From: Trogon surrucura
Lineage: Eukaryota > Chordata > Aves > Trogoniformes > Trogonidae
Length of the DNA: 64,000 bases
Reading direction: 5' to 3'
Assembly: GCA_020746105.1 (NCBI GenBank)
Contig: CM036643.1
Coordinates: forward strand, 558,001 to 622,000
A program made the translations under genes and the position numbers. Positions within the stretch are counted from its first letter, which is position 1. The number at the start of each line of letters is the position of its first letter. This document shows, piece by piece, positions 1 through 64,000 of this stretch. Under the pieces are notes generated by a model, which was not told the DNA's origin, made no database searches, and saw nothing but the letters and a program-made list of their open reading frames with translations.

Positions 1-3000
1 GAAGTGGTGGTGGTGTTAAACTTTCAATTCCAGCTTCCGTCGCGTGGGTGGGAAGAGCTGCAGATCTCTGTTTCCTCCGTGCGTCCGCTTTCATTTCAGT
101 CGGGCTGTGACCGTTTTGTCTCCTCCTTCTCCCAGCACACTTCAGAAATGCTGGCTTTCAGAAAAAAAGCCAACCCAACCAACCAACCTAAAAACCCCGT
201 GACCTGCCGAAAACCCTGCGAACAGGGGGCTCCTTGCTATTTCTGAAAAATGCATTTAATGCGTGCAGTAAAAAAAAAAAAGAAGAAGCTGGAAGAGCAG
301 AGGGTAAAAGAGGTGGGAAAAAATGTCAGAGAAGAAGAGGCCGCCTGTTAATGATGTTGTGTGTATAAAATAATGCTCGTGTGGGTCCAATTTTTGTATA
401 TAAAGAGCTCCCCATTTAGTCTGATATCCTACATTTTTTATACCTGTTCCTTGAAATAGCTGCCTGGAGGTAGTATTAAGTTCTCCTGTAAGGAGGACGA
501 CAAGTGAAGTTGCCTGTGTTCTGTCTCATTCCCTTCCGACTCCCTTCCTCTAGAAGAAAAATCTTCCTGCAGCGAAACAGGTAGACAGACAGATACTATT
601 AAAGAAAACAAACAAACAGACATCGCAGACTTCATCTCCCTGCGTTTATTCTTCCTTTAAACTTCACTTTCAAACCACTTCCCACCCCGTCAGGCTGTTT
701 GAAGTATTTTGAACAACGGCTTTTTAGAACCTGCTGGAAAACATCATTTCTGCATTGGTTACTGTCAGAAAAAGCTGTTTCTTCTTTGAACGCTTTCTCA
801 GGGTGTCATGCGGTTCCATGTGTATATTCTGAGCGAAGAGTTATGAGCTGTACCGAAATAAATGTCTGATGTATGTCGATACATATTTCAGCACTTCCAC
901 AGACGTTTAAGGGGACGCACTGTTGTGTTTCACTAGTGCAGGGCAGTGGGTTTTGAACGAGGAGGGCTCGCAGCTGGCTGGCTCTGCCGGAGCCGCTGCC
1001 CACCTACTTTACACGGGTAAATCAGAAAAAAATGGGAAATGTTGAAATGCCATGAGCAATTTCTAGCTTTTCATCTTCCATCAAAAGAGGGTGCGATGGT
1101 TCAGCCACTTTGAAAAAGCTTCCCTCGTTAGAAATCAGAAAATAAAACCATCAGACACTGCCACAAGTGCTGCCAGAGGTGAAAAAGCCAAGTTCTGATA
1201 CCAAATACTGAAGAGTTTAACAGATGTAGCAGTCTCTGTCCTCTCATTCATCATAAATGCCTGTGAAGACCAAGAACCCAGATCTGGAACATGCCTTTAA
1301 GTGCTGCCCATCAGCCTCCATGACAGCCGTGACACACAAGCAGATGCCATAATGAAAACCTCACACGTCCGGATAAAACAGCTGCTGCAGCAGCAGAGTT
1401 TGAGTGTTAACAACCTGGAGCGGTTAAAGACACGAGTGGTTAAAGCCTTAGCCTGGGGCGTGAGAAAAAACATCTCGCATACGACTGCACGTTCACCCAG
1501 CGACTTCTGAAATGCGACGAAATCTTGATGGTTTTGGCTGGTTCGAGGGGACCTGGGCTCGCTGGTGATTCAGCCATGCAGTGCAAATGTCTCCTTTGCT
1601 GCACGACAGAAGGGAGGATGGCAGTGCTGAGGGTAAATGGATTAAAGACTTGGGGCACTGACTGCCTGGTAGGTACCCAGATACGCAGAGGGGAAAACCA
1701 ACTCCGGCAGAAGCAGGTGGGAGCCTTTTTGCTGGCCGCACGGTAGGACAGGGAAAGTTCATTTATTAAGTCTGAGCGAGTTGTTCCCTCTGTGTGATGC
1801 CGAATTCTTTGGGTCGTGGTCACGTCTGTAACGACGACCCCAAAGGTACAAAACAGCTCTGGCACAGAGAGGACTTTGCAAACCCCAGGGGAGCTGATGC
1901 TAAACCCCGGAACGTGGCGCAGGGGCTCTCAGGATGTACTCTTGTGTTTATATTCCAGCTCGGGCAGGCCTGGTATCCAAGGATCCATCCTTACAAATCC
2001 AGAGGATGTGCAAGGAAAGCTCCTGGAGAAAAGTGTCCCAAGAATCCTGTGACCAGACTGGCTTGCATGGCTTGGGGGAGTTGTTCATAGATGGAAAAAG
2101 ATAGCCAGGAGCTGAAACTACTCACTGGCTTGGAAGTTTTTTTCTACAATGCCTTTGCCCTTGAACTGACAGTAATTTTTTGAAGACATAAACACCGTTT
2201 TATTAAAAACAAACCAAAAAAGCACACCCCCAAAAAAAACCCCAAAACACCTGAATGAAGCGTGGCATTTGCCTGAAACTACATTTTCTTCTTTTTCATC
2301 ATTTTCTTCAGAATAGTGGAAACACTGAACATTGGTGCAAAGCCAGTCTCCAGTTTTGTGGCTGCAAAGATGACCTGCGGAGGCCATTGCTTCCTCCCCA
2401 CGAGTCGTGGGTGCTGGGGGATGCAGATAAGCCACTGCCGTTTGACAGCAGAGCTCATTTAAAGCTCTCGCTGCCGTTGCTGCTTCCAGCCTGCGATGCG
2501 TCGGTGCTGCCATCCCCAGCAGAGCAGCCACACGCGGCCGCGCTCTCGGATCAACCTCCCCGAAGTCTCGCTGAAGTCGGTGCTGAGACGGGATTAGAGG
2601 TCGGGCTCCCCAGTCCCACCACAGCCCCGGAGAGCTGCTGCCACCACGGCCACCCACTCCCCGGGCGGCTGCTCTGAGCGCGGCAGCCGAGGCGGTAACG
2701 GCAAATCTCCCTGCGTGCGCAGCGGATCGCTGGTTTTCTGTGAGTGCTACACGGTGCTGCAGGGCACGGAATCTGATGCTCTGCATTTCTAGCAAGGGTG
2801 TGTACTTGCGCCCTCAGAGGGTAAAAGCTGTTTTAAGTGTTGTCAAATAATGAGTCATCTCTGATTAATGTTTGACTGCGCGGGCGGCAGGCACTAGGAC
2901 CTCTGGGGAGCTGCATCTGCAACCCTTAACCAGAAGAGAAATCAGGAAATAACGCAGTAGCTCCTTCTGCGAGCATGCCCTTGGAAATAAAACTTTGCTG

Positions 3001-4535
3001 CTCCATATGAAAGAGAATTCACTCTCTGGGAATTCAGGGATCTGAGTCCAGGCTTAGCTGTGAGCTACCCCAGGACGTCGTCGCCCCTGCATGGACATTG
3101 CTGGCAGGTGAGTGCAAGGGTGTGTCAGAGCTGCTGAGAGCAGGCGACTTGTGCTCCCGTCCGCTCCGTCGGTGAAGAGGGATGGACATGGTGCTGTAGC
3201 ATTAAGAGCGTTGTGCTCAGCGAGAGAGCGACCGGGTGCCACCCGTCGTTCAGCAAAGAGCCGGACTCGCTGTTTGCCCAAGGCGCCTGTAGCGCGGCCG
3301 GGTGTTTGTGGAAAGGTGCTGCAGGTTGTGTTTGAGAGGGGTGTGCAGCGACGCAACCGCCCAACGCGTGGGTCTCCTCTTCTGCTGCTGCGGCGGGGTT
3401 CTGGCAGCTCCTCGGTGCTCTGGAAACAGGGTGAACTCCAGTTTGGGGTTGGGGTGGCTCCATCAACCCCCACCGTGTTTCTGTACTTCTCATCCTCACT
3501 GCAAATACTCAGGCTAACCCATCAAAACAAAAGGTCCAACAGCTCCAAAACAAAGAAGGGGGCAAATATCTCCTCCAGGGCCTTCTGCCCACGCGTCCAG
3601 CTCGTGGGAATGTTCATTCCAGTGATGGGAACTGCTTGAGCTAAACCTCTCCGAGAAGAAACAGTTGCTTTGGGACAAGGCACATGAGTGTCACCAGGGG
3701 GAAGGTGATTCACTGCCGCTGCCCGCCGGTGGCTGGGTGGAGGCACTGGCCAGCGTCCAGGCTCCACCAGCAGCAGGTACCCACACTGTGGTGCAGCCCA
3801 GCACCCTGAGCCCTTAGCGCCAGCTGGGCAGAGGAGAATCTGAGCCCTTGGGTGCTCAGAGTGGGGGACCCGTCCCTTCCAAGCACAACCCGCTGTCTGC
3901 GGGTGCAGGACTGAGCAAACAGTTGCTGCTTTTCACCAGGAATAACTGCCCTGGAGCAGCAGAACATGAAGGTCAGAGCTGCTGTCATCCTTCCCGGCTC
4001 AGCCAGCACGTCCCTCCTTATGCCCCGTTGTAGCACGGCGAGGGGTACGGAGCAGACCCTGTCCTTAAGCTCTGTGCCCATGAGGCCCTCGCCCCTCCTG
4101 CATCCAGACACGTCAGGCTTCGGCCGTGCCTGCTGGGGAGGAGGCGTGGAGCGGCTGCCTTTGCATCTCGAAGTCCACCGAGATAACCCGCGTGGCACAC
4201 ACGGGCTGCCGACGAGAGGATGTCTGTGCTAGCTGACAATGGCTTCCGGAACAGATAAAACTGCTGCCTGCTAATATTAACCTTGCAGCAGCTGCAACTG
4301 CCCTGTTGTTGTTGTTGTTCTGGTTACGGACTGGCCTGGTAAGTCCTTGAATCCTCACTGTCATGGAGACAGGCTGGGATTTACCACCGGTGATGCAGAG
4401 GAGTGACCATGATTCACTCTGCAAAAGAGGAATAGAGCAAAGGCTGTCACCTCTGCTCCGAGGAGCCGAGTAAGCCCCTCACAGCTCAGCACATCTGGGA
4501 AGCATCATCCTGCTCTGGCTAGAAGCTGAAAGAGA
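1..4535. other. Intergenic or upstream region without recognisable gene
   Basis: No reading frame here resembles a known protein, and no exon with good splice signals and protein-like composition was found. Human synteny predicts the 3' end of ZFR2 beyond the 5' side of MATK, but I see no DZF-domain or zinc-finger coding here. If ZFR2 is present in this genome its coding part lies outside the window. Several AATAAA hexamers occur (for example near 855, 1143 and 2985), so part of the interval could be a long 3' UTR, but this cannot be decided from sequence alone. Composition is near neutral in the first 3 kb and becomes GC-rich towards MATK. Confidence 0.5.
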
Positions 4536-4772
4536 GTGGATTTAGTTTGGACGTGAGGAAGAAACAGACGAAGAAATGATGATGATGGTGAGACACTGGA
4601 ACAGGTTGCCCAGAGAGGCTGTGGATGTCCCCTCCCTGGAAGTGTTGGAGGCCGGGTTGGACAGGGCAACCTGCTCTGGTGGGAGGTGTCCCTACCCTTG
4701 GCAGGGGGGTTGGAAATAGATGCCCTTTAAAGGTCCCTTCCAACCCAAACCATTCCATGAGTCTATGATCCT
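4536..4772 (+). mobile_element. CR1 LINE 3' end fragment
   Basis: The segment reads as the end of a chicken-repeat-1 element: the GAGACACTGGAACAGGTTGC block, the dipeptide-coding GTCCCTGCCC-like stretch, then GGTCCCTTCCAACCCAAACC and a short ATTCTATGAT-like tail. It is 5'-truncated, as most CR1 copies are. Orientation is plus. It sits about 0.7 kb upstream of the MATK start codon. Confidence 0.9.
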
Positions 4773-5458
4773 CCCATGGAGATGACACTGGGGATGAAAG
4801 GCTCCGAGAGGAGAAGATCCATGATTTTGAATTGGAAAGTGGTCACGTGCACCCCAGCATGACAAGCTGGTGACGGGGGAGCACAGGGACTTTGCGTGGT
4901 CACCCCACATCCAACGGATGTGACAATCCCACCTCGGGCCAGCCTTGCCTGTCAGCGTCCCGGCCGCGGAGGCAGCCCCACGTCAGCCTGGCATCAGCAG
5001 GGCCCCGTGGCCGCCGCCCCTTGTGACCCTGGTGACTGAGAACTGCTGGAACATGAGGTGAAAATACAAGTTCCTGGTAAAACCGCATTCCCCACCGCAG
5101 CCGCGGTGACAGGCTCCTGTCGTAGCAGCAGCGCTGGTGGGTGACAGAGCCCGTCGCTGGACTCCAAGGCAGGAAGAAGAGGCAGAGGCCAGGACAGCTG
5201 AGTCCTGCTCCCACCTGGGTTTGGGACAGGAGTGCCCCTGGGGTGCGGCTGGTGCGGGCAGGGTTGGCAGCCTGCTCTAATCCTTTCCCTCCATCTCGTG
5301 TTGCGGGGGCTGCCCTGCATGATGGACAGGCCTACAGGGAGCCTGTGGGGACAGCAGCGGTGGCCTGGGACAAGCCAGCTCCACAGCCCCCTTTGGTTTC
5401 TTCTCCGCAGGTGGCAACAGGAGAGGACAGGTAGTGCCTGATGTTCTGACAGCCAGCC

Positions 5459-8400
5459 ATGTCCGGGGTGAGTGGGGCTGCTACAGGGATGACATCGAGG
5501 TGCATGTCCCCCCAGGGCCACAGTGGGGTGCAGGAGGTCTCGTGCCCAGTGCCTCTTGTACCCTGCCATGGCTCCAGGTGGTCCCCGATGGCTGCGGGGG
5601 GGCGGAAGGGGGCCAGCTCTCGCTGTCCCTGCTGATGCTGCCTTCTCCCGTGCAGAAACACTGGCCCTCCGGGACGCAGTGCGTCGCCAAGCACGACCAT
5701 ACCAAGCCCAAGGCCCAGGAGCTGGCCTTCCACAAGGGTGACGTGGTCACCATCATCGAGGCTGTGGAGGTGAGCCCCTGGGTCCTTGGTGCCCCAGGAT
5801 GGCATGGGGGGAGTGGGACCCCAGTGCCGTCAGCTGAGCTGCCGGAGCCATCCCTCTCTTCCCGGCGGGATCCCCCTTTCCTTCCTCGGCTCTGAGACCC
5901 TCTCCCCCACAGGGCAAAGGCTGGTACCGCGCCCGACACAACCAGACGGGGCAGGAGGGGCTGCTGGCGGCCAGCGCGCTGCGGGAGCGCGGCGCCATCC
6001 GCGCTGACCACAAGCTCAGCCTCATGCCGTGAGTATAGCTTGGAGGGGAACCCGGGGGGTCCAGTAGCCCAACTGAGCCCCCCGGAGCTACAACATCAGA
6101 CGAGTCCAGCACGTTTCCCCCCAGCCAAGTTTTGGGCGGGCAGCTGGGGGCAGAGCAGCCCGTAGCCGTGCCCTGGCAGTGGAGGGATTTGCTGCAGCCA
6201 CCACCTGGCTTTAAAGACCCCCCAGCTGAGCCCACCCAGCTTGGGTGGACCTTAGCAGAAGGGTTTTTATGCAGTGGGGTCCACGTAGCTTTGGCAGGGG
6301 GTCTGCACTCCCTGTGTCACTGCTGACTTTCTCCCCAACGTTCTTCTCCCCAGCTGGTTCCACGGGAAGATCTCGGGGCTGGAAGCAGTGCAGGAGCTGC
6401 AGCCCCCTGAGGACGGGCTGTTCCTGGTGCGCGAGTCCATCCGGCACCCCGGCGACTTCGTGCTGTGCGTGAGCTTCGGCAAGGAGGTGATCCACTACCG
6501 CGTGGTGCACGAGGAGAACACGCTCAGCATCGACAACCAGCAGCACTTCTCCAACCTGATCGACATGATCGAGGTGAGGTCCCCCCGCCCTGGGCCACGA
6601 GCCCCGCCGGTGCCGCGCTGAGAGAGAGAACCTCATGGGGCAAGTTCCTGCCCCATTTTTTCCTGCGGTTGTGTTTGGGTTTTGTCACCTGGTGTAATTC
6701 TCCTTCCCTGCTCATGGTTCCTACTCAGTTTGGAGAGCACCGCACAGGTCTGAGATGCCCCAGGGAGGTTTTCTGCTGCAAACCAGCCCTGGCAGCAGCC
6801 CCAGTCCCTGCCCAGGGCTGTGTTCCTCCCCATCCCTGCCCGTCTGGCGCTTGAGGCATTTTGGGAAATGAAGACCCCAATAGCCTTTGCCACCCCCAGA
6901 CCCTGGATGTATTCTGAGCCTCACTGAGGCTCCGAGGTGTTTTGTTGTGTTTCTCTCCCCCTTGAGCCCTCCTCTGGCCTGCTGACCCCTGCTAACCCGG
7001 GCGGCCACATTGCCTCTTGTCCTTCCAGTGAGCTCTTCCTCAAGGTCCGTCTTTGCCCTGTCTTGTAGCTGCTGCCCATCTCCTCTCCAGGGGGTTGCAC
7101 TCTCATATTTTTTCCTCATTTAGGCACAACTTCTGCTTTTGGGTGGGTCCTTTCCCCTTTTAGCTGCCCTGGCCCTGCTCTGTAACCGCGATGCCATCCC
7201 ACCACTTCCACTCCTCCACTTCTCGTCGCCTCTCAAAACGTCCCTGGCTGCTGCAGCACCCGACGAGGGTTTAACCCCACCAGCTGCTGTCTGACTCCTC
7301 AGTACCATCCCGCCTCGCCCAGGGTCCATCATGGATTTCCCTGGCAGGGGAGCAGGACTGAGACCCAGGCTGTGAATCGCAGCGCTGGGGGAAATGCGAC
7401 GTTTGGTGCTGACTTAGTTGAAGCGGCTGTGGTCTCCTGGAGGGCAGTGATGGTGGTGGGGTCCTGGGGAGCATCCCATGGATGCTTCCCAGTTCCATGC
7501 CCCGAGCTGGGGGTAAGAAGTGGCATCGTCACGTCACCCCCGTGTGTTCGTCCCTCGGCAGCACTACATGAAGGAGCAGGGAGCCATCTGCACCAAGCTC
7601 GTCAAGCCCAAACGGAAAACCGGGATGAAGTCAGCCGAGGAGGAACTGGCCAAAGGTAAGCGATGGCAGGAGAGAGTCACAGTCTGGGTTTTGGGGACAA
7701 GGCAGTGTGCTCCCCACTGATGGCCCCTGCCAACCTGCCCTTGTGCCCCTGCCCAGCTGGCTGGTTGTTGGACCTGCAGCACCTCAAGCTGGGAGACCGC
7801 ATCGGGCAAGGCGAGTTTGGAGGTAGGTGGGAAGATGGGCTTGAAGACTCCCTGGCCATGGAACTTCCCCAAATGGCACCCCCTGATGTCCCCTTCCCAC
7901 CCTATGATATGGGGGGCTCAGCCTGGCATGTGGGAGGCTGGGTGTGGGGCCGAGACTTACCCCCTGTGTCCCCTCCCAGACGTCCTGCAGGGCGAGTACA
8001 TGGGGCAGAAGGTGGCCGTGAAGAATGTTAAATGCGATGTGACCGCGCGGGCCTTCCTCACCGAAACAGCTGCCATGACGTGAGTGCCCCACGGGGGGTA
8101 CAGCCCAACCCTGCCCCATGACCTGAGGACAAGGAGGCATCCCCTTGACCCCGATCCCCTCCATTTCAGGAAGGTTCGGCACAAAAACCTGGTGTGTTTG
8201 CTCGGCGTGATCCTACACAACGGCCTCTACATCGTCATGGAGTTCATGAGCAAGGTGAGAGCAACCGGCCTGTCTTCAGCCAGCAGGACCCTTTGCTGCT
8301 CAGATTTGTCCCTGTTTGGGGACAAAATTCCCATCTGGGGACTGAGTTGGGTGGATGCCAGGGACTGCAACCCCACGGAAGGCAAAGTCTCCAGACAGCC

Positions 8401-9547
8401 CCATCCTGTCGGTCCTTACACATTTCTCCTCCTCTGTCAGGGCAACCTGGTGAACTTCTTGCGCACACGGGGCCGGGCACTCGTCTCGACCCAGCAGCTC
8501 CTCCTGTTCGCTCTGTGAGTCCGTCTCCCTCCCCCTGGGCTGGGGACCGGGGCTCTGTGTCCCACTGGGCAACCCGGTGGACACGCAGTGACACCGTGCT
8601 CTGCCTCGCTCGGCCACGGCAGGGACGTGGCTCAGGGCATGGACTACCTGGAGTCCAAGAAGCTGGTGCACAGGGACCTGGCTGCCCGCAACATCCTCAT
8701 CTCTGAAGAGAACGTGGCCAAAGTGAGCGATTTCGGCTTGGCCAGAGTCAACCCCAAGGGCGCGGACTCCTCTTTGCTGCCCGTGAAGTGGACGGCCCCG
8801 GAGGCTCTCAAACACAACGTGAGTGATGGAGGGAAGGGAGTGGGGATGGAGGCGCCTCAAAGCAGCTCACCCCCTTGGATCCCCCTCTGCTTGTCCTCAC
8901 TCCTGCCAACCCGCTCCTGGCACGTTCAGCCCCGCATCTCCTGGAATGTGGGCTCTGTCCCATCCAGCTCCTGCCCTGGTGTTTATCAGGAGATGGGGCG
9001 GCTCCGGCGGGGGGCGGTGGGCGGTGGGAAGGGAGGGGGTTTGCACCCCGGGGAGCTGGAGGTGGTCGGGGGCAGGCACTGTCTCCTCAGGGACGGGTGG
9101 GGCCCCAGCATGGACACCAGCCAGCTTCAGCCTCCCCTCCTCCTGCCACTGCAGAAATTCTCCTCCAAGTCGGACGTGTGGAGCTACGGGATCCTTCTGT
9201 GGGAAACCTTCTCCTTCGGACGAGCGCCCTACCCCAAGCTGGTGAGTGCTGGGCTGGGGGATGCCACAGGTCACACCCTGGGGACATCGTGCCATCCTCC
9301 GGCCAGGGTGAGCCCCTGATGGGAAAGGGAAGGGGGGTCCCAGCTAGCTTCTCCATCCTGCCAGAGCCTGAAGGAGGTGACAGAGCTGCTGGAGCAGGGG
9401 TACCGCATGGACCCCCCCGAGGGCTGCCCGCCCGCCGTCTATGCCCTGATGAAGAGCTGCTGGGAGCTGGAGCCGGGCAAGCGGCCGTCCTTCAAGAAAC
9501 TTACGGAGAAGCTGCAGAAGGAGCTGAAGTACCTGAGGGATGTTTAA
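5459..9547 (+). CDS. MATK: MATK, megakaryocyte-associated tyrosine kinase (CSK-homologous kinase)
   Basis: CSK-family non-receptor tyrosine kinase; family members phosphorylate the inhibitory C-terminal tyrosine of Src kinases. Coding exons: 5459-5467, 5656-5769, 5913-6028, 6354-6573, 7562-7655, 7757-7822, 7980-8079, 8170-8254, 8441-8514, 8623-8818, 9155-9241, 9365-9547. All have GT/AG ends and compatible phases and give 447 aa. The order is SH3 (about 10-70), SH2 (begins WFHGKI at 81), kinase (about 195-440) with GQGEFG loop (201-206), Lys221, HRDLAARN (309-316), DFG (Asp329) and WTAPEAL. The gatekeeper is Met263 as in MATK, where CSK has Thr. The activation loop has no tyrosine, as expected for CSK-type kinases. 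The start is supported by an in-frame TGA at 5447-5449; the first coding exon encodes only Met-Ser-Gly. The probable 5' UTR of that exon begins at 5411. Confidence 0.96.
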
Positions 9548-10021
9548 TCCCCATTCACTTCCCAGGACTTGTGGTCAGAACCCCCTTGGACCTACAGGGA
9601 TGGCCGGGCAGTGGGATGGCCCACAGTGCCACTCCCTCCTGATGGAGATGGAGCAGCAGCTGGGGGGCCATTTCTCCACCCTGGTGGCCCAAAGAGGAGG
9701 CAACAGCCTTGCTCCACCCTGACACGGGTCCTTCTTCCCACCACACAGCCCAGAGAAGGTTCCCATGGGGCGGATCTCCCCTGGGGTGGGGAGAGGATCT
9801 CCCAAGGGAGGCCCTGCCCCACGTCCCCCACGCTCAGCCTCAATGTGTGCTGCATCGTGGGGTCCCTTCCAACTGCCCCTCCCAGTGACGGGTACACAAT
9901 GGGACTTCTCTGCTCGCTGGAGGATGAAACCCGGACCCTGACAGGGCCCGGCTCCAGCCACCCGGCCCTGCGTGGGGATGCCGGGCTCAGCCAGCTAAAC
10001 CACCCGGATTTGGGCTTTTTG

Positions 10022-10027
10022 ATTAAA
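10022..10027 (+). terminator. Candidate MATK poly(A) signal
   Basis: ATTAAA, 475 bases downstream of the MATK stop, is the first canonical-variant hexamer in the 3' flank. It is followed by a T/G-containing stretch. Confidence 0.5.
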
Positions 10028-10194
10028 CCAAAGAAATTAGTTCAACAGCATCTTTAAGCCTCTGAGCTCAAATTAGGCCTATCCCTTGCTTGGGGCCTGG
10101 CAAGGCAAAGCAAAATCTTGAGGGGGGGAGCAGGAGTTCTGGCTCTCAAGCCCCCCCACGCACAGCCCAGCTCCTCTCCCCTCGGGGCTCTGCG

Positions 10195-10260
10195 CAGCCG
10201 GGGATTATTCTTTTAATCAGAGCCTGTGTGGGAATTGCTTGCGTATAGATTACGGGAGCG
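10195..10260. promoter_or_regulatory. Candidate CRX/OTX-type homeodomain cluster upstream of the complexin
   Basis: Three K50-type homeodomain cores lie within 51 bases: GGATTA at 10202-10207, TAATC at 10214-10218 and GATTA at 10248-10252. They sit in a small AT-rich pocket surrounded by very GC-rich DNA, about 630 bases upstream of the complexin start codon. CRX and OTX2 recognise TAATCC/GGATTA. Function is inferred from motif density only. Confidence 0.4.
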
Positions 10261-10881
10261 GGGCACGTCCTCCGGCAGTGGGGAGCCCCCGGCCCCGCCA
10301 GCTCTCAAGCAATCTCGACGTCTCGGTGGAGCCGGGATTAACGGGGGCACGGGGCCGCCCGCCCGCGTGTTTGTGCCCGTGCACCCTCCCACCCGCCGAC
10401 TCGTCTTCCCCCCAGGCCTTCAGCTGGGTTTTTTGGCTTAATCCTCTTGCGTCTCCGCTGCGCCGACCCCTTGCATCCCCAAGCCCCATCCTGTGCGAGG
10501 AGCTCTGGGTGCCCGCGGTGCAGGGCTCCCTTCAGCTGGGTCTGGCCCCGCAGGCACTGCCCCCCATCAGTGCCCCGGCAGTGGGGGGGTCTTTCAACCC
10601 GATCTGGGGTGCTCTGGAGCTCAGTGGCTCCTTTCACCCGATGGGGCAGCGCCCCGCTGCTTGCCACCCTGCTGGCCCCCCACGCACCCTTGGGTGCAGC
10701 AGCAGTACGGGAAGGAAGGTCTTTCCACCCCAGTGCCTGTGGCAACCCCTCCTAATGCCTTAATCCCCCCTTGATCCGCGCAGCCCCTGGGGCAGTCGCT
10801 GACCTTGCAGGAGCTGGCCCTGGGGAAGGGACCCGCTGGCGCCGGGCACCAGGGGGCACGGGCTGCCGCTGTCACCCACCC

Positions 10882-12294
10882 ATGGCCTCATTCTTCACGG
10901 CTGCCCTGAAGGGCTTCCAGCGGGGGGAAGAGGAGCCACCGCCCAAGGGGCACCCCAAGGATGGCAAGGCGGCCGCGCTGCCCAACGGCATGGCCCGCGA
11001 GGAGTTTGAGGAGTACCAGCGGCAGCTGCTGGAGGAGAAGTAAGGCTTTGCTGGGGCTGGAGGTATCACTGGAGTCCCCCACATGCAGGGGTCCACCCAG
11101 CATGAGCTGTCCCCGGGGTGGGACAGGGACGGAGATTCAGCCAGGGCAAGGGGCAGGGGCAGAGTGGGTGCCCCTTAGCACCTCTCCCCACACACCGCGA
11201 TGTCCCTGTGGGTGCTGGCACGGGGCTGGGACAGTGGCTTGGTGCTCTGTAGGTGAGAGGGGGCACCCCTCGGTGTCAGCACCCTGAAGCAGTGGGGGTC
11301 TGATGCTGGTCCAGGACAGGAGCTGGCATGGGGTTGCACCCGGGTCTGGGTGCCGTGAGGACCCAGTAGCCCAGCACCTGAGAGCTGAGAGGCCACGGGA
11401 GAAGCAATTCCCTCCAAGTGGCACCTTTGCTGGGGGCGGGGGCGCAGGATGTGACCCCTGCCTCTGGACCCTCATCCTAACTCTCCTGTGGAGCTTTGCA
11501 TCCCCTTCTCCTCCCACCCTGGCCCGGGGCTGGCACAGCCACGCTGCTGCCGGAGAACCAGGGCGATGCTGGGGAGTTGGTTCTGGTGCAGGGGGCTTAG
11601 TGATGTGAGGTGTGACAGTGGCACCTGCTGCTGCAGGATTGAGCGGGACAAGAGCTTTGCGCAGAAGAAGGCAGGACGGGCCACTGTGCGGATGCACCTG
11701 CGGGACAAGTACCACCTGGCCCAGGTAAGGACCAGCCCCACCGTGGTGGCACCTCGGGGATCTTCCCCTGGCCCCTCCATCTTCCAGGGCAGCCCCGGGC
11801 TGGGTGGCTGCCAGGCATCCCCCAGGGCCGGAGATGATTCCTGAAGAGGGCAGCAAACGGCTGCTGTCTCCATCCACTCTGTCCGCCCGCCCACGCGTCC
11901 GTCCAGCCGTCCAAATCTGGGACTGGACAGTCCCGGCGTGCCCCCATCATCCCCACTGCCCCCGCAGAGCCTGGCTGCCCTGGAAGGACCCTTTCTTCCC
12001 CATCCTCCCCCTGCACCCACGGCGGGTGGCTCCCCAAATCTGCCCACCACCCCGACACTGTTTCCCACCCATACGCAGGACGAACGGGATGACGCGCAGC
12101 TGCACGTGGCCGGTGGCAAGGTGGAGCTGCCGCAGGAGCTGGCCGCCATGGTGCACAGCGAGGAGGAGGAGGAGGATGGCGGCGCCGGGGCCTTTGCCTT
12201 CCTGACGAAGCTGCGTGAGGTGGACCTGCCGGCGCTTCGGGACCGCGCGCTGGGCAGCGTGGACGAGGTGAAGGAGAAGTGTGCCCTGATGTAG
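10882..12294 (+). CDS. Complexin of the CPLX3/CPLX4 type with C-terminal CaaX box
   Basis: Complexins bind the assembled SNARE bundle and clamp or promote vesicle fusion; the CPLX3/4 subfamily works at retinal ribbon synapses. Exons are 10882-11039, 11637-11724 and 12079-12294, giving 153 aa (human CPLX3 and CPLX4 are about 158-160). Visible features: N-terminal MASFF, the REEFEEYQRQLLEEK segment leading into the accessory helix, the SNARE-binding central helix with MHLRDKYHL, the VAGGKVELPQEL block, an acidic Glu run, and the C-terminus CALM (150-153), a farnesylation-type CaaX box. CPLX1 and CPLX2 lack a CaaX box. In human, CPLX4 adjoins RAX on chromosome 18, and this gene adjoins RAX2, so it is probably the whole-genome-duplication sister of CPLX4. 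I know of no human gene at this position, so I assign no symbol. The Kozak context at the start is weak (C at -3). Confidence 0.92.
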
Positions 12295-12592
12295 CAATGC
12301 TGCCCGCCCTGCCAGGCGGTGATGCCGGCTCAGCCCCTGCCCCGCTGCCATCCTAATGGGGGGGGGGGTTTACGGGTGTCATCACCTGGGGATGGGGGGC
12401 TCAATACATGTGCTGGGGTGGTTTTTCTCTCCGAAACCCTTCCCTGTTACTTTTCCACAACGTGCTGGGTGGGTGCTGGGATGTAGGATGCTTGGGGCTC
12501 CTCTAACCATGCTGGCATGAACCCCCCAATGGGGTGAGATGTGGTCCCCGATGCTCTGTCAACCCCCCAGGGCCTCACACACCCTTTGGATC

Positions 12593-12598
12593 AATAAA
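12593..12598 (+). terminator. Poly(A) signal of the complexin gene
   Basis: AATAAA, 299 bases after the complexin stop codon, the first canonical hexamer in its 3' flank. Confidence 0.7.
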
Positions 12599-13879
12599 CA
12601 CGGCGTTTGCCAGCACCAGTCTAGTGTCTCTGCCGCACCCCTCATCTGCACGAGCCCTGTCCTGGGCAGGGGGAGGACACGATGACACAGCTACAGCAGA
12701 GCTGCTCCATCCACGTGCCCCTGAAGCCAGCAATCGAACCATCGCGCTCAGCCACCAGATCCGTCCCCCACTTCTGCAGCAGCCCCCCAGCCCCAGCTGC
12801 ACCCCAGCCCCGCACGGGGTCCAACAGGACCTGGTGCCCGACCACAGGGCATCTTCTGGGGGCAGCACTGCTGGGGGGAGTGTGGCCGCGTTAACCCTCC
12901 CTCGAGCATCTGCCTGCAGGGGATCGAGGGGTTCCCTTGGGTGGGGGTGCCCCGTTGCCTCCTGCCTCTCTGGGCACTCACTCCCTGCTCCCAGGCGTTC
13001 GGCAGCGGCACTGGCTTAAACGCCGCCGTGCCGGAAGGCTGGGGGCTGCTGAGATCACTAATACCTGCCTATTTTAGCGAGGTCTAATCTGCCTGAGTCG
13101 CCTGTCCCCGAGGACTAAGCTAGCTGAACCCTTGTAAAATGTATCGCCAGCGCTGGCCCCGATGGCACCTCCCGCCGGAGCAGGAGCCTCCGGGGAGTCA
13201 CGCTGTGCTCGCATGAAAGAAAGGACGCGCTGAGCCGCCTCCGTCCTCCCCACGCCGGGGCCATCTGCTCCGGAAAGGCCTTCGGGGATGGCCCTGCCCC
13301 GGCTGGGGTGGTAGAACCCGGCGCGGCGCGGGTGGGAGTTGTGCCACAGGGCGCGTCGCAGTCACGAGAGCCGCGGGTCTGAGCTGGAGCACCTGGAGCC
13401 GCGGCGAGGAAGTCCCCGGGTGCGTGGGGTGCTCGGTTGCCCCCGCGGGCACCCACCCCTCCAGGGACCCAGTCGAGGGGCTGGTGGCTACTGGAGCACC
13501 CCGGGGAGGGAGCGACAGGCACGTTGGGGCTTCACACCTGGGACCTTCCTCGTGTTCGGTGGCCCTGTTGTCCCTGCCATCTCTGCTGTCCCTACTATTC
13601 CTGTTCTCCAGTCTTTCCTCAGAATTTGCAAAATCTCCCATTTGGGCACACAAAAAATCCACCCATGTTGCACAGGATGGGGACACCAGTGTCCCCAGCT
13701 GTCCTCCGGCCGGGCAGCAGCCACAGCACCCGGCGCAGCTCTCCATGGGGCTGGGGCTTGACACCAAGTGCCAGCCGCTGGGACGGTGGCACTAAGGTCC
13801 CCAACGTGCCTCATCACAGCAGGTTCCTCCATCCCCACCCCACACCAGGGCCCCTTCCCACCCTGACAGCAGCCTGACT

Positions 13880-13942
13880 CCCAGTGCTCCCAGTGCTCCC
13901 AGTGCTCTCAGTGCTCCCACTGCTCCCAGTGCTCCCAGTGGG
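13880..13942. repeat. 9-bp tandem repeat, seven units
   Basis: Seven consecutive copies of the unit CCCAGTGCT with one- or two-base changes in the fourth, fifth and last copies. No coding role is apparent. Confidence 0.9.
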
Positions 13943-14209
13943 GCTGTGCGGGGGCTCCCAGCAGGGCCTGGGATTCGGGTCAGGACCCTCCGCCAGGTCT
14001 CCTTGGCTAATCATCCTGCCCCCCCCCCGCCCTCCCCACGCTGCCACCTGCCTCCCGCTCAGCACCCTTTTGGGTCACCCCTGCCGCCTCCCCGCCTGCC
14101 CAAGGCCTCTTAATGAACTAAAAAAGTGATAAATCCTCGGCCGAGCTGGTCACGTGAGGCCGGTGGCCCCCGGCCGCCCCCCCGCCCCGACCCCCGCCTC
14201 CGGCCCCAC

Positions 14210-14490
14210 CGCCCCGGTAAGCTGACGCAGCGTCTCTAAGCGTTAGCAGCTTTGCCCGCTAATAGGATTAGGGAGGTTTAAAACTGTCATTTGAGTGAAC
14301 TAAACCCCCTGATACTCTGCATTGCACCTTCTTAACCAATTTGCCTTCAATTAGGGTAATTGGGAAACTAGCAAAGAAGTATAGCATTAATATTTTAAAG
14401 TGATGAAGCGATTACGGGCCTTGGACGAGGAAGCAAATCAATTTGCTATCTGCTCCTAAAAGGCAATTATAATCATTTGGCAAATCAGCC
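14210..14490. promoter_or_regulatory. Candidate conserved enhancer island upstream of RAX2
   Basis: An abruptly AT-rich block inside GC-rich flanks. It holds GGATTA (14265-14270), the 15-base palindrome CAATTAGGGTAATTG (14348-14362, two everted homeodomain half-sites around a GGG spacer), GATTA (14410-14414) and TAATC (14470-14474), with several further AATT/TAAT cores. Such islands near developmental homeobox genes are often conserved non-coding elements. Conservation could not be tested here. Confidence 0.45.
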
Positions 14491-15439
14491 TGCTGGCCTC
14501 CCTCCGTGCGAGCCAACACCTTCAGGCGGCCGGCGGGGCCGGCACCGCGCAGCCCGTGGCCAAAGCCTCTGCCCCCGACACCAGCCCCAGAGCCTGAGAC
14601 CACAGGTCCTGGCACGGTGGCACCTCCCCAGGGTGGGGGACACCAGGGGGAGGCCACTGAGGACCACCAGAGCAGGGGACCCCATTTCTTGCATCCTCCA
14701 AGGAGGGCCGAGGTGGTCACAAACACCAGCCTCCGGCAGATCCAGGTGCCTGTTTGCATCCCCAGCCTCACACGTCATCCTCGTGCCTGGGGATGTCCCC
14801 AAACCCCCCCCAAAGGCAGCACCTCCTGTCCCACACCTCCCTGCTGCAGGTGGGGGCTGGCAGAGCTGTGTGGTGTGGGAGTGTCACCCCATCCCCAGGG
14901 GCTGCCTGGCCCCAGGAGCGTGTCACCCCATCCCCAGCATGGGACTGTGTTGTCCCCTAGGGTGGTGGCACGCCATCCCCATGAGAGCATCACGCTGTCC
15001 CCAGAGTGGTGTCGGACAGAGTGGGTGGAACAACACGACACCGTGATGGCATCAGGGCCCGACCTGGGGCACTGGGGTGGCTGCGGGGTCGGGGTGGCTG
15101 CGGGGTCCCGGCTGCAGCAGCCACCCGGCGCGGGCGTAGGAGGGGGCTCCAAAAACCCCAGTGGTGACATTTGTTTGTCATCTGAGAGGGGAACGGCGGC
15201 GAGGAGAGGAAGGGAGTGGGAGGAAGCCCAGACGGCGGCTGGGGGTGGCACATTTGCAGGTGGCAGGAAGAGGTTTTTGGGAGAAAGTAAAAGTGAACCA
15301 AGAAAGAAAACGCAAGAGGGGATCTGTGCAGGACTGGGCACCCCCAGCCCAGAGCACCCCAGGACCCTCATCGTGATGTGATGCTCACATCGTGGTGCTC
15401 CCATTGTCCCCCAGGCCGGGGTCCCTGGGGCAGCAGTGG

Positions 15440-15840
15440 GAGCTGGGAGCAGGGGGTCGGTGTTCCTGCACCCCAGCCCGGCTGTCTCTGCCCCACACCC
15501 TTTGGGCAGCCCCTCGGGGTGTCCCCACGCCCAATCCCCTGTCCATGATTTATCCTCACGCCCAGTCCCATGGACACTGCCCAGTGCCTACTCCCCACCG
15601 CTGGTCCCCCTGCCTGGTCCCCACTCCTCTTCCCCACGCCCTGTCCATGCCAGGTCCCCAAGGCTGGTCCCTACACCCAGACCCCAGAGCACCTCCCAGA
15701 TCCCCACACCCAAGTCCCCGCACTCGGTCCTCACAGCTGGACCCCACGCCCTGTCCCCATCCCTGTCCCACACCCAACACCAGCTGTCACACCCAACCCC
15801 ACGCCCGGTCCCCATCCCTGGTCCACCCCCCCCGGGCAGC
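15440..15840. repeat. C-rich low-complexity repeat tract
   Basis: A degenerate array of CCCCAC(G/A)CCC-like units separated by GTCC and TGGT spacers. The complementary strand is rich in GGGG runs and so has G-quadruplex potential. No gene is visible. Confidence 0.7.
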
Positions 15841-16049
15841 ATCCCCGGGGCCACACACGCCGTCACTGGGGCCACCCCCGTGCTTGCCATCCCCGCCCGG
15901 TGGGAAGGACACCCAGCACCGCAGCATCCCCGTCACCCGGACCCTGTCCCTGGGGCAGAGCTTCGGCTGCCCAAGGAAATCCTCCCCCCTCCCTCCTCCC
16001 CCCCACCACCGCCCCGGCCTTTCTTCTCCTCTCCCCCTGTTTCTAATTC

Positions 16050-16320
16050 TTTTTCCTCGCCCGTAATGAGGGGATTACAAGGCAAACTCCAGCAGGACGC
16101 CTTTGTGGGGAGACAATCTGAGTGGGGAAGGCAGTTCGGGGCTTTGTCCGCCGCAGCCCCCCCGGACCCGCGCTGGGGGGACATTTAGAGCAATTACTTG
16201 TCCAGAAAGTAACTGTCAATCATTCTTAAAGGGGAAGGCCTCCAATTAATAACCTCGTCTTAATCCTTTGGACTCATTTCCAATCTGCGGTGCCTTGGTG
16301 ACATCTGCAACACTAAATAA
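16050..16320. promoter_or_regulatory. Second candidate homeodomain-rich island upstream of RAX2
   Basis: AT-enriched block with GGATTA (16072-16077), a CAATTA core near 16190, CCAATTAATAA near 16242 and TAATCC (16261-16266), set in C/G-rich low-complexity DNA. The motif content resembles the 14.2-14.5 kb block. Confidence 0.35.
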
Positions 16321-18099
16321 AGATTCTCCCGAGCCTTAGCGCGGCGGTTCTGTGACAAATAAGAAGACTAGAGGCAACTTTGGCTGCCAAAGCTGCGAGA
16401 TTGGTGAGGTTGAGCCGCTTGTTTGGTTCCCAGGAGGGACCGGCAAAGTTAAATACTCCTGGAAAAGCCGAGTTGGGCCCAGCAGGTAATGCCGCCGTTT
16501 TATTCCGATTCGGGAGGAAGCGCTGGGGGAAGATGTTGAGAAAGGGAGCGGGTGGCCCCGGGGATGGCACCTTTCCCCGGGGGCTTGGGAGCGGGTCAGC
16601 GTTGCTCAGCGGGAACCGTACCGGGGCTGGGGGGCAGGAGCCACACACGCGCACCCCGCCCGCGGCAAACAGCCCCGCCCGGGCCGGGGGGGCCAAATCT
16701 TGGCACCCGGACGGACTTTCCGAGGCCAAAAAAGGGGACTTGGCGAAAACCAGGGTGGCCGTCGCCCCCATTGCCAGCAGGAACTTGTCCTCTCTGATGC
16801 TCGGCTGCTGGGCAGCAGCGGGGAAGCAGCTTTTTTACCCACTTCAACAAGAGCTCGATACCATTTCCGTCGCCTTTTGGAGCGTTTTCAGTAACAGTTA
16901 CCCCCTTCCTGGCTGTCAGCCCCCGCGGGAAAACCACGGATCGGGGTGTCGAGCGGATGAGGGGGAAGGAAACCTGCCCAGGGCTTTGGGTCCGTGTGGT
17001 TCCCAGCATAGTTTTAAAGCCTAAGGGCTTAAACCCAAAAATTGCCGCCAGGGTGACGGTGGCCACTGGAAAATGTCTGACGGGAGCCAGGAGGCAGCTC
17101 TCCCCGCCCCACACCCACTCAGCCCTGCTCGTTTGGAGGCAGGACCCCCAAAACGCCGACGGCGAAGGCTCGGAGGTCCCGGGCACGGTCCCTGGAGGAT
17201 GGGGACCAGGGGGTGGCCGGTGCCAATGTCCCCCAGCCTGACCCCACCAGGGTCCCCCCCTTCCACACCCAGGATGCCCACGAGCCTGGCCAGGCTGAGG
17301 CGGGGGGAGTTGGGGGGACTTTGGGGGGCTCCTGGCCCTCACACCCTCCATCCCACCAGGTCCGATGCTGCCGAGTCGCTCCTGCTGGGTTATTTTGTCT
17401 GGTTTTTGCTTCATTCCTGCTCCCACGCCAGGACTTGCTGTTTCGCGGGGGTGCTTTCAGGTGGGGTCAGGGTGAGGGGTTATGATGGGGCTGCCCCAGC
17501 CCTGGCCCCGACCTCCATCACCGCACCTTGTCCCCGTCCCCACCCATGGCTCCACCTCTTCTCTCCTCCTGCTTGCCCCAACTTGTCCCCAGCCCCACCC
17601 GGAGGCCCATCTCCCCCATTGCCCCCCCCACCACCCCAATGCCCATCTCACCCATTTAGTTTGTCCCAGCTCCCCCCAGTCCCCCTCCCCAGTTCCCCCC
17701 AAACCCCTGTGGGGTGCAGGACATGGCTGGACAGGGTAGCCAGGGATGCTGTGTCCCTTGGGGGGTCCATGTCTCTTGGGGGGGCTCAGGGGGCTCCAGG
17801 GGCTCACCCCTTCTCCCCTCTCCTTGCAGGTGCGGAGCTGCGCAAATGAGAAGCGGGTGAGTGAAAGCGGGATGGCAGCGGGGGGACCCCAACCCCTCCC
17901 AGTGTCCCCAGCCCCAGGACATGCACGACACTCACACGGTGACCCCCTCCCTGGCACCCACTCCCTCCTGCCCTGGAGCAGCCCCAGAAGACTGCAGCCC
18001 CCCCACAACAGAGGGGCCAGACCTGGACCCCCAGGGTGGGGAACCGGGGGGCAGCAGCTCCTAAATGCGCTGCATTGCACATGCAGCCGCCCCGCATGT

Positions 18100-18900
18100 G
18101 CCACGTGTGTGACACACGCTGACACACGCTGCACACGCTGACACACGCTGACACACGCTGACACACGCTGCACACGCTGCACACACGCTGCACACGCTGC
18201 ACACCTCACGTGCTGCAGACACCGCGTGTGCTGAACGCGGGGCCCCCCGACACGCTGCACCCACCGCCCCGCGCACGCCAGAGCACGTGCCCTGAGCACG
18301 CTGCAGAGGCGCTGGGCACACGCCGCGTGTGTGGGGCCCCTGGTCACCGCCCGCACCGCGTCCCCATAGAGTGCACTGCGCTGCACTGCGCTGCACTGCG
18401 TGCCCACGGCCACTGCCCATGGATTCGCTCTGCACCCACATGCCCTGCACGCCCCACGCTCCTCGCACAGGCGGTGAGCTGCACGCACCGCACACGCGCT
18501 GTGCACACACGGCACATGATGTGCACCGTGAGCACTGCGCACCCGCACTGCACCCGCACTGCACACCCACACTGCACACATGCACTGCACACACATCGCA
18601 CATGCACCACCCACGCACCGCACACACACACGCACTGTGCACACAGAGCACACGCTGTGCACCGTGAGCACTGCACTCACACACTGCACACGCACTGCAC
18701 ACACACTGCACACCTGCACCGCACACACATCGCACCCGCACCACCCACACACTGCACACGCACTGTGCACACAGAGCACACGCCGTGCACCATGAGCACT
18801 GCACACACACACTGCACACATGCACCCACTGCACACATGCACCCACTGCACACCCGCACTGCACACCCGCACTGCACACACACGTGCGCGGTGCCCCGGG
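18100..18900. repeat. CA/TGC-rich minisatellite array
   Basis: Starts with an array of units resembling ACACGCTG(A)C at about 18110-18210, contains a run of the ten-base unit CTGCACTGCG near 18375-18400, then continues as diverged CACTGCACAC(A/C) units to about 18890. Open frames in it encode only biased Cys/Val or His/Thr strings. It ends about 1 kb upstream of the RAX2 start codon. Confidence 0.9.
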
Positions 18901-19259
18901 CGCTGCAGGCGCAGACGTCACATCGCACGCACACTCGGGGACGCCGCAGCCGCCCTGCAGCGCACACGCCCTGCGCACATGCCCTCCCTGCACACACACG
19001 CATCGTGCCCCCCATCCGTCGGGCGGCCCCCCCGCAGAGCCCCGGCGCGGCACAGACACTTGCCGCCCGCATCACCGCGCACGGACGCCCCACGCGTGCC
19101 CAGCCTGAGCAACACTCAACCACTCAACTACACACATGCCACCACCTTGGGACCCCCATTTATTCCCTCCCGGAATGAATTGGCATTCCCTTTCCTCCGT
19201 GCACCCGTGTGGGCGTTAGGTGAGTTTTCACCGGCAGGTCCGGGCGATGCAGCACCTTC

Positions 19260-19790
19260 CCCCGGGCAGAAGAGCCCCGGGATTACGGTTTTCTGCCCCA
19301 TTTCCAGGCTCGCCTACATCCTCATAGTAGAAAAAGACCTTTAATCCTCAGCAAATACTGCGGGAAGATCTCAGATGCCGGATAAAAAGCTTAAAGATGA
19401 AACGTTGCAAGGGTTGAAAATGCTTATGAGAGTGCAGAAAATGGTTATTAGCCGGGGGATGCCGCCAGGTCACTCCAGCCACGCTCAGGGACTGACACCG
19501 GGTCCTGGGGAGGCTCAGAGCTCGTACCTGGGGAAGCAGGGCTGGAGGAGAGGAGCTGGGCCAGGAGGAGGGGTTGCCCCCTCCACACCAGCCCAAGGGG
19601 AGGTGGGGTCGGCTCTCAGAGACGACACTTCCGTAAAATCCTCCTCTTGAGGCGAAACTTGACTTTTAGCTTTGGGTGGATGCACCAGCCTGGCCATATC
19701 TCGTGGTGGGGGACCCCAGGACCCCAGGTCGGTCCCCCGGGTGCCACAGCCACAGGATAATGCTGCAGCAGAAGAGAGGATTACACCTTT
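19260..19790. promoter_or_regulatory. RAX2 proximal regulatory region
   Basis: Three CRX/OTX-type sites lie within 640 bases of the RAX2 start codon: GGATTA at 19280-19285, TAATCC at 19342-19347 and GGATTA at 19778-19783. The start codon follows an acceptor-like CCCCTCGCAG ending at 19905, so an upstream non-coding exon is probable and the promoter lies somewhere in or before this block. Confidence 0.4.
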
Positions 19791-19913
19791 GCGTAACCTG
19801 TTTCTCGGGCCTCTGCACCCTCCCGTCCGTCCATCCCCAGCCTGGGCTTGTGAGGGGTGGTCCAACGGCCCCATACCCTGGCTAACCCCTACGGTCCCCT
19901 CGCAGGTGCCACC

Positions 19914-22338
19914 ATGTTCCTGAATAAGTGTGAGGGGGACCTGGGCGAGCTGCGGAAGCCGGGGGACGGCGAGGGCACCCCGCCGGCCACCGCCGAGGAG
20001 GAGCAGCCCAAGAAGAAGCACCGGAGGAACCGCACCACCTTCACCACCTACCAGCTGCACGAGCTGGAGCGCGCCTTCGAGAAGTCTCACTACCCCGACG
20101 TCTACAGCCGGGAGGAGCTGGCCATGAAGGTCAACCTGCCGGAGGTCCGCGTGCAGGTAGGGAGGACGCCCGGTGACCCCAGCACCCTGAACCTGTCCCC
20201 TGGGCAGCGGCAGAGGGATGAGCCCTGTGCTAAAAAGCTTCGCTCTGCTCCCAGCTCCACCGCCACCCGCCTTGCTCCGTGCCCCGGTTTCCCATCGCTC
20301 CACAGAGCGTCTCCACAGAGCCAGCTGCTCCTACCAAAACCAGAGAAGGGATTTAAAAGCTGAGCCTTGTCACCCAGCAAGGTCCCAGTTCACTCCACGT
20401 GCCAGAGCTGGGTGGTTTTTAGATATTTTCCAGTGGCAGGACTGGGGAGTCTCTCTCCCTGGGCTACAGAAGAAGGCTCCACGGGGGAAGGCTCAGGCTG
20501 GGGAAGAGCCTGAGGTCCCACCGGTGCTCCGCATCCCCCCCAGGAGCGATGGGGAGAGGGAAAGGTTCAGGGAGCTGAAGCAGTGACAAACCCACTGTGA
20601 AGCAAAGCAGTAATACCCTTAGAAATGCACCGAGTTTCCCACACCCCAGTCCCAGTCCCAGAAGACACGGTCTTTTGCTGGGCGAGCCCAGACCGTAGGG
20701 ACAGCTCTGCCAAGGAGCTCTCTGAGGCACTTTCCTAGAGCCATAGAATCATTTTGGCTGGAAAAGACCTTTAAGATCATCGAGTCCAGCACTGCCAGGT
20801 CCACCACTCCCCGTTGGGTCCCCATGCGTTGCCTGATCTAGTAGAGAGGTGTCCCTGCCCGTGACAGGGAGGTTGGATTAGATGATCTCTAAGGTCCCTT
20901 CCAGCCCAGGCCGTTCTAGGATTCTGTGACTCTAAATCACGTCCCTAGCAGCACGTCTTTTAAACGCCTCCAGGTTTGGTGACTCCAGCACCTCCTCATG
21001 CAGCCTGTTCCAGTGCTTCACCCTTGCAGTGAAGAAATTATTCCTGATATACAATCTAGACTTCCCCTGGAGCAACCTGAGGCCGTTTGCTCTTGTCTTT
21101 GTTCCTTCTCACTTGTCATGCGGTTGAACAGACCGACCCCCACTCTCTACAACCTCCTTTCAGGTAGTTGTAGAGAGAAATAAGGTCTCCCTGAGCCTCC
21201 TTTTCTTCCAGCTGAACAACCCCACTTCCCTCAGCCACTCGTCATAACACTTATGCTCTTAATCCCCTCTTCTTTGGACATGAATTTCGCACCAGTATAG
21301 CCCAGTGCCCACCAGCCCACCAGCCCAGTGACCAGCCCATGGGAGCCAGGCCTTTTGCAGTCCAGTTGTTCTTTTTTGACCCCCCCTCTGCATTGCGCAA
21401 CCCCTGTGCCACTGGGAGCTCGGGGACACAGGGACCAGCACTCCAAAGAGCCTCTCCTGCAGGGTGACACGTCACCGCTGCCCTCAGCTTGCCGGGTTTT
21501 GCTGGAACCAGGGGTAGTTTGGCTTCTCGGAGTTCTTCCTGGGGGGATTTTGAAGGCCAGATGACGTTATATCGAGCACTGTACAGGTGTTTGTGGGGCT
21601 GGGGTGTGTGTCCCCACGGAGCAGCGAGGGCAGGGCCGCACGGTGACACCTCTCTTTCCACACCTGGGAGATGCCGTCAGCCCGTGGGGTCTGTGGCGGA
21701 GTTTGGGCAGAGGCGTGCGGTGTGCTGGGCGGTCGCTGGAACACTGGGGGGTGGGATTTCCCGCACAGGACATCCCACACGGAGCCCTTGGGGTGGGGTA
21801 CAACACAACGGGACACCCTGCGTGGGGCAAATGTGGGGTGCCCTGCAGGGGACGAGCCGGGCACAACGAGCTCACTCTGGCTCTCCCCTCCCAGGTCTGG
21901 TTCCAGAACCGACGAGCCAAGTGGAGGCGGCAGGAGAAGATGGAGGCCAGCTCCATGAAGCTCCACGACACTCCCGTGCTCTCCTTCAACCGGCCCCCCA
22001 TGACCCCCAACGTGGGGCCCATGAGCAACTCCCTCCCGCTCGACCCCTGGCTGACGTCGCCCATCTCCAGCGCCACCACGGTCCACAGCATCCCCGGCTT
22101 CATGGGAGCCCCCCAGGCCCTGCAGCCCCCCTACGGCGGGCACTCCTTCCTCAACACCCCCCCGCCGATGGCGCAGGGCATGCAGCCCATGGCCCCCGCG
22201 CCCTACCAGTGCGGCACCACCTTTGTGGACAAGTACCCGTTGGAGGAGGTGGACCAGAGGAGCTCCAGCATCGCCTCGCTCCGCATGAAAGCCAAGGAGC
22301 ACATTCAGACCATTGACAAGACCTGGCAGCCCATTTGA
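19914..22338 (+). CDS. RAX2: RAX2, retina and anterior neural fold homeobox 2
   Basis: Paired-type homeodomain transcription factor of photoreceptors and retinal progenitors, nuclear. Two coding exons, 19914-20156 and 21895-22338, joined in phase 0, give 228 aa. The homeodomain spans residues 36-95 (HRRNRTTF to KWRRQEK) with Gln at homeodomain position 50 (residue 85) and Asn51. The intron splits it just before [10 protein letters not shown], the usual site in this family. The C-terminus carries an OAR motif ([18 protein letters not shown]) and ends in WQPI. The N-terminus ([13 protein letters not shown]) is short and lacks the long N-terminal region of RAX, which favours RAX2. The start has a good Kozak context (GCCACCATG). 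The 1.74-kb intron contains two CR1 pieces. Human RAX2 is shorter (184 aa). Confidence 0.96.
20738..21262 (-). mobile_element. CR1 LINE, minus orientation, interrupted
   Basis: Read on the minus strand this is a CR1 3' portion, beginning at 20738 with its ATAGAATCATTTTGGCTGGAAAAGACC-type tail and including the ACAACCTCCTTTCAGGTAGTTG block near 21150. It is interrupted at about 20811-20933 by a plus-oriented CR1 tail. It lies in the RAX2 intron, antisense to the gene. Confidence 0.88.
20811..20933 (+). mobile_element. CR1 LINE 3' tail nested in an older CR1
   Basis: The recognisable tail begins near 20838: GAGGTGTCCCTGCCCGTGAC, then GGTTGGATTAGATGATCTCT, AAGGTCCCTTCCAGCCCAGG and ATTCTGTGACTCT, the standard plus-strand CR1 end. 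The minus-oriented copy resumes at about 20934 with AAATCACGTCCCTAGCAGCA, showing insertion into a pre-existing element. Confidence 0.8.
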
Positions 22339-23859
22339 TGAACGCTCTCCTCCGGCCCCACCGGGCTTTGGCTCCTGCCCCCAGCGTCGGCTCGGCCCCA
22401 AGGGGGGCGACGGTGGGATGCTCGGCAGGACCAAAGCCGGCGCAGGGCAGGGATGCCGGGCTGCACCTTCCCCCAGCCGAGCCAGCACCGTCGGTGGCAG
22501 GGGAGTGAGCTGGGGTGCTGGTGGGACCCCCCACTGCAGGGACCACCCTGGCAGCCACCCACAGCCCCTCTGCCTTGCTAGGGCTGAGGAGCTGCCCAAG
22601 GCTTGGGCATCCCACCATGCCACCCACCACTCCCGGTCGGACAACTCCTTCCCCCAAACTCTTTCCCTTTCCTATTATTATTAATTTTTTTTTCTTTCTT
22701 TTTTCTCTTTTTTTTTTTTAAATGCTGCAGATTTAAACAAAACCGAACAGAAAAGCTCTAGTTTTGTAGGGAGTACTTGGGGGGATTACTTTTTTTAGCT
22801 GTGTCGGGGCATGACGCTGGTCGTGCCAGTAGATGCACCGGCACCGAGAGGACGGTTGTATTGTGAGTAAAAAGATAAGTCGAACGGCTGCCGCGTGCTG
22901 GAGTCGGGTGCTGCCGGGGCCCTGTCGCCGTGCCACTCTGTACCGGTGCCGCTCAGGGGCTGCAGAGCCTCTGCCAGCGAGGAACGTTTCGGGGGGTTGC
23001 GGGGGCACCGTCCCACCCAAGCAGGGATGACCTGATCCAGCCCTGGCTGGGGCTGGACCCAGCTTTGGGCTGCCCCGGCGCCTCCTCACGGGGCGTCATC
23101 TGCTGAGCAGCCCCTCGGAGGCTGCGCCCGCCGCCCCCCGCCCTAATTGCTCCCAGCGGCGCTCGCCCGGCCACATGTTGGTGGCTCAAAGCCGCCGTAA
23201 TTGTGTCGGTGGGAGGGTGCGTGGCAGCGGGAACACCTCATCTCCTCCCCGCACCGGGTGCTGGTGAGAAGAGGGGTGGGCTGGGAGCCCTGGGGTCCGG
23301 CGGCGAGGGGAGCCAAAGGTGGGTTTGCCCCCTGCCAGCACCTCCTGCCGGGTGGGACCAGCCGCGGGGCGAGGCGCTGCGTCCCCCAGGGTGCCCAGAC
23401 AGCTCGGCCCTGGCAGAGATGGCTGAGCCCACGGTGGCTTTGGGGTGCCGAAGCACGGCCAGGACAGCGAGAGACAGGGCTCATCTGGGATGACCGGGGT
23501 CCCTGGAGAGGTGAGGCAAACGCCCGCCTTCCCCCCCCAAAACAAGAAGATTTCCTGGGAAAATCATCCTGCTTCGGACCCGACGACAGCCACAAACCGG
23601 GGCTTTGCTGGGCCAGCCCCATCTCCACCATGTCCCCATGTCCCCGCACGGGTTGGACCCTGCTCAGCACCAGCCCTCCTTCCCTGGGGAAGGGTCTCCC
23701 CCAGTCCAGCAGCCCCCTGGGGACGGGCTCTGACATCCCCACAGCCCCAGGGTCAGGCAGGAGCGGCCGGGATGCCACCGGGCCAGGCGAGGCACTGACC
23801 CCGGTGAGACCCTTCTCCTTGTCCCCCGTCCCCCGGCTGCTGCTGCTCGTCTGCTTCGT

Positions 23860-24335
23860 TAGTGACAATTAAACCTTTAACAACCCATTAAACGCATAAT
23901 CGATGCTCCCCGGTTCCCCAGCCCGCCTAATGGGCTGGGGGGGGCCGGGGCGAAGCGGCCCCAGCAGAGGCGTGCTCCGGCGGGGACATAATGAACCAAC
24001 GGCCGCGGAAGTAATGGGGTTTGATCCGGGGGAAGGGACGCGCTCAATGGGGGCTGCGCTTTTCACATGACATAATTGCTGAGGCTGGCGCCAGCCCGGG
24101 GCACCCCTGGGCCTCCCGAGCGCCAACAAAAGCCGCCTGGCGCAGAGAGCGGGCGGCTCGGCACCCCCCGACCTGTTTGATCGGAGCCTAATTGGGGCGA
24201 GGGTGCTCCCCCACAACCGCCGGCCTCCATCTTGCAACCGCCACCCGAAAGCCAGGCCGCGGAGAGGTCCCGGCGCGAGGATGCGCCTGCCCACGGTCCC
24301 GGAGTTATGCGAGTTATTCAAATGACCTGATTTGC
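23860..24335. promoter_or_regulatory. Candidate regulatory islands downstream of RAX2
   Basis: Several AATTA/TAAT cores (near 23867, 23888 and 24190), TAATC (23897-23901) and an NRL/MAF-like TGCTGA half-site (24077-24082) next to ATAATTG. The AT-rich patches alternate with GC-rich DNA. Function is inferred from motifs and from proximity to RAX2. Confidence 0.3.
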
Positions 24336-24484
24336 GTGGGGTGGCACCGGCGTGCCCCAGGTTACCTTGGCAGGGATGTTGGGGTACCCTCGCCCCTTCC
24401 CTCCCGTGGGCACCCCAGGAAACAGGCAACATTTCGGACCCCCAAAAATGCCATTTAAATGCAGGATCCAGCTGTGCTTCCCAC

Positions 24485-24490
24485 TTTATT
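24485..24490 (-). terminator. Candidate poly(A) signal of the paracaspase gene
   Basis: TTTATT on the plus strand (AATAAA on the minus strand), about 725 bases beyond the paracaspase stop codon. Confidence 0.45.
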
Positions 24491-25215
24491 GATGCTTGGG
24501 TTGAGACCCAACGGCACAAGCCCAGTGGCTCGTGCGGCCACCAGCACGTGGGGCCATGTTTGGGAAGATTCCAAGCAAAAAGGCAAATTTTCCCCACTAG
24601 ATCCCAATCCTGTCCTGAAATTGCTCATTGACCAGGTGGGGTCGGCACAGTCCTGCGCTTGAGGCTTTACTGGGAGGACTGGGTGGCACTGGGAACACTG
24701 GGGACAGCGGTGGGGGGGGCGTTTCTCCCAGCCTCTCGTGGTGGAGCAGGAGTCCTTCCGCTCCCAACCCCTCTAATCCCCTCCCGTGGGATTTGCCCCC
24801 TAATCTGCTTATTTCTCTCTATTTCTCTTAGGCCTGAAGGAACCCAGCCCTGCCCCGGAGCGACGCCTCGCGCCGGCTGAGCTGTGGGCTCTGGGCACCC
24901 TGCCCCCAGGGCCACCAGGCAGCGGGCTGCGTGTGGGGCTGGTCCTGGTTTGGGGACATGAGGACAGATGTGCTCTGCCAGGGGATGTGGGGCTGGCAGT
25001 GCCTGCGCCCACGGTGGCAGCGCCGCAGATATGGGGCAGCCCCGAGCTGCAAAATCCCCGGCCAGCGGTCCCAAGCCCCGCACCCCTGTCCCAGGCCCCC
25101 TCCCTGCACCCATCCCCACACATCACCCCTGTCCCCCCCAGCCCCTCACCCCCCCCAGGAGGACAGAGGTGGCCGCAGGGGGCTGTGGTGACAAGGCGGG
25201 GGCTGCCTTGTCCCT

Positions 25216-28200
25216 CTACAGGGTGTGGGAGCTGGGGATGTCGGGGCTCAGGTTCTCCTCGGGGGTGTTGACCCAGGAGCTCCCCGCCGCCCCCCAGCTC
25301 TCGAGGGGAGAGGCGGAGAGGGGGCTGCCGGGTGGCGAGGGGGAGGCCGCCAGGTGCAGGTTGAGCTTGGCGATGAGCGGCTTCCCCACGCTCACCGTCC
25401 GCCTCTCCTCCACGAAGTCGTCCAGCCCGCGGTAGCGGTACTGCAGGCACACGGTGAACGCCAGCTCCTGCTGCGGGACACCGGCAGCGTGGGCGCCCGG
25501 CCCACGGCCACGTTTCCCCCCCCCGTCCCCCGCCCCGTGCGGCTCTTACCCGCAGCTTCTGCAAACCGCAGAGCCGGCTGTAGAGGCAGCGGGAGGGGCA
25601 GCCGAGGCTCCAGGCGTGTGCCAGGGGGCTGCCCACCTCCTCTGGGCTCTCCTTGTTGGTGCACTTGAGGTCCACATCCAGCTCCTGCCATGGGTGGCAT
25701 CGAGATGTGGAAACCATTGTGGGTCCCCCCACTCTATTCCCAGTGTCTCCCCAGTTTCGGTGACACGCTCCCACCTGGGGTAGGTCGGTGAGCCTGGCCT
25801 CGCACTTGGCGATGTCCTCGGGAGTGGACACCACGCGGGTGTAGATGATCATGATGTTGGAGAACTCGGCGGCAAAGCCCAGCTGGACGGTGACGCCGCA
25901 GTCAAAGAGGAGGTGCCGGCTCTCGGGCAGGACTGGGGAGGGGACAGGGAGCACGGGGCTGGGACCTGCAGGTGCTTGGGGCTGCACCCGTGGGGGAAGT
26001 GACAACTGAGGTCACCTCAGAGTGGGGACACCACCAGGCTGGTGGCTCTGTGCTGGAGGTTTCTCTCCTCTAAGGCTGGAGAATCCTGGCAGGTGCTGCC
26101 TGCCAGCTCTCCCTGCGGCTCGGCATTGTCCCACCCCAGTTCCAGTTCCAGCTCCAGACAGGGTGGCCACGACTCTCACCGTGAGCCTTGGCCCACTGCA
26201 GGTTCCTGGCGGAGGACTCGTCCCGTCCCGGCGGGCGGATGGGGTCCGTCAGAGCTCGTCTCTCCGAGAGGTTGCTGCGGAGCTCCAGCGCTTGGCGGCC
26301 CCGCGTGATCTCCAGCGTGCCCATGTCTGCGGAGGGAACGGGGGGGTGGGTGGGGGCTGTTGGGGGGCGTTGCTGTCCCCCACCACTCACCACTCACCCT
26401 CAGCCACCTTGTCCAGCAGCACCGTGATCTTCTCATCCTCCAGCAGCCAGCGCTTGAGGAAGGTGACGAAGACGCCGTTGGAGTGCTCGCCTTGGCTCAG
26501 CTCATAGGCTTCGGCGTCCGCACACCTGCAGGGATGGGGCTGCATTGGCTCTGTTGTGGGTTTCATCACACCCCTGGGAACTGGCCCCACTGAGGGGGGC
26601 AACAGCCCTGAGGAGGCCAAAGCCACGTGCCCAAGGCTCTACCCACTCCCATCAACTCATCCAGCCACTGTGCTGGGGGAAGGTGGGAGCCGTGGCCGGA
26701 TGCTGGATGCTCAAAGCATCATCAGCCCAAATCCCTCTGCCCTGGAGGAGCCTCGGGGATCAATCCCTTCTTGTGTTGCCTGAAGCTGAGCAACACCACG
26801 GGCACCTCCCTGCCCTGTAAGGGGCCGGGGGCTGCTGCTCTCCCACCATCCCAGCATCAACCCAAGGGAGTGATGCTGCCAGTACACGGCAGGAGACACA
26901 GATAGGGGAGCAAACAGGGCTGAGCCACGGCGTGGGCTGAGTCCCAGCCCCACTCTGAGCCAGGAAGCCCCGAGCCCATGCTGGGGGTGGTGGGGAGAGG
27001 ACCCACGTGGCGTAGCCGAAGACGATGTTGGCCGTGACCTGCAGCGCCCCAACCTGCGGGATGATGTCGTCGTTGAGGTTCCTGCAAGAGAAGTGCTGCT
27101 GGGCAGAGGCAGGACCTGCCGCCCCTCCAGAACCCACCTCAAGCCACCTTAGGCCCTGGGGTCTGTCTGTGCCCCTCTGCCCACTCATCCTGGTGTTTGC
27201 CAGGGCAGCGACGCTTCAGGGCATCCAGACAAAGCCAACAGGTTTGGATGGGACCCCGAGCAACGCCCCGCTCTGCTGCCCCGGGAACCAGCACCCACGG
27301 GCGCCCCTGTGCCGGGACCCGCCAGCGCGGCAGCTCCTCCCCAGGTGGCCTGGACTGTTTCACCTCTTGCGGCACATGTCGAGCAGGAAGATGTTGAGGC
27401 CGGTGCGGCGCTGCTGCATGCTCTGCAGCACCTGCTGCACGCACAGGCAGTGGGCCGAGGTGTAGGAGCTGGGCGCGTCGATGGGGACCATGAAGCTGTT
27501 GCCAAAATTTTCATAGCCATGTCCGGCGTAGTAGAGCAAACCTGCCGGGAGGGACAGAGAGTGGGTGACACCCCTTGAACTGCCAGTGCCCACTTGTCAC
27601 CCTGCCAACACAAAGCCACCCAGCTCCCCCCTGGCTGGAGCCACCCCGGCAGGTGTCACCGCACCGTAGACGCCCTTGTCGAGGAGGAGGAGGAACTCGT
27701 TGACAGCCATCTGCATCTCAGCTTTGCACAGGTCCAGCAGAGAGACCACCTTGAAGTCGAGCTGGCGGAGAAGGGCGCTGAGGGCGTGCACGTCCACCAT
27801 GGGCGCCTGCAGCTGCTTGTGGTGCAGGTACTGCATGTTGCCGATCAGCAGGGCCACTTTGTCCGTGGCTGTTGGGACCGGAGAGGGAGGCGCTGGGGAC
27901 AAAGCTGGGCTCCTGCCATCCCTGCTACCTCCAGCCCACAGAGGTGACACCTGGTTGTGGCCAGTGTCACCAGCCCCAGGTACTGAGGTGCCCCGTGACA
28001 TCCATGCCTCGCTGTCCGCTCTCCCCAGTGCACCCCTGGCCAAGTGGAGCCTTGTAGGGTGACAGTGGTGACACTGGGGACGGTCACAACCCCAGAGGGC
28101 CACCAACCCCTGCCAGGTAGGCTCTTACCGTACAGCTGGTGGGGGCTGACGTGCACGGGGGAATCTGGAAAGAGAGAATCAAGGAATCACAGGATGACAG

Positions 28201-30992
28201 CTTGGAAGAGACCTCAGGGACCATCTGGTCCAACTCTTTAAGGTAAAGAAATGCAGTTCAAATGAGATGGCCCAGCACCCTATCAACCATCTAAAGTCGA
28301 GGAATCCACCACTTCCCTTGGAAGACTATTCCAACATCTAGTCATTCTCATGGTGAAAAATTTTCCTCTGGAGTCCAACTGAAATCTCCCCAGGAGCAAC
28401 TTGTGTCTGTTATCCCTTGTCTTTTCCATGTGACTCATAAAAAGGGAGTCTCCATCTTCTTGGTGGCCACCCTTTATGTACTGGTACAGGGGAATAAGGT
28501 CTCCCCTGAGCCTTCTCAAGGCTGAACAAACCCAGTTCTCTCAGCCTTTCTCCGTATGGCAGGTCTTCTAGTCCTCTGATCATCAGAAATGCCACGCCAA
28601 GGCCCCCGCAGTGCCTGGGGAGCGCAGCGGGCAGAGCAGCGGGGACCTGCCCATTCTGCCCCCACCTACCTCCGTCCCCCTCCTGCCAGGAGCCTCCAGA
28701 GGTGAAGAGCTGGGGCCCTGCGGCACAGCGGGGAGTCAGGGAGCCCCATGTGCAGCAGCACCCCTCAGCACAGGCTGCAGCCCCCAAAAAACTTGGGGCA
28801 GCCACGGGGTGGGGGCCACGGAGGATCGCCAGGGGCCCTCACCTATCTCCACGTCCACTTCCCGGCTCCACGTCTCGTGGAAGAGGTTGAACACCCGGCA
28901 GGAGTAGCTGCCCCGCTCAGCTGTTGTCACCAGCTTCACCTGCCAGCGGGAGGGAGCGGCAGATGGGACACCACGCCGCGCTGTGCCGCGCCGTGCCACG
29001 CCGGGGGTCCGGCCGTACCTGGAGCCGGGGGGCCTGCCCACCCTCCACGGGGCGCCGGTTCCTGAACCACTGGTACTGGGGCGGGGGGTTGCCGATGGCT
29101 CTGCACTCGAGCACCAGCGTGTCCCCCTCGGCCAGGCGGCACGGCTGGGGCTGCCGCACGATCTTCAGCCCCGCCATGGTCGGGCAGTAATCGCTGGCTG
29201 GGAAGGAGATGGGGTAGCAAATTTGGCACCCAGCCACAGCAAGGCACCCACGGCGGGCATGAGCCAGCGGGCACGGGGAAGACACGGGGTGTTCAGCTCC
29301 TCCGTGGGCACCATCACCCCAGCAAAGAGAACCCAGAGAACCTCGAGGTTGAGCCAGAGCGTAAGGTGGCAGGTGGTGCCCCACGGGAGCTACCCCTGTC
29401 CCCACAGGACGAGCGGTGCCCCACGGCTGCCCGCCCAGGGAGGCAGATCTCGGCGCCCACCTGAGCTGGGGCTGCTGCTCTTCTCCACCTGGACGTGGGC
29501 CCACCTGGAGAAAGCGAAGGTGGCCCCGCAGTTCACGCGGCAGATGTACCACTCGGGCTGGCCTGGCGGCGCGGCCGTGTCGATCACCAGCTCTGGGGCC
29601 GTGGCTCCAGGCACCTACAAGGCAGGAGGGGGCCAAGGAATCAGGGGCAGCCTCCCACCCGTCCAGGTGCCACGGATGGGGTCTGGGGACCCTGCGTGAC
29701 GTGGTGCGGTGTGTCCTCACCTCCCGCTTCCCGCAGAACCACTGGTATGTGAGCCCAGGGGGTCCAGTCGCGCAGCAGGTCAGGGACACCCGCGTCCCCT
29801 CCATCACCACCTGCGACTCCGGCTGCACCGTGATGCGGATCATGTCCTGGACTGTGCGAAAGGAGAGACCAGCCTGGGCTGGCTGAGAGCCCCATCGCAC
29901 ACCATCCCATCACATCCAGTCCCCTCCTGTCCTGTCCCATTATACCCGGTGGCACCTCCTCCCACAACGGCCTGTGCTCCCCCATCCCATCCCATCCTAT
30001 CACCTCCTGTCCCATCCCACCCCTCTGTCCTATCCCAACCATTCAGTGCCAGCCCACCCATCCTACCCCATCTCATCCTGTTCTGTCCTATCGCACCCAA
30101 CTCCCTCCTCCACCCCACCCTGTCCCATGTTGTCCCACCATAATCTGTCTCATCTCATCACACTCTGTTCCATCCCATCCTCTCTTGCCCCATCACAACC
30201 TGTCTAACCCTGTCTGGTCCTATCCCATCTGGTCCCATCACAGCCTGACCCACCACATCCCGTTGCCCACCAGCCCCATCCCACCACATCCCATCCTATC
30301 TCACCCTATCACCTCCATCCCACTCCACCCTGACCACAGCTCTGCTACCAGAGCAAGACCACCAGCAGGAAGAGCTGCTCCTCATCTCCCCCTTCTTCTC
30401 TTCTGCTGAGCCCGTCCCCCAGTGCCCCAATCCAAGCCCCATGGGACCCCACCGTCCATCCCTACCAGCGCTGCTGAGGACCTGGCAGGCCTGCGTGTGC
30501 CCCATCCTCTCCAGGCAGCCCAGCAGGTACTTGAGGGTGCAGTCGCGCTCAGCCAGGAGCTGCAGAAGGCACTGCGTGGGGCTGCCGCGGGGCTCCAGCA
30601 CCTTCAGCGAACACATCTCCAGCTCCTCGGCGCTGCAAGGCGCCCGCAGCTCTCAGCGCCGCAGCCCACCTCCCTCCTGGGGAGGACGGAGCCTCCTACT
30701 GGGAGGCTTGGCAGTGCCCCCAGCCCAGGCTGTGGCCACGACGGGGGGTGGGACGCACGCGCTGCTCTCTCAGCCCATGGCAGGGCTGTGCCCACGTGCA
30801 TTTCGTCATGTGGTTGGGGACAGACGCCCAGAGATGCTCCCCCCCCAGCCCTTACCTGCATTTGAAGCGTTTCTCCAGCCCGGCCACCTCGGCCAGCTTG
30901 CGCCAGCCCCGGCCGGCGTTATCCAGGAGCTCGCAGAGCCGGGCCACCACCTCCTCGCCCAGCGAGCCGATGGGCATGCTCCAGTCCCCCAT
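25216..30992 (-). CDS. MALT1-like paracaspase (probable PCASP2), death domain-Ig-Ig-caspase
   Basis: Fifteen exons with consistent phases: 30992-30856, 30632-30466, 29851-29721, 29614-29461, 29197-29019, 28939-28843, 28164-28129, 27868-27665, 27541-27364, 27081-27007, 26525-26398, 26326-26180, 25932-25775, 25684-25550, 25470-25216; 726 aa. Death domain about 5-100 (the BCL10-binding part in MALT1); Ig1 102-196 with LTCCATG and YICRVN cysteines; Ig2 197-288; 12-residue mini-exon 289-300; caspase-like domain from 301 ([10 protein letters not shown]) with catalytic His376 in [11 protein letters not shown] and Cys425 in LLDMCRKR, spaced 49 residues as in MALT1; then a third Ig-like region. MALT1 is an Arg-specific protease and NF-kB scaffold. 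This protein is about 100 residues shorter at the C-terminus, where MALT1 carries its C-terminal TRAF6 sites. It lies beside RAX2, not RAX, so it is a paralogue, not MALT1 itself. Start chosen at MGDWSM (A at -3, G at +4); MPIGS at 30977 is the alternative. Confidence 0.93.
28173..28590 (-). mobile_element. CR1 LINE 3' portion in paracaspase intron 6
   Basis: On the minus strand it shows the CR1 core (GAACTGGGTTTGTTCAGCCT) and ends GAGGTCTCTTCCAAGCTGTC followed by a TGATTCCTTGATTCT tail. It is sense-oriented relative to the host gene, and its tail ends about eight bases before mini-exon 7, so the acceptor polypyrimidine stretch is largely CR1-derived. Confidence 0.88.
29890..30335. repeat. 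Pyrimidine-rich CCCATC/CCTATC minisatellite in paracaspase intron 2
   Basis: A diverged array of five- to six-base units such as CCCATC, CCTATC and CCTGTC. The transcribed (minus) sense is G/A-rich with repeated GGGATGGG and can be expected to form G-quadruplex or purine-rich structures. Confidence 0.85.
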
Positions 30993-32785
30993 CCTGTCCC
31001 AGGGGGCTCTGGCCGGGCACAGGGTGAGTCGGAACACAGAGCTGGACCCGGCAGATGGCCAGGAATGCCACGAGTTCCCCCTCCGCGCCTGGAGGACAAG
31101 AGCCATGACAGACACATAGAGGGCTCGGCTCACCCCCCAGCCTCGGGCAAGGAGCCGGGGTGGTGTTAGCCCAGCCCCGGGACGGGGACCTTCATGGGAC
31201 AGGGTCCAAGGAACTGGAAAGAGGGGATGTCCTCTGTCACCTTCCCTGTCCCTTCAGGGGACACAGAGAACAGAGCCCATGCCAGACAGCTGAGCTCAGG
31301 GGCCCCTCTCCTTCTGGTAGCAGAACGGCAGCAGCCCCCTCCCCATCACCAGCCCACCGCGAGGAGGGTGGGGGGTTAAAGAAGGGTACGTGGGGGTCCT
31401 GGGGCTGGGACCCACCTCAGCTCCCCTTCACCCCGGCAAGGCTTCAGCAGCAAATGGATGAAATCCCCAGGACAGGCACAGCACCCAGGGAAGGGCTCCC
31501 CCTCCTCCCCTCAGGTTCCTCCCCACCGACCCCCCTGGACAGGCACTTGTCCCCAGGCCAAGCTGTGCATGGCAGCTGGGTGACACCCACGCGAGCAGGG
31601 CACTTCCGAGATTGGAGGGCAGGGACAGGGGTGCTGGATTTTGGGTGGCCAGGGAAGGCAAGCAGCTGGATCGGCACGGCGGGGACAGGGCACTCACCGC
31701 TGGATACGGCCCGGCCTGAGCCCCGTCAGCTCCGAGGGCGCGCGTTGAGGCCAACGCGCAGAGGAAACGAGGGTTCAGCCCAAAATCTCCCCCAGCCCCC
31801 GCGATGCAGCACGGCACTTCTGCTTTCCTGCGCCGCTTCCTGCGCCGTGGCGTTGGGGCGCTGCAGCTGCCAACCCGGCCGCCCCACAGGAGGCAGGAGC
31901 CAGCCCCAGCCCCCAGCTCCTGCCATGGGGCACTGGGGACGCTGCTGGGGTGGGCAGTGGCTCTGCTTCTCCTTCCTTGCTGTGGGAGAACCTCGGGGGC
32001 AGCTGGTTTGTCCCCCAGCCCAGCTCAAGGGTGGTGGGTTTGCGATGGAGGTGACAGGAGCACCTCTCAGCCACGAGACCGAGGGCCAGGGGAGCTGCAG
32101 GGCTCTGCCAGATGGGAGCGGTGCAAGGAGAGGGCAGTGAGACCCCCGCAGCTGTGAGGAAGACCCTGCCTTCAGCACCCAGCCTGGTCAAGCTGGGACC
32201 CCAGAAGCTGCCTCTCGCCTGCTACCAGAAGAGGAAGTGAGAGCGTGGAGCAGCTGGGGGCACCACGAGGGGCTGGCGTGTCCCCCCTCACACTGCCCAC
32301 TGCCTCCGCAGCACCACCAGAGCCTGGTACCCACCCAGCAGCCCCCCAGAAGTACAGGCTGCTCAGCCCCCAAACCCCCCCAGGGGATGCAGTAACGCCA
32401 GTGGAGTCACTTCCCACCCCGAACCCCCTACACGCCTGCTGCAGGGCTCTTAAGCCGTGGCTGTCACAGCGCAGACGGCCACGGAGCTGGCACCAGGACC
32501 CATTTGGTGGCGTAGGCTCCCTCTACAAGGGAAAAACTGAGCTTCTGTTTTAGCAGACACACCGAGAATTTGCGCCCTGTGTTGCCTCAGCCCCTGGCAC
32601 AAGGGGGGACCTGCACTGAGCTTGCCAAGGGCCTGGGTTTGCCACAGCCTCCGTAACAGGTATCAGCCTCACCAGAGATTTATTACTTCTTTACAGCAAG
32701 AAGAGGTGACCGAGAGCGGGAGCTGGTCCCAGCACCACACACGCTGGCACCCAGGGCAGCCCCCGCGCCCCGAGCTCGGCAGCTC
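30993..32785. other. Paracaspase 5' flank and intergenic region
   Basis: This holds the presumed promoter and 5' UTR of the paracaspase (minus) and, at the far end, the MRPL54 3' UTR. The frame of the paracaspase first exon stays open upstream to about 31133, so a longer N-terminus is formally possible. No other gene is supported. Confidence 0.6.
32679..32684 (-). terminator. MRPL54 poly(A) signal
   Basis: TTTATT on the plus strand (AATAAA on minus), 102 bases beyond the MRPL54 stop codon. Confidence 0.75.
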
Positions 32786-33566
32786 CTACAGCTTCTTGCC
32801 CTTCTTCAGCCTGTTGCGCTGCCACGTGTCGTACTTCCGCAGGCGCCTCCAATACTCGATGGAGTCGGGGTCCAGCTCCTCCAGCTTCTTGGGGGGTCCG
32901 AGGTGGATCTTGAAGAGCCTGGGGGCAAACGCAGAGGCCGTGAGGCTGCGGCGGGGAGGGCAGAGGGACAGGCAGGGCACGGAGCGGCTGAGGCGAGATC
33001 AGGACGCGCGGGTCCCTCACCCGCACCCCCAGTGCCGCCTGCTCTCGTCCCCTGGCCCTCGGGGAGGGTCTCAGAGCACTTTCCCACCTCTCAGAACAGT
33101 TCTCTGCCTTTTTACACTTGTGAGCCCCTCGGGGACGGCAGCGCTGCCACCACGGGCACCCCAGGAGGGAGGGACCCCCGGGGGGGCGGCAGCCGGGCGA
33201 GCACCTACCACTCGGGGTACTCGGAGTCGGGCTTCAGGGTCACCTCCGGCCCCTCCTTGAAGTAGTTGACGCCCATGGCGTGGGTGGCGAGCATGGCGGG
33301 GTCCGTGCACAGCTCCGGCCCCTTCGGCGCCTCCTTGGGCGCGCTCTTGCCCTTGGCCTTCACGGCTGCGGGGACAAGGGGACAGTCAGGGCCGGGGGTG
33401 CCGCGGGGGGGCGGCTGGGGAAGGGACGGGGGCTCGGCCGGAGCAGGACCGGGGGGGGACGCCGGGCACAGCGGGCGGGACGCGGCTCACCCGCTTTCTT
33501 GGCGTATCCGCGGCCCGGGCCGGGCAGCACCAGCCGCGCTGCCCGCAGCAGGCCCCGGGCGGCCAT
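32786..33566 (-). CDS. MRPL54: MRPL54, mitochondrial large-subunit ribosomal protein L54
   Basis: Component of the mitochondrial 39S ribosomal subunit. Three exons, 33566-33491, 33365-33209 and 32918-32786, with matching phases, give 121 aa (human about 138). The first exon encodes an Arg-rich, acid-free N-terminus ([20 protein letters not shown]) suited to mitochondrial import, followed by YAKK as in the human protein. The core has [20 protein letters not shown] and PDSEYPEW; the C-terminus has [20 protein letters not shown] and ends in a basic tail, NRLKKGKKL. It starts 241 bases from the divergent APBA3 start codon. Confidence 0.95.
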
Positions 33567-34480
33567 GGCCGGGCAGCGGCAGCCGTGGCGGGGCCGCGGG
33601 GCGCGACGGGAACCGGGGACGGGGGCAGGGCCGCGCCTGCGCGGCGGCGGCGGCGCCCGGAAGCGGCGGGACCGAGCGAGCGCCGGTGCCGGCCCCGCTC
33701 CTCGCCCCGGGCCGGCGGCGAGAGGGTCCCCCCGGCCCCCGCCAGCGGGGAGAGCCCCGCGGGGCGGTCCTGCCTGCGTCCCGGCCCGCCCCGAGCCTCC
33801 GCCCGCCATGGAGGGCGGCATGGAGTTCCAGGCGGCCGCCCCCGAGGCGCCGGAGCCGCCGGCCATGGACACGGAGGAAGGGCCGGCGGGGCGGGCCGGC
33901 TGCCCCGAGCCCCGCGGGGGCGCCGGGCGGCCGGAGGGACCCCCCTTGCTCGCCCCGCCGCCCGGCCGGGGCTGCGGGCAGGAGCTGCCCGAGGGTCAGC
34001 GGGGGGACCCGGGGCCTGCTCGGGCCTCGCGCCTCGGGGGAGGCAGGGACGGACGAGCCGAGCTTCGCCAGGGCTCGGGAGGAGAGATGGACGAAGAGGT
34101 GGTGACGCCGCGGGGCTCCACCGGCTGGAAACCCGGCGTCCCCGGGTACCCCCGAGCCCCCGGCAGCGGCGACCCGGCGGGCATGGAGCTGGACGAGCCC
34201 CCCGCGGCCGCCACTTGCCCGGGCAGGGCCGCGTGGGACGAGGATGCGGAGGACGAAGCCTTGGAGATGCGGGGCCTGCTGGCCCAGCTCGAGACACTCG
34301 CCCCCGACCTCGGCGACCGCTCGGCCACCTCGGAGCGGGGCCCGACGCCCTCCTCGAGCGCCGGCGCAGCCCCTCGGGCGAGCAAAGGGCCCACGCGGCG
34401 CCCCGGGCGGTGTCGGGGCGAGTGCCGGCCGTGCCCGCTGCACGTGGCCACGGGCCGGGGCCTGGGAACGCGGCCCTGCT
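33400..34480. promoter_or_regulatory. CpG island and bidirectional MRPL54/APBA3 promoter
   Basis: Extremely CpG-dense DNA covers both first exons. The 241 bases between the two start codons (33567-33807) contain an ETS-type CCGGAAG motif at 33657-33663 and no TATA box, typical of housekeeping divergent promoters. Confidence 0.7.
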
Positions 34481-37400
34481 GCTCCCAGCACTCGCCGCCC
34501 TGCTCCCGGCCCTGCCACGGGCTGCTCTTCGCCGAGGCCGACCGGGAGGACTTGCTGAGCCTCCTTTGCTACGAGGGGGGGACTGCCCGAGGCTGGCGAC
34601 GAGACGCCCTTGGCCCGTTCCGACGTCCTGGCCGGAACCAGCGTGGAGATGCTCCAGGCTCAGGAGGAACTGGCTGCTGTGGAGGAGCCTGAAGAGCTGG
34701 GGAGGCCAGAGAGCTCGGAGGAAGAACCGTCTGGCAGCTGGTGTTATGGAGAGGGGCTCTGCGAGGTCGACTCTGCCTGCGAGGGCAATCGGGACGGTTC
34801 CCCGGAGCCAGCCTGGGTGGCCCTGCCTCCCGCTCCGGCCGGGGTCCCAGAGCAGCCCCCCCCCAGGCGGCGTGACCGTGAGTGCATCGCGCACGCGCTG
34901 CCGTCATGCGGCGGCAAGCCTGGACGTGCCCCTCGGCTCTGCTCCCTCATGGGCTTTCGGGTGGGGGCAGAGGGGAGCCAGAGCTGTCTTTTCCTCGGGT
35001 CTTACAGGTGCCCAGACAAGACCCTTGGTACTGCCCTGAATGTGGGGTGGATACTTGCATGGGCGTCTGATCTGTGCATGCCCCAGGGAAGAGGCTGGTG
35101 GGTCTGAAGAGCCCTCAGCCACAGCTTGCTGTGCCCCCCCAGCCTCAGGGTGCTGTGCTCCTCCCTGTCCCAGTGCCCCAGGGGCAGCTTGGCCACAGGG
35201 TGGGCAGCCTGAATCCCTGGGACCACAACCAGCACCTCACTGGCTCCCTCATTGCTTTGCAGGACAGGGAACCCCCATCGTCCCACCTGGCCTTCAAAGA
35301 GGGTGAGTTGTTTCTGTGCTCAAGCAACAAGAGCACCCAGGAGTCCTGACCTACCATCTCCTGTGCTGACCGCAAATGTGGGTTGGCCGGGGGTCCCAGG
35401 CAGGGAGGGAGCAGCCGCACAGGCTGAAGACATGGCTGAGGGCTCCAGGTGGCTCATCCGATCCCAGCTCGCCCCTCACCAAGCAAATGAGGCTGCTTCA
35501 GGGATCGGGGAAGGGAGCTGCTTGGGCTCGGGAAGGGAGAAAGAAGGGTGCCGGCTTTTACCTGAGGGAAGGAAGAAGGAGCGCTGGGGTCAGAGTTGGT
35601 CCTCCAATGGTGCCAGGAGCCCAGCTCCCAAGCACCGAGCTGCTTTTCTGCGTGTAGGAGTGCAGCGAGCAGGCAGGAGGAGTTGGTACCTCCAGTTTTC
35701 AGAGTTGGGGGGGTACCAAACCCTGCTTAGTCCCTACTGATGCCTCAGTTCCAGGCCCTTGCGACCCGGAGGATCTGCTGGACGGTGTGATTTTTGGGGC
35801 AAAGTACCTGGGCTCCACGCAGCTGGTCTCGGAGAGGAACCCCCCGACCAGCGTCCGCATGGCCCAGGCCCAGGAGGCGGTGGACAGGATCAAGGTGCAG
35901 GAGGGTAGAGGGGTCTGACTGCCACCAGCCTGGCCCTTTGCGGGCGTTCGGCAGCGCTCAGGACCTGCCCGGAGGGACCCAAGAGGAGTCCTGGCAGCAG
36001 CAGTGACCTCTCCTGGACGCTCTGTTCTGCAGGCACCCGAGGGGGAGTCCCAGCCCATGACGGAGGTGGATCTGTTTGTCTCCACGCAGAGGATTAAGGT
36101 GCTCACGGCTGACACGCAGGTGAGCAGGGAATGGGAGCACCCACATGGCTTTGGAGCTGCTGAAACCTTCCTGCTTGGCCTTGGGATCTTGGCTTTGCAC
36201 CCCCTCCAGTGGGGTCGTGCCTAAGGATGGCCTGAGGGCGAGGACACGTGTCTCGAGGAGACCTGTGAGTCCGTGGCCATCCCACACAGCCGTGTCGTGT
36301 CCCTCAACTCTCTGCGTAACTGCATGAGGCTTCTCATGCAAGCTGTGCCTTGCAGGAGCTGCAGGGATCTGCAATCAAGCTCCAGAGAGCCCAGGCCTAG
36401 AAATTTCTGTAGCTCTTTGCCTCAGGATTGGTTTCTGCTGTATAGTAAGAGCTGTCTTGTCTCCTGGCAGCACCCAGAAACACAGATGAGTCCTTGATTG
36501 AAGGAGCTGTTTGTACATTTTAGCATAGACGTGGTTTCTGCCCAGCGTGTTCCAGGCATTTAAGCTGCATCCCGGCCTGGTGGCATTTGAACCCTAACCC
36601 TCCCTGCATGTGGTGATGCCCCTCTCGCTCACGGGCTGCCTGTGGGGCCCATCAGGCTGGGGAGAGCTGAATGTTTCTGCCCTTGTCTCCCTTGCCAGGA
36701 GGCCATGATGGATCACTCCCTCCAGACCATCTCCTACATCGCCGACATCGGCTCGCTCGTGGTGCTCATGGCACGCCGGAAACTGCCCCGACGGTCCGAG
36801 GTGGCGGAGGAGAAGCGGCTCTACAAGATGATCTGCCACGTCTTCCACTCGGCTGACGTGAGGCAACACATGAGTCTCTCGGGAGCAGGGGGTGGCCTTG
36901 GGGTCCTGTCCCGCTGTAGCAGCCCGGTGCTCTGGGTCTCCACGCTGGGAGCTCCTGATGAGCACATAGAGGGGGAAAGAGCTCGGCCCAAGTGCCTGAA
37001 CAACAAAAGTGGGGAGGATTGGCACCATAAAGGGGCCCGTTCAGGCAGGGAAGGAGCCAGGATGACCTGGAGCTCCCAGGGCGTTTGCGGGGCGCTGGCA
37101 GGCCTTGGCCCCATTTGGCCACGGGACCTCGGGCACCAACAACCCCTGTCTTTCCCCAGGCCCAAATCATTGCTCAGGCCATCGGGCAGGCGTTCGGCGT
37201 GGCCTACCAGCGCTTCCTGGAGGCCAACAGCATCGACCCGAGCGAGCTGAGCCCTCGCCAGTATAGCCGTGCCCTTGAGGACCAAGAGCAATACAACGCG
37301 GAGCTGACCCACTTCTCCCGGCAGGAGAACTGCAAGGACGTAAGAGCTGCTTTGGATGGGTGGGGACAGTGTGGGGCACCCGCTGGCACCCCTGTGTCGT

Positions 37401-39613
37401 CCCCTCCACAGCTCAGTGACCCGCTGAAGGGCTCCCTGCACAACTGGGCCCCATTCCAGCTGGCTGTGAGCCCAGGACAGTTGTGCTGGGGCCAGGACAT
37501 GTGCCTCATGACTCTAGTGACTGTAACCCGTCTGTTTCTCCCCTCTTCCTCCCTCCAGGTCTGCATCCGGAAGCAGAAGGGGGAGATCCTGGGCATCGCC
37601 GTCGTAGAGTCGGGCTGGGGCTCCATCTTACCCACCGTGGTCATCGCCAACCTGATGCACGGGGGTCCAGCGGAGAGGTCGGGCGAGCTGAGCATCGGGG
37701 ACCGCCTCATGTCCGTGAACGGGACGAGCCTGGTGGGGCTGCCCCTCTCCACCTGCCAGAGCATCATCCGGGTGAGCCAGGCCTGCGTGTAGGGTGGCCT
37801 CCCCACCACCTGGTGGGAGGGTGAGAGCTGGCGGAGGTGGCGACCGGCCTGAAATTCTGGGGGTGTCTGCAACGCCGGGATCACCCCCTGGTGCTCCTGG
37901 CATGGGGGTGAGTGGGTGGCAGGAGGCTGTGGGGATGGAGCGGCCAAGGGCATGCCAGGGGGACTGTGACAGCCCCTGCTCTGAGTGCTTGGAAGGGAGG
38001 GATGAGACAAGGCAGGGAATTAAATTTGCTGCGGCAGGATGCTGCCTGAGGAGGAGGGTGGGTGAGGAGGCAGGCACTTGTCCTGGAAGGAACCTGTTGT
38101 ATCTTCTAATTCCTGGGCAGGAAGGGGCTGAAAGTAAGGACAGTGTGGCCTCAGGGGCAGAGTGAGACATCTTGCGCTGGATTTATAAGTTCTTCTTGAG
38201 CTTCTGTCTTCAGGATCCCTGTGTGTGCCTCAGTTTCCCCACTGAAAAGAGGTTGCTAATCCTCAGCCATCCCGTGAGCAACGTGGCCACATCACCCCTC
38301 TGAACTGTGCTGAATAGCTCTCCAAAGTCTGACAAAGCCCTGTTCCGTCTTCCAGGAGCTGAAGCACCAGGTAGAAGTGACGCTGAACATCGTACACTGT
38401 TCCCCTGTCACCACGGCTGTCATCCGGCGCCCTGACTCCAAGTACCAGCTGGGCTTCTGCGTTGAGAACGGCGTGGTGAGTGCCCGCGGAGGTGGGAGCA
38501 GGGTCAGCCGTGGGCTTCAGCCGCTCGTCTGCCAGAGGGACGCGCGGTCCTGGCTGTGTCCGCACAGACGGATGCATGGCTCCCGTGCTCCTTGTGCCTA
38601 CCGGGGCTGAGGTTTCACAGGGCTCTGCCCTGCCACAGCAAAGGCTCTTTGTAGCTCTCCTGCAGCACCTGTGGTTAGATCACTCTCCGTGGTGCTCCTT
38701 AGCTGTTTGCTTTTGGGGTGGTGGCTTCTTTCTGGCTTTTTTGGCGTGACCTTAGTGACATTTGTTGCTCTCCTTAGTGCCCCTGCCACTCCCTGCTCTG
38801 GGCTCCACAGTGGCTGGGTTGGAAAGGCGGAGAGAAATGTTTCCAGGACCCATGGGAGCTGATGGGGTGGGTGGGCAGTGAAGGGGGTGTTACGGCCGTA
38901 TCACACACTCACCAGTGCTCCCAGTAGTGTTGGAGACGTGGTTACCATGCGGGTGCATCAGAGCTGCTGTCCCAGGGAGAAGCTCTGGCTCTGCAGCCAG
39001 ATGGGAGCACAAGGGTTCAAGGGGTGGATGGGGGGAGCTCAATAACAGGCTCCCCTTGCCCTACAGCTCAGCATGTCACTGCTGACAGCAACCCAAGGGG
39101 CCATCCCTGCCCTCGCTGCATGCCCGTGGGCTGGGAGAGACGGCATCCAAGTCCAAAGTTCTTACCAGGAGCCTGCACGGCTGAGAGGGTTTGGGGGGGT
39201 GGTTGCGCATGGGCCTGGGCTGTGAGCACAGCTCTGCTCTTACCAGCTCTCCCTGCTCCCCAGATCTGCAGCCTGATGCGTGGGGGCATCGCAGAGAGAG
39301 GTGGCATCCGCGTGGGACACCGCATCATCGAGATCAACGGGCAGAGCGTGGTGGCAACGCCCCATGAGAAAATCATCCAGATCCTTACGCAGGCGGTCAG
39401 CGAGGTGAGCCGGGCTGGGCGACCGCGGATCCCCGTGCCCTGGGGCAGCTGCGTGTGAGGCAGGCTGGGCTCAGTTTTGCACCAGCACCCTGCAGCCTGG
39501 GGCTTGGCATCTCCCAGCTGACCTCTGCGTCTCTGCCTTAGGTCCACATCAAGACCATGCCGGCCTCCACGTACCGCTTACTGACCGGGCAGGAGCAGCC
39601 CGTCTTCCTCTGA
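33808..39613 (+). CDS. APBA3: APBA3 (X11-gamma/Mint3) adaptor, with a frameshift in the first coding exon
   Basis: Cytosolic PTB-PDZ-PDZ adaptor; the family binds APP, and Mint3 also regulates HIF-1 via FIH. Exons: 33808-34877, 35749-35894, 36033-36119, 36699-36857, 37160-37339, 37559-37771, 38356-38475, 39264-39404, 39542-39613. The PTB domain begins near [19 protein letters not shown]1 contains [21 protein letters not shown]2 contains [20 protein letters not shown]; the C-terminus is GQEQPVFL. In exon 1 the frame breaks at a G7 run (34575-34581): homology to human APBA3 holds before it ([12 protein letters not shown]), and the reading continues after it in a frame that would follow from one G fewer. 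The exon length minus one also matches the phase of the next acceptor, giving about 728 aa (human 575). An assembly or sequencing error in the homopolymer is the simplest explanation. MEFQ at 33820 is an alternative start. Confidence 0.9.
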
Positions 39614-40519
39614 GCCTCCAGCTGTGCCCAGCTGTGGCTGTGCACGCCAGGACCCAGGGCTGCGAGTGCAGGACAGACTCTGCCTCCTGCCCCAGCACCC
39701 TCATAGGAGCCCTCTGGTTCCTGAGGCCTAACCCTGCACCTCTTTCAAGTTTTGCTCAGGACACAGTGGGGGACTCTAGGGGCCTGACACCCGGCTCGAG
39801 CAGTGTCACAGCCTATGGTGCCGCAGTTTGGGCGCTTCCCCCCCCTATATTTACCCCTCTCTGCCTCACAGTGCCTGCACGGTGCCTGTCCCGTTGCTTC
39901 ACAGCGTCCCTTACCTTAGGCTGGTGCTGGCAGGAGGAGAAGGGACCCTGCATGAAATGTCACCCCATCCAGTCACCACAGATCGTGCTTTTACACTCAC
40001 CAACGGTGCCTTTCTCCCTGTGGAGATGGTGCTGGACGCACAGCTCCAGGGCTCACCCTAGCACAGCCCCAGAGCAGGGCTGACGCTGCCCACTGCTCTG
40101 TGGGCACACGCTGGCACCCCTTAGGGAGAGCTGGCAGCTCCCAGGCTCAGCCTTAAGTGCAGCAGCACCTTGGTACCTGCTCCTCCTCCCTGGCTTTGCT
40201 GGGGCCTGTCAGGGGTGCAAACAAACTCCCTGTCAGCAGCAAGCTGGGAAACTACCTCTGCTCTTCCCTGGTGCTGCCTTTAACTGCTTTGCACACACGG
40301 CCTGGCCCCAGCCTGCCAGGGTATGGAGTTGAAGCCCTCAGGGCTCAGCGCAGGAAAAGGGAACAGGGCGCTGCACGGTCCCACGTCCCGGGGCAGCTTG
40401 GGGCCATGAGCCCCAAGGCCCAGCCCCTGGTGATGTGTCTTTTCGGAAATGGGTCTCTGGACCCTTGTGGCTGAGGCAGCACTGTTGTGGCTTTGCCTGT
40501 GTGCTTGGTTGATGTAAAA

Positions 40520-40525
40520 AATAAA
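40520..40525 (+). terminator. APBA3 poly(A) signal
   Basis: AATAAA about 0.9 kb after the APBA3 stop codon, followed by a GT-rich stretch. Confidence 0.7.
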
Positions 40526-40765
40526 AGTTTTGGGGAACATGGGAAGCTGCGTTTCCGGAGCCCTGGCTGGGCTGCAGCAGAGGAGGCTCAGCTCAGGGCC
40601 ACGCACCCCGAGCCGCCTGCGGTGCCAGATGTCAGCACAACCCCGGCCCGATTCCCTCAGCCATCCCTCTTGGGGCAAGCAGGGTGTCTGGCTGCAGAGG
40701 TGCCTGCGTCCCAGCAAAGCCACCCAGAATGCACAAAAACAGCCCCTCCTGATCAAAATCCCTTT

Positions 40766-40771
40766 TTTATT
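40766..40771 (-). terminator. TJP3 poly(A) signal
   Basis: TTTATT on plus (AATAAA on minus), 160 bases beyond the TJP3 stop codon. Confidence 0.75.
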
Positions 40772-40930
40772 CCAGCAGCAGAGGCCGTGGCCAAAAATGG
40801 TCCCGGGTGGCGGGGGGAACGGCAGGATTAGGCTCAACCCACCCTGGCCGTGGGGTGCTGCACGGGACCAGCACTGGCACATGGACCTGGTGGTGTGGGG
40901 CTGTGGCAGGGACAGAGGCCAGCGGTGCCA

Positions 40931-43900
40931 CTACACGTCTGTAGCTGGGCCCCACTCATAGCCTTCATCTTCATCAGAGTCGTCCCTGGCTCGTGTGAAC
41001 CTCTTCCTCACGGCGTCATGCTCGTATTCCCTGGGGGATGAGAATCCACAGTGATGCCTCTGCCATGGCGGCAGAGACAGCTCCCCGTGGGAGGCTCGGG
41101 GTACCTGATGCTGTCATAGCGCTGGCCCCGCTGGCTCTGCCGCTGCTGCTGCTCGGTCACCTGTGAGAGACCAGAGAGGTGGGGAGGTCAGAGGTAGGGG
41201 CAGGGTTTGTGCCCCAGCCTGGGGCTGGGCTGCGTTCCCCCATAGGGAACCAGAGCAGGGCGCAATGCGCAGCTGGACCCCGCAGCAGCTAGAGGTGACA
41301 TCCTGCCTGTGCCACAGGGGACAGGAATTAGCCCCTGCAGTGAGGCGCTGTGCCACCGCTCCCCTGCTCCACCAGCCCCTTGTACTAGGATGGGGGGACC
41401 CACCTGCTCCATCAGGTCATGGCTCAGGGACATCTGTGCTGGCTCAGAGGAGCGGGCCAGCCCCGGCTGGTCGTAGGTGTCCTCTGCCTCGCCGTCGGTG
41501 TAGGCACCTGTCTCGCCGTCCGTGTCATCGTAGTCGCTGTTGGCGTGACTGTCACAGGTCAGGTAGCCCAAGGCTGCTGTGGACGGTGGGTCCAGCAGGT
41601 CCAGACTGTCCTGCAGTGCCACATCTGCCTGCGGGGTAGGGATGGCAGAGACCTGGGACCCCAGATGTGGAGGGGGCCAGGGCATGGGCCCGTCACCTGC
41701 CAGGCTGCAGCCTCAGCAGGCTGAGCCTTGCTGCAGGGACCCCGTGCCTCGTACCTGCTCTGCTGCCGTCCAGATGGGCTGGCTCTGCTGCGTCCTGATG
41801 ATGTCCTTGATGGCCTCGTACCAGGCGTTGCTGCTGAGGCTGATGGTGGCAGTGAAGAGGTGGCTGCAGTACTTCTTCATCTTGCTGGCCTGGGCGTAGA
41901 GGCGCCGGGAGCTCTTCCTGGAGTCGGGCGCCAGCCACTGGCGCATGGCCTTGATGGCCTGACGGCTCTCGGGCTCGCAGAACACCACCACCGGGTAGTA
42001 CTGCACGTAGTTGAGGCGCTCCACGGCCGAGGGCGTGATGTCCAACAAGGCGTGCTTGTCCTGGGGCAGGGCACAGGCATCAACCCCGCTGGGGGCAGAG
42101 GCCATGAGCTCCCCCCCAGGCCCACCTGCCTCCGAGGACATGGGAAAGGTCTCTCACCTTCTCCGCGATCTGCCGCACCGAGTCCAACTTGATGACCTTG
42201 GACGATGCCCCGTCTCGGGGTATGCTCGCTGCGGAGAGACGGTGTGAGAGGGGCTGGGGGAGATGTGGCAGCCCCAGGTGGGGTCTGGCCACGCCCGGCC
42301 CCAGGGCTGTGTCCATCAAGGGGGTGGGGGACACGTCTGGGGCCTGGCTGGCATCATGATGCACGGAGAGAGGGTGAATGAGCCAAGGAAGCTGTTGGGG
42401 TGTCACAGGGAGGGGGCAACAAGGCAGGATCGGGACAGAGCTGCAGGTAAAGAACTCCCACAGGTTCTGGACACTGAGGGTCCAGCTCCTGGTTATAATT
42501 TCCCCCAGCATGGGGGAGGCACTTACGGGCAATCTCAAACAGCTCAGGCAGCTCCGTGCTCAACTTCTGCATGGCAATATCTGCGATGGGGCCCAGGATC
42601 ACCACCGGCCGCTTGAAGCTGGCTGTAGGGAGAACACAGGAACGCTCAGGGTGAGGGCAGAGCTCGCAGCACCCAGGCTTCCAGCCCCAGTCCTTGAGGT
42701 GCCCAGTGGGCCTGGGATTCACCCCACTCCTCCCCGGAGGATGGAGCCCACTGGTACCCACAGCTGGGCACCCCTGGGGCTGATGTCCCCTGGGTGGGCC
42801 TGGGTGATGGGGACACAGCCCCAGTGCCCACCTTCCTTCAGGACCACCCTCTCATACGGTGGGTAGCGGCCCTGCTTTGTGAGGGCAGACAGGTCCTCCC
42901 GGCTCTTCCGCAGCATCTTCTTGGCTCCCCGCAGGCCTCGCAGCTTCCAAAACTCAGCCCGTGCCCCGGAGGGGTTGGCACCAGATGTGGTTTTCAGCAC
43001 CGACTCCAGGCTGGCGATCTGCTCGGCCCTGGGAGGGGAAGGGGCTCAGAACCTGGAGCCTCCGGTTTTACCCCTGCTTCGTCTCTCCAGGCTCCGAGGA
43101 GTAGGGCAGGAGGAGCCAGCATCCCTGCTTGTTGGCAGAGCTGTGGTAGCCTCTTCCCTCTGGGACCTTAGACAACTAGAGCATTAACTGCCACATCACC
43201 CCTGAGAAGGAATTTCACCATCTCATTCTTCCCACCGCTGCTCCACCACCCCTCACCCTGCGTTTTACTGGGCCCGCTATCCATGACCCATCACACTTGA
43301 AACCGTTTCTGGCTCCATCCCTACCTGCTCTGGTTGGGGATGATGCCCTTGTCCTGCTCCTGCAGGTCCCTCCCCATGCGCACAGCCAGCCAGTTCCCCA
43401 GCCTGCCCCGGTACATGGTGTCCAGCACGTGGAAGACGTCCCCACGGGCAAAGCTGAGCCCCGACGGTGTGTCCTTCTCAAAGTCAAAGTGCGTCCGGAT
43501 GTAGAACGAGTCACCCACGTTGGACGAGATCATCTTCCTGTAAACTGGAGCCCGGGGTGAGAGGGACCATCAGAGAAAGAGGTGGCTCAAGAGGAAGATG
43601 CTGGAGAGGGAGGTGCTGGAGGGATTTGGGAAGAAGCTGGGCTGGCCAGGAGCCTCCCCTGCAGCCCTTGCTGCTAAGGAGGGCGTTGGGGACAATTTTT
43701 CCTCCTGTGGTTCTCTCAGGCATGCTGGGAAGAGCAGGGCCTAACCTTCCAGCACACACTGGTCTCTCCAGCTGAACCATTGTGCCAGAAAGACCCCGTG
43801 CTCCAGGATGCCAAGGCACGAACGGGGCCAAGGTGATGTGGTCCCCTCCCATCACCTCTGGAGGGGGGCGTGGGGAAGAAGGACCACCTCACAGGGGCAG

Positions 43901-46900
43901 AAAGGACCATGACGCATCTAAGCAGCTCCTATGCTTGCCTCAGAAGAGACAGAAGGTGGAAAGACAGAAGCCCAGGATAAGTCTGGTTGTCACTCACTGT
44001 CCTGTTTGCTCTGGATCCACAGCGTGATGTCCTCGCCTGGCGGCAGGCTCATGAGATACTCCACGGCCTCCTCACGGGTCAGGTTCTGGAAACTGGTGTT
44101 GTTCACCTGCCGTGGAAAAGCACTTCAACACCATCCCGCCAGCGGGATAGAGGGTGCAGGTACCAGCAGGAGTTCCAGGGATGGCAACGCTCAGGGCAGG
44201 ATGGGAGAGTAACTGGTCCCCGTCACCCAAGTGCCTGCCACAACCCTGGTAACCCTGAGGGGGCCTCTGGGTGCCTGGACGTCGCTGGGTGTCAGCACAG
44301 TGCTGGAGACAGGAACTGTCTTGAGCAATGCCCCAAGAGCCAGCCCAATGTGTACAGGCCACGGGCACCAGCGCTGACCCAAAACAATGCTCAGCAGGAG
44401 AAATCCAAACCCTGGGGGAGCATCAGGCCCGAGAGGGATGGGGCCAGTGGGGGTGCAGAAGCTTTCGGAGCCATTCCCAGCCCCGGATACCTGCAGGATC
44501 TGGTCCCCTTCCCGGACACCCTGGCTGTCAGCTGGGCTCCCCTCCTGCACGCTCGACACAAAGATGCCCACGTCGTTCCCACCAGCGAGCCGCAGCCCGA
44601 CGCTTTTAGCCTTCACGAAGTGCACGACCCTGGAGTCAGCGCTGTACCTGCCACAGGGGGAGCTGGGGTCAGCTCAGCGGTGACACACTGGGGACAGCGC
44701 AGGGGGTCACTGGGTGCTCTGTGGTCCCAACCCTGCACTGGATCAGCTCCCTCGCTCCCCCAGCCCTTCCCCAGCACCTCTTGCAGACGTACCCATCCTT
44801 GCAGGCAGCTCGGGCAGCGGGGCTGGCCTGGGAGTCGTGGTGGCCGTCCTCCATGGCTTCCAGCAGGTCTGCAGGGAAGGAGAGCTGGTCCGGGAGGCGG
44901 CAGTGGCTGCACCGCTGCCAGGGCAGCTGGAGTACGGCGAGACCTGGTGTGGCTCTGCCAGGGGAATTCACGCAGCAGAGACACGCAGGAGCCCCACTCA
45001 ATGCTTTTAGCTCCCCTGGCCTGACCTGAGCTCACTCACCAGGGCCTTGAGCATCGTCTTCGACTGCGTCGGCCACAGGGTCCCTATCCGATCGTCTCCT
45101 CTCCCTGAAACAAAGTTGGGGCAGGATGAAGGCAGGTCACAGAGGCAGGTGCTGGATGGGCACAGGCAGGCAGCATCAAGTGGGCAGCAAGGTCGGCGGA
45201 GCAAGCCAGGGACTAAATGGCAATCCCATTGCTGGGGTGAACTGGAGCCGGGATGGAGGAGAACCAGCCCGTCCAGACAGGCAGAGAACACAGCGGGTCT
45301 GATGGGGGAAAGAGGGGCTCAAGGGGACAGCGCGGGACTTACGGTGGTGAGGTCACCCTGGCAGCAACCGGAGGTGGCAGGGAGGCCTCAGGCGATGGCG
45401 GGTGGGACAGTTCAGAGTTGATGTCAGAGATGTCTGCAGCAACCATTAGACATACTAGTGACCACCTAGTCCCTGTGCCGCGCGTCTGGCCCTCAGCCCC
45501 ATCACCGTGTCCCCTCACCATCCATCCGGGAGCTGTCGCTCTGGCTGTCTTCTACGTCAGGGATGTTGACCAGGAACTGCCGGTGGTCCCGGAGGATGAG
45601 CAGGGTCAGGATCCCCTCCGTGCGCTCGATGAGCTGCTGGGTCTCAGCCAGGGACATGTCCTTGCTGGCCACCCCGTTGATCTGGAGGGGTCAGAGCAGG
45701 AGGCCTCAGGGCACTCGCTCCCGGGAAAGCTGCCCCGGGGAACGTCCTGCTCGATGAGAAGGCTCCGGCTGTCGCCTTCCCAGTCCCTTCCAGCCTCTCC
45801 AGCCTGAGCCCAGCTCCCAGGGCCTCGCCTGTCCTGGGCTGCTTCCCTCTTCCTGGCTGCCTCATCCATCACAGAGGAAACAAATTAGCAAGGCTAATTA
45901 TATCCCACCTTTAGCTGCAGCGGGGCCCTGTGTGGAGGCAGGAGCTGCAAAGACCCACTCGGACGCTGCCTGAAGCTCGGTTTCTCTTCGACCCGGGCCC
46001 AGCGCTGTCCTTCCATGCACCAGACTGGTGCCAGCGAGTGACGCCCCAAGCAGACCACGGGGCTGTGACCTCCCCAAGGTGCAGCAGCTTTTCCCACCGG
46101 ATTGCCGGGATGAAATCCCTCCCGTTTGCCCCAGAGTCGCTTTGATCCGGGCCCATGTGTGCAAACCAAGTGTCTCCCTCCCTCTATTCCCTCCTCCCCA
46201 AATCCTTTAAGCATCGTTTCACCTGAACACCCCAGCTCCTCAGCTGACTGCTCCCAGGGCAGGGACACCCACACGCTCTTGGCTTGTCCCCTGTGGTGAC
46301 ACTGCCCAGAGACAAGCCACCCGAAGAGGGGGAGATGAGATCCCCAGCAAGCGCTGTGTGTACCCCATGGGCCTTCGTACCTTGAGGATGAGGTCTCCCT
46401 CCTGCAAGGAGCTGCCCTTTGCTGCCAGCCCGCTCTCCACTATGTGCTTGATGAAGAGCTGACTTCCCAGCTTCAGGCCATACTCTGCACCAGAGAGAGC
46501 CCATGACAGTGCCGGAGCCAGGCAGATGTGGGACCCCCATCGCCACCATCCCCACAAGCCCATCCTGGCTCCCCTTGGGGCACCAGCAAGCCCCAAAGCT
46601 GATGTCTGTAACCCTGGGCTGAGGCTGGACAGGTTTGGTGCACCCAACACAGCGTGCACTGCCTCTCACAGCGTGCCAGACCCAGGCATCAACTCTGCCA
46701 TCACCCCCCGCCAAGGGACACATGGCCACGAACAAAGTGACAAGACCCAGGGACAGAGGGAGCGGGAGGCGCTCACCTTCATCCTGCTTCTGCTTCACCA
46801 GGACTGACGTGATGGGCTTCATCGGCACATCCTGGCGCGGCAGCCGCTTGAAGCCCGACACCAGGACCAGCCCATTGGTGTCACGCTCGTGGCTGAAGCC

Positions 46901-47963
46901 ATTGGTGGAGCGATGCCGGCTGTAGCCCCTCTGATCCGAGCCGCTGCCGGGGCTCTGCCTCCAGTGGCTGCTGTCCTGGCTTCGCCTCCGGCTCCGGGAT
47001 GCTGGCTTGTGGTGGCGGCGATCATCACGGTGGTGGCCAGAGCTCCTCTCGCTGGACGAGTCCCCATCATAGCCCTGGCTGTGGTCCAGGTCATCCCGAG
47101 AGCGGCGCAGGGCTGGGTCCGCACCGTGCGACCCGTACTCCTCGTCCGAGTCATAGCGCTGAGGTGTGATGGGGGACCCAGGGCTGCTCTTGCTCGCGGG
47201 GAGGTGGACTTTCTTCTGTCTTTTCAGTGTCTGCAAGCGGATAGGGAGAAAGAGAGGGTGGTGGGTGCAGTCATCTCTGCCAGCCGATGTTTCTACAGAA
47301 ACGTCCAAGCTCCCAACAGGAACCCGGGGGTGTGCAATACAGAAGAGCTGGGATGGGGACAGGCACGCAGAATGACAGAATCTCTTTAGTTGGAAGAGAC
47401 CTGTAAGATCATTGAGTCCAACCATTGACCTGACGCTGCCAGGTCACCGCAAAACCGTGTCGCTAAGCACCACATCAACACACTGCTGGCTCTGTCCCGC
47501 CGCAGGGCACACTCACGATGTTGGCGATCTTGCCACAGGTTTTAAGTGTCTGGATAGCGAAGGAGGATGAGACATTCTCCATGGAAAGGCCGTTCACCAT
47601 CACGATGTGATCCTTCCTCCTGGGAGGGAAAAGGCAGCTGTGGCTCTGCCCCAGGCGCAGCCCCGAGCTGTCAGAAGCACCTCTGATATTCCCACATCCC
47701 CGCACACTCACTGGAGCCGTCCCACCGCCGGTCCCCCGGACACCACATCTGAAACAACCACCGCTGTGTCCCCGGTCACCCTGTTGGGACGGTCCCGGCC
47801 TCCAGAGACAGCAAAGCCAAAGCCCCGTTGAGAGTCCTGTCGGGCAGAGAGGGGTCAGGCAGAGTTGGCCCCACAGACCCCGTCCCCTCCCGCAGCCACC
47901 GCGGGCTGTGTTCACCTTGCTCAGCGTCACCGTGTGTTGCTCCCAGATCAACATCTCCTCCAT
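40931..47963 (-). CDS. TJP3: TJP3, tight junction protein ZO-3
   Basis: MAGUK scaffold linking claudins and occludin to actin at tight junctions. Nineteen coding exons: 47963-47916, 47836-47712, 47619-47517, 47230-46777, 46484-46381, 45681-45519, 45433-45343, 45104-45040, 44868-44793, 44647-44491, 44106-43998, 43544-43325, 43028-42832, 42622-42527, 42228-42158, 42060-41755, 41628-41404, 41160-41105, 41030-40931; 921 aa (human 919). PDZ1 about 11-95; a basic Arg/Ser-rich linker in the 454-nt exon; PDZ2 with [20 protein letters not shown]; a shorter PDZ2-PDZ3 linker than human; PDZ3 with [20 protein letters not shown]3 with [15 protein letters not shown]; an inactive guanylate-kinase-like domain with [18 protein letters not shown]; an acidic C-terminus ending ATDV, a class I PDZ ligand (human ATDL). 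The start [10 protein letters not shown] has a strong Kozak (CCCACCATGG) and matches the ZO-3 N-terminus. Confidence 0.95.
47368..47475 (-). mobile_element. Short CR1 LINE tail in a TJP3 intron
   Basis: Begins with AGAATGACAGAATCTCTTTA, then GTTGGAAGAGACCTGTAAGA and TCATTGAGTCCAACCATTGA, the reverse complement of a CR1 3' end. It is sense-oriented relative to TJP3. Confidence 0.85.
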
Positions 47964-48104
47964 GGTGGGCGCCCACCACCGCAAACGAGGGACGGCGACT
48001 GTGGCAGCCGGCCGGCGCGGCAGCCCCTGCCCGGCAGCCAGGGGCACGGTCCGGCTCCGGCGCCTCTTTGCAGTTGCTGGCCCCTTGCTCAATCTCTCTT
48101 GGGG
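47916..48104 (-). other. TJP3 first coding exon with upstream 5' UTR or alternative N-terminus
   Basis: On the minus strand an acceptor-like TTTCGTTGCAG precedes 48104, and the frame of the TJP3 start stays open from there to MEEM at 47963, encoding a basic stretch containing AKRRRSRTVP. The stretch is either 5' UTR or an isoform-specific N-terminal extension; human TJP3 also has isoforms with extra N-terminal residues. Confidence 0.4.
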
Positions 48105-51100
48105 CTGCAACGAAACGCAGAAGCAAAGCTGAGCCACAGGGACTGCAGGGGTGCAGGGGACAGAGCTCCCCGCGGTGCCCAGGCACCCACTAAGAGCACT
48201 GGGGCTCGCAGCTGCGCAGCATCCCGGCTAACCCTGCGTGAGAGCAAGCTCCAGAACCCAGAGCTGCCTCCACATAGCGTGAAATCCCTCCCTTGGGAGG
48301 TCCATCTCCATTCCCTCGGGAGCCTGCCCACAGAACGGGAGGTTTTACGTAAGGCGAACACATCAGAACCCCTCTCCATGGATGGGACCACTCGGCCACA
48401 CCATCCTTGTGGTCCTGCTCCCCTCCATCCCCCCGAGAGCTGGCAGACCCCGGGGCACTGTTTTGGATGGTGCTTCAGTGCCCTCTGTCCCCTTTGCTTT
48501 GGGGTCCAGCACAGCAGCAGAGCCTGCAGCTCTGCCAACCCCCTCAGCAACACCAGTGCTCTGGCTTCACCTTTTGGTTTCCCTGGGTTTTCCCCAAATC
48601 CAATATTTTTTCCCTAGGATGGGTGAGCCTGACTGACAGGGTGATATCCCATCCAGGCTGAAACACTGGGGGTGGGCCCGGGGATCCCCTCCACTGGCTC
48701 CTCACTCCCCAGCGAAAACATCGGTGTGAACCTGGAGAGACGCGGGGTCCCTGCTTGGGGTGGGGGGCGGTGGATCCAGAGCCTCCCGCAACTTCCGTGG
48801 GGTGGGCCGGGAAAGAACCCTTTTGCTCAGGGAACCAAAAGGTCCAGGTGTGTGTGTGTCTGTCGCGTGTGCCAAGGAAACACCAGTGAGACCATCAAAT
48901 GATGCTCCAGAATGATGGGAATGGGGAAACTGGGGATCCCATGGGGAAGCTGGTGGGCAGCCAGCCCTGGGGCGAGCGTGGCAGTTCAGCATGGGAGTCT
49001 TCGGTGGTCGGTACCCACCCGGGCTGCACCAAAGCAGCCTGGCTGGGCACCCAAAATGAGACCCGGGTGAGGGCAGCCACAGGGAGGGGCGGTGTAATCA
49101 TTCACCCGGGCCTCAGAGACAGCCCCAGGCTGCAAGACGGTGAACGCGGAGGGCAGAGTCCGGGTTTCCACTCTGCGTCATGAGCCATCGAAACCAGCCC
49201 GAGCGCCCACCCACCACCCCTCAACACGTGGGGACACATGTGCCCAGGGGGTGGCTGGGGTTGAGCAGGACCCTGGTGTGGTGGCACCCAGTCCTGTCCT
49301 GGTGCTTCTAGGACTGGCAGTAAACAGCCAGTAAACAGCAGTGAATAGTGGGGTGGTCTCACACCAGATCAGTGAGCTGAGCTGGTGGGTCCTGTCTCAG
49401 CCACGTCACCAGTGTTGGTCACTCAGTGCTTACAGGCTCCTTGGATGCCCACGGGTCACACGGTACAAGCCACAGATCCAAGGGACCCCAATTATGGGGC
49501 AGCCAGAGCATCCCCCTCCCCGGTGCCGCAGGTGACTCCGCTGCCACCCGACGCAGTGTCTCATAGTCCCCAACCAGCTCCCACGGACATCCCATCACTG
49601 GGGCACCACGAATCGGCCACGCACCTGCATCCCGGTACCACCCATGGCTCTCCGTGGGCTGGAGGGACACAGCGTGGGGACGGCAGAAGCTCCCGTCTCA
49701 CCAGCGGGCATGGGCAGTGCCCACAGTGCCACCGAGCCCCAGACTTGTCCCCAGTGTTCCCCCAGGGAGCCGGCGTAGGGCCTGCCCTGAGCCCAAGGCC
49801 GAGGCTGGCAGCTGGAGGAGCCGGCTTGGCCGGTTTCCGAACAGAAACCAGCCTGCACCCGAAATGGCCCTGCTGGGAGAGGCAGTATCTGGGCAGAGCT
49901 GACCGTGGCCCAGCCCGACACGCCTGGCATGGGGCGCTGGCAGTATGGAGGGCCCCACACCCCCCCTTCTCCCCCACGCACCCCCCTCTGCCCCACGCGT
50001 GCACCGTGGCTGGCGTTTCCCCGGATTTTTAACACCAAATGAGGCTCGGCACAGGCAGCTCATCCCACCACAAGGTCCCTGATTCAGGGCCGTGCCTGGC
50101 TCCAGGTGACACCGCTGGCAATGCCCGCCACGGGGACAGGTGGGGGGGGTTATTTACTGGAACGTGATGCACCCTGCCCAACCCAGCTTCACTCCACAGC
50201 TTTCCCCAGCACCCATAACCCATTTCCCAACCTCCCTCCACTGACGGGGTCCTCAGTCGGGGACCCCAAAGCCTTCCCAGGATCAGCGGGGTCCCTGCTC
50301 TCAGCCAGTGCTGCAAAACCGCTCGTCCCTTGTCTGGTCCTGGCCACACAGGACCGGGTGCCTGGAGCCCCCCTGAAGCTCCTCTAACCCAACCCAACCC
50401 GCACCGCGATGGGCTGATCCTGACCCACCACTCTGGGAAAAGGGGCACTGGAAGGTCTGACCCGGCTGGGCTGGAAATCAGTAGGATGGAGGCACATTCC
50501 TCCATCCCTCGGGGACACACAGCTCTGATTTCGGGGGTCCCAGAATCCACCACCCTGCCCCGGGGTATCGCCCTTTCATCAGAGCCAGGCTCCAGGAGGA
50601 TCCCCAGGTCCTGGATCCACCCAGAGAGGGACAAAGCACGGCCGGTTCCCCAGGTGGAACCACGGCTGGGTCCCTGTCCCCAGCTGGGAAGCGGGGCCGG
50701 CAGGTGCGGGGGACAGGGTCAGGCACTCACCGAGCCTCCGATCCGACCAGGAAGGAGCTGAGCTCCCGGGCTGGTGGCACTGGTGTCACTTCTGGCTGCC
50801 TTGCGTAACCCTTTGTGGGCCAGGCGCTGCCTGCGGGAGCAAAGAGGGAAGGAAGGGGGTCCCGGAGCAGATTCCTGAGCACAGCGGGACTCACTGGGGG
50901 TTGTCCCGGTTGTCCTCCACGGTGCCCGTGGTCCACTCGCCCCCCCCGCCCCCGCTCCCCCAGCCCTGGGCAGGGACCGGCTCACAGGATGCTGGTGGTG
51001 CCCGGGGTTCTTCCACCTCAGCCCGACCCTCTCCGAGGAGGCTGGGGGGGGGCTCTGTGCCAACCCACAGACCCCCAGCCATTCCCAGCAGCCCTGCGCG
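47964..51100. other. TJP3 5' region
   Basis: Upstream of the TJP3 start. Apart from the probable exon at 47916-48104 and a candidate non-coding exon at 50731-50830, I see no gene. There is a short TG/TC simple repeat near 48847-48870. Confidence 0.5.
50731..50830 (-). other. Candidate TJP3 5' non-coding exon
   Basis: On the minus strand a CCCGCAG acceptor precedes 50830 and a CG|GTGAGT donor follows 50731, giving a clean 100-base exon between TJP3 and the CpG island. Joined to the 48104 acceptor it meets a stop in at least one frame, so a UTR role fits best. Confidence 0.35.
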
Positions 51101-53400
51101 AGGGTCCCCGGGGGGCCAAAGGGTTTTACTCAGCGCCCGAGGGGGCAGGGATGGTGACCCTGCCGATGGCCGCCGCCCCCTCTCCTCCCCTTCCCCTTCC
51201 CCCGCTGCCCCCACCTGGGGACCACCCCCACGTCATTCCTCTTGCTGCGGGGCCGTTTTCCGGAGGTGACACAAATGAGCTCCACGCCTCGGTTCTCCGT
51301 CGGGGCCGCCGCTTCCCGCCGGGGCCGGTACCGGTGCGGCGGGAGGAGGTCCCAGTCCGGCAGCGGGACCTCGCAGGGAGACCAGGTCCTCCGGAACCCG
51401 CCGGTCACCAGCCGCCAGCCCGGAGCCGGAGCCATGGAGCCGCCGCTTCTTCCCCCCGACCCCGCGGGTCAGATCCGCATCAAGCGGCTCCTTCTCGGCG
51501 AAGCCCCCCCCACCAGCCCCGAGGGGAGACCGGAGCAGCTCCCGGCCGCCGCCCCCCGGCCGCTGTGGGGCTACCGGCTGCCCTCCCGAGCGGGGACGCG
51601 GCCGGGAGCCCCTCGGGCGGGGGAACGGGGACGCCGCCGAACAGCTTCATTAGCACCGAGGCTGCACCGAGGGCTGGGCGGTACCGCCGAGCCGGTTTCC
51701 CGGCTGGGGCTGCCTCTGCCCGGGACGTGTCTGCCGCCCCGGGGCCGGGGACCGGGGCACGCTGGAGTGAAGGGACCAGTCTGGGAGAACCGGCGAGGCC
51801 GGCCCGGCCTGACCCGCGCCCCGGGGCCGCTAGATGGTGCCACGGGCCGGGCTCGCCGCGGCACCGGGAGGAGCCCGGGGGTCGGGAGCACTGAGCGGGG
51901 CCGGTGGGCCGGCCCCGGGGTCTCTCGGTGCCCGGCAGCGAGGCAGCCCCGGCCCGACGGATCTGCGGCTGCCGAGGGGACTCGCCGAGGGGCCAGGCGA
52001 CGAGACACCGGGCAGGCTCCCGGCCCCGCGGGGGCCAGAGCGGGGGCATCGGCGCCTCCGCCGCACCGTGCCCGGCACAAAGCCGCAATCGCGGCCGGGG
52101 GCCGGCAGGACCGGGGTCCCGGCACAGCCCGGCTGCCCCTCCACGGCCCCGGCGCGGCCCCGCCCCCGCTGCCATGGCGACGGCAGACCCCGCCCCCTCC
52201 GCCGCCGTAGCGCCGCGACTCTATGGTGCCTCCCGCCGGCTAGAGGGGACACGGGGGTCGTGCGGTGGCCGCGGCGTTCCTCCGCGCCGCGCTCCGGTGC
52301 GCGAGGCCCCGTCCCTCCCCCGTGCCTTTGGCCGGGGGCGGCCCCGCTCCCGCAGCCCGACGGCGACCCCGAGCCCCCGCGTCCCGATTAACTCGAGCGG
52401 AAAGGGACAGCTCTCCTTCCCGTGCTGGCCGCGGCCCCTTCCGGCTTGCGGCGTTGGGGCGTGTCTAGCCGCGGCGCCGCCCGCGCTCTATGGTCCCCGC
52501 CGTTCCCAGTCTCCTCAGCGGCGGCGGCTGGAGCCGGGACGAGCGCGGCGGCAGCGGCGGGCGGGGGCCTGTCCTGCCCCGGGCCTGCCCTGCCCGCGGC
52601 CTTCGCTGCGGCCATGGAGCTGGAGGTGCCCGAGGAGGCGGAGGGCTCGGCCGTGGCCGGTGCCGGTGCCATCACCCCGGAGGCCGGCGTGGGGGGTCTG
52701 GACGCGGCAGGAGGTAACGCGCTGCGGGCACCGGGCGGCCGCCCCCCTCGGCCGGGCTCCCCGGCGCGTTCCCTGCGCGTCGCCGTCCTCCCGAGGAGCC
52801 GCTCCCGGCGGGGCCCCCGGAGCGTGTGTCCCCCCTCGGGCCCGCAGTGGTTTGGACCAGCCGCCCCCCTCCCGGCGCGGAAGAGGGGGGGGGGGGGTAC
52901 CCGAGTGGTACCTCCCGGCCGGGCCCCCCCCACGTTGTGTGGATCGATCCGGCGCGGCCCCGCCACCCCCGGGGCACGGCGTGGTCCCGTCCGGTTGCCG
53001 CTCGCCCTCCCTCCGCGGGGCCTCTCAATGGTTCCGCCCGCCGGGACAGCCCCCGGTTACCGGGCGGGGGCCCGGTTGCCTCGTTTAGCCCGGCCGTTGC
53101 CCCGTTTAGCCCGGCCCGGGCCGGTGCTGCCCGGGGAAGGGGCGCTGTGACCCCCCGCGGGGCACGGCCCGGCCTGCCCGCCCCCGGGGCTGCTCCCGGC
53201 CGGTCCCGGGCGGGCTGTGGCAGCTCCCGGTCTCCCCGGGCCGTGCTCCCCCCTCGGCAGGGCCGGGCCTGGGCCTCTCCCCATCCCTTGGGCGGGCGGA
53301 GGGTCCGGCCCGGCTCGGGGGTGGTGGGGTTGGATCGGCCCTGGCCAGAGAGCAGCGCTGGCGAAGGGTTTTTGGGTTGCTTTGGGGTTGTTTTGGGGTT
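51100..53400. promoter_or_regulatory. CpG island covering PIP5K1C exon 1
   Basis: More than 2 kb of very CpG-dense DNA with GC boxes, centred on the PIP5K1C first exon. It may also drive TJP3 in the opposite direction. Long open frames in both strands here are expected from the lack of A/T-containing stop codons. Confidence 0.75.
52614..52713 (+). CDS. PIP5K1C: PIP5K1C exon 1 (phosphatidylinositol-4-phosphate 5-kinase type 1 gamma), N-terminal part only
   Basis: The kinase makes PI(4,5)P2 at focal adhesions and synapses. Only the first coding exon is in the window: MELEVPEEAEG followed by an Ala/Gly-rich stretch, closely matching the human start MELEVPDEAE. The start has a strong Kozak (GCGGCCATGG). 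The exon ends in phase 1 at 52713 before GTAACG, an acceptable but less common donor. The kinase core is encoded beyond the right edge of the window. Position next to TJP3 matches human 19p13.3. Confidence 0.88.
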
Positions 53401-56400
53401 CCCTGGCCGGCAGGGTCGGGCGTGCGGGGCACCTGCCTTTGCCTTGGCTGCCGAATGATTTGTGGTTCGTTAACGGCCGCCAAATCGCCGGCTCCGTCCC
53501 GCGTGTGGTGGCGTCGTCGGGTTGACGCATCCCTCGGTGGGCCTGACGTGAAGCTCCCCAGCACCTGCCTGAGCCCCAGGTTTATATGGAGGCGGACGAG
53601 GTTTGATCGCGTTAACAGCAGCGATGTCTTCAGGCCTTTAGATGAGGATCATTAGATCTTCTCAAAACCCAACAAGTTACTGCAGAAGGTGAGGTTATTC
53701 CCTAGGTGTCACCTGCTGCCTTAGGGGGGCTGGACGCGACACAGAATTTTTGGCCGGGTGCTGAGATCGATGGGCTTCCAGCTTGTGAGGGAGTGAAAAA
53801 GAGAAAAAGTTAAAATCTTGTTTATCCTCCTGGTTCCTCCGTCCTTTTTCTGGTTTTTAGGGAGGGTTGTTGCTCAGGATGAGACGAGACATCTGTGGAG
53901 ACACTTGCTTAAGAGGAGTTTAAGCAGGGAGTGTGTGTTTGCCTTCCCTTCTCATGTAAATCTGAATTTACAAACCTGCAGGCTGTCTTACCTTACGCTG
54001 ATAGTAAAAAAAAAAAAAGAGATGAAACGGAGCCAGTAATCTCACCGATGCTTTGATTTTTTTTTTCCGAGTCAAGTTGCTTACTCCTCACTTGGGTTGC
54101 ATCCAAATCGTGTCACTCGGCCTCAGCCACGCTTGCAACTGGAGCTCCCAGGGGGGCTGAGGACAACCTGTACGACAGGTAACGAGTGTTTTCTGGAAGA
54201 GAACAAAACCTGGGGGGACCAGAGGTGGCTCTTGGGGGGCTGTGCACGAGTGGCTACGCCCGCACGTGGACTTGTGGCCCACCTGAACCGGTGCTTCGTG
54301 CTGCTCACCTTAACACTCCTGCCATCGGTGAAGGATTAGCAGCGCAGCCAAAGTCCCCTCGGAGAGCGAGCGTGGCTGCGTGCTGTGCTCTAAAACGGGC
54401 GCAGCGGGATTAATGCAGAGTGTGGCTCACGGTGGCGAAGATCTTCCCCCAAGAGGGGAGCCGGTTAGTTGGGTACAGGAGTACAAGTGGATGGGGGGGA
54501 GAGGCTGAAAGTCTGGGAAACTGTCCCACTAGGTTGAGTTAAGGCACAGGGTGTCCTCCGAAGGGAGCTGCTGGAAATCTCATGATACGCTTGGAGGGAG
54601 AAAAATCTCGTTTAGTGCCAGCGGCGTGAACACGCAGGCCCGGTTCGCCCCTTGCTGAGAAGCCGGCGTTGAGGTTTGGGAAAGTTTTGTGAGAACTGCG
54701 GTTGCGAAAGGGAGTTTCAAACTCTGGCGGGGGTAAACAGCTGCCGTGGCTCCTCCCCGAATCTCCACCCTCTACCTTGGTGCAGCCTGGAGATAGAGAG
54801 TCTGGAAACCTCCTTTTATCCAAGAGGGCGCAAGTTATTGGACAGCTGGTGGTGCAGAGCTGGTCTCCTCCATCTCCCCGCAGACGTGGAAATTCTCAGC
54901 CTGACGGGGAAGTAAAGTTGATGCTCGATTTATTTCCATTTTGCGCATCTCCTATTACGTCGGTCACGGTCTGCCCGTCGTTGACGGCTTAGAGCCTGGG
55001 CAGGAGCCTCCACCGTGTTCTTCAGGGTTGAAATCCCTCTGCTTTAGGGAGCTGAAGTGATTTAACGAGTGTTTATGCTCTTGTTCAACAGTTGTCTCCC
55101 TGTACTCAGAGATGGAGATAGCAAAGAGGAGATCCCAGCCCCGGCCGGCGGTGCCGAGCGCGCTGGGTGCTGGTGGCACCTGTAAGGCCACCTGCAAAGC
55201 CCCTTCGAGAGCACTGATTGCGACACACGAAGGGTGACGTTGCAGCCCTTCTTCTCTTTGCGATGATAACTTTGAAGTGACTTTTGAAGGGTTGCTGGAA
55301 GCAGTTGGTTTTTTGGTTTTTTTTTTCCCCGCGAGCAGATTAGAGATAAGAGAATCCCACCCTGTGGGGCACAAGCAGTTCAATCCATGCCAACGTGATG
55401 GAGAGGGGAGAAATTGGAGAGAGCTTATCAGCTTGAGGAAAAAAATGAAATGTAAACATCATTCCCAGCATGATTATGGTTCACAGCTTAGTTGGATGTC
55501 ACATGGCTCTTTCCCGTGAAATGGTGCGAGCGAGGATGATTACAGAGGGAGTCAGCGAGGCAAAAACAGGCAGAAAAACACCCCGTGCCTTGAACTTTTC
55601 GAGACCCTGCAGTTACTTCACAGTCAATAAGTCACAGCTCAGCTGCAGGCAAGGAGGAAGGCAATGAAAATAGAATTCAGGCTGCTTTGGCAAATTAATT
55701 GTCCAAACGAGTCGGCCGGAAACAAATAGGGGAAACTGGGATTATGTGGCCTGGGAGCTGTGCGGCAGGGATCGGGGCAGGATGCTGAGCCCGCCGGTAT
55801 CGGTGTCAGGACAGGCTGGAGAGTGAATCCCCGGGAACCCAGGACGAAGAATGATTAATCTGCTTTTCATTAACTAGCGTTTGGCATTGACCTGTATATA
55901 ATAGCCCGTTGCACCGCGCCTGGATCGGCGGCTGGCAGAGCTGCCGTCGCCATGTCCTACTTGGGGAGCTCGCTGGGCCTCTCCAGAAGGGCTCCTCGGG
56001 GAACGACCTGAGTGGATTTAGTATGAGCAGCGCATAATTTGGGAACGATTATTGAAGCGATTCGCTGACATGGCCATTATGGGCTCTTGCCAGATGCACA
56101 ATCTTATTAAATGTGATTTTCCCATATAAGGTGGCAGCAGCCTGAAAAACAGCAGCAGGAATTCCAGCGCTCGCTTCCTCCACGGGTGCGTTTCAATCGA
56201 GTCCAGAAATAGGTTTGCCACGGCTGCGCGATACCCTGACGAAGGCTCTCGGCGCACGCTGCTCGCATCTTTGTCGCATTTGATTATTCCCGTCCATCTT
56301 TTCGGGGCTGCCGAGCGTATTCCCGTAGACCAGGATTAATCCACAGAGGCTCGGCAGGTGCCTCGCTCCCGACGGGGATGCGGTACCCCCGTGCTCTCTG

Positions 56401-59400
56401 GGATCTTACTGGCATGAGATCAGTTCCCATCTGTGCAGGTGGGAGCTGCAGGCCTGACGTGGGTATCATTAACCTTCTGTGCTGCGCTGGAGAGTGTCAG
56501 GAGTGGGGTTGGAGAGGGAAATGTTTGCTCGCTCCCAGCACGAGGAGGGTTTGGCCGTGTTTAGGTGGGAGCTGGTTTGCACATTCCTACCAGCAGCCCA
56601 GGGCCGGAGCTGCCGGTCCGGTTGCTCAGGGGAGATGCTCCCTCTCACAGCGTGGCTGCAGGAAAGTGGGAGCCGAAGCGGGTCCCACCCTCTCCAAGGG
56701 GTCTGATCCCGTGGGTGCGTGCACCCTGATCTGCCCCGGAGCCTGCGGTGCTGGCTGGAGCAGCCGCTCTTGGAGCGAGCTGCTGGTTTTGAGGCGTCCT
56801 CTCTAGATCCTGGAAAGTCGGAAGCAGAGGCTTTGGCACCTCCTTTTCTCAAAGGTATAGAGGGACAACTCTATATTTGAACTCATAGATAGCAGCAGAA
56901 TAGTAAAAGGCCTACGTGGGGGTTTTAATTTCCTATTTAGTCTTGCCGGATCTCCTTTAAATTTAATTTAATAACCCAGCTGACAGCGTTACTTTCCTTC
57001 AGGTAGCTCCCAAGCTGTCACCTTCTAGGCCTACAAGCTGGGTCACCTTGTGAACATGCCCAAGAAGAGAATTTCTCAGCCACGTCGCACTGGACGTCTG
57101 TGATCACACCTGTGGGGCTGGGCAGAGGTTATTTTTAAAGCAGTGTGCAGGTGCAGAGCCCTGGTTGGTTGGTGTGCGTTCCCAGTGAGTAGCTTCTCCC
57201 AGGGCAAACACCTCTGGGTGGTGTTTTGCCGTTTCTAAATCCATCCACGGCTGGTGGAGAAACTCAGAAGAGCGAAATCCTGTCATTCTCTGGCTGCACG
57301 CGTCGCGCTGAGCCCCCTGAGCCCCATCACACTCATCCCTTGCACCGCGTGAACGTGCTCACGGCAACGAAACCGTAGCAGAAAGGTAAATCAAGGCTGG
57401 AAACAAAGGGCTGTTTGACGCTGCAATAAGAAAAAAAAAAAAAAGGCACGAGAAAGAAGAGGGTCACTTAAAAATAACCCACCGAAAACCAAACCGGTGG
57501 CCTGTGCGAAGGGAATTTCGTCCTGTATCTTACCAGAGCTGACCTGTTAGGCAGAGCAGCCCGGTGTTGCTTGCCGACCCACCCGGGGAGCCGCGTGCCA
57601 AAAGGAAAAGCGTTCCCAGGCTCTCCACCTCGAGGCTCTCCGGGTGACTGGCCAGGGCCGAGCCCCTGGGAGGGGAGCCTGGCCTCTCCGAGCGGCCCTA
57701 CAAGAGCCAAGGACAATAAGGTAACGTTGGGGTTTTTCCTTCTTTAGGTAGGGTCTTAGAAATGCTCTGTTCCTAAGCAACCTGGCACTTGTTTGTTTGA
57801 CTTTTTCAGCGCTGCCAGTAGCTGAGTTAACCTCAGGACTTTCTGGCAAACGTTTGGTGTCATTAAAAAGTGAAGAGCAACCGGAGCGGCTTTTTTTTTG
57901 TCGCTTTGTCTCTTCTCACCCACATCTTTAAGCAGAAAATGCCGTCAACCCCCAATTAAGCGTCGTCTTCTTCCATCATGTGTTCTTGTGGCTTCCCCAG
58001 CTTACGTGTGGGTTTTTACACTGGCTTGTGGTGAATAACCCGGGCTGAGTCAGAGAACGCGCTGCGCTGGTGAGGAAATCTGGAGGCTTCCACGTGTTTG
58101 GTTGCCCCGGTGTTCACAGCCCCGTCCGATGCCGCTGGTCACTGCTCGCTGTGACTTGTTTCATCGTCTCCGGGGAGAGGCTACGAGTTTTTCACCGTAC
58201 AGATTAGCCCCTTCGCTTCTCTTCTAGCTTGCTTTGGATATGGCTAAACCGCCGTTCTTCCCTAATTCTGTTGGAAAAATACAAGCGCGTACAACTAGAG
58301 AGTTGGCACGTAATGCGAAGGGTTCTCTTAAATATTTACTGCCACGCCGAAACAGACTGGAATAATTGATATCTGAAGAATGGCAGCGCTGTTTTAGAGC
58401 ATGGAGATCGCGTATTCTGTAAATCTCTGGCATGTGACTGTTGGAAGAGCTGTCCCTCTGGGTAATTGCAGGGCTTTGCAGCCGTTGGCTTCGGAGCTGC
58501 CGAGAACGAGCCTCACAATGTCCAATCACTGCCTGCACGGTTCGCATTCAGCGCGAGGAGCATGAAACGCTTTTGCAGACTCATCGAGGGGGCACAGTCC
58601 TCATCTCCTGTGCAATTAGCAGAATCTGCATGTTCTCTTTGCAGAAATTGCTGTTGGAGAGGGTGGGAAAGGCTTCCTGGGAGAAGAGAGACAAGTTGGA
58701 AACCAGCTGTTTGCTTCCCTTGCCGCTGCAGACCCATGAGTGGGGTTTGGAGACGGAGGTCCCAGGGTCCGGCAGGGAGCCCGGACCTGCTCCCGCTGCA
58801 CGAGGCGCTCGTTGATCCGACAAAGGAATCCGGGTCGCGGCCGGAGTTTGTCACAAGACCGACCTGGGCAGATAGACGCCGCCGCTTCGGAAAGAGCCTG
58901 GAGATTAGTTGGGCATGGGAACGCCACATGCAACAAGCTCGTGGCTTTGTTCTGTGTGAAATCGCTCGATCTCCTGAACTCGGAGGAATTAAGGGATTAC
59001 AGGACGAGGGCAGTTTTGCCTTGTTTTCGGTCTTTCAGACGTAGCAGCGCGCTGTCGGGACGGTACCGTTGGTGACGTGGGCTGGTGGGGAGCTTGGTAC
59101 CGCTCAGACTCCAAGTAGCTCAAACCCTGCTTTTCACGGCGCTGCTTAACGTTAAATCTCTCCCGGTCACGCAGGCGAATCGTGTTTAATTCAGCTTCTG
59201 CCTTGTGCTCCAGCTTCCGCTGCTGCGTTCTGGATGTGCAGGGGTCCCGCTGGTGCCTGTGGTCGCCGTCGCTGAGCGATGCTCTTGCGTGAGGCTTGGT
59301 GGCTCTTGCAAAATTAGTTCTCCGTGCTCACATAGCCAGAGTAGTTAATAACTCTTCATTTAAACACATCAGCACTTTCTCTGATGAAGCTCTGTCAAAC

Positions 59401-62400
59401 TACGGACTTTTCAAATTCTCAGTGCTCCTGTACCATGGTAGACGCCTCCTGATTTCTTCTCCAGAAGATCTGGGAGTGCTTTGACCTCGACCAGCACTGA
59501 GCTCCCAGAGGAAAGGCAGCTCATCCGCAGAGGAAGGGGGGTGCTGGGCTGGGAGCCAGTTGGGTCCCTACTCTTTCACTGAATTTAGTAATTCGGAGTA
59601 ATTCCCCAGCTATTTCTTGTTTTTTCCGTAGGAGGCAAAGAGATCTGCTGCTTTTGAGATGGGGTAGCTGAGTTCAGGCAGTCGTTTGGCAGGACTGTCC
59701 TTTGCGTAGCTCAAACTCGAGATGCATCGGGACGCTGCCCTTCAAAGCGGGTGTCTTGAATGTGTCGCACCACACTGGTGACCGTGTTGTCACTCTGCAA
59801 GAGTAGGGTTGGTCCAGATTGTCTCCTTTGCTGCCTGGCAAGACGTTGTTTAAATTGCCAGTTAGACTTTTCTTCCCCTTGGAGTTTGCTGCTCTCAGTT
59901 GCTGCTTTATGTTCTGTCACCCCAAGCAAAGCTCCAGCTGTCCAGTGGCCGGGACGACCACCGAGACCGGTGAAGCCCAACCCACCGGAGTTGAGGACCG
60001 ACAGGAGAACCGCGCGTGGTCTCTGTTAAAACAGCAGCGTTTGCAGAGTCGGTCTCTCAGGAGTTCAAGCCCGACGCGCTCTTACCTTCTGCCTCCCAGG
60101 TCAGGGCTGGATGCGCCGGAGTGGAGGGTTTTGCCCAACCCCGTGCGGGGCAGGAAGGGGAGGGAGGAGTGAGGTAGGTAGAATAGAAGCGACGCTGCCT
60201 TGTATTTAAAGCAGGAGTAACGTAGATCACCTCAACGTGCTCCCCCTTCTCGCTTTCCCACGACGGAGTCCCGGCCGCGGGCTCTGCAGGGCGACGGCGC
60301 CGTGAGACAACCTTGGCTTTGCTGCTTGCGTTTTGTGACCTCGGTGGGCTCCTCTGCTGGTTCAGTACCTGCCGAAAGCCTCCCAACGATTCTCTCCAAC
60401 GGCAGAGCGGTGTTTTTCTTCCTGTGCCTGAAATGAATCGCTTCAGGGTGTTCCGCGTTATTTTTTAGGGTGGAATTCCTGGTTTGTGGGTGGAACTGCT
60501 TCTGTGTGAAGGGCGAGTTGTCAGCACCCTCCTGAGCTCTCGGATATTTAGTTGGTTTTTCTCCAGGACAGCGGTGCCATTACAGTACTGCTTCAGTTAC
60601 TCTCTGAATACCTGTGTAAACGCTTTTTTAATCTCGTCCTTTCAGCCCTTCAGTGATTACTTCGGTTCAGAAGGGCTTCGTATGGATTTTTGTTTCCATT
60701 TAGGGCTGTATGAGCTAATTAAGGCCCCTTGGCACCAATTTGAGCGACTTGAGCGTCGGGAGCAGTTTTGGTCGGCGTGTTTGATACGGCTCACAAAGGG
60801 TATGGAGCGCTCGAGAAGTATTTTTCGGTTTAATTGGCAAGTTTGGAGAGATTTTTGTGAAATGTTTCCGAAAGCTCAAGGCTCCTCTCCGTAGCGCAGG
60901 CTCAGGAGTGCCGATCTCTTCGGCTGGTCGCTCACCTTGTCCACGCGATCGGTGAGATCTGGGGGTTACAAGAAGCAAAATATCACCAAAGGCCTTTGTG
61001 CCGTCAGGCTACGGCGGTTTTGCTGGCAAAAGATGCTGCAGTAATTTCCTTTCTACAGCCTCTGCGCATCTTGACAGACCAAATTTTGGGGATTTTTCAA
61101 GGCAGAATTGTCCAGCGCCGCGTTTTTTCGAAGGGAGGCAGCTGGCTCAAGTCGTCATCTGCTTGAGTGCTCCTTCCCTGAGCGGGTGCCTGATGGCGCT
61201 TCGCGCAGTCAGTCGCTCCATTTAGATGCTGACGTGAAACTTGATTTTTTTTTCTCTTTCTCCGATTTTTTTTTTTCTGTCCGGGCGGGCGGTTCTGCAT
61301 CCCCATGCCAAGAGGGGAAGGGGCGATGCCATGGGAAGCCCTGCACGCTGCCGAGAGGGCGGACGCCGTACCTGAGAGCCCCTCATCTTCTCTTTAAATG
61401 TCACTTGTAAATGGATGTCGTCTTTCCCATGACAGTTTTCCTTTCCGTACGCACGCGGCGCCGCTCTCGCCATCTGTGTGGGTGCGCGTTGTCGGGGGCA
61501 GCGCGCGCGGAGCGGCAGAGGATTTGCTGGCAGGGTTGCAATGTAGAGATGTTGACTAGTCCCTAACTTTAAAGCTGGAGCAAAGACAGCAGAAAATTGA
61601 TGCCGTGCTCGTCAGCGTTAAAATGACAGGCTGCGCGGTTCCAGGGCGAAAACTTGCCGGGGTGGGAGCCACAAATAAGGCGGAGTTTTGCGGTTTGGCC
61701 TAACAGGTGGTGATTATTTGTGGGTTTCGATAGCAGGATCGTTTTTGTGTTGGTGAAGGACTGTTTGTTCGATGATCAGAACTGAAATCTGGAAGGCTAA
61801 CAATTGCTTCTGCCTAATTTACTATTTTTTTCCTCCCCCCCGCAGCGCTAACTGAAGTTACAGGATAATTAGGATTTTCTAGGAGGTGCGTCTTGTGCTG
61901 CATTTTGTGGCTTTTGATGTGTCCACTGGGTTCTGTGTTTGGGGGGGGTTTGTTGTGTTGTTTGGTTTTTTTTAATTCCAGCGTACTTCCTCTCAACCCG
62001 GCATCTCTTCAGGCCTGAATTCATTTTGGTGGAAGAGAGATGATGACATAGTCTTTCTCCACCTTCGTCTCGGAGGGCTGGATGTTTGTTTTCGTTTCGG
62101 TATTAAGTAGGAGTCACTGGTGGATTAACTATCTAGGACACGTTTTGAGCAAGAGGCTTCTAGCCTGGTAATGCCAGAAAATGCTTATTAAAGAAAATGA
62201 GAAACCGAAGGAGCAAACATCCTGAAACTGCTAATTGCTCCTGAGGCTGCTTCGCAGAGCGGCCCCGTGCGTTTTCCTGGCTGTGACTGCGATCTTGGCT
62301 GCAGAGAAAGTCCTGGTAAACGTGGGTCTGTCTTTAAAATGAAGCAAAAATACCGTGTACTTGGTCAGACAGGACAGTTGCGTTTCAGTTAAAGCCAGCG

Positions 62401-64000
62401 GTTGCATTACCTTTTTCACCTCGGTACGATAAACCGGGTTGCCCATCGTATACCAGACACAGAACCGGCCAAAATGGGTTGATAATAAATTGATAGACCC
62501 TCCCGAGGTGAAATGCTGCTTCTTGGGACTCCGTCAGGTGCCAAGAGCGTCGTAATTGGGGAGGAACTTCGTTTAATACCTGCAGGCTCAGCTTTCCTGT
62601 CGGTAGGATAGCGACACGTGAGCTTCTACGAGATACTGAGGTTGAAGGTTTATAACTGGGCTCAGAGAGATGCTACAGCTTCCCAGCTGCCAGGTTTGAA
62701 AACACAAAGATTGGTTTTATTTCGAATTTTTATTATTTTTCTTTTTCTAAACTGAAAACTGGAAGCTGAAAACTGAAAATGAGAAGGCTGGAAGTGACCA
62801 GCGTGAAGAGCAAGAAGAATGAGGTGGGTTTTTACAGTGTCTGAAGAATCTAAATTTAAACGCAAATTTTCCTGTGAGGTGCCATGAAAAACAACTTAAT
62901 CTGTAAAGGTGAGGTGGGGTGAAAAACAACTTAATCCAAGGCCTGCGGGAGGGAGGGATAAGATGTGTCTGAGTGGCAGCTGCTCCTCTAAAGGGAAAAG
63001 CAATTATTACAGGCAAAAAGGGTCTCAAAAAGAGTCCCAAACAGCGGAGCTGCTTATTGGAGGGGTTTGTGGCTGGATGGGTGATGAAAATAGTGCCGGA
63101 AATTAGAGAGTAGTGTAGAGGAAAGGGACCTGGGGGTCTTGGTGGGCAGCAGGATGGCCATGAGCCAGCACTGTGCCCTTGTGGCCAGGAAGGCCAAGGG
63201 CATCCTGGGGTGTGTTAGAAGGGGGGTGGTCAGTAGGTCAAGAGAGGTTCTCCTTCCCCTCTACTCTGCCCTGGTGAGACCCCATCTGGAATAGGGTGTC
63301 CAGTTCTGGGCCCCTCAGTTCAAGAAAGACAGGGAACTGCTGGAGAGAGTCCAGCACAGGGCAACTGGGATGATTAAGGGAGTGGAGCATCTCCCTGGTG
63401 AGGAAAGACTGAAGGAGCTGGGGCTCTTTAGTTTGGAGAAGAGGAGACTGAGGGGTGACCTCATTAATGTTTACAAATATATCAAGGGTGAGTGTCACGA
63501 GGATGGAGCCAGGCTCTTCTCGGTGACAACCACTGATAGGACAAGGGGTAATGGGCTGAAACTGGAACGTAAGAGGTTCCGCTTAAACTCGAGAAGAAAC
63601 TTCTTCTCAGTGAGGGTGATGGAGCCCTGGAACAGGCTGCCCAGGGAGGTTGTGGAGTCTCCTTCTCTGGAGACACTCAAGACCCGCCTGGACACGTTCC
63701 TGTGTAGCACTATCGAGGCGTTCCTGCTCTGGCAGGGGGATTGGACTTGATGATCTTTCGAGGTCCCTTCCTATCCCTAACATTCTGTGATTCCGTGATT
63801 CTGTGATTCTATGAAATGTGAAGTGTCCTCACACCCGGGGAGTTCGGGGCTCACCGGTGCCTCAGTTGTGCCTGCGAAGCACCTGGGGAGCCCGAGGGCT
63901 CATTTGGATTCTGCTCCTTGTTCTTTAGCATCTTGAGTTTGGACGTGTACCTGCCCAGAGCTGAGCTTGTTCCCAAGTGAGCAAATAAACAGATCAAGCT
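52714..64000 (+). other. PIP5K1C intron 1 (partial)
   Basis: At least 11.3 kb without a recognisable exon. After the CpG island ends near 53.5 kb the composition falls towards neutral GC, with T-rich runs (for example 54001-54015, 55313-55330, 61237-61276) and poly(A) near 57428. No segment resembles PIP5K1C exon 2 or the lipid-kinase core. One substantial repeat is visible, the CR1 at 63107-63815. Confidence 0.7.
63107..63815 (+). mobile_element. CR1 LINE 3' portion, about 0.7 kb, relatively intact
   Basis: Begins in ORF2 sequence (GGGACCTGGGGGTCTTGGTG) and runs to GGTCCCTTCCTATCCCTAAC and a repeated ATTCTGTGATTC tail. An open frame at 63370-63750 encodes 126 residues of the C-terminal end of the CR1 reverse-transcriptase polyprotein ([20 protein letters not shown], then [18 protein letters not shown]). 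It is 5'-truncated and sense-oriented in PIP5K1C intron 1. Confidence 0.92.

Follow-up and report, generated by a model that had tools for sequence, protein, structure and literature searches.

The interval around RAX2 in the genome of Trogon surrucura is very likely the RAX2-side copy of an ancestral kinase-complexin-RAX-paracaspase block that was multiplied when whole genomes were duplicated early in vertebrate history (2R). We analysed it in a stretch of 64,000 nucleotides, hereafter the window (GCA_020746105.1, contig CM036643.1, forward strand 558,001 to 622,000), in which positions are counted from its first letter. An earlier note had placed a CaaX complexin, RAX2 and an intact MALT1-type paracaspase within 20 kb in this window; unbroken gene models and Pfam matches confirm this, the end points of the cluster, 10882 and 30992, being the start codons of the complexin and of the paracaspase.

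The core layout around RAX2 is not new. Malt1-Rax-Cplx4 and its counterparts around Rax2 were described in elephant shark, gar and coelacanth (Kon and Furukawa, 2020, PMC7137802), and the window presents the same three families around RAX2 with the same pairing to the RAX block. What it adds to that account is the link to MATK/CSK, third copies of two of the families on another contig (C14) and a common non-coding element; the term matk does not occur in the main text of that study, the figures of which may draw the gene. The combination of the kinase-complexin and complexin-RAX-paracaspase adjacencies is apparently new, as is a 78-bp non-coding element that both loci carry between the complexin and RAX or RAX2. 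Among the listed titles and abstract openings of open-licence literature, we found no paper joining MATK, RAX2 and a complexin, and none on an element common to RAX and RAX2. Published views differ on the origin of RAX and RAX2, by whole-genome or by segmental duplication (PMC7137802), and one of the pair is a human retinal disease gene (PMC6752271). A genome with three paralogous neighbourhoods, including kinase, TJP and APBA members on the same contigs, allows a direct test of this origin, and the neighbouring kinase and the common non-coding element both help to show how the duplicates arose.

Gene content of the RAX2 interval

Gene models were built with GT-AG introns, splice sites being picked by eye with the reading frame kept in mind, and those of MATK, the complexin, RAX2 and the paracaspase are all unbroken. 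MATK, the CSK-homologous kinase (5459..9547, + strand, 12 exons, 447 aa), shows an SH3-SH2-kinase organization by Pfam. When its residues 1-185 were compared with solved chains, a full-length CSK chain came first (3.6e-53), whereas among chains of the SH2 domain only MATK/CHK (1.3e-48) scored better than CSK (7e-33).

The complexin gene (10882..12294, + strand) has three exons (10882-11039, 11637-11724 and 12079-12294) and encodes 153 aa with a Synaphin domain (Pfam 4e-25) and the C-terminal CaaX motif CALM, both features of the complexin 3/4 subfamily. Its three coding exons are separated by splice sites of phase 2 then 0, as in CPLX3 and CPLX4. The protein is expected to be a prenylated SNARE regulator of the 3/4 type, and would act at ribbon synapses.

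RAX2 (19914..22338, + strand; exons 19914-20156 and 21895-22338) encodes 228 aa, with 36 residues preceding the homeodomain (Pfam 4.5e-25) and an OAR motif (1.3e-9). The RAX-type homeodomain, the OAR motif and the neighbours MATK and the MRPL54-like gene identify it as RAX2, presumably a retinal homeodomain factor.

The MALT1-type paracaspase (25216..30992, - strand, 16 exons, 742 aa) has the order Death-Ig-Ig-C14-MALT1_Ig. Pfam detects MALT1_Ig (5.5e-53), Peptidase_C14 (2.6e-29) and Ig domains; the Death domain scores slightly below the cut-off (2.7e-4, 21.4 against 22.6 bits), and the same region matches a solved MALT1 death-domain chain (3.2e-22). MALT1 chains are also the best solved relatives of the paracaspase (E 4e-163). 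The motifs AGHGYE and LLDMCRKR, which we take to carry the catalytic His and Cys of paracaspases, align with human MALT1, and the domain set together with these predicted residues places the protein among the type-1 paracaspases (MALT1 family). It is expected to serve as a protease and scaffold downstream of BCL10.

Beyond this core, coding-score segments delineate three further genes. The gene at 32789..33605 (- strand), two joined segments of which match Pfam Ribosomal_L37 (1.9e-5), is presumably MRPL54. APBA3 (approximately 33805..39413, + strand) matches APBA family chains in the PDB, APBA2 being the best, and TJP3/ZO-3 (approximately 41095..47966, - strand) has ZO-3 as its best solved relative.

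Age and relationships of the complexin and the paracaspase

The window genes were compared with the paralogues of the same genome and with human MALT1, the sole sequence from another species. For the MALT1 gene on contig C67, 14 exons were modelled: the entry phase equals that of the corresponding window exon in all 14, the exit phase in all 13 that have a real exit, and the length in 8. Over the caspase plus Ig3 region, the window paracaspase is 68.5% identical to the bird's own MALT1 (259/378) and 66.2% to human MALT1 (251/379), whereas the two MALT1 proteins share 87.3% (331/379); the paracaspase on C14 is 48.6-49.8% identical to the other three. In a maximum-likelihood tree of these four sequences, own and human MALT1 were joined in 97% of 200 bootstraps with the window gene outside, which therefore is no recent copy. 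It is thus extremely improbable that the window complexin and paracaspase were copied from CPLX4 and MALT1 recently within one lineage, whether as duplicates or as retrocopies: we found nothing in favour of such an origin, and it is rejected by the exon structure of both genes, with introns retained at equal phases, while the tree also rejects it in the case of the paracaspase. Fourfold sites point the same way, with 58 of 181 in agreement between the window paracaspase and MALT1, although this divergence is inflated by third-position GC contents that differ strongly, and NG86 dS is not computable.

Three paracaspases, PCASP1, PCASP2 and PCASP3, are described in jawed vertebrates (Staal, 2018, PMC5978004), and this genome likewise has three copies. 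The window protein combines type-1 domain order and active-site residues with the absence of both TDEAVECTE and PVETTD, the TRAF6 sites specific to PCASP1 in that study (PMC5978004). PVETTD is present in the C67 copy, in which a pattern match over the scanned intron stretch did not find a TDEAVECTE-type site. The names PCASP2 (window) and PCASP3 (C14) were given by features and divergence rather than by a tree with named orthologues, and the four-sequence tree, which holds no named PCASP2, is consistent with PCASP2 as the sister of PCASP1 and PCASP3 farther away. Published work already records that mammals lost two paracaspases; according to the earlier note, the lineage leading to human may have lost the complexin too.

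The label "CPLX4-like" given earlier to the complexin is loose, identity being 48.6% to the genome's own CPLX3 (72/148) against 43.2% to CPLX4 (64/148). The C67 copy of CPLX4 has a homopolymer in exon 2, and may be affected by an assembly error or by gene decay. In the alignment, 17 columns are shared by the window gene and CPLX3 only, 10 by the window gene and CPLX4 only, and 38 by CPLX3 and CPLX4 only. A third, divergent member of the subfamily, cplx4c, is known in zebrafish, and candidate counterparts exist in medaka and Xenopus (PMC2941751).

Paralogous neighbourhoods and origin of the block

On C67, LMAN1 (-, 8785xxxx), CPLX4 (-, coding about 87823859-87835376), RAX (-, 87814428-87815631) and MALT1 (+, modelled exons 87708507-87733950) lie together; turned round, CPLX4 (+), RAX (+) and MALT1 (-) reproduce the order and orientation of the window. 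On C14, CSK (+, 4503734-4506163) stands next to CPLX3 (+, 4514133-4516185), and the third paracaspase (+, 2956355-2964354) is 1.5 Mb away from the latter. This agrees with the published synteny of CSK-LMAN1L-CPLX3 and LMAN1-CPLX4-RAX (PMC2941751): here too CSK adjoins CPLX3, and LMAN1 and RAX adjoin CPLX4, whereas the window complexin unites both neighbourhoods. The C14 CSK was chosen by its SH2 match, since outside the window the top matches to MATK by bit score are to long kinase reading frames, located on C11 and C67.

Paralogy also reaches the flanking families. Six window families were searched for (complexin 3/4, RAX, paracaspase, CSK/MATK, TJP and APBA), and each is represented on C67 and/or C14, TJP and APBA on both. 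These two contigs make up 9.45% of the genome, and six of six under random placement would have a probability of about 7e-7, a figure that ignores the post hoc choice of contigs. Three more families were picked by their places on human gene maps, not randomly. The 21 TLE_N matches, 16 of them above the curated cut-off, all fall on C30, C67 and C14, that is, on the same three contigs again, TLE on C30 being 5 Mb away. NFI and PIP5K are represented on C30 and C67 and by more copies on C11, C35 and C32, with none on C14 among the matches listed. Outside the tight core, the genes are linked only at the level of the chromosome, given that the TJP, APBA and PIP5K members of C67 are 39-67 Mb from RAX and the C14 paracaspase 1.5 Mb from CPLX3.

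Kon and Furukawa (2020) preferred a small segmental duplication of the ancestors of Malt1, Rax and Cplx4, unconnected with genome duplication and placed in the ancestor of jawed vertebrates, on the grounds that their trees put lamprey and hagfish Rax outside the Rax and Rax2 of jawed vertebrates; they stated that 2R could not be excluded (PMC7137802). The tight core common to the window and C67, which comprises three genes only, would fit such an event. We nevertheless consider it unlikely, as the families of MATK, APBA3 and TJP3, on both sides of the core, recur on C67 and C14, the latter contig also carries, with CSK, a third complexin and paracaspase, and TLE repeats the pattern at a distance of 5 Mb. 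Whole-genome duplication is favoured because members of all six window families occur on C67 and/or C14, a spread over flanking families that it predicts. The earlier note's view of the interval as a sister copy of the CPLX4-RAX-MALT1 block, of old date and derived from genome duplication, is supported by the conserved intron phases, order and orientation, by the exclusion of the window gene from own plus human MALT1, and by the paralogy of the flanks. Under 2R, the ancestral vertebrate block would have been duplicated as a whole, its RAX2-side copy being kept nearly complete on a 5.8-Mb contig, and its genes would have acted separately afterwards. The placement of jawless Rax and the chromosome-wide character of the linkage beyond the core count against 2R, as do the additional NFI and PIP5K copies on other contigs.

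A non-coding element common to RAX and RAX2

A 78-bp non-coding element (14316..14393, + strand) is shared with the RAX locus (C67:87819892-87819815), with 60 of 78 positions identical, and contains the motif CAATTAG. At both loci it lies in the same orientation between the complexin and RAX or RAX2, about 4.2 kb upstream of RAX on C67 and about 5.5 kb upstream of RAX2 in the window. It probably serves RAX and RAX2 as an enhancer to which homeodomain proteins of the paired class bind, RAX itself possibly among them, and would have been duplicated along with the block; two eye genes thereby gain a specific enhancer candidate. That the likeness is due to chance or to a dispersed repeat appears quite unlikely: its alignment (67.7 bits) scores twice the best of 100 dinucleotide shuffles (33.1), and its position and orientation are the same at both loci. 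Conversely, it is the one clear element, a second alignment between the window and C67 (13686-13738, 34.7 bits) scarcely exceeding the shuffles, and a genome-wide DNA search with 14240-14520 returned only the query itself, missing the C67 copy too.

Among the 25 matches listed, of 27 in total, from the comparison that gave the element, 19 fall within 20732-21097 or 28175-28550; these regions align at many points along the compared 200 kb, read as dispersed repeats and were left uncounted. Non-coding comparisons of the 3' sides of RAX2 and RAX, and between the window and the CPLX3 locus, gave weak matches only (best E 0.016 and 0.048, respectively). For the long-range regulation that, according to the earlier note, the genes may share, the comparison yielded a single duplicated element, and this is tied to RAX.

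The element recalls Rax CNS1, a conserved non-coding sequence about 2 kb upstream of Rax with Sox2 and Otx2 sites (Danno, 2008, cited in PMC8335887), from which it differs by its distance and by having no match to Sox or Otx consensus patterns. A tentative reading, slightly less likely than not, is that a pre-2R block, CSK/MATK-(LMAN1)-CPLX-RAX-MALT1, survives most completely at the RAX2 locus, its other two copies being partial, and that an enhancer with homeodomain sites between CPLX and RAX has been held at both loci since the duplication, possibly through auto- and cross-regulation within the RAX family that would have helped to keep the complexin beside RAX.

Gene content of the window

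In the window (C30:558001-622000 of a genome of 1.166 Gb and 164 contigs), exon models with GT-AG introns throughout and one unbroken frame apiece place MATK, complexin, RAX2 and paracaspase in succession, on strands +, +, + and -, respectively. The second RAX-CPLX-MALT1 cluster that the earlier note had claimed at 10882..30992 is real, complexin, RAX2 and paracaspase all being modelled with open frames, and both its ends are exact. Beyond the paracaspase lie segments of an MRPL54-like gene, then APBA3 and TJP3, the last two names being backed by searches and that of MRPL54 weakly so.

The paracaspase has the type-1 domains, is matched by MALT1 chains from the death domain through the last Ig domain, and keeps the active-site His and Cys, while the complexin retains its Synaphin core as well as a C-terminal CaaX motif, CALM; judged from sequence, both genes look functional. 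Third-position GC reaches 91% in the paracaspase and 88% in the complexin, compared to 53% in the modelled MALT1 on contig C67 and 75% in CPLX3.

Relatives of the clustered genes

Searched with Peptidase_C14, the whole genome gave 29 matches, two each in the window, at C67:87.72 Mb and at C14:2.96 Mb; the others are presumably caspases. The window paracaspase as query yielded 27 matches, namely itself on its own contig C30 (14), C67 (nine), C14 (three) and an Ig-type match on C23 (35%, E 3.3e-4). The third paracaspase, at C14:2956355-2964354, keeps HGYE and DTCRK, and its contig also carries CPLX3.

For MALT1 on C67, 14 exons were modelled by eye, leaving out the pair of short exons that separates the second Ig from the caspase domain, and truncating the last exon where the examined stretch stops. 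Entry phases agree with the window paracaspase in all 14 modelled exons, exit phases in all 13 real exits, and exon lengths in 8 of 14. Across the caspase-Ig3 region, the window paracaspase is 68.5% identical to the bird's own MALT1 and 66.2% to human MALT1, the latter two sharing 87.3%, and the C14 copy shows 48.6-49.8% identity with the other copies (about 290 aligned residues). A four-sequence maximum likelihood tree (LG+G4, 200 bootstraps) joined own and human MALT1 with a support of 97. PVETTD, PCASP1-specific according to Staal 2018 (PMC5978004), is present in the C67 protein; this and the other PCASP1 motif are both absent from the window paracaspase, and a pattern search did not find the other motif at C67. 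We read the window gene as PCASP2-type, the C67 gene as MALT1 and the C14 gene as PCASP3-type.

Pfam Synaphin matched eight times genome-wide: three on C14 (CPLX3), one at C67:87.84 Mb (CPLX4 exon 1), one in the window, two at C67:45.2 Mb and one on C17, the last two loci being read as of the CPLX1/2 kind. The C14 protein ends in KCAVM and the C67 protein in KCSVM. In comparisons within this genome, the window complexin has diverged further than CPLX3 and CPLX4 and shows no clear affinity to CPLX4. The bird's own CPLX4 (C67:87823859-87835376) shows three apparent one-base shifts, one in exon 2 and two in exon 3, each at a homopolymer run, which reflect either assembly error or decay.

With RAX2 as query there were 107 matches, including two to itself, and the best outside the window were C67:87814428-87814895 (57%) and 87815425-87815631 (87%). 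MATK gave 102, and outside the window the top scores went to long kinase reading frames on C11 and C67. Among the matches listed for its SH2 region, the sole one outside the window, at C14:4503734, starts a cluster of four MATK matches up to 4506163 (51-71% identity), which we read as CSK.

Gene order and scale of the duplication

Turned round, the C67 locus reads LMAN1 +, CPLX4 +, RAX + and MALT1 -; on C14, CSK + is followed 8 kb further by CPLX3 +, and the paracaspase is 1.5 Mb off. The window thus unites a kinase-complexin link like that of CSK-CPLX3 with a complexin-RAX-paracaspase link like that of CPLX4-RAX-MALT1. This arrangement is already in print for other vertebrates; this genome contributes a comparison across three loci, a MATK/CSK bridge and a duplicated element. 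An exon-by-exon search for LMAN-type lectins (15 candidates scored) gave 14 matches, none on C14, whereas the mammalian CSK-CPLX3 locus carries LMAN1L, as stated in PMC2941751.

Kon and Furukawa (PMC7137802), who report the paired Malt1-Rax-Cplx4 blocks from three species, favour a segmental duplication of small size, allowing for 2R or delayed rediploidisation. The scale can be probed by asking whether neighbours beyond the three core genes share the contig pattern. CSK/MATK relatives lead to C14, RAX relatives to C67, and the complexin 3/4 and paracaspase families have members on both. TJP relatives lie at C14:8.48 Mb and C67:49.10 Mb, with a weak C1 match (41%, E 6.8e-5), and APBA relatives at C67:21.12 Mb and C14:8.30 Mb, with a weak C21 match (39%, E 5.4e-4). 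All six window families searched (MRPL54 outside the set) therefore have members on C67 and/or C14, contigs that make up 9.45% of the genome. For a PIP5K gene just past the window (C30:637045), the closest-scoring relatives lie on C67 and C32 and weaker ones on C8, C26 and C9; the 21 TLE_N matches, 16 exceeding the cut-off, are all on C30, C67 and C14; and NFI members occur on C30, C67, C11 and C35. The contig pattern of these families favours a large-scale over a segmental duplication, and speaks to its scale, not its date.

A non-coding element shared by the RAX2 and RAX loci

Two dispersed-repeat stretches, presumably CR1-like, lie in the RAX2 intron (20732-21097) and a paracaspase intron (28175-28550). 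Exon-masked blastn of window 9601-33000 against C67:87695001-87895000 returned 27 hits (reversed-sequence control, 1), and 19 of the 25 listed fell in the two repeat stretches. Outside them, the lone strong hit among those listed joined 14332-14393 to 87819876-87819815 (82% of 62 bp, E 6.7e-10). When limited to the complexin-RAX intergenic stretches, it extends to a 78-bp element with 60 identical positions and 67.7 bits; the runner-up among the real alignments scored 34.7 bits, and 100 dinucleotide shuffles of the C67 intergenic stretch reached at most 33.1. At both loci (window 14316-14393, C67:87819815-87819892) the element has the same orientation and is upstream of the gene, its distance being 5.5 kb to the start of RAX2 and ~4.2 kb to the first exon match of RAX. 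When window 14240-14520 was searched as DNA against the whole genome, it returned the self-match only and thus missed the C67 copy, so that other diverged copies may exist.

Both copies contain CAATTAG, which we take to be a RAX/PCE-1-type site, facing CTAATTG in C67 and GTAATTG in the window. Most likely, the three genes act independently beside this one candidate regulatory element, which would be tied to RAX. Common ancestry would keep genes and element together, the position of the element perhaps contributing. By eye, a long repetitive stretch rich in GCAC/CACTG also precedes RAX2 (~18100-18950).
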